From NCBI GenBank assembly GCA_028641055.1, contig CM054059.1, positions 48,183,682 through 48,247,681 on the forward strand: a stretch of DNA of 64,000 nt, read 5' to 3'. Both the position numbers and the translations under genes were made by a program. The notes under the pieces are model-generated. The model was given only the letters and a program-made list of their open reading frames with translations, was not told where the DNA came from and made no database searches. The DNA is from Alopecurus myosuroides. Its lineage: Eukaryota > Streptophyta > Magnoliopsida > Poales > Poaceae. The first letter of the stretch is position 1, and each line of letters begins with the position of its first letter. Shown here piece by piece: positions 1 through 64,000 of this stretch.

Positions 1-343
1 CTGTTAACACCATTCACTTTAGATCCAACTTCTTAAACCGTTGAGAACACCCTCGAGCACAAAACCACCATGGTTTGGTCAAATGTGGCATTCATCCTTC
101 TTCTACTAGCATAGGATGCCCGATCAATATAGAGTTGCCTATTGCGGGTCATGTATGCGAAAGCCAATGTTGTGCATGCCAACGTGGCGAAACAACCAAT
201 AACACAACCTTTGGGTGAGCAATCAGTTTTGATTAGTACAAGTGAAAATGCCACATGATACAACTGCATATAACATCACACATTTCTTTCACTAGTTTTC
301 TGAATTTTAGGGCATATTTTGCTCGTGTTAATTATGTACCACA
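1..343. other. Unassigned sequence
   Basis: I see no supportable gene here. A 78-codon open frame on the minus strand (33-269) has a hydrophobic stretch and a basic patch, but I do not recognise it and it has no splice or promoter context. Confidence 0.3.
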
Positions 344-524
344 AACTTCGAGTACATAGATGAGGCAGCGGCTTTAGCAGCAAAGGAAGAGGCACACAGA
401 AGGGCCGAAGCTGAAGCCGCATCCAATAAAGCAACCTAATGGGAAGATTTATTGAAAGACAGAGTTGTACAAAAAGTACAAGAAGAGACTGCTACGGGAA
501 AAGGAAAAAAGAAGCAGCAAACAG
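344..524 (+). pseudogene. Relic exon of a CHD3/PICKLE-type chromatin remodeller
   Basis: Read in one frame, this stretch gives an NFEYIDE motif, an Ala/Glu-rich helix, then WEDLLKDR and a GKGKKKQQ basic end. I recognise this as the segment after the helicase core of plant CHD3 proteins (PICKLE), which reads N-F-E-Y-I-D-E ... Y-W-E-(E/D)-L-L-K-D-R ... G-K-G-K-R. The codon expected for the Tyr before Trp is a TAA stop at 437-439. The exon ends in CAG followed by a good donor (GTATGT at 525). No neighbouring CHD3 exon was seen on either side. This is therefore an isolated dead exon, probably carried here by a transposon or left by a broken duplication. The family assignment rests on remembered motifs, not on a search. 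Confidence 0.6.
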
Positions 525-940
525 GTATGTATTTCTATATTTGTTCTCACTGAAATTTTTGTCTTCTTCCAATCTGCATTGTTACTGAAAACTTGCATCT
601 GTTCATAACTTTGTTTCTGTTGAATTTATATCTTCTGGTGTTACATCTATATAAGAACACAATATAGGTCAGTTCTAATCACACTTAAAGCACTTCCAGA
701 CTTCCAGTAGTGTAGCCATATCCCACTCTCCATTCCCCTCTCCACATCTCTTCACATTCCAACAGACCATCCATACCCCACTCCTATATTTTGGTAATAT
801 GTTATGAAAAACAATATATTGACGGCTATATTTCTAACCACCATGTTTCTGATTATATGCTAAAAAAGCCTCGAGTGTACAAGCACATGCATCACTCAGA
901 TAATCACACAACACAACACACATTTTGGAAATTTGAAGTG
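525..940. other. Intergenic or relic intron sequence
   Basis: The first bases are the donor side of the intron after the CHD3-like exon. Beyond that I find no acceptor plus exon continuing that gene, and no recognisable element. Confidence 0.3.
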
Positions 941-2020
941 TTAGAGCATGTCTAACAGGCCCCTTATGGCGTGGGCACCCCGTAAAATTCCGGCGGCATA
1001 CGGGGTGCGGGCCAAAACGGCCGTCTAGCAGCCCCCGTATGCTGCCCGGCCCGTACGAAAAATTTACGGGGCCTGCGAAATAGCCCCCGCCGCCCCCTAC
1101 AAGTAGTGGGTGAGGGTCGGGGTGGGGGTCCAACCCCCCACCCGCAACACTAGCTCCGCCACGCGCCGCCGCAGCTCCGGCGAGCAATCCCGCGTCCCCC
1201 GCCGCCCCATTTGTCCTTCCACTGCCCCTAACGCCTCCGCCCCTAACACCTCTGCCTCCCGGCGATGAACTCCCCCAACGGATCGAGCTCCTCCACCGGC
1301 CGCTCGAAGCGCCGCCACGAGCCGGAGACGCTCGAGGAGGCGTGGCGGCTCCACTGCAAGCATTCGTTCGCAGGGAGCCGCCGCGCCGCCTGGAAGTATG
1401 CGGCGTTCCCGGAGAACATGCCGACGTCGCTGGTCGACTACGCGGAGGGCGGCCGCTACTACTCCGTCGACCCGCCGCCGAGGCCGATGCGCGGCCCCCA
1501 ATTCGAGAAATGGCGCGCCGAATGGGAGATGCTGCAGCAGTGCAAGCGGGGCCGCGGCGGCGCAAGCGGAAGCGGAGGAGGAGGCGCGGCGGTGCAACCG
1601 GTGCCGGCGACAGCGGAGGAGGAGGAGGCCGCGTTCTTGGCAGCCGTCGAGCTGTCCAAGAAGGACGCCGAGGCAGCGGCGCGCGCGGAAGCGGAGGAGG
1701 AGGCGCGGGCCCTCGCCGACGTCGAGGCCTTCAAGGCGATGGAGGCCGTCGGCGACGTCGTCTTCATAGATTAGGCTAGGCTAGTAGATGGACGAGCTCG
1801 AGCTCGAGCTCGAGCTATGTAGCAGCAGCAATGGTGATCAAATAAAATCGACCATTGTTTTCTCCCGCGAAGTTTAAATTCGAATATACAGGCCGGCTAT
1901 AGGGGGTCTGCTAGATGAACTCGTCCATCTGAGCAAAAAAATTCATCGATTTCGTGTGCAGGGCCCTCTACACGCGATTTAGGGGGCGAAAATGTAAGGG
2001 GTCTGTTAGACATGCTCTTA
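941..2020 (+). mobile_element. Non-autonomous PIF/Harbinger-type DNA transposon
   Basis: The element runs from 944 to 2017. It has inverted termini GAGCATGTCTAACAG (944-958) and its complement (2003-2017); the match extends to about 23 bp with one mismatch. It is flanked by a TTA duplication at 941-943 and 2018-2020, which is the target preference of PIF/Harbinger. At 1,074 bp it has room for no transposase. The interior is GC-rich and carries one long ORF, so this is a gene-bearing non-autonomous copy. A short GAGCTC-type repeat lies at about 1791-1816, just after that ORF. Confidence 0.8.
1265..1774 (+). CDS. Hypothetical 169-aa protein inside the Harbinger element
   Basis: I do not recognise this protein. 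It begins with a Ser-rich, basic N-terminus (NGSSSSTGRSKRR), followed by a compact region of roughly residues 25-95 rich in Trp, Tyr and Pro. The second half is a highly charged Ala/Glu coiled-coil-like tail (residues 115-160). The frame is fully open in a 1.07-kb element and ends just before the repeat at 1791. Overlapping open frames on both strands come from the high GC content and were discarded. It may be a captured host fragment or an accessory ORF of the element. Expression is unknown, so I treat it as a possible rather than proven gene. Confidence 0.4.
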   Translation: MNSPNGSSSSTGRSKRRHEPETLEEAWRLHCKHSFAGSRRAAWKYAAFPENMPTSLVDYAEGGRYYSVDPPPRPMRGPQFEKWRAEWEMLQQCKRGRGGASGSGGGGAAVQPVPATAEEEEAAFLAAVELSKKDAEAAARAEAEEEARALADVEAFKAMEAVGDVVFID

Positions 2021-2655
2021 TGTTTGTTGTTTATTGCTGGAACTTGATGGTAACCTTGAATATTTAGGTGGGGAGGCAATGGTGTTGTGGCTACCGGCAG
2101 GGTGAGAGTTATGAGGCTGGTTACTGAAGTGCGCTAGCTAGGTGGGCTGGTATGGTGCGAACGTAGTTGCTAATCAATTGACGTTTAGACAACTAGCTCG
2201 CCCAAGTTTCATATTAATTACTTTAAGTTTGGAGGGTCATCAGGTCACAGTTTCCATTCAAATTTGCAATATAAATTTAATATAATTTGTAATTGATCCT
2301 TTATTTTAGCAATTTAGCTCATTATAAATATTTTTACTTCAAAGTCTTTATTTTTATGCCTTTCAAGTTTAATCTTGTGCTCAACTTGAACCCCGGTGGA
2401 CAAAACATTGGACCACATGATTATTCTATATGGAACTCTTCCATCTTTGATAGTTCATTATTAAGTAGGGCTTATCTACCATATTTTGACTGCCTACTTA
2501 CTTAGCCTTTCTATTTGAAAAAGATAACAAACAAAAAGTTATAGAAAAAGATACTCGCCTATGATTGGTTGTATTGTACTCTAGATTATACCTACTCATC
2601 GTCTCCTTTTCCCATTTCTTGAAAGTTCACTTCAAAATTTCAAGAGTGGGAATGC
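2021..2655. other. AT-rich sequence without recognisable gene
   Basis: Frames here are short and there are no domain motifs, terminal repeats or target duplications. Confidence 0.4.
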
Positions 2656-2765
2656 CACCTTATCCTCCTAGATGGGTGTTGCATCTTCCTGCCCTCTCTC
2701 ATGGCCTTCTCACCTTATCCTCCTAGATGGGTGTTGCATCTTCTTGCCCTCTCTCATGGCCTTCT
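2656..2765. repeat. Two-copy 55-bp tandem duplication
   Basis: The segment beginning CACCTTATCCTCC at 2656 is repeated at 2711 with a single visible mismatch (TTCCTG versus TTCTTG). The two copies are adjacent with a period of 55 bp. Confidence 0.85.
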
Positions 2766-2792
2766 TTGTCGCAATCCACCGTTGTCATTCCT

Positions 2793-3620
2793 TCTCTTTG
2801 CTTCTTAATGATCCAGATGGACTTTCGCCCGTCTACGGGTTGCTCGGTATATGGACTCGATCTCGCATCATGCATTCCCTTGTGGAGAGCCCCTGGTCTT
2901 GGCGACAGGTAGCGCCGTGCTCACAGGTGCTCTACATCTTGTGCGTTAGACGTGGTGGTGCCGACTGCCCGTATAGCTAAGGTGGCGCTCATGCGTAGGG
3001 TCGCGGATGTTGCCTTCGTGTCCTAGGCACCGAGTAAAGTCCATTTTGCTCATTTAACTCTAGAGGGCAGCGAAATCGAATATTCTTGAAGTTGGTACAT
3101 CGAGACACGCCGAAATTACTAATCTCGGTCTATCCCAACTCACTGACGTGTATGGACCCACTTGTCATATTTTGACAAAGTTTTAATCCCTTCCTCATGC
3201 ACTCTCTGCTTCTTGATGGTCTGGCTGTTCGCTTCTTCCTGGCTATGGACTACTTAGTATCTCGCCTCGATCTCACATCTTGCATTTCCTTACTAGCCGC
3301 CCCTGGCCTTGGCCTTGGCGACAGGTAGCGTTGTGCTCACATGCTCTCTACGTCCTCTGTGTGTGTCAAACGCGGTGGTGCTGACTGTCCGTGCGGCTAT
3401 GACGGTGCTCATGCGTAGGGTGGTGGATGTTGACTTTGAGTGCTATGGCGTGAAATCGAAAATCCCCGAACTTACTACAAGTCCATTATAAACATTTAGC
3501 TCGTAGGGGGCAGCGAAATAAAAAATCCCTAAGCTTGCTAGTATGTGTCTATCCCGACTATCGACTTGTTTCCGAAGAAAAACATCCCAAATAAGACAAT
3601 TAACTACTCTCAACTGCATA
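2793..3620. repeat. Diverged tandem duplication of about 420 bp
   Basis: Two blocks share the same order of landmarks: a TTGCTTCTT/CTGCTTCTT start, a GCGACAGGTAGCG core (about 2902 and 3318), a CATGCGTAGGGT block (about 2991 and 3411) and a GGGCAGCGAAAT block (about 3065 and 3508). The offset varies from about 416 to 443 bp because of small indels. Sequence between landmarks is clearly diverged. No protein is preserved in either copy. The element of origin is not recognised. Confidence 0.6.
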
Positions 3621-4119
3621 TATGGTCCACCTATCATATTCATCTTATTTCTTTTTCGAACCCAATCATTGTCTCCCAGCACATTGCATATGGCATCGAC
3701 AATTAGGGTTGATTACATTCTGCTCTCCCCAATTTCTCCTCTCTTTTGAATTTTTTTTTCTAAAATGAAGGCAATGTACTTCAAATCACTATGATAATAG
3801 AGTGGAAGGAAATATACTACAAAAAATAAGACGACGGGGTGCCCACTGGATATTAACAACTGAAACTGAAGCATATGATTTTGGGGTGGTACTACACACA
3901 CATACGAATTTCTCTAATAGAGTACAAATGTACAAAGAAAATTACTGGAATTAAGAAGACCAAAAAGAAGACCACGAGGGTACTAGATAGTAACACTTGA
4001 TAAATTGAAGCATATACACTAGTACTAGATAGTAAATGGACGAATCTTATGTCTCTCCATGAATTGCTACACACCAATATTACACTTGATAAATTGGTAT
4101 ATATATACCCCCCGATGAG
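3621..4119. other. AT-rich sequence without recognisable gene
   Basis: Short diverged repeats (GAAGCATAT, GTACTAGATAGTA) recur between 3865 and 4035, but no gene or element boundary could be fixed. The hAT homology to the right starts abruptly at about 4126. Confidence 0.35.
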
Positions 4120-4125
4120 GTGGTA

Positions 4126-6500
4126 CTAGCTAGTACAATATCGGGGCTTGCCGCAACGTCTAGAGAGCATCATCGTCATCATCAGGCAAACGCCTACACA
4201 AGTTGCTTCGTTTCCAAAAGCTTCCTTGATATTGTTCTTTGCGTTCAACATTTCTCCATAGATAAAAGCCATAGATGGCTTCACATCCCCATGAACCAAA
4301 CAAAGAAGGCTCACAAATGGCTCAAACACCTTCAAGCAAAGTGCCACTCCTTTCCAAAAAGCACCATCTATCAAGGTCATTTCTTTTCTTGCTCTTCACA
4401 ATTGGCATCTCCTCCCATGCGGTGTCAACCACCATAGCCCTTAGAGCATCATTCTTTTCACTTATGCTTTGCAAAGTAAGGAAGTTGGACGCAAATCTAG
4501 TTACCCCGGCCTTATGATATCTCTCCTCTTCATGCATTTCATCATGTATGCCAATGTCTTGTGATGAGCATAGAAGAAGATAGTGACATTCTTTGCTTGA
4601 TCGACTATGAACTTGAACTTCTTGATGTTGCCCATCCCTTGGAGCATCAAGTTGATGGTGTGAGTTGCACAAGAGCTCCAAAATATTTTTGGCCTCTTCT
4701 CAAGCAACAAGGTCTTGACAGCCATGTTATTGGAAGCATTGTCCGTCACAACTTGCATCACATGATCAGCCCCTACCACCTCAATTGCTTTGTCAACTAG
4801 TTCAAATATGACTTGCCCGGTATGTGCCACATCCGAAGTCTCCTATGATTATGTTCGTCCTCTTCATGTCCGTCCATGCATCAGTCATGATGGTGCACCC
4901 ATACTTCTTTAGATCTTCACGGTCATCTAGCATACTCTTGGTTCTTGCATATTCCTCGCTCAACAACTTCTCACGAAGCTCGTTTTGAGTAGGAGGCTCA
5001 TACCCGGGCCAAACTTTCCAATGGCCTCACTCATTTGCTTGAACTCATCATTGTCCAAAGCATTAAATGGTTAGTGTTGGAATTGCAACATAGAACATAC
5101 AATGCTACAAGAAAATAGGTGGGAGTTTACCATGTGTATACACCCATCTAGCAACATATTGTGAAGTTTGGTGCACTCTCTCCTTAAAAAGAGCCTCATT
5201 CATACTCAATTGCATCAAGGCTTCATCTTTGCTTGATTTGCCCTCAATAGGATGCACAAACTTGTCCATGGGACCTAGTTTGTTAGTATCTGAGCTTCAG
5301 CTCCCACAAGTTTGTTAGTCTCCGAGCTTGAGCTCCCAACACATACATCACCCCTTGTCGAATCATAAGTGATTCCACTTGATATATGCACATCATCTCT
5401 AACACCTTGCTCACGTTGCCTCTTTGTAAACTTCGACTCCACAACACGGTCAAAATGGCTCTTGCATTCTGCTTTGGCTTCCGGGCTAGCTTTCTGGCAT
5501 CCTTTAACATTATTATCCGTACCTGCAATGTGCAACTTCAAGCGATAGATCCATCCGGTGCTAACATGGCCACAAAAGTCACACTTTATTTTTCTCTTGT
5601 TGTTTGCATCACAATATTGGCCATACTTCCATCCGGGATCGTTCGAGTTACCCTTCAATGCCGGTGGCGGCGGCGCCATGGGTAACTCACCATCTGTCTC
5701 TCCATCAATGTTCATGTTCCCTGCATATATGCAGTAGCAGCAACAGATTAGCAGATGGACACACAACACATATATGCAGTAGCACTAGCACATTATGAAC
5801 ACACATATGTTGTAGCTGTACAAGAAGTAGAAAGTAGCCGTATAATCAAATGATCATATCTAGTGTATCTATCTGCATTCTCCATTCTGCAAACAACTGA
5901 AGCAAGCAATAGCAGTATAGCACACAACCACACACACACGGGCACATTGGGCTTGTGCCTCACCCAAGTCTTGGCCTCACCCTCACATTCACGGGTCATC
6001 CACACGGCTCACAACCTCTCTCACACACACAGACACACACGAGACAGAGAAACAAGAACCAGTAGCCAGGGAGGAGAGGGAATCAGGTGCATACCTGAGG
6101 CGAGGCGGGCGGAGAGATGAGGGAGAGAGGAGCTGGGCCGGTGGCGGAGGAGGGGTTCCCCATGGCGAGGGCGCGATACAGAGCCTAGACGAGGAAGACC
6201 TGAGAAGGAGGGCAACGTGGGCGGAGAGACGAGGAGGAGAGGTGCTGGGCCAGCGGCGGAGGAGGGGATTCCCCGTGGCGAGGGCGCGAGGAAGAGCCAG
6301 GACGAGGAGGACCCGAGGAGTAGGAGGGCGGCGCGGGCGGAGCAAGCTCGAAGCCTCCAATGGCGGCGTCGGCGGCGGAACGGATTGGGATCCCAAATCC
6401 TGGGTCGGGACTGCACGGGTGAAACTGGGAGCTCCCTTCTAACCCTATCTCCCTCCCACTCGGTGTCAATTCCCTCTCTTTCACCCCCCAATTTTTCTGC
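4126..6500 (-). pseudogene. hAT-family transposase pseudogene (BED zinc finger + DUF659), C-terminus missing
   Basis: Read on the minus strand, a GC-rich 5' exon ends at a donor near 6095 (CTCAG/GTATGC) and the next exon begins after a CAG near 5722. That exon encodes a start Met, a Pro-rich linker and a BED zinc finger (GWKYGQYC, CDFCG, LKLHIAG). Further down come GPMDKFVHP, then an FNALDNDEFKQMSEAIG block and a DUF659 stretch (VTDNASNN, CATHTINLML, 4501-4830). A TRFASNFLTL block follows, then FWKGVALCLKVFEP (to 4126). Frame breaks are clear: a near-duplication of about 35 bp around 5270-5330 shifts the frame, and one base is lost near 5008. The C-terminal hAT dimerisation domain is absent, so the element is 3'-truncated. 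The region 6500-6690 has AGCGCTT/AAGCGC motifs like hAT ends, but no matching right end was found. Confidence 0.75.
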
Positions 6501-6724
6501 TCCGCTCGATTGCATCACCCAGCGCGCAGCGAGCGCTTTTCGTCGCGGTGCTCCGCTTCAGAGCGCGGAAGCGAGCGCTTAATATCGCTTTGCGCCTAAT
6601 TGCGCGCTCAGGCCCAAAGCGAGGCGGAAACCCACCTATGTGTTTTTATCTGCTTTAAGCAGAGTAAGCGTCCGCTTTTTTGAACCTTGAGTAGGGCTAA
6701 GTATTAAGTACTCCCTCTCGTGAG

Positions 6725-7750
6725 GCTTGATAGGGTGTTCGCCACGCCGAGCTAGGAGGAGCTACATCGCGGCTGCTCCCTACGGTGTCTGGCGACGGTT
6801 GTAGCAGATCATTGCCCCCTCCTCTTGGACTGCACCACACAATCCTTGGGTCCGAAGCGTTTCCGGTTCGAGCGCTTCTGGCTGAGGCTCGAGGGCTTCA
6901 GTGAGGTGGTGGCCGCCGCATGGGGCGAAGTTGATGGGGACCCCGATCCCTTCCGTCGTCTCATAACTAGGCTGAAACGCACGTCGCGTAAGCTTATGAG
7001 CTAGAGTGATGTTAGCCTGCAGCTCAGGACATCGCAGGAGGTTGTCCTCCGGCTGGATGTCGCCATGGAGTCCCGTCAGCTTTCCCCTGACGAGCTCCAA
7101 CTCCGGGCTATGCTCAAGAGGACATACCTTGTGTTGACATCCCTGGAGCGCACGATTTCCCGTCAGCGGGCCAAGATCTCCTTGCTCCGGGAGGTAGATG
7201 CGAATACGACCTTCTTCCACCATCACGCCTCATACCGCTGGCAGAAGAACATTATCCATGGATTCCAGGTTGGTGGCACTAGGGTCTCGGACCACGCCGC
7301 GATGGCTGAGGCCTCCTTCACCCACTTCGAGAGCCTGCTCGGCTCATCGAGGGACCAAGAATTCTCGCTTGACCTAGACTTTTTAGGCCTGGACGCCGAG
7401 GACCTCTCTGGACTCGAGGCTCCCTTCTCGGAGGAGGAGGTTTGGGAGGTGGTTAGGAGACTCCCACACGGGAAGGCGCCTGGACCCGACGGGTTCACAG
7501 GTGAGTTCCTACATAGCTGTTGGGGGTGGTGAAGGGCGACTTTATGGCTTCCTTCGATAAACTCTTCACGATGTGCGTGGTGCGGTTTCCAGGGCTTAAA
7601 TATGGCCTTGTTGATTCTGCTGCCCAAACGACCAGATGCGGATACACTCGGTGATTATCGGTCTATCAGCCTGATACATGTCTTCGCTAAGCTGGCAGCC
7701 AAGGCGCTCGCGTCAAGGCTCGTACCTAGGGTGGGGCTGCTGGTTGACAG
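6725..7750 (+). pseudogene. LINE (L1-type) reverse transcriptase fragment
   Basis: This is the ORF2 linker and start of the reverse transcriptase domain of a plant non-LTR retrotransposon. The longest open part (7065-7532) contains FFHHHASYRW, an SEEEVWEVV stretch and the hallmark LPHGKAPGPDGF. After a frameshift near 7532 the homology goes on in another frame with FDKLFTMC, then LLILLPKRPDADTLGDYRSI and AKLAAKALASRL up to 7748, where it is cut by the LTR starting at 7751. Upstream (about 6800-7064) more linker sequence is readable with stops. The catalytic YADD box lies beyond the break and is absent, so this is a dead 5'- and 3'-truncated copy. Confidence 0.8.
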
Positions 7751-9077
7751 TGTTGGGAATATGCCCTAGAGGCAATCATGTATGATGTAATTCCCAATGT
7801 ATTCATAAAGTTATTAAGTTGTCCTTTGGTTTGAACATCTGATATATGTCATTGAATATGTGGTTCGATTGTGGAACTATGTATTCATGTTGTTCATACT
7901 AATTGTCCTTGGTCATTAAGGTTGTGCTGGACACACACCCTAGACTAATGTGAGTGTTGGCTGATGACACGGTTCCACTTGTCATGGGCATGGTGATGCC
8001 ATTCCAACGATCACTGACTTGGCTAAAGAGTTTAGCAAGTCGTACTGACCCACATTGAGATGCAACGAGCAAGTCGTCATTTCCATGTCTCAATCAATGT
8101 AATCCTTAGACCTGAGGTTGTTGCACAATCCGAGTTGTGGATCACCGACTTAGGTTCTGTTTAACGCTGCTTTGTGACAAGGCATCTATAAAGGCAGAGT
8201 TCGGGTCGAATGAGAAACAAGCTGCGTGATGTGGATAATCAAGATGGGATTTTGCCCCTCCAAATGGAGAGATATTCTCTGGGCCCTCTCGAGTGATATG
8301 ATTCAGGAAGCATGGCCATGCGCGACTCAGTTAAGTGTTAACTGTGTATGTTGACTAAGAGTTAGTCAGATGAATCACATATCACGGACCGAGAAGAGAG
8401 TTGAACTATTTAAGGGATGACGATAAATCGCCTATATTTCAACAAGGTATATCGTGAGGCAAAAGGGACTAAGATGAATATCACATTGAAAGGTATGTCG
8501 TCATGACTCTATGACACTTGGGAGTCGGCACGTTCTGCTAGGAGCCGCTACCGACTGATCGATTGTGAGTTGGACTCCAATCGTGTCCAAGTCGCCATGA
8601 GCCTCCAGGGTTGCACACTTAAGAGCGGGAGCGAGTATTGGTCGGGTTGGACCCGAACCGGAAATGAACTGAGTTTGTGAGTCGGACTCACAGAGGGAAT
8701 GAGCCACAAGTGTTGTGAAGCCCAATACCATTCGCTATATAAAGAGGGGCGCAGGTTGCCCAGCGGGCACGTTAGTCCACTCCCATGCGTTGGGAACCCT
8801 AGCCCCACTCAGTCCAGCCGTCGCACCGGACCTAACAGTCCGCCGTCGGAGCTCCTCCTCGTACGTGTGGATACCGACAGAGGTGTTGTACGTTCAGCAC
8901 TTTTACGTTCGCGGGATCGGATCGGCTGGATCGGATCGTGGACTGCACTGCCCCGACGCGCTTCATCGATAATCCGCAACCGCGCGTCTAGTGGTAATCA
9001 TCGTGGCCTTCTACCTCGGCTAGATCTTGGAAGTACCGCGTAGGAAAAGTTTTTGTTTATCTCTACGCGTCCCAACA
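7751..9077 (+). mobile_element. Copia-type LTR (5' LTR, about 1.33 kb)
   Basis: The LTR begins TGTTGGGAATATGCCCTAG, closely like the start of the Triticeae BARE-1/Angela group, and ends CCCAACA at 9077 (TG...CA ends). It is followed after one base by TGGTATCAGAGC (9079-9090), the primer-binding site complementary to initiator methionine tRNA. It sits inside the LINE fragment. A TATATAAAG core at about 8738 is a plausible LTR promoter. No second LTR was found in the window. Confidence 0.8.
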
Positions 9078-10330
9078 GTGGTATCAGAGCGGTAGCTTCT
9101 GGTATTAGGCCCGAGATCCGTACATATGTGATATGTAGTTAGCGTTAGATGTGATCTAATTGTTGTTTTGATGGTCGGTCTATGAGATAGATCGGTTTTA
9201 TACAAGGTTGATTGGATCAATCATACTCGGGGTTAATGGATGATCTGGTTTCCGTGATCATACTGCTAAGGTCGTGAAACAACTTACCCCTACCGGTCGG
9301 TTTCCGCCATCGGGGTATACCGTGACACATAAATCCAGTTGCGGTGATCGAAGATCAAAGAGTTTGATCGAATCGGAATACGGATCAGATTTGGGTAAAA
9401 TTGTTTTATCCGATGATGAAATCCATAATCGGAATGCAGATGAGATCTGCGTTTTCCAAAATCGTCGGACCGCCGGCTTCGCCCTGTCGTAGCGCCTTAG
9501 ATGTTGTTGCGAGTTTCACAACGCCGGTAGATATCGTATCTATGCATAAATTGTTTTTGCAGGAAGTTGTGAATGGTATGGCTTATGTGCATGTGATGTG
9601 TGTAATCCATACATGATCTGCGTATCATGTTTTTGTCAGCCGGCTGGAGCCTAGGTGCTGTCATTTTATTGTATACCGGCCTACGTGTCGGATTCTCTAT
9701 GTAAATTTTCATTTACTAGCTAATGTAGCTTGTTGGAGAACCCGGAAGGCATGCAAGCCGATGTACAAGTCGGCTACATGGAGTAAGATGGCACATGACA
9801 AGAGTTGGCACGAGTCGACTTACAAGCTTCGTGGAGATGGAGATCACCATGAAGAGAGCCATACCATTTCACATTATAATTGCTTTATTTGTGTTATCGT
9901 TATGTCTCTATTTACCTCTATTTAGATAGTTGGTAGATTTTAATCCCTCAAAGAAGGTCTAGTCGGTCGCCCCGCCAGTGCTGCACCATCACAAGTCGGA
10001 CATTCTTGGTAGTGGGCTCATGAAATTGAGGTGCTACCAATTCTTTCCGATTAGGTGGGTTTGAGTCGGACTCTTACAAGCAGAAACACTTGGTAATCTA
10101 GACGAGTCCATCACAACGGTTGTGGGGCTCGGGGCGAGGAAGGTTGGGAGCCGGGGCATGTGATGCCACCCAACCAACAGGAGTCATATAGGGATACGAT
10201 TGGCAAGGTGTTGCCTACCTAGATCACTTGACGGCTACGGGTGAAGAGTTTCCTACTACGTTTTTATCAATAGGATTTGTCCTTACTTAACCTGGACGTG
10301 ACGTACAGGTGACTCAACGTGATAGGGAAA
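9078..10330 (+). mobile_element. Internal leader of the copia-type element, no gag or pol
   Basis: The region starts with the methionine-tRNA primer-binding site at 9079-9090 and continues as untranslated-leader-like sequence. I find no gag zinc knuckle, protease, integrase or reverse transcriptase motif. The element is either internally deleted or a large non-autonomous derivative. The right boundary is approximate, placed where sequence becomes AT-rich and unlike the leader. Confidence 0.5.
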
Positions 10331-10524
10331 ATACGTGCTAGGCATATATATAAAACATAAATTCAATATAGGTACACACAGTTATGTGAGAAAATATATT
10401 AAAATAAAATATTGATGCAAGTACAATATAATGGAAATTTATCTACAAAAAGCTTCCTATCATGTCTGCACTCTTTACCCCGCGATAGAAAAATCCTCAA
10501 ATTTGAACATCCATGCAATAAGAT
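10331..10524. other. AT-rich spacer
   Basis: No recognisable gene or terminal repeat lies between the copia internal region and the LINE C-terminal fragment. Confidence 0.35.
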
Positions 10525-11422
10525 TATCATATAATCTCTTGAATGGAGAAGAATTTGTAGATCAACCTCTAAGGGGGGCTTGGGTGTGAAAGACCTAAGG
10601 AAACAAAATATTGGTCTCCTTACTAAGTGGTGGTGGAAACTTGAGACTAAAAAGGGGTTGTGGCAGGAGATTATTAAGGCAAAATATCTTAAAAATAAAA
10701 CAGTGGCTAATGTGGGGGTGAGATTCCATGATTCTCCAGCATGGAAGAACTTGTTGAAGGTGAAAGAGATTTATATGTCAGGAAGGAAAATTGTTTTGAA
10801 GAGAGGGGACCTGGTGAGGTTATGGTTAGACCCATGGCTCGAGGATAGACCTCTAGCAGAGGTGTTTCCTATGCTTTTTAATATTTGTCAGCAACAGGAG
10901 ATCACTGTGGGTGATTGTTCTGTTAGGAACTTTGAGTTGACATTCAGACGTCGGCTTTTTCCTGAGATTAAAGAGAATTGAGAGAAAATTCAGGAGACGG
11001 CGAGGAGGGTGAACCTGGGTGATATTGATGATCAGGTGGTTTGGCAGCACAACAAAAATGGGAAACTTTCTACAAAGTCGGTTTATAAGTATCTTGAGAA
11101 AATTGTGGCAGGCCCAAACCTCAAGTGGTTGTGGAAAGCTAAGTTGCCACTGAAAATTAAAATTTTCATGTGGCAAGTCCTCCAGGACGCTGTTCTGACT
11201 CGACATCAGATGAAAAAGAGAAATTGGTTGGGGAATCATGTGTGTTCCTTTTATAAGTAGATCGAGACTAACAATCACCTTTTCTTCTCCTGTGTTACAG
11301 CGAAATTAGTGTGGGGTACTTTGGGAGGGGTCTTTGGTACCCAAACGTACCCAAAAACTTTGTGGCAATGTCTCATTTGGTTTTATTCTGTGTGGCCGGG
11401 TGGAAGAAAGTACTATACCCTT
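10525..11422 (+). pseudogene. LINE ORF2 C-terminal region, part 1 (before CACTA insertion)
   Basis: The frame begins EWRRICRSTSKGGLGVKDL, the standard plant LINE sequence after the reverse transcriptase, and continues through GLWQEIIKAKYL, RGDLVRLWLDPWL and WLWKAKLPLKIKIFMW to the zinc-binding zf-RVT region (LFFSCVTAKLVW). Stops at 10979-10981 and 11258-11260 break it. The upstream reverse transcriptase core is missing. At 11,423 a CACTA element interrupts the protein; it resumes at 19,543 in the same frame once the transposon and one copy of the CTT duplication are removed. Family and orientation agree with part 2. Confidence 0.8.
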
Positions 11423-12975
11423 CACTACAAGAAATATGCTATCTTGTGACTCACCATATTGGTCACCGAATGGTCACGTAAAATCATTTGCGACCTTTCT
11501 GTGACCAAAATCTCTTGGTCAGGTTACGGGCGTCGCAATTGAACCAATGTGACCTTTTGTAGCCAAAATGGATGGTCATGCAGTATGTGACCAATTGTTT
11601 TGGTCGCTCGTACTCTGGCCAAGCCACATCAGATCCAACGTGGCAAAACTGACGTGGCAAGTCCAACTCAGCCTTTTATATGGGCCTAGCCCAATTATTC
11701 ATCAAATCATAAAAAAAAATCTTTCCATTTTCAACGTCTATATGGGCCAAGTCGCTATCAATTCTGGTTAGATACATGGGCTATGTGAACAATTCGGCCT
11801 TCCTATTTTCTGGGCCAAACCATCGATTTTTTTAGCGTCTGTTTTTGTCTTGGTTTTTCTCTATACCGTCTTTGTCCAATGTAACCTGGGCTACAGACTT
11901 TTACCGGCCCATGTATCATTCGGCCCAACCAGTACTTATCACGGCCCAACTTCAAACAAATAGCACATACCAGATTTACCAACAATTGATATCTTTTCAT
12001 CAGCAAACAATTACACATTTCAGGTCTAAGCAACAAATCCAAGGTCTTAAGGCCAGCAAAATTGCTTTACAATTTTTATGTATACACAAAGCAATGGAAA
12101 TATCATACATTCAACACATAAATGCAGAAAATAAAAGCAAATGCTGCATGATCTTCCTCTTCAATCTTATAATGGAGCTATGCAAGGTTGGTGAGGTTGC
12201 TGCTTCAGCCTGCAATGCACACTTCAGCCTGCAATGGACATACAGGAAAAAAAACATGAATAACACGGAAAACACCAAATGATTAGCAGCAACGAGCAAC
12301 CGAGGAAGGCCTTAATTGCACAACAGTATGTCATGTAACAGCGACCTATCAATCACATAGCTAAGGATAGAATGAGAAAAACTGAAGACTTGCCTAATCC
12401 AGAGAAGGAAACAGCCACAATTTACAGTGAGAAATCAGCCGCTGCATGTACATGTGCACTTGCAAGGCCATATTTTCAAGGTTGTCATGTCAACTAGGTC
12501 GGCCGCCACGCCGTCGGCAACGTAGCTCCTGCAGCAGCAATAGATAGCTAGTTATTGGCATGGGAAGATCAGTGCTACAGCTCAATCCCAATCAAATACT
12601 AAGATGGATACAAACTATAGCCATGATAACAATACATCCAAGGAGTTGTTGACTTGAAGAATAACAAAGACATCAGGCTAGGCTTAACATAAGGCTCAAA
12701 CTTAATTAAGTATAAGCAAACAGTATAAACCAATACATGGTTAGGCGACACACATAGATAGTAGAGGCAGAAACATTGGCGATATGTGTAGCATATAATC
12801 AATATACATTTGCTGTGTGGATATATATGCAACATAGTTATAAGACAATATAGTTTATTCGTTTTGTTTATATGCAACATAGTTATAAGCAACAGAATTA
12901 ATAGATGGCAGCATTGTGTCAGAGTCATATAACAATACCATGGGGTCCTAAATTAGTTGCAGCAGCTGGTTGGAG

Positions 12976-13190
12976 CTGTGGATAGCAGCAGCAGCTCGAG
13001 GGCGCAGTCCAGTACAACACTGGCAGCAGCTCTAGAGCTCTTACCGGCAGTTGCTGGAGGCCACAACCAGCCCAGAAGAAGCAGCTCGAGGGCGCAGTCC
13101 AGGACAACACTGGCAGCAGCTCGAGGCCACGGCTAGCCCAGAAGCAGCAGCACCAGCAGAGCCCTTGCCGGTAGCCGCAGCTCGAGGTTG
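12976..13190. repeat. GC-rich minisatellite in the CACTA element
   Basis: The block GCAGCTCGAGGGCGCAGTCC followed by ACAACACTGGCAGCAGCTC occurs at about 12,990 and again at about 13,082, in a run of CAG/CTG-rich sequence. Copies differ by a few bases. Confidence 0.7.
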
Positions 13191-13706
13191 CACGGGGAGG
13201 CGCTCCGAGACCACTTCCAGATGTGGGCTCCAAGACCGCATCATTGGCCTGCAAACAGGAACACAAGAACATGATATTGAGAGTGAGAGTTGGTTCAATA
13301 GCAACATTTCTACTAATGCAAGAATGTTGGTTCACAGACATAAGCGTTGCGAACAGGGATTGGTGCTTCATATGCATAAAAAACAAACAAATCAAGAAAC
13401 TGAGCACACCCGTTTCCTATAACATCTACTGCCTATGCACACACCAGATTTGCATCCATAGCATGTTTTAGTACAAATTGATAGCTTAAGATAATGAGCA
13501 AAACATGAGCAATCTGCACAATCAAGAGATGCAGATCCAATAACCCAGCAACATGGAAGAGATGCCAGCACCTAACAGTATTTATTTTGGCACCTAAAGT
13601 AACATGCCAGTACCTAACAGTTCATGTTTCTACAACACAAATAAGAACTACGAATTGTAAATTCACCAGCCAGTACAGAAAACTAGCGAGATGGGGATGG
13701 ATCTCA

Positions 13707-14084
13707 CTAGGCAGCATCGGTGGGAGGGGAGAGAGGAATCGATGGGCCGCTGCGGTGGGAAAAGAAACCATAGAGAGCTGCGGCGAGCCATGGCTGCGAC
13801 TGAAGAGTATAGCCGACAAAAAACCCTAGGAGTAGAGGCGGTGCGCGCATCTCCGTCCTTGCCGGAGGACGCGAGTTCCTTCTGGTCTGCGAGAGCACGA
13901 GCGAGGTGGGGGTCAGTAGGGAAAGGATGCAGAGGAGGAGACAGTTGGGGATTCCATTACCATATTCGTCCTTGTCGAAGAGGCGTACTGCAGTGCCGGC
14001 CGTGGATGGTAGCGCCGCCGTGAGCTCCTCGGATCTGGACTCACCCAGCCCACCATCGTCCAACGCCCCTTCCTCACAGCGCAC
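13707..14084 (-). pseudogene. Degenerate F-box-like fragment captured in the CACTA
   Basis: The minus-strand frame contains GNGIPNCLLLCILSLL, which resembles the F-box core of grass FBD/LRR F-box proteins (I-x-x-L-P-D-x-L-L-L-x-I-L-S-L-L-P). The Asp-Arg entry and the following LSRRW signature are lost or degraded (LVLSQTRRNSR). The local GC content and CpG richness over 13,690-14,560 resemble the 5' end of a grass gene, as often found in transposon-captured fragments. No LRR or FBD part was found. Function as a protein is unlikely. Confidence 0.35.
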
Positions 14085-14779
14085 CTTCGCAGCCGCGAGG
14101 ACTGTTGCGGGGGAGAAGGTGGCGGCGGAGCGCGCCCATCCTGCGAATCAACGAGGGGAGCGTGTCGTCGATCTGGAGGAAGGCGCCGGTGCTATGACGT
14201 GGTTGGAAGGTGGCGTCTCTCCGACCCAAGAGAGGAGGATGCGACGACGACGGGGCGAGTAGGTGTGGAGGGACGACGACGACACCAGATTGAGGGACGC
14301 TAGGGTGGATCTCGATCGAGAGAGGTGTCCGGCGGCTGGATCGAGAAGTGGGGAGGCAGGAGGGTTTCTTGTCTGAGGAGGGAGGAGGATTTCTTGTGCT
14401 GGCGGCGCGAGGAAACCCTAGCGAGGAGGGAGGGCGGTTTCAACCGGTTAAGCATAAGGCGCGGGATGCGATTGCGACTCGCGCGCGCCCGTATCCAAAA
14501 ACAATTCGGCTTTTCATTCTCACTTTTGCATCTCACCACACAGTGGCTGCAGCTGGGACCTTCAATTTATTGGCCCCGTTGAACAGTTAGTCGTTTGGTA
14601 CTAACAATTAACTAGTTTTGGTAAAAAAAAAAAAAAAACTTCAAAGAATTATAATTAAGAGTTTCATTGTAAAATGTATTTTTAACTCCAACATGCTTTG
14701 TAGGCCTATGGGTTCAAGCTAATACAATAAATAGGCATAAATGTGTTTAAGTCATAAACAACACAAAAATTATACCTCT

Positions 14780-17700
14780 ATGTGCCTTCAAAGGTGAGTT
14801 TACTAAATATTTGTTGCAAAGGCATACATATTGGACACAATTGTGCATCTAGGAACAACGAACAATGTTGCCGAAGAAAGTTTACTTTTCTTCGAATAAA
14901 AATACAATTTCCCATTTTTGGAGTGTCGAAAACGGGTTTTTTTGTGAAGCATCTACCAAAAATATGTTGCAAAATTGTACCACATAAAATTTTAAAAATA
15001 TTAGACCAGATTTTATCTACAAATAACCAAATTAGTTTCTCTAAAAATCTTTCCATCCACCTCTTTTAAAAAAGACAAATTTCAGTCGATTCAGTAGAAA
15101 CCGGGCCAAATTTGAACTACAGGTGCCTCGTAGTTTTCTCTTTATTTTTTGAAAAAATCATTTTTAGGTACCCAAGTACCTATTTCAACATAGATACATC
15201 AAGAGTTCATCAATATTCAACCCCTAGGTACGAAAGGTCATGTCCCCCGTTTTGACCGTTTCCCGAAACCGGCTTAGAAAATTCCAAAAAATTCAAAAAA
15301 ACTCGAAACGATGCAAGACCTTCGCGTGGTGTTGTTATATATGTCCTAGTATCCACAAAAAATAATAAAATTGGAATACGACAATTTGGTGGAAAATGTA
15401 TTCACAGAAATGAGCTATCTCGTACGAAGATTCATGGCTTTCGGGCGAAATGACGGATGTTTTGGCCACATCAATGGCATAGTTTGTTTAAATGTGACCA
15501 TATTCCACACAAAGATGCATATTGGAACAACTAACAATGTTCACGAAGAAAGTTTTATTTTCCGGTGAATAAAAATACCATTTTCCATCCCCGGAGTGTC
15601 AAAACTGGCTTGTTTTGTGAAGCACATACACAAAATATGTTGCAAAAATGTACAAAGTAAAATTCTAAATATATTATGTCATGTTTGATCTACAAATAAC
15701 AAACTTACTGCCTCTCAATATCTCAAAATACACCTCCTTTGAAAAAGACAAATTTCCGCCGATTCAGCTGAAACCGGGCCAAATTTGAACTACAGGTGCC
15801 TCGTAGTTTTCTCTTTATTTTTTGAAAAAATCATTTTTAGGTACCCAAGTACTTATTTCAACATAGATACATCAAGAGTTCATCAATATTCAACCCCTAG
15901 GTACGAAAGGTCATGTCCCCCGTTTTGACCGTTTCCCGAAACCGGCTTAGAAAATTCCAAAAAATTCAAAAAAACTCGAAACGATGCAAGACCTTCGCGT
16001 GGTGTTGTTATATATGTCCTAGTATCCACAAAAAATAATAAAATTGGAATACGACAATTTGGTGGAAAATGTATTCACAGAAATGAGTTATCTCGTACGA
16101 AGATTCATGGCTTTCGGGCGAAATGACGGATGTTTTGGCCACATCAATGGCATAGTTTGTTTAAATGTGACCATATTCCACACAAAGATGCATATTGGAA
16201 CAACTAACAATGTTCACGAAGAAAGTTTTATTTTCCGGTGAATAAAAATACCATTTTCCATCCCCGGAGTGTCAAAACTGGCTTGTTTTGTGAAGCACAT
16301 ACACAAAATATGTTGCAAAAATGTACAAAGTAAAATTCTAAATATATTATGTCATGTTTGATCTACAAATAACAAACTTACTGCCTCTCAATATCTCAAA
16401 ATACACCTCCTTTGAAAAAGACAAATTTCAGCCGATTCAGCTGAAACCGGGCCAAATTTGAACTACAGGTGCCTCGTAGTTTTCTCTTTATTTTTTGAAA
16501 AAATCATTTTTAGGTACCCAAGTACCTATTTCAACATAGATACATCAAGAGTTCATCAATATTCAACCCCTAGGTACGAAAGGTCATGTCCCCCGTTTTG
16601 ACCGTTTCCCGAAACCGGCTTAGAAAATTCCAAAAAATTCAAAAAAACTCGAAACGATGCAAGACCTTCGCGTGGTGTTGTTATATATGTCCTAGTATCC
16701 ACAAAAAATAATAAAATTGGAATACGACAATTTGGTGGAAAATGTATTCACAGAAATGAGCTATCTCGTACGAAGATTCATGGCTTTCGGGCGAAATGAC
16801 GGATGTTTTGGCCACATCAATGGCATAGTTTGTTTAAATGTGACCATATTCCACACAAAGATGCATATTGGAACAACTAACAATGTTCACGAAGAAAGTT
16901 TTATTTTCCGGTGAATAAAAATACCATTTTCCATCCCCGGAGTGTCAAAACTGGCTTGTTTTGTGAAGCACATACACAAAATATGTTGCAAAAATGTACA
17001 AAGTAAAATTCTAAATATATTATGTCATGTTTGATCTACAAATAACAAACTTACTGCCTCTCAATATCTCAAAATACACCTCCTTTGAAAAAGACAAATT
17101 TCCGCCGATTCAGCTGAAACCGGGCCAAATTTGAACTACAGGTGCCTCGTAGTTTTCTCTTTATTTTTTGAAAAAATCATTTTTAGGTACCCAAGTACTT
17201 ATTTCAACATAGATACATCAAGAGTTCATCAATATTCAACCCCTAGGTACGAAAGGTCATGTCCCCCGTTTTGACCGTTTCCCGAAACCGGCTTAGAAAA
17301 TTCCAAAAAATTCAAAAAAACTCGAAACGATGCAAGACCTTCGCGTGGTGTTGTTATATATGTCCTAGTATCCACAAAAAATAATAAAATTGGAATACGA
17401 CAATTTGGTGGAAAATGTATTCACAGAAATGAGTTATCTCGTACGAAGATTCATGGCTTTCGGGCGAAATGACGGATGTTTTGGCCACATCAATGGCATA
17501 GTTTGTTTAAATGTGACCATATTCCACACAAAGATGCATATTGGAACAACTAACAATGTTCACGAAGAAAGTTTTATTTTCCGGTGAATAAAAATACCAT
17601 TTTCCATCCCCGGAGTGTCAAAACTGGCTTGTTTTGTGAAGCACATACACAAAATATGTTGCAAAAATGTACAAAGTAAAATTATAAATATATTATGTCA

Positions 17701-18600
17701 TGTTTGATCTACAAATAACAAACTTACTGCCTCTCAATAGCTCAAAATACACCTCCTTTGAAAAAGACAAATTTCCGCCGATTCAGCTGAAACCGAGCCA
17801 AATTTGAACTACAGGTGCCTCGTAGTTTTCTATTTATTTTTTGAAAAAATCATTTTTAGGTACCCAAGTACCTATTTCAACATAGATTCACCAAGAGTTC
17901 ATCAATATTCAACCCCTAGGTACGAACGGTCATGTCCCCCGTTTTGACAGTTTCCCGAAACCGGCTTAGAAAATTCCAAAAAATTCAAAAAAGCTCAAAA
18001 CGATGCAAGACCTTCGCGTGGTGTTGTTATATATGTCCTAGTATCCACCAAAAACAATAAACTTCGAATACGACAATTTGGTGGAAATGTGTTCACAGAA
18101 ATGAGCTATCTCGTACGAAGATTCATGGCTTTCGGGCCAAATGACGGATGTTTTGGCCACATTTATGGCATAGTTTGTTTAAAAGTTACCATGTTCCACA
18201 CAAAGATGCATATTAGAACAACTAACAATGTTCATGAAGAAAGTTTTATTTTTCGTTGAATAAAAATACCATTTTCCATCCCCGAAGTGTCAAAACTGGC
18301 TTGTTTTGTGAAGCACATACACAAAATATGTTGCAAAAATGTATAAAGTAAAATTCTAAATATATTATGTCATGTTTGATATACAAATAACAAACTTACT
18401 GCCTCTCAATAGCTCAAAATACACCTCCTTTGAAAAAGACAAATTTCCGCCGATTCAGCTGAAACCGGGCCAAATTTGAACTACAGGTGCCCCGTAGTTT
18501 TCTATTTATTTTTTGAAAAAATCATTTTTAGGTACCCAAGTACCTGTTTCAACATAGATACGTCAGTTTTTTCAGAATATTCAACACCTAGATACCAACG
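14780..18600. repeat. 673-bp tandem array inside the CACTA, about 5.6 units
   Basis: Identical landmarks recur every 673 bp (for example at 15,371, 16,044, 16,717 and 17,390). The four central units are nearly identical; the first (from about 14,780) and last (to about 18,600) are diverged and incomplete. The same 65-codon frame appears in the four central units, but it has no codon-level conservation beyond the DNA identity and is not considered a gene. Diagnostic bases alternate between units, giving a 1,346-bp higher-order period. Confidence 0.9.
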
Positions 18601-18996
18601 GTAATCTCCCACATTTTGACCGTATTTCGAAATGGGCATAAAAGTTTCAAATTTTCAAAAAAAAATAGACTTTGTATTTTATTGGCTAAAAACATTCCTT
18701 AATACTCTACAATGACATAGGACATTTTTACAAAAAAAATCAAAATTTATTTTGTTGAAATTGGAGTTTAAAATAAAAAACTATAAAACAAAACGGAAAA
18801 GGAAAAAAAAAAGCAGGAAAAAAATGGACCCAATCTGCCCAGCCGCAGCTCAAACAAGGCAGGCCAAACGTTGCCTATTTATTCTGTGCGAGCAGGCCTA
18901 GGCCCATGACAGGAGCCTGTGTCTTGTTTCCCTCGGGAGGCCAAGGCCCATCAACGTTCTGTACGGTAATATAGATTCTGACGTATGTGCAAACGT

Positions 18997-19223
18997 GAGC
19001 TGTTCGATAGCCTGGTGGTTCGAGCGAAAGGGAGGCAGCGCGTGGGCGCTGGTTCGAATCCCCGGCTCCCCCATTTTTGCTGAATTAATGCGCATGCTGA
19101 AAGGCTGTGCTGAGTTGTATTATAAAGCTCCTGATGAACGTACAGACATAATGTGCGTGATGTCGTGGTGGTGGGAGTGCAAGTTCAGGAGCGCGAGTTC
19201 GCTGGTTCGAATCCCGGATGCCC
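18997..19223 (+). repeat. Two tRNA-like (Pol III box A/B) motifs, tandem
   Basis: The sequence at 18,997-19,068 has a box A-like TAGCCTGGTGG, a box B GGTTCGAATCC and short ends (GAGCTG/CGGCTC) that can pair. About 155 bp downstream (19,155-19,223) a related copy again carries GGTTCGAATCC. The T-stem beyond the GG/CC pair is poorly matched and no convincing anticodon arm can be drawn. They look like tRNA-derived relics, not functional tRNA genes. Confidence 0.4.
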
Positions 19224-19542
19224 CCCTCGGTTGCCCCTTTTTGCATAATTATTAAGCGCACGCAAGCTGAGTTGGCTGCTCCAGCAAGACAGTGCTGAGG
19301 TGGGTCCAACCATGACACATAGGATAAGATTTGCCACCTAGGCAAAAACATCACATATGAGGCAACATGACCATTTAAATTGGTCTCTATCTGGGCAGAA
19401 TAGGAGAACACATACATGATGTTTGGATTGTGACCAACTCATGTACAAGTTTAGACCCACTTAAACAATTGGCTCCAGATATGTGACCAATTTTTTCAAA
19501 GTCACCGACAGATGGTCACTAGTTGACATATTTCTTGTAGTG

Positions 19543-20184
19543 CTTGTCTTATCTGCTATTTGCTGGGTCATTTGGACGATTAGAAACAAAGTGACTTTTG
19601 ATAAGTATGTGTTGCGGACTCCTCTTACTATTGTCTTCACTGCTAGCTCCTACCTGATGTATTGGGCAAGTTTGTATCAGGAGGGGGAGAAGGAGGCTAT
19701 TACCGAGGGAGCTTTGCAACTGAAGAAGATGGCTATTTCGCTGGCTGAAGAGAGAGCTGCCGGCGGGGGATCCTCGACGGCTACCTAAACAGGTGGAATG
19801 CTGATGTTGGAAGGCTGAAGAATCTTCGTTGCTATGGGAAACTTTGGCGTGGTTGGCGCGTTTTGCTATCATCAAGTGCTAGTAGAAGTTGGTTACTTGT
19901 GTTGCTGCATGTTTAGCTGGTTCTCGTGTTAAGACTATGTTGTCTGTGGGTGGTTTGAACTCCTGTGTTTTTGGTTAGGTTAGAGGGGATGTCTATCGAC
20001 AGGTTTTTGTCCCATAGAGGTGCTCGAGGACGAGCACTTTCAGCGGGTTTCCTGTGCAATACCCCTGTTTTCTAGCTGGACTTGTTTCTTGTCCCTTTCT
20101 GTCTTCTAATTTCTCTGTTGTAAGAACCTGATATTTCTGTTATGCGAGTAATAGAAAGGGGCTAGCCCAGTTGGAAAGAAAAAA
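19543..20184 (+). pseudogene. LINE ORF2 C-terminus and 3' UTR, part 2 (after CACTA)
   Basis: The protein resumes with ICWVIWTIRNKVTFDK, the usual C-terminal W-x-I-W-x-x-R-N motif of plant LINEs, and ends at a TAA near 19,786. A 3' UTR of about 390 bp follows and ends in an A-rich tail (about 20,175-20,184). The last 250 bp, from position 19,931, also form the left edge of the 10.4-kb tandem repeat units at 39,304 and 49,683. Confidence 0.85.
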
Positions 20185-20423
20185 TGTATATGATTAACGT
20201 AGGATGTTTCTCCTTTCTGTCACATTCTTTTTTTTACAAATCTATCTTTTTCATATGAGCTAGTTGTTTAATCTAAAAATACTATTCCATGATCAGAATT
20301 ATAAAATATTGGTTAATGTGGTACGACAACGGTGTGTATTTTCCAATGAAGGGGACAAATAGGAGCAATTGTTTTGTGATAGATAGAAATATATATCTAT
20401 ATATATTACATACTAAGATGACG

Positions 20424-20454
20424 CCCTCGCAATTGCGAGGGTCACCTTACTAGT
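20424..20454 (+). mobile_element. Helitron-like 3' terminus (unit A)
   Basis: An 18-bp perfect palindrome CCCTCGCAATTGCGAGGG (20,424-20,441) is followed 8 bp later by CTAGT and a host T. This is the hairpin-plus-CTRRT end expected of a Helitron. The matching TC 5' end could not be fixed. The same end occurs at 39,794-39,824 and 50,173-50,203. Confidence 0.5.
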
Positions 20455-20929
20455 TACAGCTAAAATAAGAATAAAAAACCGAATAAAAATAGACATTAAC
20501 AGCAGAATTCTTCAGAGTAAGTAGCATCCATAGTATTCCAGCAGCATTCTTCAAAATCACGGCCGTGCTATGTCAATGTTGAACTGGTGTCTGGTTACCT
20601 TGCCAGTACAAGGAGCTTCTGGAAATCTAATCCATCATTTCCACGATCCCGATTCCATCATCAAATCCAATAATGAGGCTGCATATGTAAGATGCCAGGT
20701 TAGATGTCTGGAGAGATATTTGACCCCAATCTGTTACATCCCCAAGGTAGGAGGTTATATGCTTTAGTCCCAACCGGAGCGTGTCTGCGCGAGATTGTGG
20801 AAATTGTTACACTAATTAAATAAGGTTTGTACTTTGCCGCCTATTTTAAGTGTTAGGTGTATGACTGACCATGTACATGAACAAAAAAGGCCAAACTGAG
20901 CATTGATTGGACCCGGACAGCGGAAAGTA

Positions 20930-21053
20930 CTCCCTCCGTTCAACAGTAGATGACTTCCACATATCTATATATGGATGTATCTAGACATATTTTAGTGTCT
21001 AGATACATCCATATATAGATATGTGGAAGTCATCTATTGTTGAACGGAGGGAA
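20930..21053. mobile_element. Stowaway-type MITE (unit A, intron 14)
   Basis: The element is near-palindromic with ends CTCCCTCCGTTCAACA and TGTTGAACGGAGGGA, flanked by TA at 20,928-20,929 and 21,054-21,055. It lies in the last intron of the fusion gene and is present in units A, C and D. Confidence 0.85.
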
Positions 21054-21505
21054 TACCTTGCTAGCTCGATCTCTAAAAGAAACAAATAGAACACCCATGG
21101 CTCGAATACAAAGTAGCATGCACAATTTTTTACCTTCTTGTCTCCTTCACGTATGCATAACCACCACGAGCCAGGCCGAGCTTAAAGTCAATCATGTTCT
21201 CACACCTGCAAAATAAGCCTAAGTTTATTCTAGAACTTTGTATCCTTTAGCAAATATGAACTCCAGCACGAAGCAACAACTCCGTGAGTCCACAAATATA
21301 AGGAGCATATGCTTTTCGAGATTTTTCTTCGCCCAAATATTTATTCAATAATACGCGGTTAATAAAATTAAGAACAATATTGTTGGATTCTTATTGTAAA
21401 GCCCTCTCAAATGGTACCAGTTTATTATAAAATAATCCTCGTATTTTGGACTAATAATTAGTTAATATTGATTCTCAAAAATCACCTGGGCTATATATTA
21501 ATATT

Positions 21506-21759
21506 TCTCACAATGGGGGTAACATAGCTGGTAACATAAGTGCCTCCTAGGCAAAAAGATGACGTGACACTCATTTAATGAGGAGAGAGCTAGGTAGATA
21601 CCATATAATAACGCATTCCAGAACAAGATGTGTCTATAGCCTAATAAATATGCTAGTATATAATACTACAAATATGTTACTACCCATTGTAGAATTAGTA
21701 ACATAGAGTAGTATCATATGCATGATACCAGTGTATGATACTCCCCATTGTGACTAGTC
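21506..21759. mobile_element. MITE, Tourist-like (unit A, intron 13)
   Basis: The termini share a CTCACAATGGGG / CCCCATTGTGA core in inverted orientation. The better-preserved copy in unit B has ends near TTA, which suggests a Harbinger/Tourist-type target. The class call is tentative. Confidence 0.5.
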
Positions 21760-23608
21760 TTATGGAGGGAAGTTGTCCAGAAGAAACATTGATCCCAGGC
21801 AGCATGCATTGTCCTTAATAAATTAAATGGACACAATACTATTGTCTATTTCGATACGGCGGAATATATAAAGGTAATCCTACCAAAACTATATATCGCT
21901 AGATCTTTCAGTTCAATCCTTAATTATTCTGATAAGTAGTGGCACTATGAGCTGGTCGTCGCGCGGATGTGTTTACGTCCTCAATATTTTCTCTCTAAGC
22001 TCACAGGCTTTACCTGTAGTTAGTGCTCCCGCGAATAGACACAACCAAGTCTTCTGAAGCTGTAATCAAACTCGGATGGTCCGGGTTGCAATTGACCACG
22101 CCAATAATGCAGCCGCCCCATGGGTTTTTCTGGAGCCAACTGAGTTGCCGAATACATCTCTTTGTGTTCAGATCCCAGATCTAATAAAGAAAATGGTGGA
22201 GTAGCATGCAGTTATACTTACAGAAATATAATTTACAACATGAAACAATATTTGAACCGCAATGTGCATACGTATTATTATTAATTTATTACAAGGTCAT
22301 ACTTGTGCAATCCCTGTTGACGATCCTGTAACCAGATACTCTCGACCACCACCTGGTGAGAAAAAATCAACACAGATCTGCAGACCCTCAATGCAGTTGA
22401 ATGTGTGCACAGATTGGGAAGAGGAAATGTCCCATATCTGTGAATGTCAAACGTAAGTTCTGGTTAGATATAAATAACTGTTAGCCACCTCCATTTCGAC
22501 AGCTTGAGAAAAACTTGAAGTGAGCTCATAGTTCTGATTGCACGGGAACAAGGAGGAATTAACCTTTGCTATGCCATCTTTTGAAACACTGGCAAAGGTG
22601 TTGCTTCGTAGCGGGTTAAACATGACCTGCGACACATTGTCTGTGTGTTCCTGGAATATGCCAACAACTTCCCAGCGTCTCTCCCAGTTCCAAAGTTTGA
22701 TTGTGCCGGTATTCGATGATGACAGCAAAAGTGGCTCACTTGGGTGAAGTGCCAGTGATTCGACCCAACTACCGTGAGCTTTGAATACTTTCAGCTGGTC
22801 CATTAAAGGACATGTAAGTACGTGTATGTCTCCGTTGCCGCTACCTGCCGCAATCCATTGCTTTCGTGCAATGAATCTCGCAGAAAGAATCCAATGTCCA
22901 TCAGCCTGCACCAGATCTAAGTCTTGTGTGATGTTTCGCGATGTCACTTGTGCCTGCTGAGATGCATGGATACAAGTTGGTTCAGGGCATGTATGCGATA
23001 AAAAATACTTTTAAATTCCATGCGTGGATGCAGCTAGTTACCAACCTGGGTCTGGTAGTCCCAAATGCACGTATACCCATTAGAATGACCGGTCAAAATC
23101 CTGCAAGACACAAGTGGATACTTCACCGTAATTTTAAAACTGACAACTTTCATGAACTCTTAGCACATTGTCCCGCACCAGAAGGACAAGTGGTCACTGT
23201 AGCACTGTCACAAAAAATGGACCAGTAAACATTTTTGTGCAGGGTATATTTTTGTATGATATTTACTTGTTGCTCATGCTATTACATGATACTTTTCCAT
23301 TTTTATTGATTAAGAAGAAGGTTTAGTTTGTTTAAAAAAGAGGTGTGAAGACAAAAAAGGATATGCCAACACAATCGCATACTCTCGCGACATTACAATA
23401 CTCGAAGCCTCGTCCTTAATCTTATTAAGAAACGTCATTGACGTAGCCGGTTGGTTTTGAAAAACTCAAACATTTCACACTTTCCAAACCCCCCAATAAA
23501 CGCGCATAACAAGTGATGCCACTTCCTTCCGTCGTTGGTTTACTCGAAGAATCCACCGTCATATACTTGCAATGATTGACACACATGGTTCCTACCGGTG
23601 GCGCCAAA

Positions 23609-24151
23609 TGTTGGTGTTTTAAACTGAAAATATTTTTTATAGGGTAGTTTGTGGCCACAACCCGATGGATTGCACACACAAGACACAACTACTTTTACAT
23701 GTTCGGTCCATGGAAAATACATGTAACAAATATAGTCCGGTTTGTGGTGGACGGAATATATATGTGTAAGCAAAATATGAGAGTAGATGCCGATGGAGCA
23801 CGATCATATCCCTCCTTATATAGCTGGCAACGGGTAGGGTTATAGCCCCCTATGGATGCACATATAGGCTAGTATTCATTACGCTCGCTAGATTTGATCA
23901 TCGTCTTGTGCTCCAAGTCAGGACGGTGCATGCAGTACTCAATATATTGGTATGACGCATGCAACTATTATGGGTTGTGTAGCCCTCATTATCACGTAGT
24001 AGTCCATATACTTGTCAATGGGCACAAATTCACTGACTTCAAAGAGTTAAGTCATGGACCGAGTTTTCCATTTTGGGTGTTGTCCATTCTTCATCCAAAG
24101 GTAGTTGTCTTACTTTTTAACATAATTGTTATCTCAAGTCTTGGTTAAACA
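23609..24151 (-). mobile_element. LTR retrotransposon fragment (LTR + primer site) in intron 9, unit A
   Basis: On the minus strand a putative LTR starts TGTTTAACC (24,151), contains a TATATAAGG promoter-like core (about 23,818), and ends CACCAACA at 23,609. It is followed at once by TTTGGCGCCACCGG, a primer-binding site of the TGGCGCC kind typical of Ty3/gypsy elements. A short degraded frame beginning ATGTGTGTC follows. No other part of the element is present. It is shared by all four gene copies, so it predates the duplication. Confidence 0.5.
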
Positions 24152-27100
24152 TGCATTTTTTACTTTTTTATATACTACAGTATATTTTATCAATGTGCTA
24201 CTGACATATATACATTAAAAATGAAAAATAATTATCTTGACATTTGCAACTAAACTTTCTCACGTGTACAAGTTTCCTACGGTATACTGTTTACGTGAAG
24301 AAAGATAAAATAGGTTTAGTGTACAAGATAAAACGTGCAAATTCTTTACAAGATGAACATTCCTTAGAATATATATACTCACTCTACACCAAACAAGTAA
24401 TACAATAAGACATTAACTTACCAAGACTCCGTTGGATGCACATCCATTGCAAATGTTACCGGATAACGATCCCTACAATATATTATCTAAAAAAAATGGT
24501 TGGAAAAACCTTAGGCACAAATAATTAATTTAAGCAAAGATGCACTTATGCAAGAGAGCTTTAACTATCACCTTTATTCGTGGTTGGATTGGCTGCCAGG
24601 TAATAAACCCGCATCAAACATAGAAAAACAAAGGAACAATGTCACATAAAACATGTATCCCATATAGTAATGAAGTTAATTAGTTTTGCTAAAAGGCTTT
24701 CATTAAATCACCTCAGATATCATCGTGGGTTCACAAATAGCCATCAGTGTTGCCTCATGCACATGGCATCGCCTAAAAACGTAGTCTTCCACGCTCTTTA
24801 TTTCGGCATCCACTAAACATGTCTCCAGGATCATGGAAAGTGAATCCATATTTGTCGGTGGTTGCTCCTGTTTCTCCATGGTTACAATGTAGGTGCATGG
24901 GGACCTTGGTGGCAGAGTGTCGTTAAGTGGCGATAGTCTATCGAAATAACTCTGTGGATTTTTTGGTACACACCTAAATGCGACATGCTGATATGTCTTG
25001 TTTGTTAGGCGTAGTGGGCATGATATCAACTTGTTTGGCTCGAAGAGGAAGTGGAGCCGGCTGGTATGGACATCTAGCAACTCGCATACTATCTTCTTAG
25101 ATGCAGTCGACGACCTTGTCCCAGAGGAAATGCTAGGAATCGTCTATGTTAAAGAAGAATCCTCCCAGTTATTAACACAAATGTTTCTATACAAAAATAA
25201 CATTATGAAGAGAGACATATTGTACACTATACATACTACACTTTCATTTTATGATTTCCCACTAATCCCAGCTTTGATTGTCAATATTATTTTCAATCAT
25301 GACCATTCTATGGCGTTCTCTGGTTGAACGAGTGAGTTGTTCTTCCTACTATTGTGAATTTCAAGTATTTGTTCTTGTTCTGTTGAGAAGATGTTCCTAA
25401 ATTATTATACATGAATGATGATGCATTGTTCCAACACTGTAATGTATTATTATGAACATATTTTCTCCTCCATACGTGTTCATGCATATATAAGTAGCAC
25501 AGATAGGTTAGGAAACCGAGTTATGATATGATAATTTCACAATTTACGATTAATGCTTCATGTGTTCAAGCCTACTTGTCTTAGATAGAGCATCTCCTAG
25601 TGAAACATACACAAAATAACTAACTCTATACAAATTGCATGGTGTTCTTTAGAGACCGTAGGGTCTCATCTTCCAAGTAGAATCATTACTGGTCATCCCC
25701 GCTACCATATTATGTAAGATGTGTGAAATATATTTCATACTCATTAATATGTGGTATGCAAAAAAAAAAGAGAAGAAATGTAAAACCAGAAACAAATGAG
25801 GATAATGAATCGTACCTGATGAATCACTGAGACTGGTTCATTTCCTAAAGAATGAGGATTATGAATCGTAGTGTCTGTCTCATTAAAATTATTAACGACA
25901 ACCCCTATACTCAGTGTTTCGTACTCCAGACAGCTTAAAGCTATTTCGATACATCTTTTTACATGTACTAGCAACTCACAGACTATCTTCTTAGGTGCAT
26001 TCAGAAAATTGCTCCGAGAGGATATGACAGGGCTCGTCTATATTGAAGAAGAATCTTCCCGGTTAGTTAATACTAATGATGTTGTAAAAATGTAAAATTA
26101 TGCTGAGAGACAAACTGTACACTATATATTATACTATCATTTCAAGATTTCTCGTTAAGATTAACCTTTTTCCTCAACATTATTTTTGGTCATGCCCATT
26201 CTATGGTGTTTTAAGTTCGAAGCAGTGGGTAATTATTCCCATTTTAAGTTGAACCAGTAGGTAATTATTCCCACTATTCTGAATGATAATGTTTCATGTA
26301 GTGTCTTTCTCGTTCTCTTGACCATATATTTCCTAACTTATTGCATCTAACTGATGTTGCATTGTTTCAACCTTGTAACATTATTTCCTGATCATATTTT
26401 CTTTCCCATAATTGCTCAAGAGTAAATAAGTTGCATACCTAAGAAATCTATCTATATATGTATTTAGAAAAAAATATCTGATAGAGTGTGACTTTCACAA
26501 TGTACTATTAAGCGTCACGTGTTCATACTCATTTATATTTGGTATGAAAACAATAGAAGAGAAGAAACATAAAACCAGAAACAAATGAGGATAAGGAATC
26601 ACACCCGAGGCTAACCCTGGTTCATTTCCTAACGAATGAGGATAGTGAAACATAGTCTCTGTCTCGTTCAAATAATTGACGATAAGCCCTATACTTGGCC
26701 TTTTGTGTCGATCCCTCTCCAAACAGCTTAAAGCTATTTCGACACATTTTTTTACTTGATTTGACTTGATCTCATACATTGATGTTTTGTATAGCCTCTT
26801 CTCCCACTTCTTGTATACCTGGAAAATAGAACATTAGAGAGAACAATATATAAGAAAGAACATACTATAATTTGTGATAGGTATACAAATTAGCCTCAGT
26901 AAAGGACACTTTATTTACACGTTTAGTGAATTCCTCGGAAGTCATTTCACTGACTCGGAAGTATTCCTCGGGTCCTGTAATTATCTTTATGATTAGAACA
27001 CCCAGGCTGAATATGTCGAACTTATTTGAGATTATACCATTGTCGATGTATTCAGGTGATTGGTATTCACTGCATTCCACATTGTATATTTGTGACTGAT

Positions 27101-28403
27101 ACATTTTACCTCAAAGAAAAACAAGAAGAATGGATGCGTACAAAATAGTGAAATTTCCTGTGCATGAATAATTAAGCTCACCGTGTACCAATAGAACTAT
27201 TTGTCACTTGTGTTTGTTCTCCTCCAAATAGCCTAGACAAGCCAAAATCAGCTATCTTTGGGACCATATTATAATCCAGCAATACATTTTCTGGTTTTAA
27301 ATCCAAATGGTACATAGGAATTTCCAATTCCTCGTGAAGGTATTTTAATCCCATGCATATCCCTTTAATTATGCTGTATCGTGTGGGCCAACCATGTCCA
27401 CCAGATTCATCTGTAGAAAAAAAAAGGAATTCTCGCAATTACATGTGAAGAATAGTGTCTTAATATGCTAATCCATACAATTAGAGCAGTAGCGTACCAA
27501 CAATATATTTGTCAAGGCTTCCATTATCCAGATACTCGAGACAGAGTATTCTATGTGTCGTTTCAGCAAAAATCTGACTCCCATTGGCGTACATGGGGTT
27601 CCGGCGAGTTTCATAGCAATATCCAACAACTCGCACAATATTGTTGTGTTTTTTTCTTTTCATGGTTGCTAAACTCCTTCTTAAACTGCTTCTCATTATC
27701 CTCAAGTGGTGACATATGCTTAAGCACCTTTACAGCAACCTTTTTCCCATCATTATAGACTCCCTGTTCACCGTAACGATATATATATAGCATATGCAAA
27801 GCAGCAAATGGGGTGTATACATACCCCTTTTAATGATTATTTTTTACTCAAATGAGTGATTAACAATTGTGAATTGATCTTGAAATTACTGAATAAATTA
27901 ATCCATTTTCTTCATGTAATATATAAGTAATATTATGAGAGCAATGAATAATGAATTTTTCGCCTAATAAGCATATGACGTGCAGTGTACGTGAACTCAC
28001 AAATATGGCACATATTCTAGCTCTGGTTGGACAACCGTACCTTGAAAACGTCTCCAGAGGAACCACTACCAAGTTTCCGTTCTTGAGAGAAACCATCTGT
28101 AATTTCTTCCAATATGTGGAACGGCACAGCCGTTGGCTCCTCAGATGCATGGTCCATTTATTGGCTTTCTCCGGTTGAAGAAAATGAGATGGTTTCTCAA
28201 AGGTGGTATATGTTTATATTTAAGTGGTGAATAAAATTACGATCAATTTGTAGTTGCTCTTCGCCCTGTGTATATTTACCAAAAGAACAATCAAGCTTGC
28301 AAAAATCGTTGATTCACACTTTTTATTTTGCAAATATGGCGCATAAGAGCATGTGTGGAATTTAGAAACAATTAATTCTGACGATAGTTCCTGTTAGAAT
28401 GTA

Positions 28404-28481
28404 CTCCTGTTTATTATTAGTTTTGCTGATTTAGTACAACTTTGTACTAAATCAGCAACAACTAGTATGGAACAGAGGGAG
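28404..28481. mobile_element. Short Stowaway-type MITE (unit A, 5' UTR intron)
   Basis: Ends read CTCCTGTTTATTAT... and ...GGAACAGAGGGAG with flanking TA. The centre is a perfect hairpin, TGCTGATTTAGTACAA and its complement. The same element lies at 60,522-60,599 upstream of copy D. Confidence 0.65.
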
Positions 28482-28566
28482 TAAAGATGAGTTTATGATG
28501 GGGCCTAAAGAGAGAAAAACCTACATGAATAATTTCTAGCATTTATGTAGACATCCATCAGAGGTA

Positions 28567-30784
28567 CACTACGGGAAACAGCACAGACGCCGACGGCCGC
28601 CAGAGACGCCGACGGCCAAATGTCGGCCCCCTCGGCGTAGGGGGGTCGACAGGATTGGCACGCTACGTGCCCCTCGGCGTCTGTACGCCCCTCGGCGTAT
28701 GCAATCTTCCCCGAGGGCCACCGTCGGCGTAGCGGCCCCCCTCGGCGTACGTGACGCTCCGTTACGGCGTCCGAGCGCGGCCGTTACGTGCTGGCCTACG
28801 CCGAGGGGGTGCCGTCGGCGTTGATTTCCTATTTTTTTTTCCTCCCCACGCGTTACGTGCTGTGTATACACGCGTTGCGTGCTTTTTTAAAAAAACTTCA
28901 ATACCTACGCCGACGGCTTGCCGTCGGCTTAGGTAGTTTTTCTTTTTTCTTTTGCTCGATCGCGATATTCTTGCAAGTCATTGCTCTGATATTCTGTTCA
29001 GGAACCACTTTTATCATGAATTTTTTTCCTGCAAGTTAATATGATTGTGTCATCGACTCATTATCAACATACTCATCGCAACAACAACAAATTAAATAGT
29101 AGTGAAGATAGAGTAATATGGACGAAAACCGGAGGGGGGCTACGGAGCGTCCGGAACCTTTCACAAGCTAGAGTGTGCCATACCATGTTATTATATGTGT
29201 GTTGTGGTCTTTGGATGGCAAAGATTGCACTCCGGGGTGTGACCCGCTTCACCGACGTCCGTTTCTCCCTCGTGAGTTTACATGCGCTTATAGGGTGAAA
29301 CTCCCTTATCGGACGAAACGTCGGGAATCTTCCGAAGAGTTGGGTTCTACCAACTTGTTTTATGTTCCTATGGGCTACCCTAACACAAACAAGCAGCTGG
29401 TTCCACAATGCTACCCTCTTTCGACGCCGTTACCGCGTGTATCCGTATAAGTCCGGTATTTCTCCTGCGGGTCTAGGTTTTCACCGGAGGGGGGCTACGG
29501 AGCGTCCGGAACCTTTCACAAGCTAGAGGGTGCCATACCATGTTATTATATGTGTGTTGTGGTCTTTGGATGGCAAAGATTGCACTCCGGGGTGTGACCC
29601 GCTTCACCGACGTCCGTTTCTCCCTCGTGAGTTTACATGCGCTTATAGGGTGAAACTCCCTTATCGGACGAAACGTCGGGAATCTTCCGAAGAGTTGGGT
29701 TCTACCAACTTGTTTTATGTTCCTATGGGCTACCCTAACACAAACAAGCAGCTGGTTCCACAATGCTACCCCCTTTCGACGCCGTTACCGCGTGTATCCG
29801 TATAAGTCCGGTATTTCTCCTGCGGGTCTAGGTTTTCACCGGAGGGGGGCTACGGAGCGTCCGGAACCTTTCACAAGCTATAGGGTGCCATACCATGTTA
29901 TTATATGTGTGTTGTGGTCTTTGGATGGCAAAGATTGCACTCCGGGGTGTGACCCGCTTCACCGACGTCCGTTTCTCCCTCGTGAGTTTACATGCGCTTA
30001 TAGGGTGAATCTCCCTTATCGGACGAAACGTCGGGAATCTTCCGAAGAGTTGGGTTCTACCAACTTGTTTTATGTTCCTATGGGCTACCCTAACACAAAC
30101 AAGCAGCTGGTTCCACAATGCTACCCCCTTTCGACGCCGTTACCGCGTGTATCCGTATAAGTCCGGTATTTCTCCTACGGGTCTAGGTTTTCACCGGAGG
30201 GGGGCTACGGAGCGTCCGGAACCTTTCACAAGCTAGAGGGTGCCATACCATGTTATTATATGTGTGTTGTGGTCTTTGGATGGCAAAGATTGCACTCCGG
30301 GGTGTGACCCGCTTCACCGACGTCCGTTTCTCCCTCGTGAGTTTACATGCGCTTATAGGGTGAAACTCCCTTATCGGACGAAACGTCGGGAATCTTCCGA
30401 AGAGTTGGGTTCTACCAACTTGTTTTATGTTCCTATGGGCTACCCTAACACAAACAAGCAGCTGGTTCCACAATGCTACCCCCTTTCGACGCCGTTACCG
30501 CGTGTATCCGTATAAGTCCGGTATTTCTCCTGCGGGTCTAGGTTTTCACCGGAGTGGGGCTACGGAGCGTCCGGAACCTTTCACAAGCTAGAGGGTGCCA
30601 TACCATGTTATTATATGTGTGTTGTGGTCTTTGGATGGCAAATATTGCACTCCGGGGTGTGACCCGCTTCACCGACGTCCGTTTCTCCCTCGTGAGTTTA
30701 CATGCGCTTATAGGGTGAAACTCCCTTATCGGACGAAACGTCGGGAATCTTCCGAAGAGTTGGGTTCTACCAACTTGTTTATGT
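28567..30784 (+). mobile_element. CACTA element, left end and interior (right end lost in gap)
   Basis: The left terminus is CACTACGGGAAAC, preceded by GTA (28,564-28,566). GACGCCGACGGC/CCTCGGCGTA subterminal repeats follow over about 350 bp, as is usual for CACTA. The matching empty site is GTA at 60,679-60,681 upstream of copy D, which fixes the insertion in the 5'-UTR intron of gene copy A. The interior becomes a 355-bp tandem array that runs into the assembly gap. No transposase is visible. Confidence 0.8.
29129..30784. repeat. 355-bp tandem array in the second CACTA, about 4.7 units
   Basis: Units begin at 29,129, 29,484, 29,839, 30,194 and 30,549, each starting CCGGAGGGGGGCTACGG or nearly so; the fifth is cut by the gap. 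Units are nearly identical. Because 355 is not a multiple of three, the recurring 91- and 96-codon frames on the two strands change phase from unit to unit and are not genes. The last unit has a T missing just before the Ns. Confidence 0.9.
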
Positions 30785-30797
30785 NNNNNNNNNNNNN
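30785..30797. other. Assembly gap (13 Ns)
   Basis: The Ns join the middle of a CACTA tandem array to the middle of a retroposon that starts about 390 bp earlier in the equivalent units. True distance is unknown. The rest of the CACTA, the promoter of copy A, and the last two exons of copy B must lie in the missing sequence. Confidence 0.95.
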
Positions 30798-32199
30798 CAC
30801 GTCGCGCCGGGAGGTCAAGGAGGGTTGGGCTCGGTGCCGATCCTGGTCAGGAGACGGCACTCCATGTGCGCGTCGGGCTTCTCCTGCGACTCGGCGTCCT
30901 ACCAGGCCTACATCGTGCGCGGCAGCGGCCGCGTGCAGGTCGTCGGCATCGACGGTACCCGCGTGTGCATGGCGCCGCGGGTGGCCAGGACTTCGGGGGC
31001 GGCATCGTGCCGTGTAGGAGGAGATCGGCGCTGCGGGCGGCCAGGAGCGGCATCGCGTGGGCTGACCTCCCGACAGGGGCCGGCGTGCTTCCTATGGCGG
31101 TGGTCAGCCCGGTCTTCCCGGTGCGATCTGTGGCGGCGTGGTGGCGGTGAGGGGCTGAGGTTGCCGACGGCGTTCCTCGTGGGATGTTGTCGATGCCTTA
31201 GCACCGATGCTTGTGGTTGGACGATCCAAATGGTGGTTGATCCGGCGCCTTCGACGTTGATGAAGCGTGATGGATTCCGGTGTGAAAACCTAGTCTCCGA
31301 TTTCTCGGAGCCGGTGATGGCGACAATTGGAGTGTCGCTCCCTTCCTGAAGGCATCATCGAGGAAGCCCCCGGCTCTTCACGTCAACTCCGGGGGAAATC
31401 CTTGATCCGTCGATCGGATGATGGTGGCGCTTCTACGTCGTTACCTCCTTGGGGGCATCATTCTTGGAGGAGAGCGCCGATCGAAGGGACCAGAGGATGA
31501 GTAAGATGGTGGATGCAGGTTCTTCGAGGGTCTACGCGGCATCGGCAACGTCGACTAGCTACCTTGCTTCGACCCGCTCCGGGGGGAAACCCTAAATCTG
31601 GGATTCCCGGATTGGATGATGGTGACACCGCTGGTGTTGCTCTCCTCTTGGGGGCATCATTTTGGAGTAGACGCCGGAGGTCCTAGAGAGGATGCGGTGT
31701 TTCTTCTACTGCATTCACAACGGCGGTTCTCGACAGCTTGGTGCTGTGGGGTCTCGGTGTTATTTGCGTGATGTTGGACGCGCGCAGGGAGTTGGAGTCG
31801 TCTGGTGCCATGGTGGTATCGACGGCAGGTCTGACATGGTGGGTACTTTGATCGCTGTCCTGAAGACGGGTGAGCGGAAGACGGCGGCAGCTACTCTACG
31901 AGCGTGTATATCGGTACACGCTGCGGTGTGATGGACCGATTATGCCCCTTTCTCGCTATCGGGCGGCATGGAGAGGCCTTCGGTTTTTGGATGACGCGCG
32001 TTGGTGGGTTCTCAGAGTATCGGCTCTGGGATTGTCCACCCCCTTCATCAGTTTTGGTAGGCTTAGTTTGGTGGATTCACGTCTAGTTGTTTGATGTATC
32101 TGCTTGTAAGACAGTGCGATTTCTGTTCTATCTTTTAATAAAAACCGGCCGTGTGCATCATTTTGATGCAGAGGCTGGGGACAGACCTCCATTTCTAAA
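30798..32199 (+). mobile_element. Non-LTR-type retroposon, unit B (5' end lost in gap)
   Basis: This matches 41,186-42,579 of unit C. It ends in an A-rich tail followed by the duplication AAATGGTACCAG (32,200-32,211). Near the gap the sequence has many single-base differences in length from C and D (for example GCCGGGAGG versus GCCGGAGG), which suggests low base quality at a contig end. Confidence 0.7.
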
Positions 32200-32292
32200 A
32201 AATGGTACCAGTTTATTATAAAATAATCCTCGTATTTTGGACTAATAATTAGTTAATGTTGATTCTCAAAAATCACCTAGGCTTTATATTAA

Positions 32293-32565
32293 GATTGCTC
32301 ACAATGAGGGTAACATAGCTGGTAACATAAGTGCCTCCTAGGCAAAAAAGATGACGTGGCACTCATTTAATGAGGAGAGAGCTGCTAGTGGTATCATAGG
32401 TAGATACCATAACATAACGCATTCCAAAACAAGATGTGTCTATAGCCTAATAAATATACAAGTATATAATACTACAAATATGTTACTACCCATTGTAGAA
32501 TTAGTAACATAGACTAGTATCATATGCATGATACCAGTGTATGATACTCCCCATTGTGACTAGTC
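32293..32565. mobile_element. Tourist-like MITE, unit B
   Basis: Imperfect inverted ends GATTGCTCACAATG and CATTGTGACTAGTC lie next to TTA. Copies at 42,673-42,945 and 53,053-53,325 are nearly identical. Confidence 0.5.
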
Positions 32566-33089
32566 TTATGGAGGGACGTTGTCCAGACGAAAGATTGATC
32601 CCAGGCAGCATGCATTGTCCTTAATAAATTAAATGGACACAATACTATTGTTTATTTCGATACTGCGGAGCATATAAAGGTAATCCTACCAAAACTATCT
32701 ATCGCTAGATCTTTCAGTTTAATCCTTAATTATTCTGATAAGTAGTGGCACTATGAGCTGGTCGTCGGGCAGATGTGTTTACGTCCTCAATATTTTCTGT
32801 CTAAGCTCAAAAGCTTTACCTGTAGTTAGTGCTCCCGCGAATAGACACAACCAAGTCTTCTGAAGCTGTAATCAAACTCGGATGGTCCGGGTTGCAATTG
32901 ACCACGCCAATAATGCAGCCGCCCCATGGGTTTTTCTGGAGCCAACTGAGTTGCCGAATACATCTCTTTGTGTTCAGATCCCAGATCTAATAAAGAAAAT
33001 GGTGGAGTAGCATGCAGTTATACTTACAGAAATATAATTTACAACATGAAACAATATTTGAACCGCAATGTGCATACGTATTATTATTA

Positions 33090-33597
33090 ACTAGAGGAAT
33101 ACCCCGCGCGTTGCAGCGGGTATCCTTTTATGAACTCTATTGTGAGAATGCAAACGACTAAGACGCATGAAATCTGAATTTGTCTACATGAACATGCATG
33201 ATTGTATGATATGCTATGCATGTTGCAACGTTTTCTTTTGGAAATTGCTTAAAAAACTTACATATAGAATAACACTTAATAGTTACATGTGTTCTGATCG
33301 TTGAAAAAATTGGTAGAACATTTTCTTAGTTGGTTGAATCGACCAAGCGTTAATATAATTAACGATGAGATAGATTGCATGGGGAGTTAGTCAAACAATG
33401 ATATGGACAATTAGATGGATACAATAATGGATGCTAGTACATATTAATGGGATAGGGTGGAAAATTGGTTGGTTGGAAGGATGGATGAGGTGGACAATTG
33501 ATTGGTGGAAAGGATAGATGATGTGGATAGCTTGCATGTTGAGCTAGAAAAATCATAAATGCAAGTTAGTGGGGTTTTGCTTTATAAGAAGTATAGA
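33090..33597 (-). mobile_element. Helitron, 508 bp, non-autonomous (unit B)
   Basis: On the minus strand it begins TCTATACTTC, ends CCTCTAGT, and has a hairpin (CCGC...GCGG) about 10 bp before the CTAGT end. It sits between host A and T. The precise empty site is seen in unit A near 22,289. There is no RepHel coding sequence. Confidence 0.8.
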
Positions 33598-34924
33598 TTT
33601 ATTACAAGGTCATACTTGTGCAATCCCTGTTGACGATCCTGTAACCAGATACTCTCGACCACCACCTGGTGAGAAAAAATCAACACAGATCTGCAGACCC
33701 TCAATGCAGTTGAATGTGTGCACAGATTGGGAAGAGGAAATGTCCCATATCTGTGAATGTCAAACGTAAGTTCTGGTTAGATATAAATAACTGTTAGCCA
33801 CCTCCATTTCAACAGCTTGAGAAAAACTTGAAGTGAGCTCATAGTTCCGATTGCATGGGAAAAAGGAGGAATTAACCTTTGTTGTGCCATCTTTTGAAAC
33901 ACTGGCAAAGGTGTTGCTTCGTAGCGGGTTAAACATGACCTGCGACACATTGTCTGTGTGTTCCTGGAACATGCCAACAACTTCCCAGTCTCTCTCCCAG
34001 TTCCAAATTTTGATTGTGCCGGTATTCGATGCTGACAGCAAAAGTGGCTCACTTGGGTGAAGTGCCAGTGATTCGACCCAACTACCATGAGCTTTGAATA
34101 CTCTCAGCTGGTCCATTAAAGGACATGTAAGTACGTGGATGTCTCCGTTGCCGCTACCTGCCACAATCCATTGCCTTCGTGCAATGAATCTCGCAGAAAG
34201 AATCCAATGTCTATCAGCCTGCACCAGATCTAAGTCCTGTGTGTTGTTTCGCGATGTCACTTGTGCCTGCCGAGATGCATGGATACAAGTTGGTTCAGGG
34301 CATGTATGCGATAAAAAAATACTTTTAAATTCCATACGTGGATGCAGCTAGTTACCAACCTGGGTCTGGTAGTCCCAAATGCACGTATACCCATTAGAAT
34401 GACCGGTCAAAATCCTGCAAGACACAAGAGGATACTTCACCGTAATTTTAAAACTGACAACTTTTCATGAACTCTTAGCACATTGTCCCGCACCAGAAGG
34501 ACAAGTGGTCACTGTTACACTGTCACAAAAAATGGAACAGTAAACCTTTTTGTGCAGGCTATATTTTTGTATGATATTTTCTTGTTGCTCATGCTATTAC
34601 ATGATACTTTTCCATTTTCATTGATTAAGAAGAAGGTTTAGTTTGTTTACAAAAGAGGTGTGAAGACAAAATAGGATGTGCCAACACAAACGACATACTC
34701 TCGCGACATTACAATACTCGAAGCCTCGTCCTTCATCTTATTAAGAAATGTCATTGACGTAGCCGATTGGTTTTGAAAAACTCAAACATTTCACACTTTC
34801 CAAACCCCCCAACAAACGCGCATACCAAGTGATGCCACTTCCTTCCGTCGTTGGTTTACTCGAAGAATCCACCGTCATATACTTGCAAGGATTGACACAC
34901 ATGGTTCCTACCGGTGGCGCCAAA

Positions 34925-35486
34925 TGTTGGTGTTTTAAACTGAAAATATTTTTTATAGGGTAGTTTGTGGCCACGACCCGATAGATTGCACACACAAGAC
35001 ACAACTACTTTTACATGTTCGGTCCATGGAAAATACATGTAACAAATATAGTCCGGTTTGTGGTGGACGGAATATATATGTGTAAGCAAAATATGAGAGT
35101 AGATGTCGATTGAGCGCGATCATATCCCTCCTTATATAGCTGGCAACGGGTAGGATTATAGCTCCCTATGGATGCACAGATAGGCTAGTATTCATTACGA
35201 GATGTAAGCAAAATATCCTCAGTAGATTTGGTCATCGTCTTGTGCTCCAAGTCAGGACGGTGCACGTAGTACTCAATATGTTGGTATGACTCATGCAACT
35301 ATTATGGGTTGTGTAGCCCTCATGTATCACACAGTAGTCCATATACTTGTCAATGGGCACAAATTCGCTGACTTCAAAGAGTTAAGTCATGGACCGAGTT
35401 TTCCATTTTGGATGTTGTCCATTCTTCATCCAAAGGTGGTCGTCTTACTTTTTAACATAATTGTTATCTCAAGTCTTGGTTAAACA
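34925..35486 (-). mobile_element. LTR fragment with primer site, unit B
   Basis: Counterpart of the element at 23,609-24,151: TG...CA ends, a TATATAAGG core and an adjacent TTTGGCGCC primer site. It is in intron 9 of gene copy B. Confidence 0.5.
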
Positions 35487-38400
35487 TGCATTTTTTACTT
35501 TTTTATATACTACAATATATTTTATCAATGTGCTACTGACATATATACATTAAAAATGAAAAATAATTATCTTGATATCTGCAACTAAACTTTCTCAATT
35601 GTACAAGTTTCCTATGGTATACTGTTTACGTGAAGAAAGATAAAACAGGTTTAGTGTACAAGATAAAACGTGCAAATTCTTTACAAGATGAACATTCCTT
35701 AGAATATATATACTCACTCTTCACCAAACAAGTAATACAATAAGACATTAACTTACCAAGACTCCGTTGGATGCACATCCATTGCAAATGTTACCGGATA
35801 ACGATCCTTACAATATATTATCTAAAAAAAATGGTTGGAAAAACCTTAGGAACAAATAATTAATTTAAGCAAAGATGCACTTATGCAAGAGAGCTCTAAC
35901 TATCACCTTTATTCGTGGTTGGATTGGCTGCCAGGTAATAAACACGCATCAAACATAGAAAAACAAAGGAACAATGTCACATAAAACATGTATCACATAT
36001 AGTAATGAAGTTAATTAGTTTTGCTAAAAGGCTTTCATTAAATAACCTCAGATATCATCGTGGGTTCACAAATAGCCATCAGTGTTGCCTCATGCACATG
36101 GCCTCGCCTAAAAACGTAGTCTTCCACGCTCTTTATTTCGGCATCCACTAAACATGTCTCTAGGATCATGGAAAGTGATTCCATATTTGTCGGTGGTTGC
36201 TCCTGTTTCTCCATGGTTACAATGTAGGTGCATGTGGACCTTGGTGGCAGAGTGCCGTTAAGTGGCGATAGTCCATAGAAGTAACTATCTGGATTTGTTG
36301 GTACACACCTAAATGCGACATGCTGATATGTCTTGTTTGTTAGGCGTAGTGGGCATGATATCAACTTGTTTGGCTCGAAGAGGAAGTGGAGCCGGCTGGT
36401 ATGGACATCTAGCAACTCGCATACTATCTTCTTAGATGCAGTCGACGACCTTGTCCCAGAGGAAATGCTAGGAATCGTCTATGTTAAAGAAGAATCCTCC
36501 CAGTTATTAACACAAATGTTTCTATACAAAAATAACATTATGAAGAGAGACATATTGTACACAATACATACTACACTTTCATTTTATGATTTCCCACTAA
36601 TCCCTGCTTTGATTGTCAATATTATTTTCAATCATGACCATTCTATGGCGTTCTCTCGTTGAACGAGTGAGTTGTTCTTCCTACTATTGTGAATTTCAAG
36701 TATTTGTTCTTGTTCTGTTGAGAAGATGTTCCTAAATTATTATACATGAATGATGATGCATTGTTCCAACACTGTAATGTATTATTATGAACATATTTTC
36801 TCCTCCATACGTGTTCATGCATATATAAGTAGCACAAAGAGGTTAGGAAACCGAGTTATGATAAAATTATAATTTCACAATGTACGATTAATGCTTCATG
36901 TGTTCAAGCCTACTTGTCTTAGATAGAGCATCTCCTAGTGAAACATACACAAAATAATTAAGTCTATACAAATTGCATGGTGTTCTTTAGAGACCGTAGG
37001 GTCTCATCTTCCAAGTAGAATCATGACTGGTCATCCCCGCTACCATATTATGTAAGATGTGTGAAATATATTTCATACTCATTAATATGTGGTATGCAAA
37101 AATAAAAGAGAAGAACTGTAAAACCAGAAACAAATGAGGATAATGAATCGTACCTGATGAATCACCGAGACTGGTTCATTTCCTAACGAATGAGGATTAT
37201 GAATCGTAGTGTCTGTCTCATTAACATTATTAACGACAACCCCTATACTCAGTGTTTCGTACTCCAGACAGCTTAAAGCTATTTCGATACATCTTTTTAC
37301 ATGTACTAGCAACTCACAGAATATCTTCTTAGGTGCATTCAGCAAATTGCTCCGAGAGGATATGACATGGCTCGTCTATATTGAAGAAGAATCTTCCCGG
37401 TTAGTTAATACAAATGATGTTGTAAAAATGTAAAATTATGCTGAGAGACAAACTGTACACTATATATTATACTATCATTTCAAGATTTCTCGTTAATATT
37501 AACCTTTTTCCTCAACATTATTTTTGGTCATGACCATTCTATGGTGTTTTAAGTTCGAAGCAGTGGGTAATTATTCCCATTTTAAGTGGAACCAGTAGGT
37601 AATTATTCCCACTATTCTGAATGATAATGTTTCATGTAGTGTCTTTCTCGTTCTCTTGACCATATATTTCCTAACTTATTGCATCTAACTGATTGCATCT
37701 AACTGATGTTGCATTGTTTAAACCTTTTAACTTAATTTTCTGATCATATTTTCTTTCCCATAATTGCTCAAGAGTAAATAAGTTGCATACCTAAGAAATC
37801 TATCTATATATGTATGTAGACAAAAACATCTGATAGAGTGTGACTTTCACAATGTACTATTAAGCCTCACGTGTTTATACTCATTTATATTTGGTATGAA
37901 AAAAATAGAAGAGAAGAAACATAAAACCAGAAACAAATGAGGATAAGGAATCACACCCGGTGAATAGCTAACCCTGGTTCATTTCCTAACGAATGAGGAT
38001 AGTGAAACATAGCCTCTGTCTCGTTCAAATAATTGACGATAAGCCCTATACTTGGCCTTTTGTGTCGATCCCTCTCCAAACAGCTTAAAGCTATTTCGAC
38101 ACATTTTTTTACTTGATTTGACTTGATCTCATACATTGATGTTTTGTATAGCCTCTTCTCCCACTTCTTGTATACCTAGAAATTAGAACATTAGAGAGAA
38201 CAATATATTAGAAAGAACATACTATAATTTGTGATAGGTATACAAATTAGCCTCAGTAAAGGACACTTTATTTACACGTTTAGTGAATTCCTCGGAAGTC
38301 ATTTCACTGACTCGGAAGTATTCCTCGGGTCCTGTAATTATCTTTATGATTACCACACCCAGGCTGAATATGTCGAACTTATTTGAGATTATACCATTGT

Positions 38401-39303
38401 CGATGTATTCAGGTGATTGGTATCCACTGCATTCCACATTGTATATTTGTGACTGATACATTTTACCTCAAAGAAAAAACAAGAAAAATGGATGCGTACA
38501 AAATAGTGAAATTTCCTGTACATGAATAATTAAGCTCACCGTGTACCAATAGAACTATTTGTCACTTGTGTTTGTTCTCCTCCAAATAGCCTAGACAAGC
38601 CAAAATCAGCTATCTTTGGGACCATATTATAATCCAGCAATACATTTTCTGGTTTTAAATCCAAATGGTACATAGGAATTTCCAATTCCTCGTGAAGGTA
38701 TTTTAATCCCATGCATATCCCTTTAATTATGCCGTATCGTGTGGGCCAACCATGTCCACCAGATTCATCTGTAGAAAAAAAAGGAATTCTCGAAATTACA
38801 TGTGAAGAACATTGTCTTAATATGCTAATCCATACAATTAGAGCAGTAGCGTACCAACAATATATTTGTCAAGGCTTCCATTATCCATATACTCGAGACA
38901 GAGTACTCTATGTGTCGTTTCAGCAAAAATCTGTGCCCCATTGTCGTACATGGGGTTCCGGCGAGTTTCATAGCAATATCCAACAACTCGCACAATATTG
39001 TTGTGTTTTTTCTTTTCATGGTTGCTAAACTCCTTCTTAAACTGCTCCTCATTATCCTCAAGTCGTGACATAGGCTTAAGCACCTTTACAGCAACCTTTT
39101 TCCCATCATTATAGACTCCCTGTTCACCGTAACGATATATATATAGCATATGCAAAGCAGCAAATTGGGTGTATATATACCCCTTTTAATGATTATTTTT
39201 TACTCAAATGAGTGAAGTGATTAACACCTGTGAATTGATCGTGAAATTACTGAATAAATTAATCCATTTTCTGCATGTAATATATAAGTAATATTATGAG
39301 AGC

Positions 39304-39557
39304 AAGACTATGTTGTCTGTGGGTGGTTTGAACTCCTGTGTTTTTGGTTAGGTTAGAGGGGATGTCTATCGACAGGTTTTTGTCCCATAGAGGTGCTCGA
39401 GGTCGAGGACTTTCAGCGGGTTTCCTGTGCGATACCCCTGTTTTCTAGCTAGACTTGTTTCTTGTCCCTTTCTGTCTTCTAATTTCTCTGTTGTAAGAAC
39501 CTGATATTTCTGTTATGCGAGTAATAGAAAGGGGCTAGCCCAGTTGGAAAGCAAAAA
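39304..39557 (+). pseudogene. LINE 3' UTR fragment at the left edge of unit C
   Basis: It matches 19,931-20,184 closely, including the A-rich tail, but has no LINE coding sequence to its left. It joins directly to kinase intron 1 of unit B. Confidence 0.85.
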
Positions 39558-39793
39558 TTGTATATGATTAACGTAGGATGTTTCTCCTTTCTGTCAGATT
39601 TTTTTTTACAAATCTATCTTTTTCATATGAGCTAGTTGTTTAATCTAAAAATACTATTCCACGATCAGAATTATAAAATATTGGTTAATGTGGTACGTCA
39701 ACGGTGTGTATTTTCCAATAAAGGGGACAAATAGGAGCAATTTTTTTGTGATAGATAGAAAAATATATATATTTTTTACATACTAAGATGACG

Positions 39794-39824
39794 CCCTCGC
39801 AATTGCGAGGGTCACCTTACTAGT
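39794..39824 (+). mobile_element. Helitron-like 3' terminus (unit C)
   Basis: Same 18-bp palindrome and CTAGT end as at 20,424-20,454. Confidence 0.5.
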
Positions 39825-40306
39825 TATAGATAAAATATGAATAAAAAAACCGAAAAAAATAGACATTAACAGCAGAATTCTTCAGAGTAAGTAGCATCCA
39901 TAGTATTCCAGCAGCATTCTTCAAAATCACGGCCGTGCTATGTCAATGTTGAACTGGTGATCAACCGCTGGTTACCTTGCCAGTACAAGGAGCTTCTGGA
40001 AATCTAATCCATCATTTCCACGATCCCGATTCCATCATCAAATCCAATAATGAGGCTGCATATGTAAGATGCCAGGTTAGATGTCTGGAGTGATATTTGA
40101 CCCCAATCTGTTACATCCACAAGGTAGGAGGTTATATGCTTTAATCCCAACCGGAGCGTGTCTGCGCGAGATTGTGGAAATTGTTACACTAATTAAATAA
40201 GGTTTGTACTTTGCCGCCTGTTTTAAGTGTTAGGTGTATGACAGACCATGTAAATGAACAAAAAAGGCCAAACTGAGCATTGATTGGACCCGGAGAGCGG
40301 AAAGTA

Positions 40307-40430
40307 CTCCCTCCGTTCAACAGTAGATGACTTCCACATATCTATATATGGATGTATCTAGACATATTTTAGTGTCTAGATACATCCATATATAGATATG
40401 TGGAAGTCATCTATTGTTGAACGGAGGGAA
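40307..40430. mobile_element. Stowaway-type MITE (unit C, intron 14)
   Basis: Same near-palindromic element as at 20,930-21,053, with TA at both sides. Confidence 0.85.
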
Positions 40431-40797
40431 TACCTTGCTAGCTCGATCTCTAAAAGAAACAAATAGTACACCCATAGCTCCAATACAAAGTAGGATGCAT
40501 AATTTTTTACCTTCTTGTCTCCTTCACGTATGCATAACCACCACGAGCCAGGCCGAGCTTAAAGTCAATCATGTTCTCACACCTGCAAAATAAGCCTTAG
40601 TTTATTCTTGAACTTTGTATCCTTTAGCAAATATGAAGTCCAGCACGAAGCAACAACTCCGTGAGTCCACAAATATAAGGAGCATATGCTTTTCGAGATA
40701 TTTCTTCGCCCAAATATTTATTTAATAATACGCGGTTAATAAAATTAAGAACAATATTGTTGGATTCATATTGTAAAGCCCTCTCAAATGGTACCAG

Positions 40798-42579
40798 TAC
40801 CAGTTACATGGGATCAAATCCGAAGAAGGAGTCCAGGGCTCCTCTCGCGAAACCTAACTCCTCTCGCGTCGCCGCCCTCGGCGGCTCGGGGGGCCGCCGC
40901 CGCCCCGCCCTAGGCCACCCTCCGATGCTCCCACCCCTCGTCGTCGCATGAGGAGTCGCCGGGATCTCCCCGGGTGGAGCCCGTGATGGTGGAGGCGAGG
41001 TGCTCTCCGCAGGACCGGGGGCGTGCGCGGCGCCGCGGGTGGCCGGATTGGTTGCCGCCGGGTGGATCTTGGGAGCAGCATCAGGGTGTCGTGGAGGAGA
41101 AGATCGGCGCTGCCGTCCTCGGGCGCGGCCGTGCCAACACCGAACAGAGGTGACGGGCACCCCCTCCAGCCATCCCGCCTTTCCACGTCGCGCCGGAGGT
41201 CAAGGAGGTTGGGCTCGGTGCCGATCTGGTCAGGAGACGGCCACTCCATGTGCGCGTCGGGCTTCTCCTGCGACTCGGCGTACCAGGCCTACATCGTGCG
41301 CGGCAGCGGCCGCGTGCAGGTCGTCGGCATCGACGGTACCCGCGTGTGCATGGCGCCGCGGGTGGCCAGGACTTCGGGGGCGGCATCGTGCCGTGTAGGA
41401 GGAGATCGGCGCTGCGGGCGGCCAGGAGCGGCATCGCGTGGGCTGCCTCCGACAGGGCCGGCGTGCTTCCTATGGCGGTGGTCAGCCCGGTCTTCCCGGT
41501 GCGATCTGTGGCGGCGTGGTGGCGGTGAGGGGCTGAGGTTGCCGACGGCGTTCCTCCGTGGGATGTTGTCGATGCCTTAGCACCGATGCTTGTGGTTGGA
41601 CGATCCAAATGGTGGTTGATCCGGCGCCTTCGACGTTGATGAAGCGTGATGGATTCCGGGTGAAAACCTAGTCTCCGATTTCTCGGAGCCGGTGATGGCG
41701 ACAATTGGAGTGTCGCTCCCTTCCTGAAGGCATCATCGAGGAAGCCCCGCGGCTCTTCACGTCAACTCCGGGGGAAATCCTTGATCCGTCGATCGGATGA
41801 TGGTGGCGCTTCTACGTCGTTACCTCCTTGGGGGCATCATTCTTGGAGGAGAGCGCCGATCGAAGGGACCAGAGGATGAGTAAGATGGTGGATGCAGGTT
41901 CTTCGAGGGTCTACGCGGCATCGGCAACGTCGACTAGCTACCTTGCTTCGACCCGCTCCGGGGGAAACCCTAAATCTGGGATTCCCGGATTGGATGATGG
42001 TGACACCGCTGGTGTTGCTCTCCCTCTTGGGGGCATCATTTTGGAGTAGACGCCGGAGGTCCTAGAGAGGATGCGGTGTTTCTTCTACTGCATTCACAAC
42101 GGCGGTTCTCGACAGCTTGGTGCTGTGGGGTCTCGGTGTTATTTGCGTGATGTTGGACGCGCGCAGGGAGTTGGAGTCGTCTGGTGCCATGGTGGTATCG
42201 ACGGCAGGTCTGACATGGTGGGTACTTTGATCGCTGTCCTGAAGACGGGTGAGCGGAAGACGGCGGCAGCTACTCTACGAGCGTGTATATCGGTACATGC
42301 TGCGGTGTGATGGACCGATTATGCCCCTTGCTCGCTATCGGGCGGCATGGAGAGGCCTTCGGTTTTTGGATGACGCGCGTTGGTGGGTTCTCAGAGTATC
42401 GGCTCTGGGATTGTCCACCCCCTTCATCAGTTTTGGTAGGCTTAGTTTGGTGGATTCACGTCTAGTTGTTTGATGTATCTGCTTGTAAGACAGTGCGATT
42501 TCTGTTCTATCTTTTAATAAAAACCGGCCGTGTGCATCATTTTGATGCAGAGGCTGGGGACAGACCTCCATTTCTAAAA
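40798..42579 (+). mobile_element. Non-LTR-type retroposon, 1.78 kb (unit C)
   Basis: The element is flanked by 12-bp direct repeats AAATGGTACCAG (40,786-40,797 and 42,580-42,591); the single-copy empty site is intact in unit A at 21,409-21,420. It is GC-rich, has no reverse transcriptase, and ends with a hairpin GCATCATTTTGATGC (42,534-42,548), a CCTCCATTTCT block and an A-tail. This is the kind of tail used by LINE-driven retroposition. Several overlapping long frames on both strands are due to composition. It lies in intron 13 of gene copy C. Confidence 0.8.
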
Positions 42580-42672
42580 AAATGGTACCAGTTTATTATA
42601 AAATAATCCTCGTATTTTGGACTAATAATTAGTTAATGTTGATTCTCAAAAATCACCTAGGCTTTATATTAA

Positions 42673-42945
42673 GATTGCTCACAATGAGGGTAACATAGCT
42701 GGTAACATAAGTGCCTCCTAGGCAAAAAAGATGACGTGGCACTCATTTAATGAGGAGAGAGCTGCTAGTGGTATCATAGGTAGATACCATAACATAACGC
42801 ATTCCAAAACAAGATGTGTCTATAGCCTAATAAATATACAAGTATATAATACTACAAATATGTTACTACCCATTGTAGAATTAGTAACATAGACTAGTAT
42901 CATATGCATGATACCAGTGTATGATACTCCCCATTGTGACTAGTC
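42673..42945. mobile_element. Tourist-like MITE, unit C
   Basis: Same element as at 32,293-32,565. Confidence 0.5.
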
Positions 42946-43469
42946 TTATGGAGGGACGTTGTCCAGACGAAAGATTGATCCCAGGCAGCATGCATTGTCC
43001 TTAATAAATTAAATGGACACAATACTATTGTTTATTTCGATACTGCGGAGCATATAAAGGTAATCCTACCAAAACTATCTATCGCTAGATCTTTCAGTTT
43101 AATCCTTAATTATTCTGATAAGTAGTGGCACTATGAGCTGGTCGTCGGGCAGATGTGTTTACGTCCTCAATATTTTCTGTCTAAGCTCAAAAGCTTTACC
43201 TGTAGTTAGTGCTCCCGCGAATAGACACAACCAAGTCTTCTGAAGCTGTAATCAAACTCGGATGGTCCGGGTTGCAATTGACCACGCCAATAATGCAGCC
43301 GCCCCATGGGTTTTTCTGGAGCCAACTGAGTTGCCGAATACATCTCTTTGTGTTCAGATCCCAGATCTAATAAAGAAAATGGTGGAGTAGCATGCAGTTA
43401 TACTTACAGAAATATAATTTACAACATGAAACAATATTTGAACCGCAATGTGCATACGTATTATTATTA

Positions 43470-43976
43470 ACTAGAGGAATACCCCGCGCGTTGCAGCGGG
43501 TATCCTTTTATGAACTCTATTGTGAGAATGCAAACGACTAAGACGCATGAAATCTGAATTTGTCTACATGAACATGCATGATTGTATGATATGCTATGCA
43601 TGTTGCAACGTTTTCTTTTGGAAATTGCTTAAAAACTTACATATAGAATAACACTTAATAGTTACATGTGTTCTGATCGTTGAAAAAATTGGTAGAACAT
43701 TTTCTTAGTTGGTTGAATCGACCAAGCGTTAATATAATTAACGATGAGATAGATTGCATGGGGAGTTAGTCAAACAATGATATGGACAATTAGATGGATA
43801 CAATAATGGATGCTAGTACATATTAATGGGATAGGGTGGAAAATTGGTTGGTTGGAAGGATGGATGAGGTGGACAATTGATTGGTGGAAAGGATAGATGA
43901 TGTGGATAGCTTGCATGTTGAGCTAGAAAAATCATAAATGCAAGTTAGTGGGGTTTTGCTTTATAAGAAGTATAGA
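43470..43976 (-). mobile_element. Helitron, 507 bp (unit C)
   Basis: Same TC...CTAGT element as in unit B, one base shorter in an A-run (about 43,636). It lies in intron 12 of the fusion gene. Confidence 0.8.
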
Positions 43977-45303
43977 TTTATTACAAGGTCATACTTGTGC
44001 AATCCCTGTTGACGATCCTGTAACCAGATACTCTCGACCACCACCTGGTGAGAAAAAATCAACACAGATCTGCAGACCCTCAATGCAGTTGAATGTGTGC
44101 ACAGATTGGGAAGAGGAAATGTCCCATATCTGTGAATGTCAAACGTAAGTTCTGGTTAGATATAAATAACTGTTAGCCACCTCCATTTCAACAGCTTGAG
44201 AAAAACTTGAAGTGAGCTCATAGTTCCGATTGCATGGGAAAAAGGAGGAATTAACCTTTGCTGTGCCATCTTTTGAAACACTGGCAAAGGTGTTGCTTCG
44301 TAGCGGGTTAAACATGACCTGCGACACATTGTCTGTGTGTTCCTGGAACATGCCAACAACTTCCCAGTCTCTCTCCCAGTTCCAAATTTTGATTGTGCCG
44401 GTATTCGATGCTGACAGCAAAAGTGGCTCACTTGGGTGAAGTGCCAGTGATTCGACCCAACTACCATGAGCTTTGAATACTCTCAGCTGGTCCATTAAAG
44501 GACATGTAAGTACGTGGATGTCTCCGTTGCCGCTACCTGCCACAATCCATTGCCTTCGTGCAATGAATCTCGCAGAAAGAATCCAATGTCTATCAGCCTG
44601 CACCAGATCTAAGTCCTGTGTGTTGTTTCGCGATGTCACTTGTGCCTGCCGAGATGCATGGATACAAGTTGGTTCAGGGCATGTATGCGATAAAAAAATA
44701 CTTTTAAATTCCATACGTGGATGCAGCTAGTTACCAACCTGGGTCTGGTAGTCCCAAATGCACGTATACCCATTAGAATGACCGGTCAAAATCCTGCAAG
44801 ACACAAGAGGATACTTCACCGTAATTTTAAAACTGACAACTTTTCATGAACTCTTAGCACATTGTCCCGCACCAGAAGGACAAGTGGTCACTGTTACACT
44901 GTCACAAAAAATGGAACAGTAAACCTTTTTGTGCAGGCTATATTTTTGTATGATATTTTCTTGTTGCTCATGCTATTACATGATACTTTTCCATTTTCAT
45001 TGATTAAGAAGAAGGTTTAGTTTGTTTACAAAAGAGGTGTGAAGACAAAATAGGATGTGCCAACACAAACGACATACTCTCGCGACATTACAATACTCGA
45101 AGCCTCGTCCTTCATCTTATTAAGAAATGTCATTGACGTAGCCGATTGGTTTTGAAAAACTCAAACATTTCACACTTTCCAAACCCCCCAACAAACGCGC
45201 ATACCAAGTGATGCCACTTCCTTCCGTCGTTGGTTTACTCGAAGAATCCACCGTCATATACTTGCAAGGATTGACACACATGGTTCCTACCGGTGGCGCC
45301 AAA

Positions 45304-45865
45304 TGTTGGTGTTTTAAACTGAAAATATTTTTTATAGGGTAGTTTGTGGCCACGACCCGATAGATTGCACACACAAGACACAACTACTTTTACATGTTCG
45401 GTCCATGGAAAATACATGTAACAAATATAGTCCGGTTTGTGGTGGACGGAATATATATGTGTAAGCAAAATATGAGAGTAGATGTCGATTGAGCGCGATC
45501 ATATCCCTCCTTATATAGCTGGCAACGGGTAGGATTATAGCTCCCTATGGATGCACAGATAGGCTAGTATTCATTACGAGATGTAAGCAAAATATCCTCA
45601 GTAGATTTGGTCATCGTCTTGTGCTCCAAGTCAGGACGGTGCACGTAGTACTCAATATGTTGGTATGACTCATGCAACTATTATGGGTTGTGTAGCCCTC
45701 ATGTATCACACAGTAGTCCATATACTTGTCAATGGGCACAAATTCGCTGACTTCAAAGAGTTAAGTCATGGACCGAGTTTTCCATTTTGGATGTTGTCCA
45801 TTCTTCATCCAAAGGTGGTCGTCTTACTTTTTAACATAATTGTTATCTCAAGTCTTGGTTAAACA
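45304..45865 (-). mobile_element. LTR fragment with primer site, unit C
   Basis: Same element as at 34,925-35,486, in intron 9. Confidence 0.5.
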
Positions 45866-48800
45866 TGCATTTTTTACTTTTTTATATACTACAATATATT
45901 TTATCAATGTGCTACTGACATATATACATTAAAAATGAAAAATAATTATCTTGATATCTGCAACTAAACTTTCTCAATTGTACAAGTTTCCTATGGTATA
46001 CTGTTTACGTGAAGAAAGATAAAACAGGTTTAGTGTACAAGATAAAACGTGCAAATTCTTTACAAGATGAACATTCCTTAGAATATATATACTCACTCTT
46101 CACCAAACAAGTAATACAATAAGACATTAACTTACCAAGACTCCGTTGGATGCACATCCATTGCAAATGTTACCGGATAACGATCCTTACAATATATTAT
46201 CTAAAAAAAATGGTTGGAAAAACCTTAGGAACAAATAATTAATTTAAGCAAAGATGCACTTATGCAAGAGAGCTCTAACTATCACCTTTATTCGTGGTTG
46301 GATTGGCTGCCAGGTAATAAACACGCATCAAACATAGAAAAACAAAGGAACAATGTCACATAAAACATGTATCACATATAGTAATGAAGTTAATTAGTTT
46401 TGCTAAAAGGCTTTCATTAAATAACCTCAGATATCATCGTGGGTTCACAAATAGCCATCAGTGTTGCCTCATGCACATGGCCTCGCCTAAAAACGTAGTC
46501 TTCCACGCTCTTTATTTCGGCATCCACTAAACATGTCTCTAGGATCATGGAAAGTGATTCCATATTTGTCGGTGGTTGCTCCTGTTTCTCCATGGTTACA
46601 ATGTAGGTGCATGTGGACCTTGGTGGCAGAGTGCCGTTAAGTGGCGATAGTCCATAGAAGTAACTATCTGGATTTCTTGGTACACACCTAAATGCGACAT
46701 GCTGATATGTCTTGTTTGTTAGGCGTAGTGGGCATGATATCAACTTGTTTGGCTCGAAGAGGAAGTGGAGCCGGCTGGTATGGACATCTAGCAACTCGCA
46801 TACTATCTTCTTAGATGCAGTCGACGACCTTGTCCCAGAGGAAATGCTAGGAATCGTCTATGTTAAAGAAGAATCCTCCCAGTTATTAACACAAATGTTT
46901 CTATACAAAAATAACATTATGAAGAGAGACATATTGTACACAATACATACTACACTTTCATTTTATGATTTCCCACTAATCCCTGCTTTGATTGTCAATA
47001 TTATTTTCAATCATGACCATTCTATGGCGTTCTCTCGTTGAACGAGTGAGTTGTTCTTCCTACTATTGTGAATTTCAAGTATTTGTTCTTGTTCTGTTGA
47101 GAAGATGTTCCTAAATTATTATACATGAATGATGATGCATTGTTCCAACACTGTAATGTATTATTATGAACATATTTTCTCCTCCATACGTGTTCATGCA
47201 TATATAAGTAGCACAAAGAGGTTAGGAAACCGAGTTATGATAAAATTATAATTTCACAATGTACGATTAATGCTTCATGTGTTCAAGCCTACTTGTCTTA
47301 GATAGAGCATCTCCTAGTGAAACATACACAAAATAATTAAGTCTATACAAATTGCATGGTGTTCTTTAGAGACCGTAGGGTCTCATCTTCCAAGTAGAAT
47401 CATGACTGGTCATCCCCGCTACCATATTATGTAAGATGTGTGAAATATATTTCATACTCATTAATATGTGGTATGCAAAAATAAAAGAGAAGAACTGTAA
47501 AACCAGAAACAAATGAGGATAATGAATCGTACCTGATGAATCACCGAGACTGGTTCATTTCCTAACGAATGAGGATTATGAATCGTAGTGTCTGTCTCAT
47601 TAACATTATTAACGACAACCCCTATACTCAGTGTTTCGTACTCCAGACAGCTTAAAGCTATTTCGATACATCTTTTTACATGTACTAGCAACTCACAGAA
47701 TATCTTCTTAGGTGCATTCAGCAAATTGCTCCGAGAGGATATGACATGGCTCGTCTATATTGAAGAAGAATCTTCCCGGTTAGTTAATACAAATGATGTT
47801 GTAAAAATGTAAAATTATGCTGAGAGACAAACTGTACACTATATATTATACTATCATTTCAAGATTTCTCGTTAATATTAACCTTTTTCCTCAACATTAT
47901 TTTTGGTCATGACCATTCTATGGTGTTTTAAGTTCGAAGCAGTGGGTAATTATTCCCATTTTAAGTGGAACCAGTAGGTAATTATTCCCACTATTCTGAA
48001 TGATAATGTTTCATGTAGTGTCTTTCTCGTTCTCTTGACCATATATTTCCTAACTTATTGCATCTAACTGATTGCATCTAACTGATGTTGCATTGTTTAA
48101 ACCTTTTAACTTAATTTTCTGATCATATTTTCTTTCCCATAATTGCTCAAGAGTAAATAAGTTGCATACCTAAGAAATCTATCTATATATGTATGTAGAC
48201 AAAAACATCTGATAGAGTGTGACTTTCACAATGTACTATTAAGCCTCACGTGTTTATACTCATTTATATTTGGTATGAAAAAAATAGAAGAGAAGAAACA
48301 TAAAACCAGAAACAAATGAGGATAAGGAATCACACCCGGTGAATAGCTAACCCTGGTTCATTTCCTAACGAATGAGGATAGTGAAACATAGCCTCTGTCT
48401 CGTTCAAATAATTGACGATAAGCCCTATACTTGGCCTTTTGTGTCGATCCCTCTCCAAACAGCTTAAAGCTATTTCGACACATTTTTTTACTTGATTTGA
48501 CTTGATCTCATACATTGATGTTTTGTATAGCCTCTTCTCCCACTTCTTGTATACCTAGAAATTAGAACATTAGAGAGAACAATATATTAGAAAGAACATA
48601 CTATAATTTGTGATAGGTATACAAATTAGCCTCAGTAAAGGACACTTTATTTACACGTTTAGTGAATTCCTCGGAAGTCATTTCACTGACTCGGAAGTAT
48701 TCCTCGGGTCCTGTAATTATCTTTATGATTACCACACCCAGGCTGAATATGTCGAACTTATTTGAGATTATACCATTGTCGATGTATTCAGGTGATTGGT

Positions 48801-49682
48801 ATCCACTGCATTCCACATTGTATATTTGTGACTGATACATTTTACCTCAAAGAAAAAACAAGAAAAATGGATGCGTACAAAATAGTGAAATTTCCTGTAC
48901 ATGAATAATTAAGCTCACCGTGTACCAATAGAACTATTTGTCACTTGTGTTTGTTCTCCTCCAAATAGCCTAGACAAGCCAAAATCAGCTATCTTTGGGA
49001 CCATATTATAATCCAGCAATACATTTTCTGGTTTTAAATCCAAATGGTACATAGGAATTTCCAATTCCTCGTGAAGGTATTTTAATCCCATGCATATCCC
49101 TTTAATTATGCCGTATCGTGTGGGCCAACCATGTCCACCAGATTCATCTGTAGAAAAAAAAGGAATTCTCGAAATTACATGTGAAGAACATTGTCTTAAT
49201 ATGCTAATCCATACAATTAGAGCAGTAGCGTACCAACAATATATTTGTCAAGGCTTCCATTATCCATATACTCGAGACAGAGTACTCTATGTGTCGTTTC
49301 AGCAAAAATCTGTGCCCCATTGTCGTACATGGGGTTCCGGCGAGTTTCATAGCAATATCCAACAACTCGCACAATATTGTTGTGTTTTTTCTTTTCATGG
49401 TTGCTAAACTCCTTCTTAAACTGCTCCTCATTATCCTCAAGTCGTGACATAGGCTTAAGCACCTTTACAGCAACCTTTTTCCCATCATTATAGACTCCCT
49501 GTTCACCGTAACGATATATATATAGCATATGCAAAGCAGCAAATTGGGTGTATATATACCCCTTTTAATGATTATTTTTTACTCAAATGAGTGAAGTGAT
49601 TAACACCTGTGAATTGATCGTGAAATTACTGAATAAATTAATCCATTTTCTGCATGTAATATATAAGTAATATTATGAGAGC

Positions 49683-49936
49683 AAGACTATGTTGTCTGTG
49701 GGTGGTTTGAACTCCTGTGTTTTTGGTTAGGTTAGAGGGGATGTCTATCGACAGGTTTTTGTCCCATAGAGGTGCTCGAGGTCGAGGACTTTCAGCGGGT
49801 TTCCTGTGCGATACCCCTGTTTTCTAGCTAGACTTGTTTCTTGTCCCTTTCTGTCTTCTAATTTCTCTGTTGTAAGAACCTGATATTTCTGTTATGCGAG
49901 TAATAGAAAGGGGCTAGCCCAGTTGGAAAGCAAAAA
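49683..49936 (+). pseudogene. LINE 3' UTR fragment at the left edge of unit D
   Basis: Identical in nature to the fragment at 39,304-39,557. It marks the second copy of the duplication junction. Confidence 0.85.
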
Positions 49937-50172
49937 TTGTATATGATTAACGTAGGATGTTTCTCCTTTCTGTCAGATTTTTTTTTACAAATCTATCTTT
50001 TTCATATGAGCTAGTTGTTTAATCTAAAAATACTATTCCACGATCAGAATTATAAAATATTGGTTAATGTGGTACGTCAACGGTGTGTATTTTCCAATAA
50101 AGGGGACAAATAGGAGCAATTTTTTTGTGATAGATAGAAAAATATATATATTTTTTACATACTAAGATGACG

Positions 50173-50203
50173 CCCTCGCAATTGCGAGGGTCACCTTACT
50201 AGT
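50173..50203 (+). mobile_element. Helitron-like 3' terminus (unit D)
   Basis: Same 18-bp palindrome and CTAGT end as at 20,424-20,454. Confidence 0.5.
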
Positions 50204-50382
50204 TATAGATAAAATATGAATAAAAAAACCGAAAAAAATAGACATTAACAGCAGAATTCTTCAGAGTAAGTAGCATCCATAGTATTCCAGCAGCATTCTT
50301 CAAAATCACGGCCGTGCTATGTCAATGTTGAACTGGTGATCAACCGCTGGTTACCTTGCCAGTACAAGGAGCTTCTGGAAAT

Positions 50383-53300
50383 CTAATCCATCATTTCCAC
50401 GATCCCGATTCCATCATCAAATCCAATAATGAGGCTGCATATGTAAGATGCCAGGTTAGATGTCTGGAGTGATATTTGACCCCAATCTGTTACATCCACA
50501 AGGTAGGAGGTTATATGCTTTAATCCCAACCGGAGCGTGTCTGCGCGAGATTGTGGAAATTGTTACACTAATTAAATAAGGTTTGTACTTTGCCGCCTGT
50601 TTTAAGTGTTAGGTGTATGACAGACCATGTAAATGAACAAAAAAGGCCAAACTGAGCATTGATTGGACCCGGAGAGCGGAAAGTACTCCCTCCGTTCAAC
50701 AGTAGATGACTTCCACATATCTATATATGGATGTATCTAGACATATTTTAGTGTCTAGATACATCCATATATAGATATGTGGAAGTCATCTATTGTTGAA
50801 CGGAGGGAATACCTTGCTAGCTCGATCTCTAAAAGAAACAAATATTACACCCATAGCTCCAATACAAAGTAGGATGCATAATTTTTTACCTTCTTGTCTC
50901 CTTCACGTATGCATAACCACCACGAGCCAGGCCGAGCTTAAAGTCAATCATGTTCTCACACCTGCAAAATAAGCCTTAGTTTATTCTTGAACTTTGTATC
51001 CTTTAGCAAATATGAAGTCCAGCACGAAGCAACAACTCCGTGAGTCCACAAATATAAGGAGCATATGCTTTTCGAGATATTTCTTCGCCCAAATATTTAT
51101 TTAATAATACGCGGTTAATAAAATTAAGAACAATATTGTTGGATTCATATTGTAAAGCCCTCTCAAATGGTACCAGTACCAGTTACATGGGATCAAATCC
51201 GAAGAAGGAGTCCAGGGCTCCTCTCGCGAAACCTAACTCCTCTCGCGTCGCCGCCCTCGGCGGCTCGGGGGGCCGCCGCCGCCCCGCCCTAGGCCACCCT
51301 CCGATGCTCCCACCCCTCGTCGTCGCCTGAGGAGTCGCCGGGATCTCCCCGGGTGGAGCCCGTGATGGTGGAGGCGAGGTGCTCTCCGCAGGACCGGGGG
51401 CGTGCGCGGCGCCGCGGGTGGCCGGATTGGTTGCCGCCGGGTGGATCTTGGGAGCAGCATCAGGGTGTCGTGGAGGAGAAGATCGGCGCTGCCGTCCTCG
51501 GGCGCGGCCGTGCCAACACCGAACAGAGGTGACGGGCACCCCCTCCAGCCATCCCGCCTTTCCACGTCGCGCCGGAGGTCAAGGAGGTTGGGCTCGGTGC
51601 CGATCTGGTCAGGAGACGGCCACTCCATGTGCGCGTCGGGCTTCTCCTGCGACTCGGCGTACCAGGCCTACATCGTGCGCGGCAGCGGCCGCGTGCAGGT
51701 CGTCGGCATCGACGGTACCCGCGTGTGCATGGCGCCGCGGGTGGCCAGGACTTCGGGGGCGGCATCGTGCCGTGTAGGAGGAGATCGGCGCTGCGGGCGG
51801 CCAGGAGCGGCATCGCGTGGGCTGCCTCCGACAGAGCCGGCGTGCTTCCTATGGCGGTGGTCAGCCCGGTCTTCCCGGTGCGATCTGTGGCGGCGTGGTG
51901 GCGGTGAGGGGCTGAGGTTGCCGACGGCGTTCCTCCGTGGGATGTTGTCGATGCCTTAGCACCGATGCTTGTGGTTGGACGATCCAAATGGTGGTTGATC
52001 CGGCGCCTTCGACGTTGATGAAGCGTGATGGATTCCGGGTGAAAACCTAGTCTCCGATTTCTCGGAGCCGGTGATGGCGACAATTGGAGTGTCGCTCCCT
52101 TCCTGAAGGCATCATCGAGGAAGCCCCGCGGCTCTTCACGTCAACTCCGGGGGAAATCCTTGATCCGTCGATCGGATGATGGTGGCGCTTCTACGTCGTT
52201 ACCTTCTTGGGGGCATCATTCTTGGAGGAGAGCGCCGATCGAAGGGACCAGAGGATGAGTAAGATGGTGGATGCAGGTTCTTCGAGGGTCTACGCGGCAT
52301 CGGCAACGTCGACTAGCTACCTTGCTTCGACCCGCTCCGGGGGAAACCCTAAATCTGGGATTCCCGGATTGGATGATGGTGACACCGCTGGTGTTGCTCT
52401 CCCTCTTGGGGGCATCATTTTGGAGTAGACGCCGGAGGTCCTAGAGAGGATGCGGTGTTTCTTCTACTGCATTCACAACGGCGGTTCATGACAGCTTGGT
52501 GCTGTGGGGTCTCGGTGTTATTTGCGTGATGTTGGACGCGCGCAGGGAGTTGGAGTCGTCTGGTGCCATGGTGGTATCGACGGCAGGTCTGACATGGTGG
52601 GTACTTTGATCGCTGTCCTGAAGACGGGTGAGCGGAAGACGGCGGCAGCTACTCTACGAGCGTGTATATCGGTACACGCTGCGGTGTGCTGGACCGATTA
52701 TGCCCCTTGCTCGCTATCGGGCGGCATGGAGAGGCCTTCGGTTTTTGGATGACGCGCGTTGGTGGGTTCTCAGAGTATCGGCTCTGGGATTGTCCACCCC
52801 CTTCATCAGTTTTGGTAGGCTTAGTTTGGTGGATTCACGTCTAGTTGTTTGATGTATCTGCTTGTAAGACAGTGCGATTTCTGTTCTATCTTTTAATAAA
52901 AACCGGCCGTGTGCATCATTTTGATGCAGAGGCTGGGGACAGACCTCCATTTCTAAAAAAAATGGTACCAGTTTATTATAAAATAATCCTCGTATTTTGG
53001 ACTAATAATTAGTTAATGTTGATTCTCAAAAATCACCTAGGCTTTATATTAAGATTGCTCACAATGAGGGTAACATAGCTGGTAACATAAGTGCCTCCTA
53101 GGCAAAAAAGATGACGTGGCACTCATTTAATGAGGAGAGAGCTGCTAGTGGTATCATAGGTAGATACCATAACATAACGCATTCCAAAACAAGATGTGTC
53201 TATAGCCTAATAAATATACAAGTATATAATACTACAAATATGTTACTACCCATTGTAGAATTAGTAACATAGACTAGTATCATATGCATGATACCAGTGT

Positions 53301-56300
53301 ATGATACTCCCCATTGTGACTAGTCTTATGGAGGGACGTTGTCCAGAAGAAAGATTGATCCCAGGCAGCATGCATTGTCCTTAATAAATTAAATGGACAC
53401 AATACTATTGTTTATTTCGATACTGCGGAACATATAAAGGTAATCCTACCAAAACTATCTATCGCTAGATCTTTCAGTTTAATCCTTAATTATTCTGATA
53501 AGTAGTGGCACTATGAGCTGGTCGTCGGGCAGATGTGTTTACGTCCTCAATATTTTCTGTCTAAGCTCAAAAGCTTTACCTGTAGTTAGTGCTCCCGCGA
53601 ATAGACACAACCAAGTCTTCTGAAGCTGTAATCAAACTCGGATGGTCCGGGTTGCAATTGACCACGCCAATAATGCAGCCGCCCCATGGGTTTTTCTGGA
53701 GCCAACTGAGTTGCCGAATACATCTCTTTGTGTTCAGATCCCAGATCTAATAAAGAAAATGGTGGAGTAGCATGCAGTTATACTTACAGAAATATAATTT
53801 ACAACATGAAACAATATTTGAACCGCAATGTGCATACGTATTATTATTAACTAGAGGAATACCCCGCGCGTTGCAGCGGGTATCCTTTTATGAACTCTAT
53901 TGTGAGAATGCAAACGACTAAGACGCATGAAATCTGAATTTGTCTACATGAACATGCATGATTGTATGATATGCTATGCATGTTGCAACGTTTTCTTTTG
54001 GAAATTGCTTAAAAACTTACATATAGAATAACACTTAATAGTTACATGTGTTCTGATCGTTGAAAAAATTGGTAGAACATTTTCTTAGTTGGTTGAATCG
54101 ACCAAGCGTTAATATAATTAACGATGAGATAGATTGCATGGGGAGTTAGTCAAACAATGATATGGACAATTAGATGGATACAATAATGGATGCTAGTACA
54201 TATTAATGGGATAGGGTGGAAAATTGGTTGGTTGGAAGGATGGATGAGGTGGACAATTGATTGGTGGAAAGGATAGATGATGTGGATAGCTTGCATGTTG
54301 AGCTAGAAAAATCATAAATGCAAGTTAGTGGGGTTTTGCTTTATAAGAAGTATAGATTTATTACAAGGTCATACTTGTGCAATCCCTGTTGACGATCCTG
54401 TAACCAGATACTCTCGACCACCACCTGGTGAGAAAAAATCAACACAGATCTGCAGACCCTCAATGCAGTTGAATGTGTGCACAGATTGGGAAGAGGAAAT
54501 GTCCCATATCTGTGAATGTCAAACGTAAGTTCTGGTTAGATATAAATAACTGTTAGCCACCTCCATTTCAACAGCTTGAGAAAAACTTGAAGTGAGCTCA
54601 TAGTTCCGATTGCATGGGAAAAAGGAGGAATTAACCTTTGCTGTGCCATCTTTTGAAACACTGGCAAAGGTGTTGCTTCGTAGCGGGTTAAACATGACCT
54701 GCGACACATTGTCTGTGTGTTCCTGGAACATGCCAACAACTTCCCAGTCTCTCTCCCAGTTCCAAATTTTGATTGTGCCGGTATTCGATGCTGACAGCAA
54801 AAGTGGCTCACTTGGGTGAAGTGCCAGTGATTCGACCCAACTACCATGAGCTTTGAATACTCTCAGCTGGTCCATTAAAGGACATGTAAGTACGTGGATG
54901 TCTCCGTTGCCGCTACCTGCCACAATCCATTGCCTTCGTGCAATGAATCTCGCAGAAAGAATCCAATGTCTATCAGCCTGCACCAGATCTAAGTCCTGTG
55001 TGTTGTTTCGCGATGTCACTTGTGCCTGCCGAGATGCATGGATACAAGTTGGTTCAGGGCATGTATGCGATAAAAAAATACTTTTAAATTCCATACGTGG
55101 ATGCAGCTAGTTACCAACCTGGGTCTGGTAGTCCCAAATGCACGTATACCCATTAGAATGACCGGTCAAAATCCTGCAAGACACAAGAGGATACTTCACC
55201 GTAATTTTAAAACTGACAACTTTTCATGAACTCTTAGCACATTGTCCCGCACCAGAAGGACAAGTGGTCACTGTTACACTGTCACAAAAAATGGAACAGT
55301 AAACCTTTTTGTGCAGGCTATATTTTTGTATGATATTTTCTTGTTGCTCATGCTATTACATGATACTTTTCCATTTTCATTGATTAAGAAGAAGGTTTAG
55401 TTTGTTTACAAAAGAGGTGTGAAGACAAAATAGGATGTGCCAACACAAACGACATACTCTCGCGACATTACAATACTCGAAGCCTCGTCCTTCATCTTAT
55501 TAAGAAATGTCATTGACGTAGCCGATTGGTTTTGAAAAACTCAAACATTTCACACTTTCCAAACCCCCCAACAAACGCGCATAACAAGTGATGCCACTTC
55601 CTTCCGTCGTTGGTTTACTCGAATAATCCACCGTCATATACTTGCAAGGATTGACACACATGGTTCCTACCGGTGGCGCCAAATGTTGGTGTTTTAAACT
55701 GAAAATATTTTTTATAGGGTAGTTTGTGGCCACGACCCGATAGATTGCACACACAAGACACAACTACTTTTACATGTTCGGTCCATGGAAAATACATGTA
55801 ACAAATATAGTCCGGTTTGTGGTGGACGGAATATATATGTGTAAGCAAAATATGAGAGTAGATGTCGATTGAGCGCGATCATATCCCTCCTTATATAGCT
55901 GGCAACGGGTAGGATTATAGCTCCCTATGGATGCACAGATAGGCTAGTATTCATTACGAGATGTAAGCAAAATATCCTCAGTAGATTTGGTCATCGTCTT
56001 GTGCTCCAAGTCAGGACGGTGCACATAGTACTCAATATGTTGGTATGACTCATGCAACTATTATGGGTTGTGTAGCCCTCATGTATCACACAGTAGTCCA
56101 TATACTTGTCAATGGGCACAAATTCGCTGACTTCAAAGAGTTAAGTCATGGACCGAGTTTTCCATTTTGGATGTTGTCCATTCTTCATCCAAAGGTGGTC
56201 GTCTTACTTTTTAACATAATTGTTATCTCAAGTCTTGGTTAAACATGCATTTTTTACTTTTTTATATACTACAATATATTTTATCAATGTGCTACTGACA

Positions 56301-59300
56301 TATATACATTAAAAATGAAAAATAATTATCTTGATATCTGCAACTAAACTTTCTCAATTGTACAAGTTTCCTATGGTATACTGTTTACGTGAAGAAAGAT
56401 AAAACAGGTTTAGTGTACAAGATAAAACGTGCAAATTCTTTACAAGATGAACATTCCTTAGAATATATATACTCACTCTTCACCAAACAAGTAATACAAT
56501 AAGACATTAACTTACCAAGACTCCGTTGGATGCACATCCATTGCAAATGTTACCGGATAACGATCCTTACAATATATTATCTAAAAAAAATGGTTGGAAA
56601 AACCTTAGGAACAAATAATTAATTTAAGCAAAGATGCACTTATGCAAGAGAGCTCTAACTATCACCTTTATTCGTGGTTGGATTGGCTGCCAGGTAATAA
56701 ACACGCATCAAACATAGAAAAACAAAGGAACAATGTCACATAAAACATGTATCACATATAGTAATGAAGTTAATTAGTTTTGCTAAAAGGCTTTCATTAA
56801 ATAACCTCAGATATCATCGTGGGTTCACAAATAGCCATCAGTGTTGCCTCATGCACATGGCCTCGCCTAAAAACGTAGTCTTCCACGCTCTTTATTTCGG
56901 CATCCACTAAACATGTCTCTAGGATCATGGAAAGTGATTCCATATTTGTCGGTGGTTGCTCCTGTTTCTCCATGGTTACAATGTAGGTGCATGTGGACCT
57001 TGGTGGCAGAGTGCCGTTAAGTGGCGATAGTCCATAGAAGTAACTATCTGGATTTCTTGGTACACACCTAAATGCGACATGCTGATATGTCTTGTTTGTT
57101 AGGCGTAGTGGGCATGATATCAACTTGTTTGGCTCGAAGAGGAAGTGGAGCCGGCTGGTATGGACATCTAGCAACTCGCATACTATCTTCTTAGATGCAG
57201 TCGACGACCTTGTCCCAGAGGAAATGCTAGGAATCGTCTATGTTAAAGAAGAATCCTCCCAGTTATTAACACAAATGTTTCTATACAAAAATAACATTAT
57301 GAAGAGAGACATATTGTACACAATACATACTACACTTTCATTTTATGATTTCCCACTAATCCCTGCTTTGATTGTCAATATTATTTTCAATCATGACCAT
57401 TCTATGGCGTTCTCTCGTTGAACGAGTGAGTTGTTCTTCCTACTATTGTGAATTTCAAGTATTTGTTCTTGTTCTGTTGAGAAGATGTTCCTAAATTATT
57501 ATACATGAATGATGATGCATTGTTCCAACACTGTAATGTATTATTATGAACATATTTTCTCCTCCATACGTGTTCATGCATATATAAGTAGCACAAAGAG
57601 GTTAGGAAACCGAGTTATGATAAAATTATAATTTCACAATGTACGATTAATGCTTCATGTGTTCAAGCCTACTTGTCTTAGATAGAGCATCTCCTAGTGA
57701 AACATACACAAAATAATTAAGTCTATACAAATTGCATGGTGTTCTTTAGAGACCGTAGGGTCTCATCTTCCAAGTAGAATCATGACTGGTCATCCCCGCT
57801 ACCATATTATGTAAGATGTGTGAAATATATTTCATACTCATTAATATGTGGTATGCAAAAATAAAAGAGAAGAACTGTAAAACCAGAAACAAATGAGGAT
57901 AATGAATCGTACCTGATGAATCACCGAGACTGGTTCATTTCCTAACGAATGAGGATTATGAATCGTAGTGTCTGTCTCATTAACATTATTAACGACAACC
58001 CCTATACTCAGTGTTTCGTACTCCAGACAGCTTAAAGCTATTTCGATACATCTTTTTACATGTACTAGCAACTCACAGAATATCTTCTTAGGTGCATTCA
58101 GCAAATTGCTCCGAGAGGATATGACATGGCTCGTCTATATTGAAGAAGAATCTTCCCGGTTAGTTAATACAAATGATGTTGTAAAAATGTAAAATTATGC
58201 TGAGAGACAAACTGTACACTATATATTATACTATCATTTCAAGATTTCTCGTTAATATTAACCTTTTTCCTCAACATTATTTTTGGTCATGACCATTCTA
58301 TGGTGTTTTAAGTTCGAAGCAGTGGGTAATTATTCCCATTTTAAGTGGAACCAGTAGGTAATTATTCCCACTATTCTGAATGATAATGTTTCATGTAGTG
58401 TCTTTCTCGTTCTCTTGACCATATATTTCCTAACTTATTGCATCTAACTGATTGCATCTAACTGATGTTGCATTGTTTAAACCTTTTAACTTAATTTTCT
58501 GATCATATTTTCTTTCCCATAATTGCTCAAGAGTAAATAAGTTGCATACCTAAGAAATCTATCTATATATGTATGTAGACAAAAACATCTGATAGAGTGT
58601 GACTTTCACAATGTACTATTAAGCCTCACGTGTTTATACTCATTTATATTTGGTATGAAAAAAATAGAAGAGAAGAAACATAAAACCAGAAACAAATGAG
58701 GATAAGGAATCACACCCGGTGAATAGCTAACCCTGGTTCATTTCCTAACGAATGAGGATAGTGAAACATAGCCTCTGTCTCGTTCAAATAATTGACGATA
58801 AGCCCTATACTTGGCCTTTTGTGTCGATCCCTCTCCAAACAGCTTAAAGCTATTTCGACACATTTTTTACTTGATTTGACTTGATCTCATACATTGATGT
58901 TTTGTATAGCCTCTTCTCCCACTTCTTGTATACCTAGAAATTAGAACATTAGAGAGAACAATATATTAGAAAGAACATACTATAATTTGTGATAGGTATA
59001 CAAATTAGCCTCAGTAAAGGACACTTTATTTACACGTTTAGTGAATTCCTCGGAAGTCATTTCACTGACTCGGAAGTATTCCTCGGGTCCTGTAATTATC
59101 TTTATGATTACCACACCCAGGCTGAATATGTCGAACTTATTTGAGATTATACCATTGTCGATGTATTCAGGTGATTGGTATCCACTGCATTCCACATTGT
59201 ATATTTGTGACTGATACATTTTACCTCAAAGAAAAAACAAGAAAAATGGATGCGTACAAAATAGTGAAATTTCCTGTACATGAATAATTAAGCTCACCGT

Positions 59301-60275
59301 GTACCAATAGAACTATTTGTCACTTGTGTTTGTTCTCCTCCAAATAGCCTAGACAAGCCAAAATCAGCTATCTTTGGGACCATATTATAATCCAGCAATA
59401 CATTTTCTGGTTTTAAATCCAAATGGTACATAGGAATTTCCAATTCCTCGTGAAGGTATTTTAATCCCATGCATATCCCTTTAATTATGCCGTATCGTGT
59501 GGGCCAACCATGTCCACCAGATTCATCTGTAGAAAAAAAAGGAATTCTCGAAATTACATGTGAAGAACAGTGTCTTAATATGCTAATCCATACAATTAGA
59601 GCAGTAGCGTACCAACAATATATTTGTCAAGGCTTCCATTATCCATATACTCGAGACAGAGTACTCTATGTGTCGTTTCAGCAAAAATCTGTGCCCCATT
59701 GTCGTACATGGGGTTCCGGCGAGTTTCATAGCAATATCCAACAACTCGCACAATATTGTTGTGTTTTTTCTTTTCATGGTTGCTAAACTCCTTCTTAAAC
59801 TGCTCCTCATTATCCTCAAGTCGTGACATAGGCTTAAGCACCTTTACAGCAACCTTTTTCCCATCATTATAGACTCCCTGTTCACCGTAACGATATATAT
59901 ATAGCATATGCAATGCAGCAAATTGGGTGTATATATACCCCTTTTAATGATTATTTTTTACTCAAATGAGTGAAGTGATTAACAATTGTGAATTGATCGT
60001 GAAATTACTGAATAAATTAATCCATTTTCTGCATGTAATATATAAGTAATATTATGAGAGCAAGAATAATGATTTTTTCGCCTAATAAGCATATGACGTG
60101 CGGTGTACGTGAACTCACAAATATGGCACATATTCTAGCTCTGGTTGGACAACCGTACCTTGAAAACGTCTCCAGAGGAACCACTACCAAGTTTCCGTTC
60201 TTGAGAGAAACCATCTGTAATTTCTTCCAATATGTGGAACGGCACAGCCGTTGGCTCCTCAGATGCATGGTCCAT
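50383..60275 (-). CDS. Kinase-MSP-WD40 fusion protein, copy D (one-base frameshift as sequenced)
   Basis: Fifteen exons with GT-AG sites: 60159-60275, 59613-59877, 59298-59526, 59034-59184, 58716-58933, 57913-58134, 56806-57237, 56666-56686, 56516-56565, 55119-55173, 54636-55025, 54375-54509, 53580-53746, 50890-50961 and 50383-50434. Phases agree throughout, giving 858 codons if one A lost from a run in exon 5 (six Ts at 58,863-58,868; seven in A, B and C) is discounted. Residues 1-300 are a kinase: GSGSSG loop, VAVK (K51), HLDLKPEN (non-RD) and DFG. Residues 328-401 repeat the kinase tail, 402-545 hold an MSP domain (LHFLFEPNK, CPLRLTN), and 553-858 are WD40 repeats like coatomer beta-prime (SARFIARRQW, FKAHGSWVESLALHPSEP, NTFASVSKDGT). 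There is no signal peptide or membrane span. A TAA lies just before the start codon. Kinase-MSP proteins such as Snn3-D1 are known in Aegilops. A role in pathogen response is inference. Confidence 0.8.
50686..50809. mobile_element. Stowaway-type MITE (unit D, intron 14)
   Basis: Same near-palindromic element as at 20,930-21,053, with TA at both sides. Confidence 0.85.
51177..52959 (+). mobile_element. Non-LTR-type retroposon, 1.78 kb (unit D)
   Basis: Same insertion as at 40,798-42,579, with AAATGGTACCAG at 51,165-51,176 and 52,960-52,971. The A-tail is one base longer than in C and two longer than in B. Confidence 0.8.
53053..53325. mobile_element. Tourist-like MITE, unit D
   Basis: Same element as at 32,293-32,565. 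Confidence 0.5.
53850..54356 (-). mobile_element. Helitron, 507 bp (unit D)
   Basis: Same TC...CTAGT element as in units B and C, in intron 12 of copy D. Confidence 0.8.
55684..56245 (-). mobile_element. LTR fragment with primer site, unit D
   Basis: Same element as at 34,925-35,486, in intron 9. Its TATATAAGG core (near 55,890) faces the WD40 half of the gene on the same strand, so it could in principle act as an internal promoter. Confidence 0.5.
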
Positions 60276-60521
60276 TTATTGGCTTTCTCTGGTTGAAGAA
60301 AATGAGATGGTTTCTCCAAGGTGGTATATGTTTATATTTAAGTGGTGAATAAGATTACGATCAATTTGTAGTTGCTCTTCGCCCTGTGGATATTTACCAA
60401 AAGAACAATCAAGCTTGCAAAAATCGTTGATTCAGGCTTTTTATTTTGCAAATATGGCGCATAAGAGCATGTGTGGAATTTAGAAACAATTAATTCTGAC
60501 GATAGTTCCTGTTAGAATGTA

Positions 60522-60599
60522 CTCCTGTTTCATATTAGTTTTGCTGATTTAGTACAACTTTGTACTAAATCAGCAACAACTAGTATGGAACGGAGGGAC
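60522..60599. mobile_element. Short Stowaway-type MITE upstream of copy D
   Basis: Counterpart of 28,404-28,481, in the 5'-UTR intron. The right end is slightly altered (GGGACTA). Confidence 0.6.
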
Positions 60600-60758
60600 T
60601 AAAGAGTTTATGATGGGGCCTAAAGAGAGAAAAACTTCCATGAATAATTTCTAGCATTTATGTAGACATCCATCAGAGGTAATCTATACAGAAATAATAA
60701 GAGAAAATTGTACAGTAAGAATGGGATCTGATGATCAAGTAGGCGTACATGGACTTAC

Positions 60759-60939
60759 TCAGCAGCTTGCTTGCTTAAGGAATCTGTAACAGAAACAAGG
60801 TTGGGAAAGAAACGACGAACACACTAATTTGAAAATAGCATCCAACGAGGAATACTCGCGCTCGTCAATGTCCGTCCTTGGTATGCAGTGCAAGGAGAAT
60901 TGGCGTAGGTACAGAGCTCGGTCGTCGGCTATTTATAGT
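60759..60939 (-). promoter_or_regulatory. TATA promoter and 5'-UTR exon of copy D
   Basis: On the minus strand a CTATAAATAG box lies at 60,929-60,938, so transcription should start near 60,900. The following untranslated exon ends at 60,759 with a strong donor (CTGA/GTAAGT). A matching acceptor with a pyrimidine tract (CTTCAACCAG) lies just before 60,288, 13 bp upstream of the start codon. The region between them contains a MITE. Only copy D keeps this promoter next to exon 1 in the window; in copy A a CACTA element lies between, and B and C lack it. Confidence 0.65.
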
Positions 60940-61373
60940 GGCGCTGAGCCTGGCCTTTGGTCCAGTTGTTGAGTTAAGGGCAGCAAGGTGACGAAGACAA
61001 GATGAGCTAAGTCCATGTGATGTGAACAGACAGAGAATAGCGCATGTACAGCTACTGGTGCCAATAATGATTCATCTCCGGTCGGCTAAACGTGTACTCC
61101 TATCATAGTACGCAACCGGAATGAATTCCATAGTTGACTGGAATTAACGAGGCTTAGTTACAGGGGAATCTGATGGGAGCCCATATAGCATAGCATATTC
61201 CATATGCATTTGGAATAAGGAAATTCACATGGTGACTAAGAATGAACTGTTCAATCTGCATATATAGTCAAGTGATCAGTTCTGAAATAGTTAGAAATTA
61301 ATAATGCACACTTTCCCTAGTTGGAGAAACTAAGCGTGCACCGCGATCCAGATAATGGATACTACCTATGGTG
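60940..61373. other. 5' flank of copy D without further genes
   Basis: Non-coding sequence upstream of the promoter. I see no other gene or element before the retroposon target duplication at 61,374. Confidence 0.4.
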
Positions 61374-61387
61374 AAAACTGTTTGACG

Positions 61388-63144
61388 GGGTCAATCTTTG
61401 CAGGCACTTGGGGGTTGTCCCGACCCATGCGTCGTCCACGAATGGGCGGCTCGGGGGGGGGGGGGGGGGGGGGCTTAGAGGTCCACTGCCGCCGATCGAT
61501 TCCACGCTCCCTCTCCCTCACAGTGATCGCCGCCGGCGGCGGCGAGGCCTCCCCACCGCCTCCTCCTCCACCCTCCCCTCTCGTCTCCCTCCGATTGTCC
61601 TAGTCATCGATTCCCCTGCTTGGCGGCGCCTTCCTGCTCAGGGTCCCCGGCGTCGGGTCGTTGCGACCGGTTCCGGCCTTGGGCGAGCTGCACGAGAGGC
61701 TAGGGTGCCTGGTAGTTGCTCTGCCCAGCGGCATCGCGCGACCTACGCCAGATCCGGGAAGTCCTTGAGCAGCTCGGCGCGCCGCGGTGGCTGCCGACTG
61801 TCGGGGTACTGAGCGGCGCGTTTCTGCTATACGTGAGCTCTACGTGCGGCCAGTGTGTGGCTGCCCATGGCTTTTTTCTGGCGCAGTGTGTCAGATCTGG
61901 CGGGGCCCTCTCCTTGGTGTTGCCTCGTTGGGGTCTGGCCTCCTTTGTAATGTGTTTGCTTGCAGTGATTCTCTGTCGTGTGGTCGTCTGAAGAAATCCG
62001 GGGGCAGGTGCTACCGGAGTTGTGCTCGGGATGGAGGCTGGGATGTCCGGCCTAGCATGAGCAGCTCGTCTTTTTTTTGGGGGGCGAGGTTGGATCCTTG
62101 GTGCGTCAGGGCGGAGGCCCTGAGTGGTGGGCACGGTGGTGCCGTGACGGCAGGTTCAGCTTCGTGCGGTGTCTGTTGTGCCGCTTGGCCGTGAGGGCGG
62201 CAAGGTGGGCAGCGTTGGTAGAACCCGACAAGGGTGTAGCGTTGGTGATATTCCTCGCCTAGATGTTGAATTGGAGCCTCTGGTGAAGACATGGTACCCC
62301 CTTCCCTTTACGATGCGGATTCGAGCTCGTGTCCCTCGTCGATGAGCTGGTTGGAGTTGGGCCGAGAGAAATCTCAAGTCGTCTTTGACACCGGTGTTGG
62401 TGACGCCCATGGGGGCCTCTTTCCCTCTTGGGGGTAAAAGTGTGGTTCCAACCCACCCCCTTCGTATATCCTTGCGGTGGCGGCGCTTTTGCGTCGTGAC
62501 CTCCTTGGAGGAATCGTCTTGGAGCAGCGGTCTCCTCGCTTCGCCATGGCTCTGTGAGTGCAAATATGGTTCCTTCTCGGAGCCGACGATCTGAAGTAAA
62601 GTTGGCGTGCTCATGTGCCTTGGTGGAGGCACTTCTGGTGAACTCGGTGGTCCGTTCCCGCCCCTCTGGTGGCTGGCCGTTTTACACCAGGTCTTGGTGT
62701 GCGCCGTTGGTGGTGCTGTCTGATCCCGCCACTTGCGAGGCTGGCTTCTCTACGCAAGGGTTTGTTGCTCACCTCTGCCAGCTGTGTCCGGCCTGTCCTC
62801 AACGGTGTCAAGCTATCGGCTAGTTGTGCTGCTGGCTTCGTTGGCCTCTTGGCTGGCTGTTTACGCAACGACCTGGTTCTTGGTGTAGTGCAACTTTTTT
62901 TTTTCCTTTTAGCTTGTTCTTTGTCTGCTTTGTTACATGATCTTCTGAACAAGTTGTTTCATCTGTATTTGCTGTTGTAAAACTCTAAGCTTTGTTAATT
63001 CACACATGGGCACAATTTATCTACCCCTCCATTCAAAAATACATGACTTTCATTTGTCTAGATATAAATGTAAAATATTTCTAAACATATTCATATTTGG
63101 ACAAATAGAAGTCATATATTTTTGACTTGAGGGTGTAGTATCAA
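61388..63144 (+). mobile_element. Second GC-rich retroposon, about 1.75 kb
   Basis: It is flanked by 14-bp direct repeats AAAACTGTTTGACG (61,374-61,387 and 63,145-63,158) and ends in an A-run. The body is GC-rich with CTTGGGGG/GACCTCCTTGG-type blocks reminiscent of the retroposon at 40,798, but overall sequence differs. It starts with a CpG-rich 5'-UTR-like part and a run of 21 G (61,453-61,473). No reverse transcriptase is encoded. The many long frames on both strands (for example 61,700-62,134 and 62,156-62,632) are overlapping and unrecognised. A Stowaway MITE lies near its 3' end. Confidence 0.65.
63024..63135. mobile_element. Stowaway-type MITE in the retroposon tail
   Basis: Near-palindromic, with ends CCCCTCCATTCAAAAATA and TATTTTTGACTTGAGGGTG, flanked by TA (63,022-63,023 and 63,136-63,137). 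Confidence 0.75.
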
Positions 63145-63418
63145 AAAACTGTTTGACGCATGGTTCAGAGCCATAGTACTCGGTGGGTAAAATTACACGG
63201 AGAATCTAAAAAAAAAGTAAGATACAACTAGACCCTCATCTATTATTTGAAGGGTCCTAGCAAGACTACTGAAAATGCAATCGAGTCCACCGTAAATGGA
63301 AAATACTAAGATTACTGAAAACGTACGGAGGACCTCAACTATGCTTCTTGGACGACTAATTTCGAGATACTAGCTTCAGGACTGAACATACTGAGCGGGA
63401 ATACTGAATAATATGTTA

Positions 63419-63526
63419 CTCCCTCTGACCCAAATTAATTGTCTCAAAGTTGAACAAAAATAAATGTATATAACAATAAAAGATGCATAGATATAGCCAC
63501 TTTGACACAATATGAGATCGAGGGAG
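63419..63526. mobile_element. Stowaway-type MITE
   Basis: Ends CTCCCTCTGACCCAAATTA and ...GAGATCGAGGGAG lie between TA dinucleotides (63,417-63,418 and 63,527-63,528). The arms are imperfectly inverted (AATTGTCTCAAAGT versus ACTTTGACACAAT). Confidence 0.75.
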
Positions 63527-63528
63527 TA

Positions 63529-64000
63529 AAATAATACGCAGAACCCTACGCTGGGCCAAAATGGGAAGCAAAGGGGCACCTCTCGTTCTGGATGGGGGCA
63601 GCTCTCCACAGCTGCCGTATCCGCAATGAAAAAAGGATGGCGCTTGTGAACCTGTGTGGTCTTCGGCCCTAGTTGTTGAGGTGCAGCAGTTGCAGCGGTC
63701 TGCAGATGCGCCAGCAGGATGTATCCATCTGTAAGTATCAAATTATGCCCTGTATGCATTTCCATAAGCACGACTGTCAAGCTTTTGATCCTTCGAGTAA
63801 GAAAATCCACATGTATTGGCTTCTAACAAATGCAGGCGCCGCACAGGCTTTTGCGCCACATTCTATCCATTGTCCATCTTCTTGTTGTTTCTTCGGCTAG
63901 GAAGAAAGAAAGTAAATGTTGCATTTACAGAAATACCAATATGTAAGTAAATTATATCTAGCACAAGCATTAGGAATTTAGTCAGAAAAATGTAAAGCAG
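63529..64000. other. Unassigned sequence at the window end
   Basis: A donor-like GTAAGT (63,732) and an acceptor-like AACAAATGCAG (63,826-63,836) could frame a small intron, but no recognisable protein flanks them on either strand. Confidence 0.3.

What the first reader, a model, noticed from the sequence alone, without database searches (positions are those of the whole stretch)
50383..60275. A three-part fusion gene: non-RD kinase + MSP + WD40 (coatomer beta-prime-like)
Exon-by-exon reading gives 15 exons whose phases agree to the stop codon, 858 codons in all. Kinase-MSP proteins are known from Triticeae (Snn3-D1). A WD40 domain resembling coatomer beta-prime spliced behind the MSP is a layout I do not know as described. 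It would couple a kinase, a VAP-like ER or membrane-contact module and a vesicle-coat propeller. Plant immune loci often carry such integrated kinase fusions.
Basis: partly seen in the sequence, partly recalled or inferred. Interest (0 to 1): 0.88.

Follow-up and report, generated by a model that had tools for sequence, protein, structure and literature searches.

The report
Grass kinase-MSP-coatomer fusion gene array
A grass genome carries four tandem copies of a gene that joins a signalling kinase to an MSP domain and a coatomer-like propeller; the same layout is found in many grasses but seems unstudied, and each copy seen here is damaged in its kinase part as assembled.

Summary
The gene is real: 15 minus-strand exons (60275 to 50383), 14 GT-AG introns, coding a non-RD kinase, an MSP domain and a coatomer beta'-like propeller. 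One claim fails: exon 5 (58716-58933) is one base short of the sister copies, so the frame breaks at a TAG. It is the last of four tandem copies; B and C lack exon 1, A has two frame changes; the MSP-WD40 exons are open wherever assembled.

The layout is not new to databases: 63 of the 120 best hits hold kinase-MSP-WD40 in line, in several grass subfamilies. Nine searches of an open-access library found no paper on it. The vesicle-coat/ER-contact reading is not supported: 7 of 8 beta'-COP dilysine-site residues are replaced, and 0 of 69 family propellers keep both K17 and R59. I read it as a kinase fusion protein of the Snn3/Lr9/Sr43 kind, with MSP-propeller as bait or scaffold, in a decaying array. 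The bait role is inferred, not shown.

The parts
60159..60275 (-). exon e1: ATG and glycine-rich loop of the kinase; absent from copies B and C
59613..59877 (-). exon e2: kinase N-lobe (VAVK lysine)
59298..59526 (-). exon e3: catalytic loop HLDLKPEN (non-RD) and DFG
59034..59184 (-). exon e4: kinase C-lobe, first part
58716..58933 (-). exon e5: kinase C-lobe, last part; one base shorter in an A-run than copies A-C, frame broken, TAG follows
57913..58134 (-). exon hyb: MSP-exon start joined to e5 end (probable intragenic duplication of 0.8-0.9 kb), open, phase 0 at both ends
56806..57237 (-). exon msp: MSP domain
56666..56686 (-). exon w1: 7-residue linker
56516..56580 (-). exon w2: propeller start
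55119..55173 (-). exon w3: propeller
54636..55025 (-). exon w4: propeller
54375..54509 (-). exon w5: propeller
53580..53746 (-). exon w6: propeller
50890..50961 (-). exon w7: propeller
50383..50434 (-). exon w8: propeller end and stop TAG
51178..52972 (.). about 1.8-kb insertion with 13-bp target duplication and A-rich end in intron w6-w7; absent from copy A
53851..54355 (.). about 0.5-kb insertion in intron w5-w6; absent from copy A
40004..49684 (-). copy C: e2 to w8 all open, no e1
32820..39305 (-). copy B: e2 to w6 open, no e1; w7 and w8 not assembled (sequence begins at 30798 after a 13-N gap)
20627..28157 (-). copy A: all 15 exons; frame changes in e2 (+1 nt) and e5 (-5 nt against B and C)

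Best explanation
This is one member of a grass family of kinase fusion proteins: one or more mostly non-RD kinases joined to an MSP domain and a propeller derived from coatomer beta'. Shown: exon structure, domain identity, the same layout in many grasses, replacement of the cargo-contact residues, a four-copy array with a kinase-part lesion in each copy as assembled. Inferred: the kinase signals, and the MSP-propeller part is a non-trafficking interaction surface (bait/decoy for pathogen proteins, or scaffold) whose engagement changes kinase output, as proposed for Sr43 and Lr9. Inferred too: the array is in birth-and-death decay, and copy D as assembled makes no full-length protein unless exon 5 is skipped or the missing exon-5 base is a sequencing error.
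Against: No expression, phenotype or interaction data. dN/dS between copies A and D is 1.07 (9.7 synonymous, 37.3 nonsynonymous), so recent protein-level constraint is not visible, although exons diverge less than introns (48 of 2586 against 144 of 4954, p 0.006). The best listed relative of the MSP-WD40 part is only 57% identical. Some pocket residues persist in part of the family: D117 in 24, E248 in 16, R59 in 7 of 69 rows. A decoy need not lose the ancestral pocket, so its loss does not prove a decoy. In Triticum urartu the kinase model (P0286) and MSP-WD40 model (P0121) are separate, both listed with a contig of 8,828 nt. 19 of the 120 best hits are kinase-WD40 without a detected MSP, so the MSP is not always present.
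Confidence: 0.55

Rival explanations
1. Two neighbouring genes: a kinase or kinase-MSP gene ending after the MSP exon, and a separate WD40 (or MSP-WD40) gene.
For: Reading through the msp donor meets a stop two codons on (VI, then stop), giving a Snn3-like kinase-MSP end; kinase-MSP proteins of about 450 aa are annotated in Oryza and Urochloa; T. urartu has separate kinase and MSP-WD40 models on contigs of the same length; MSP-WD40 models without kinase exist (P0121, P0122, P0128).
Against: 63 of the 120 best hits join kinase, MSP and WD40 in one protein, some on contigs too short to hold introns like these, such as P0015, 789 aa on 3,120 nt; w1 to w8 keep phase with msp in each copy where assembled; the first in-frame methionine in the msp exon is at residue 89 of 144.
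Confidence: 0.1
2. A working trafficking adaptor: kinase coupled to ER contact (MSP) and COPI (propeller).
For: Both domains keep the fold.
Against: 7 of 8 dilysine residues replaced in the window and 0 of 69 family propellers keep both K17 (or R) and R59; FFAT-site lysine equivalent non-basic in 20 of 20 rows (site recalled); no tail anchor after the MSP; no second propeller or solenoid.
Confidence: 0.07
3. A dead tandem pseudogene array with no present function.
For: Each of the four copies has a kinase-part lesion as assembled; dN/dS 1.07.
Against: The one-base changes in D exon 5 and A exon 2 lie in A-runs, where sequencing error is common (general knowledge); D would otherwise be open; the MSP-WD40 exons are open with intact splice sites in each copy where assembled.
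Confidence: 0.25

Closest known systems
Snn3-D1, kinase-MSP protein of wheat (Zhang 2021; seen here only as citation and mention)
   Same: Kinase followed by MSP in a Triticeae gene
   Different: This gene goes on into a complete WD40 propeller and carries a hybrid C-lobe/MSP exon
Lr9 (WTK6-vWA) and Sr43 kinase fusion proteins
   Same: Kinase fused to extra domains; WTK6-vWA is 52% identical over 35% of the query, the kinase
   Different: Lr9 has two kinases and vWA, Sr43 has two DUFs; WD40 does not occur in the main text of either paper
Uncharacterised grass kinase-MSP-WD40 proteins, e.g. Aegilops tauschii P0001, Avena sativa P0007
   Same: Same order of all three domains
   Different: 51% over 59% and 44% over 100% identity to the window reading; no hybrid exon seen in them; no described function found
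Coatomer beta' (COPB2, Sec27) N-terminal propeller
   Different: 7 of 8 cargo-contact residues replaced; rest of the subunit absent

Membership tests
Grass kinase-MSP-WD40 fusion family (database family) | Kinase, MSP and WD40 in this order | tested here: met
Grass kinase-MSP-WD40 fusion family (database family) | One continuous open reading frame in copy D | tested here: not met
   Frame breaks in e5 as assembled; sequencing error not excluded
Triticeae kinase fusion proteins (Sr43/Lr9/Snn3 kind) | Kinase fused to a non-kinase domain | tested here: met
Triticeae kinase fusion proteins (Sr43/Lr9/Snn3 kind) | Role in disease resistance or susceptibility | not testable with these tools
   No genetic or expression data
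Non-RD kinases | No arginine before the catalytic-loop aspartate | tested here: met
   HLDLKPEN in e3
Tandem kinase proteins | Two kinase domains | tested here: not met
   One kinase plus a C-lobe fragment in the hyb exon
Kinase-MSP protein (Snn3 type) | Protein ends after MSP | tested here: inconclusive
   Splicing on to w1-w8 is in phase; retention of the next intron would end the protein after VI
VAP proteins | MSP fold | tested here: met
VAP proteins | FFAT-binding residues (K94, M96; recalled) | tested here: inconclusive
   K94 equivalent is S in the window, non-basic in 20 of 20 rows; alignment to VAP-A is remote (E 0.87)
VAP proteins | Tail anchor after the MSP | tested here: not met
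   WD40 follows; the six most hydrophobic 19-residue windows all lie before the MSP
Coatomer beta' | N-terminal seven-blade propeller | tested here: met
   Window by sequence; homologue P0007 by fold
Coatomer beta' | Dilysine site R15 K17 R59 R101 D98 D117 D206 E248 (PMC3521961) | tested here: not met
   1 of 8 kept (E248) in the window
Coatomer beta' | Second propeller and solenoid | tested here: not met
   Stop at w8 directly after the first propeller

The most novel reading that the evidence does not exclude
The propeller is a COPI beta' decoy: grasses fused a cargo-blind copy of beta'-COP, with an MSP domain, to an immune kinase so that pathogen proteins aimed at COPI or VAP are caught and signalled. 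This predicts that beta'-COP is a pathogen target in grasses.
Probability: 0.15. Interest if true: 0.78.

Novelty: new variant of a known kind. Interest (0 to 1): 0.45.

Why it matters
By the Sr43 paper's count of 2023, kinase fusion proteins are the second largest class of cloned Triticeae resistance genes (15 of 82; passage). A grass branch carrying both MSP and a coatomer-derived propeller without its cargo site was not found described in the papers I could search, and points to COPI and VAP as possible pathogen targets. The family is testable, and the array shows how such genes are gained and lost.

Tried and rejected
Searched the literature with nine queries: none listed a paper that I could see to describe kinase-MSP-WD40; the library lacks most subscription journals and preprints, I opened only some of the papers listed, by term search in the main text, and no supplements. 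Tandem kinase reading rejected because only one kinase is complete. Purifying selection on the last four exons (0 of 426 against 65 of 2090 in neighbouring introns and 3' flank) was considered and set aside: the intron between w5 and w6 is also identical (0 of 122), so a conversion tract may explain it. The whole-protein fold search returned rows almost only for the propeller, so kinase and MSP were not tested by it; the MSP exon was folded alone. Homologue counts rest on the 120 best listed of 2906 hits, themselves among 7980 candidates scored. Of 86 WD40-bearing proteins, 68 plus the window entered the pocket tally; 18 were dropped by the length filter of 230-340 residues. The domain-distance comparison used 55 proteins after length filters and without proteins holding two MSP domains. 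My motif search failed on 32 of 209 catalytic loops; 10 of 209 were HRD. Ten of the 149 ORFs of 75 aa or more outside the gene copies were put to Pfam.

Full report
Check of the observation. The gene lies on the minus strand, from ATG at 60275 to TAG at 50383. I placed 15 exons; all 14 introns are GT-AG. Pfam finds kinase (PF00069, E 2e-48), MSP (PF00635, 27.6 bits, cut-off 25.9) and WD40 (PF00400, E 2e-22). The kinase has VAVK, HLDLKPEN (non-RD) and DFG (motif meaning is general knowledge). The claim that all phases agree is wrong for this copy: exon 5 is 218 nt, a base short in an A-run compared with copies A, B and C, and the frame meets TAG inside the exon; the exons total 2591 nt. With the break masked the reading is 862 aa, not 858 codons. 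Skipping exon 5 leaves an open reading of 790 aa. I cannot tell a true lesion from a homopolymer sequencing error.

The array. Self-comparison shows four copies: A at about 20-28.6 kb, then B, C and D with a period of about 10.38 kb. A differs from D at 48 of 2586 exon and 144 of 4954 intron sites; C and D differ by 15 substitutions in 8500 aligned bases, B and C by 6 in 8496. B and C begin inside intron 1, so they lack exon 1 and the start codon. A has all 15 exons but +1 nt in e2 and -5 nt in e5. B lacks w7 and w8 because the sequence starts at 30798 after a 13-N gap. The msp and w exons are open with intact splice sites in each copy where they are assembled. dN/dS between A and D is 1.07.

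The hybrid exon. Exon hyb (57913-58134) begins like the MSP exon and ends like kinase exon 5, probably through an internal duplication of 0.8-0.9 kb. It is open, 222 nt long and phase 0 at both ends, in all four copies, so it can be kept or skipped without loss of frame. Of the single-kinase MSP proteins scanned, one, barley P0079, has a second C-lobe motif before its MSP.

Relatives. A search with the full reading gave 2906 hits; the best 120 were typed for domain order with profiles built here: K-K-M-W 35, K-M-W 22, K-W 19, K-K 15, K-K-K 9, K-K-M 5, K-K-K-M-W 3, K-M-W-M-W 3, K-M-K 3, K-W-K-W 2, K-K-W 2, K-K-K-M 1, K-M-K-K 1. So 63 of 120 carry kinase, MSP and WD40 in line. Source names of such proteins include Aegilops, Triticum, Hordeum, Avena, Festuca, Lolium, Brachypodium, Leersia, Panicum, Urochloa, Miscanthus, Eleusine and Aristida, that is Pooideae, Oryzoideae and several PACMAD subfamilies (placement recalled). 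Some come from contigs too short for introns like these (P0015: 789 aa on 3,120 nt; P0002: 1367 aa on 4,814 nt), which I take as transcript assemblies (inference). The nearest relative of each domain is P0001 of Aegilops tauschii; distances of M and W correlate at 0.83, K and M at 0.47, K and W at 0.33 over 55 proteins, none of 999 permutations reaching these values; shared species history is not removed. MSP-WD40 models without kinase also exist, e.g. T. urartu P0121 and Avena P0122; for T. urartu a kinase model is listed with a contig of the same length, 8,828 nt, so that annotation is either split or two genes. The closest kinase listed is an unnamed 282-aa fragment at 75% over 78% (P0236).

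How it most likely works. The kinase looks catalytically equipped in sequence. The two added domains keep their folds but mostly not the residues for their usual partners. That fits the integrated-decoy model proposed for Sr43 and Lr9 (passages read), in which the added domains catch a pathogen protein and the kinase reports it. MSP and WD domains also occur fused to NLRs in switchgrass (passages). This step is inference; a scaffold for host proteins fits as well. In this window the array looks like birth-and-death turnover: an older copy A, a recent multiplication in which two copies lack the first exon, and a copy D that has all exons but a broken exon 5.

Comparison and novelty. The kind, kinase fusion proteins, is known. 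The Sr43 paper lists START, C2, MSP, NLR, vWA and DUF partners; the main texts of the Lr9 and Sr43 papers have no occurrence of WD40, nor has the Yr15 tandem kinase paper. I therefore call it a new variant of a known kind, while the window gene itself is one more, probably damaged, member.

Noticed in passing
57913-58134 and equivalents in copies A-C: Hybrid exon joining the start of the MSP exon to the end of the kinase C-lobe exon; a possible cassette exon.
   Followed up: partly
14827-18663: Tandem array with a period of about 673 bp, about 5.7 copies, 79-96% alike.
   Followed up: no
29128-30797: 355-bp unit repeated 4.7 times at 99%, running into a 13-N gap, probably a scaffold join; more gene copies may be hidden there.
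   Followed up: no
4504-4842: Minus-strand ORF with DUF659, as in hAT-type transposons (class recalled).
   Followed up: no
53580-54509 against 22014-22437: w5, the intron after it (insertion left out) and w6 are identical in A and D, 0 of 424, in a background of about 3%; perhaps a gene conversion tract.
   Followed up: partly
49498-60159: Exon 1 of D ends, and exon 2 of C begins, in phase 0; in principle D exon 1 could splice to the open body of copy C.
   Followed up: no
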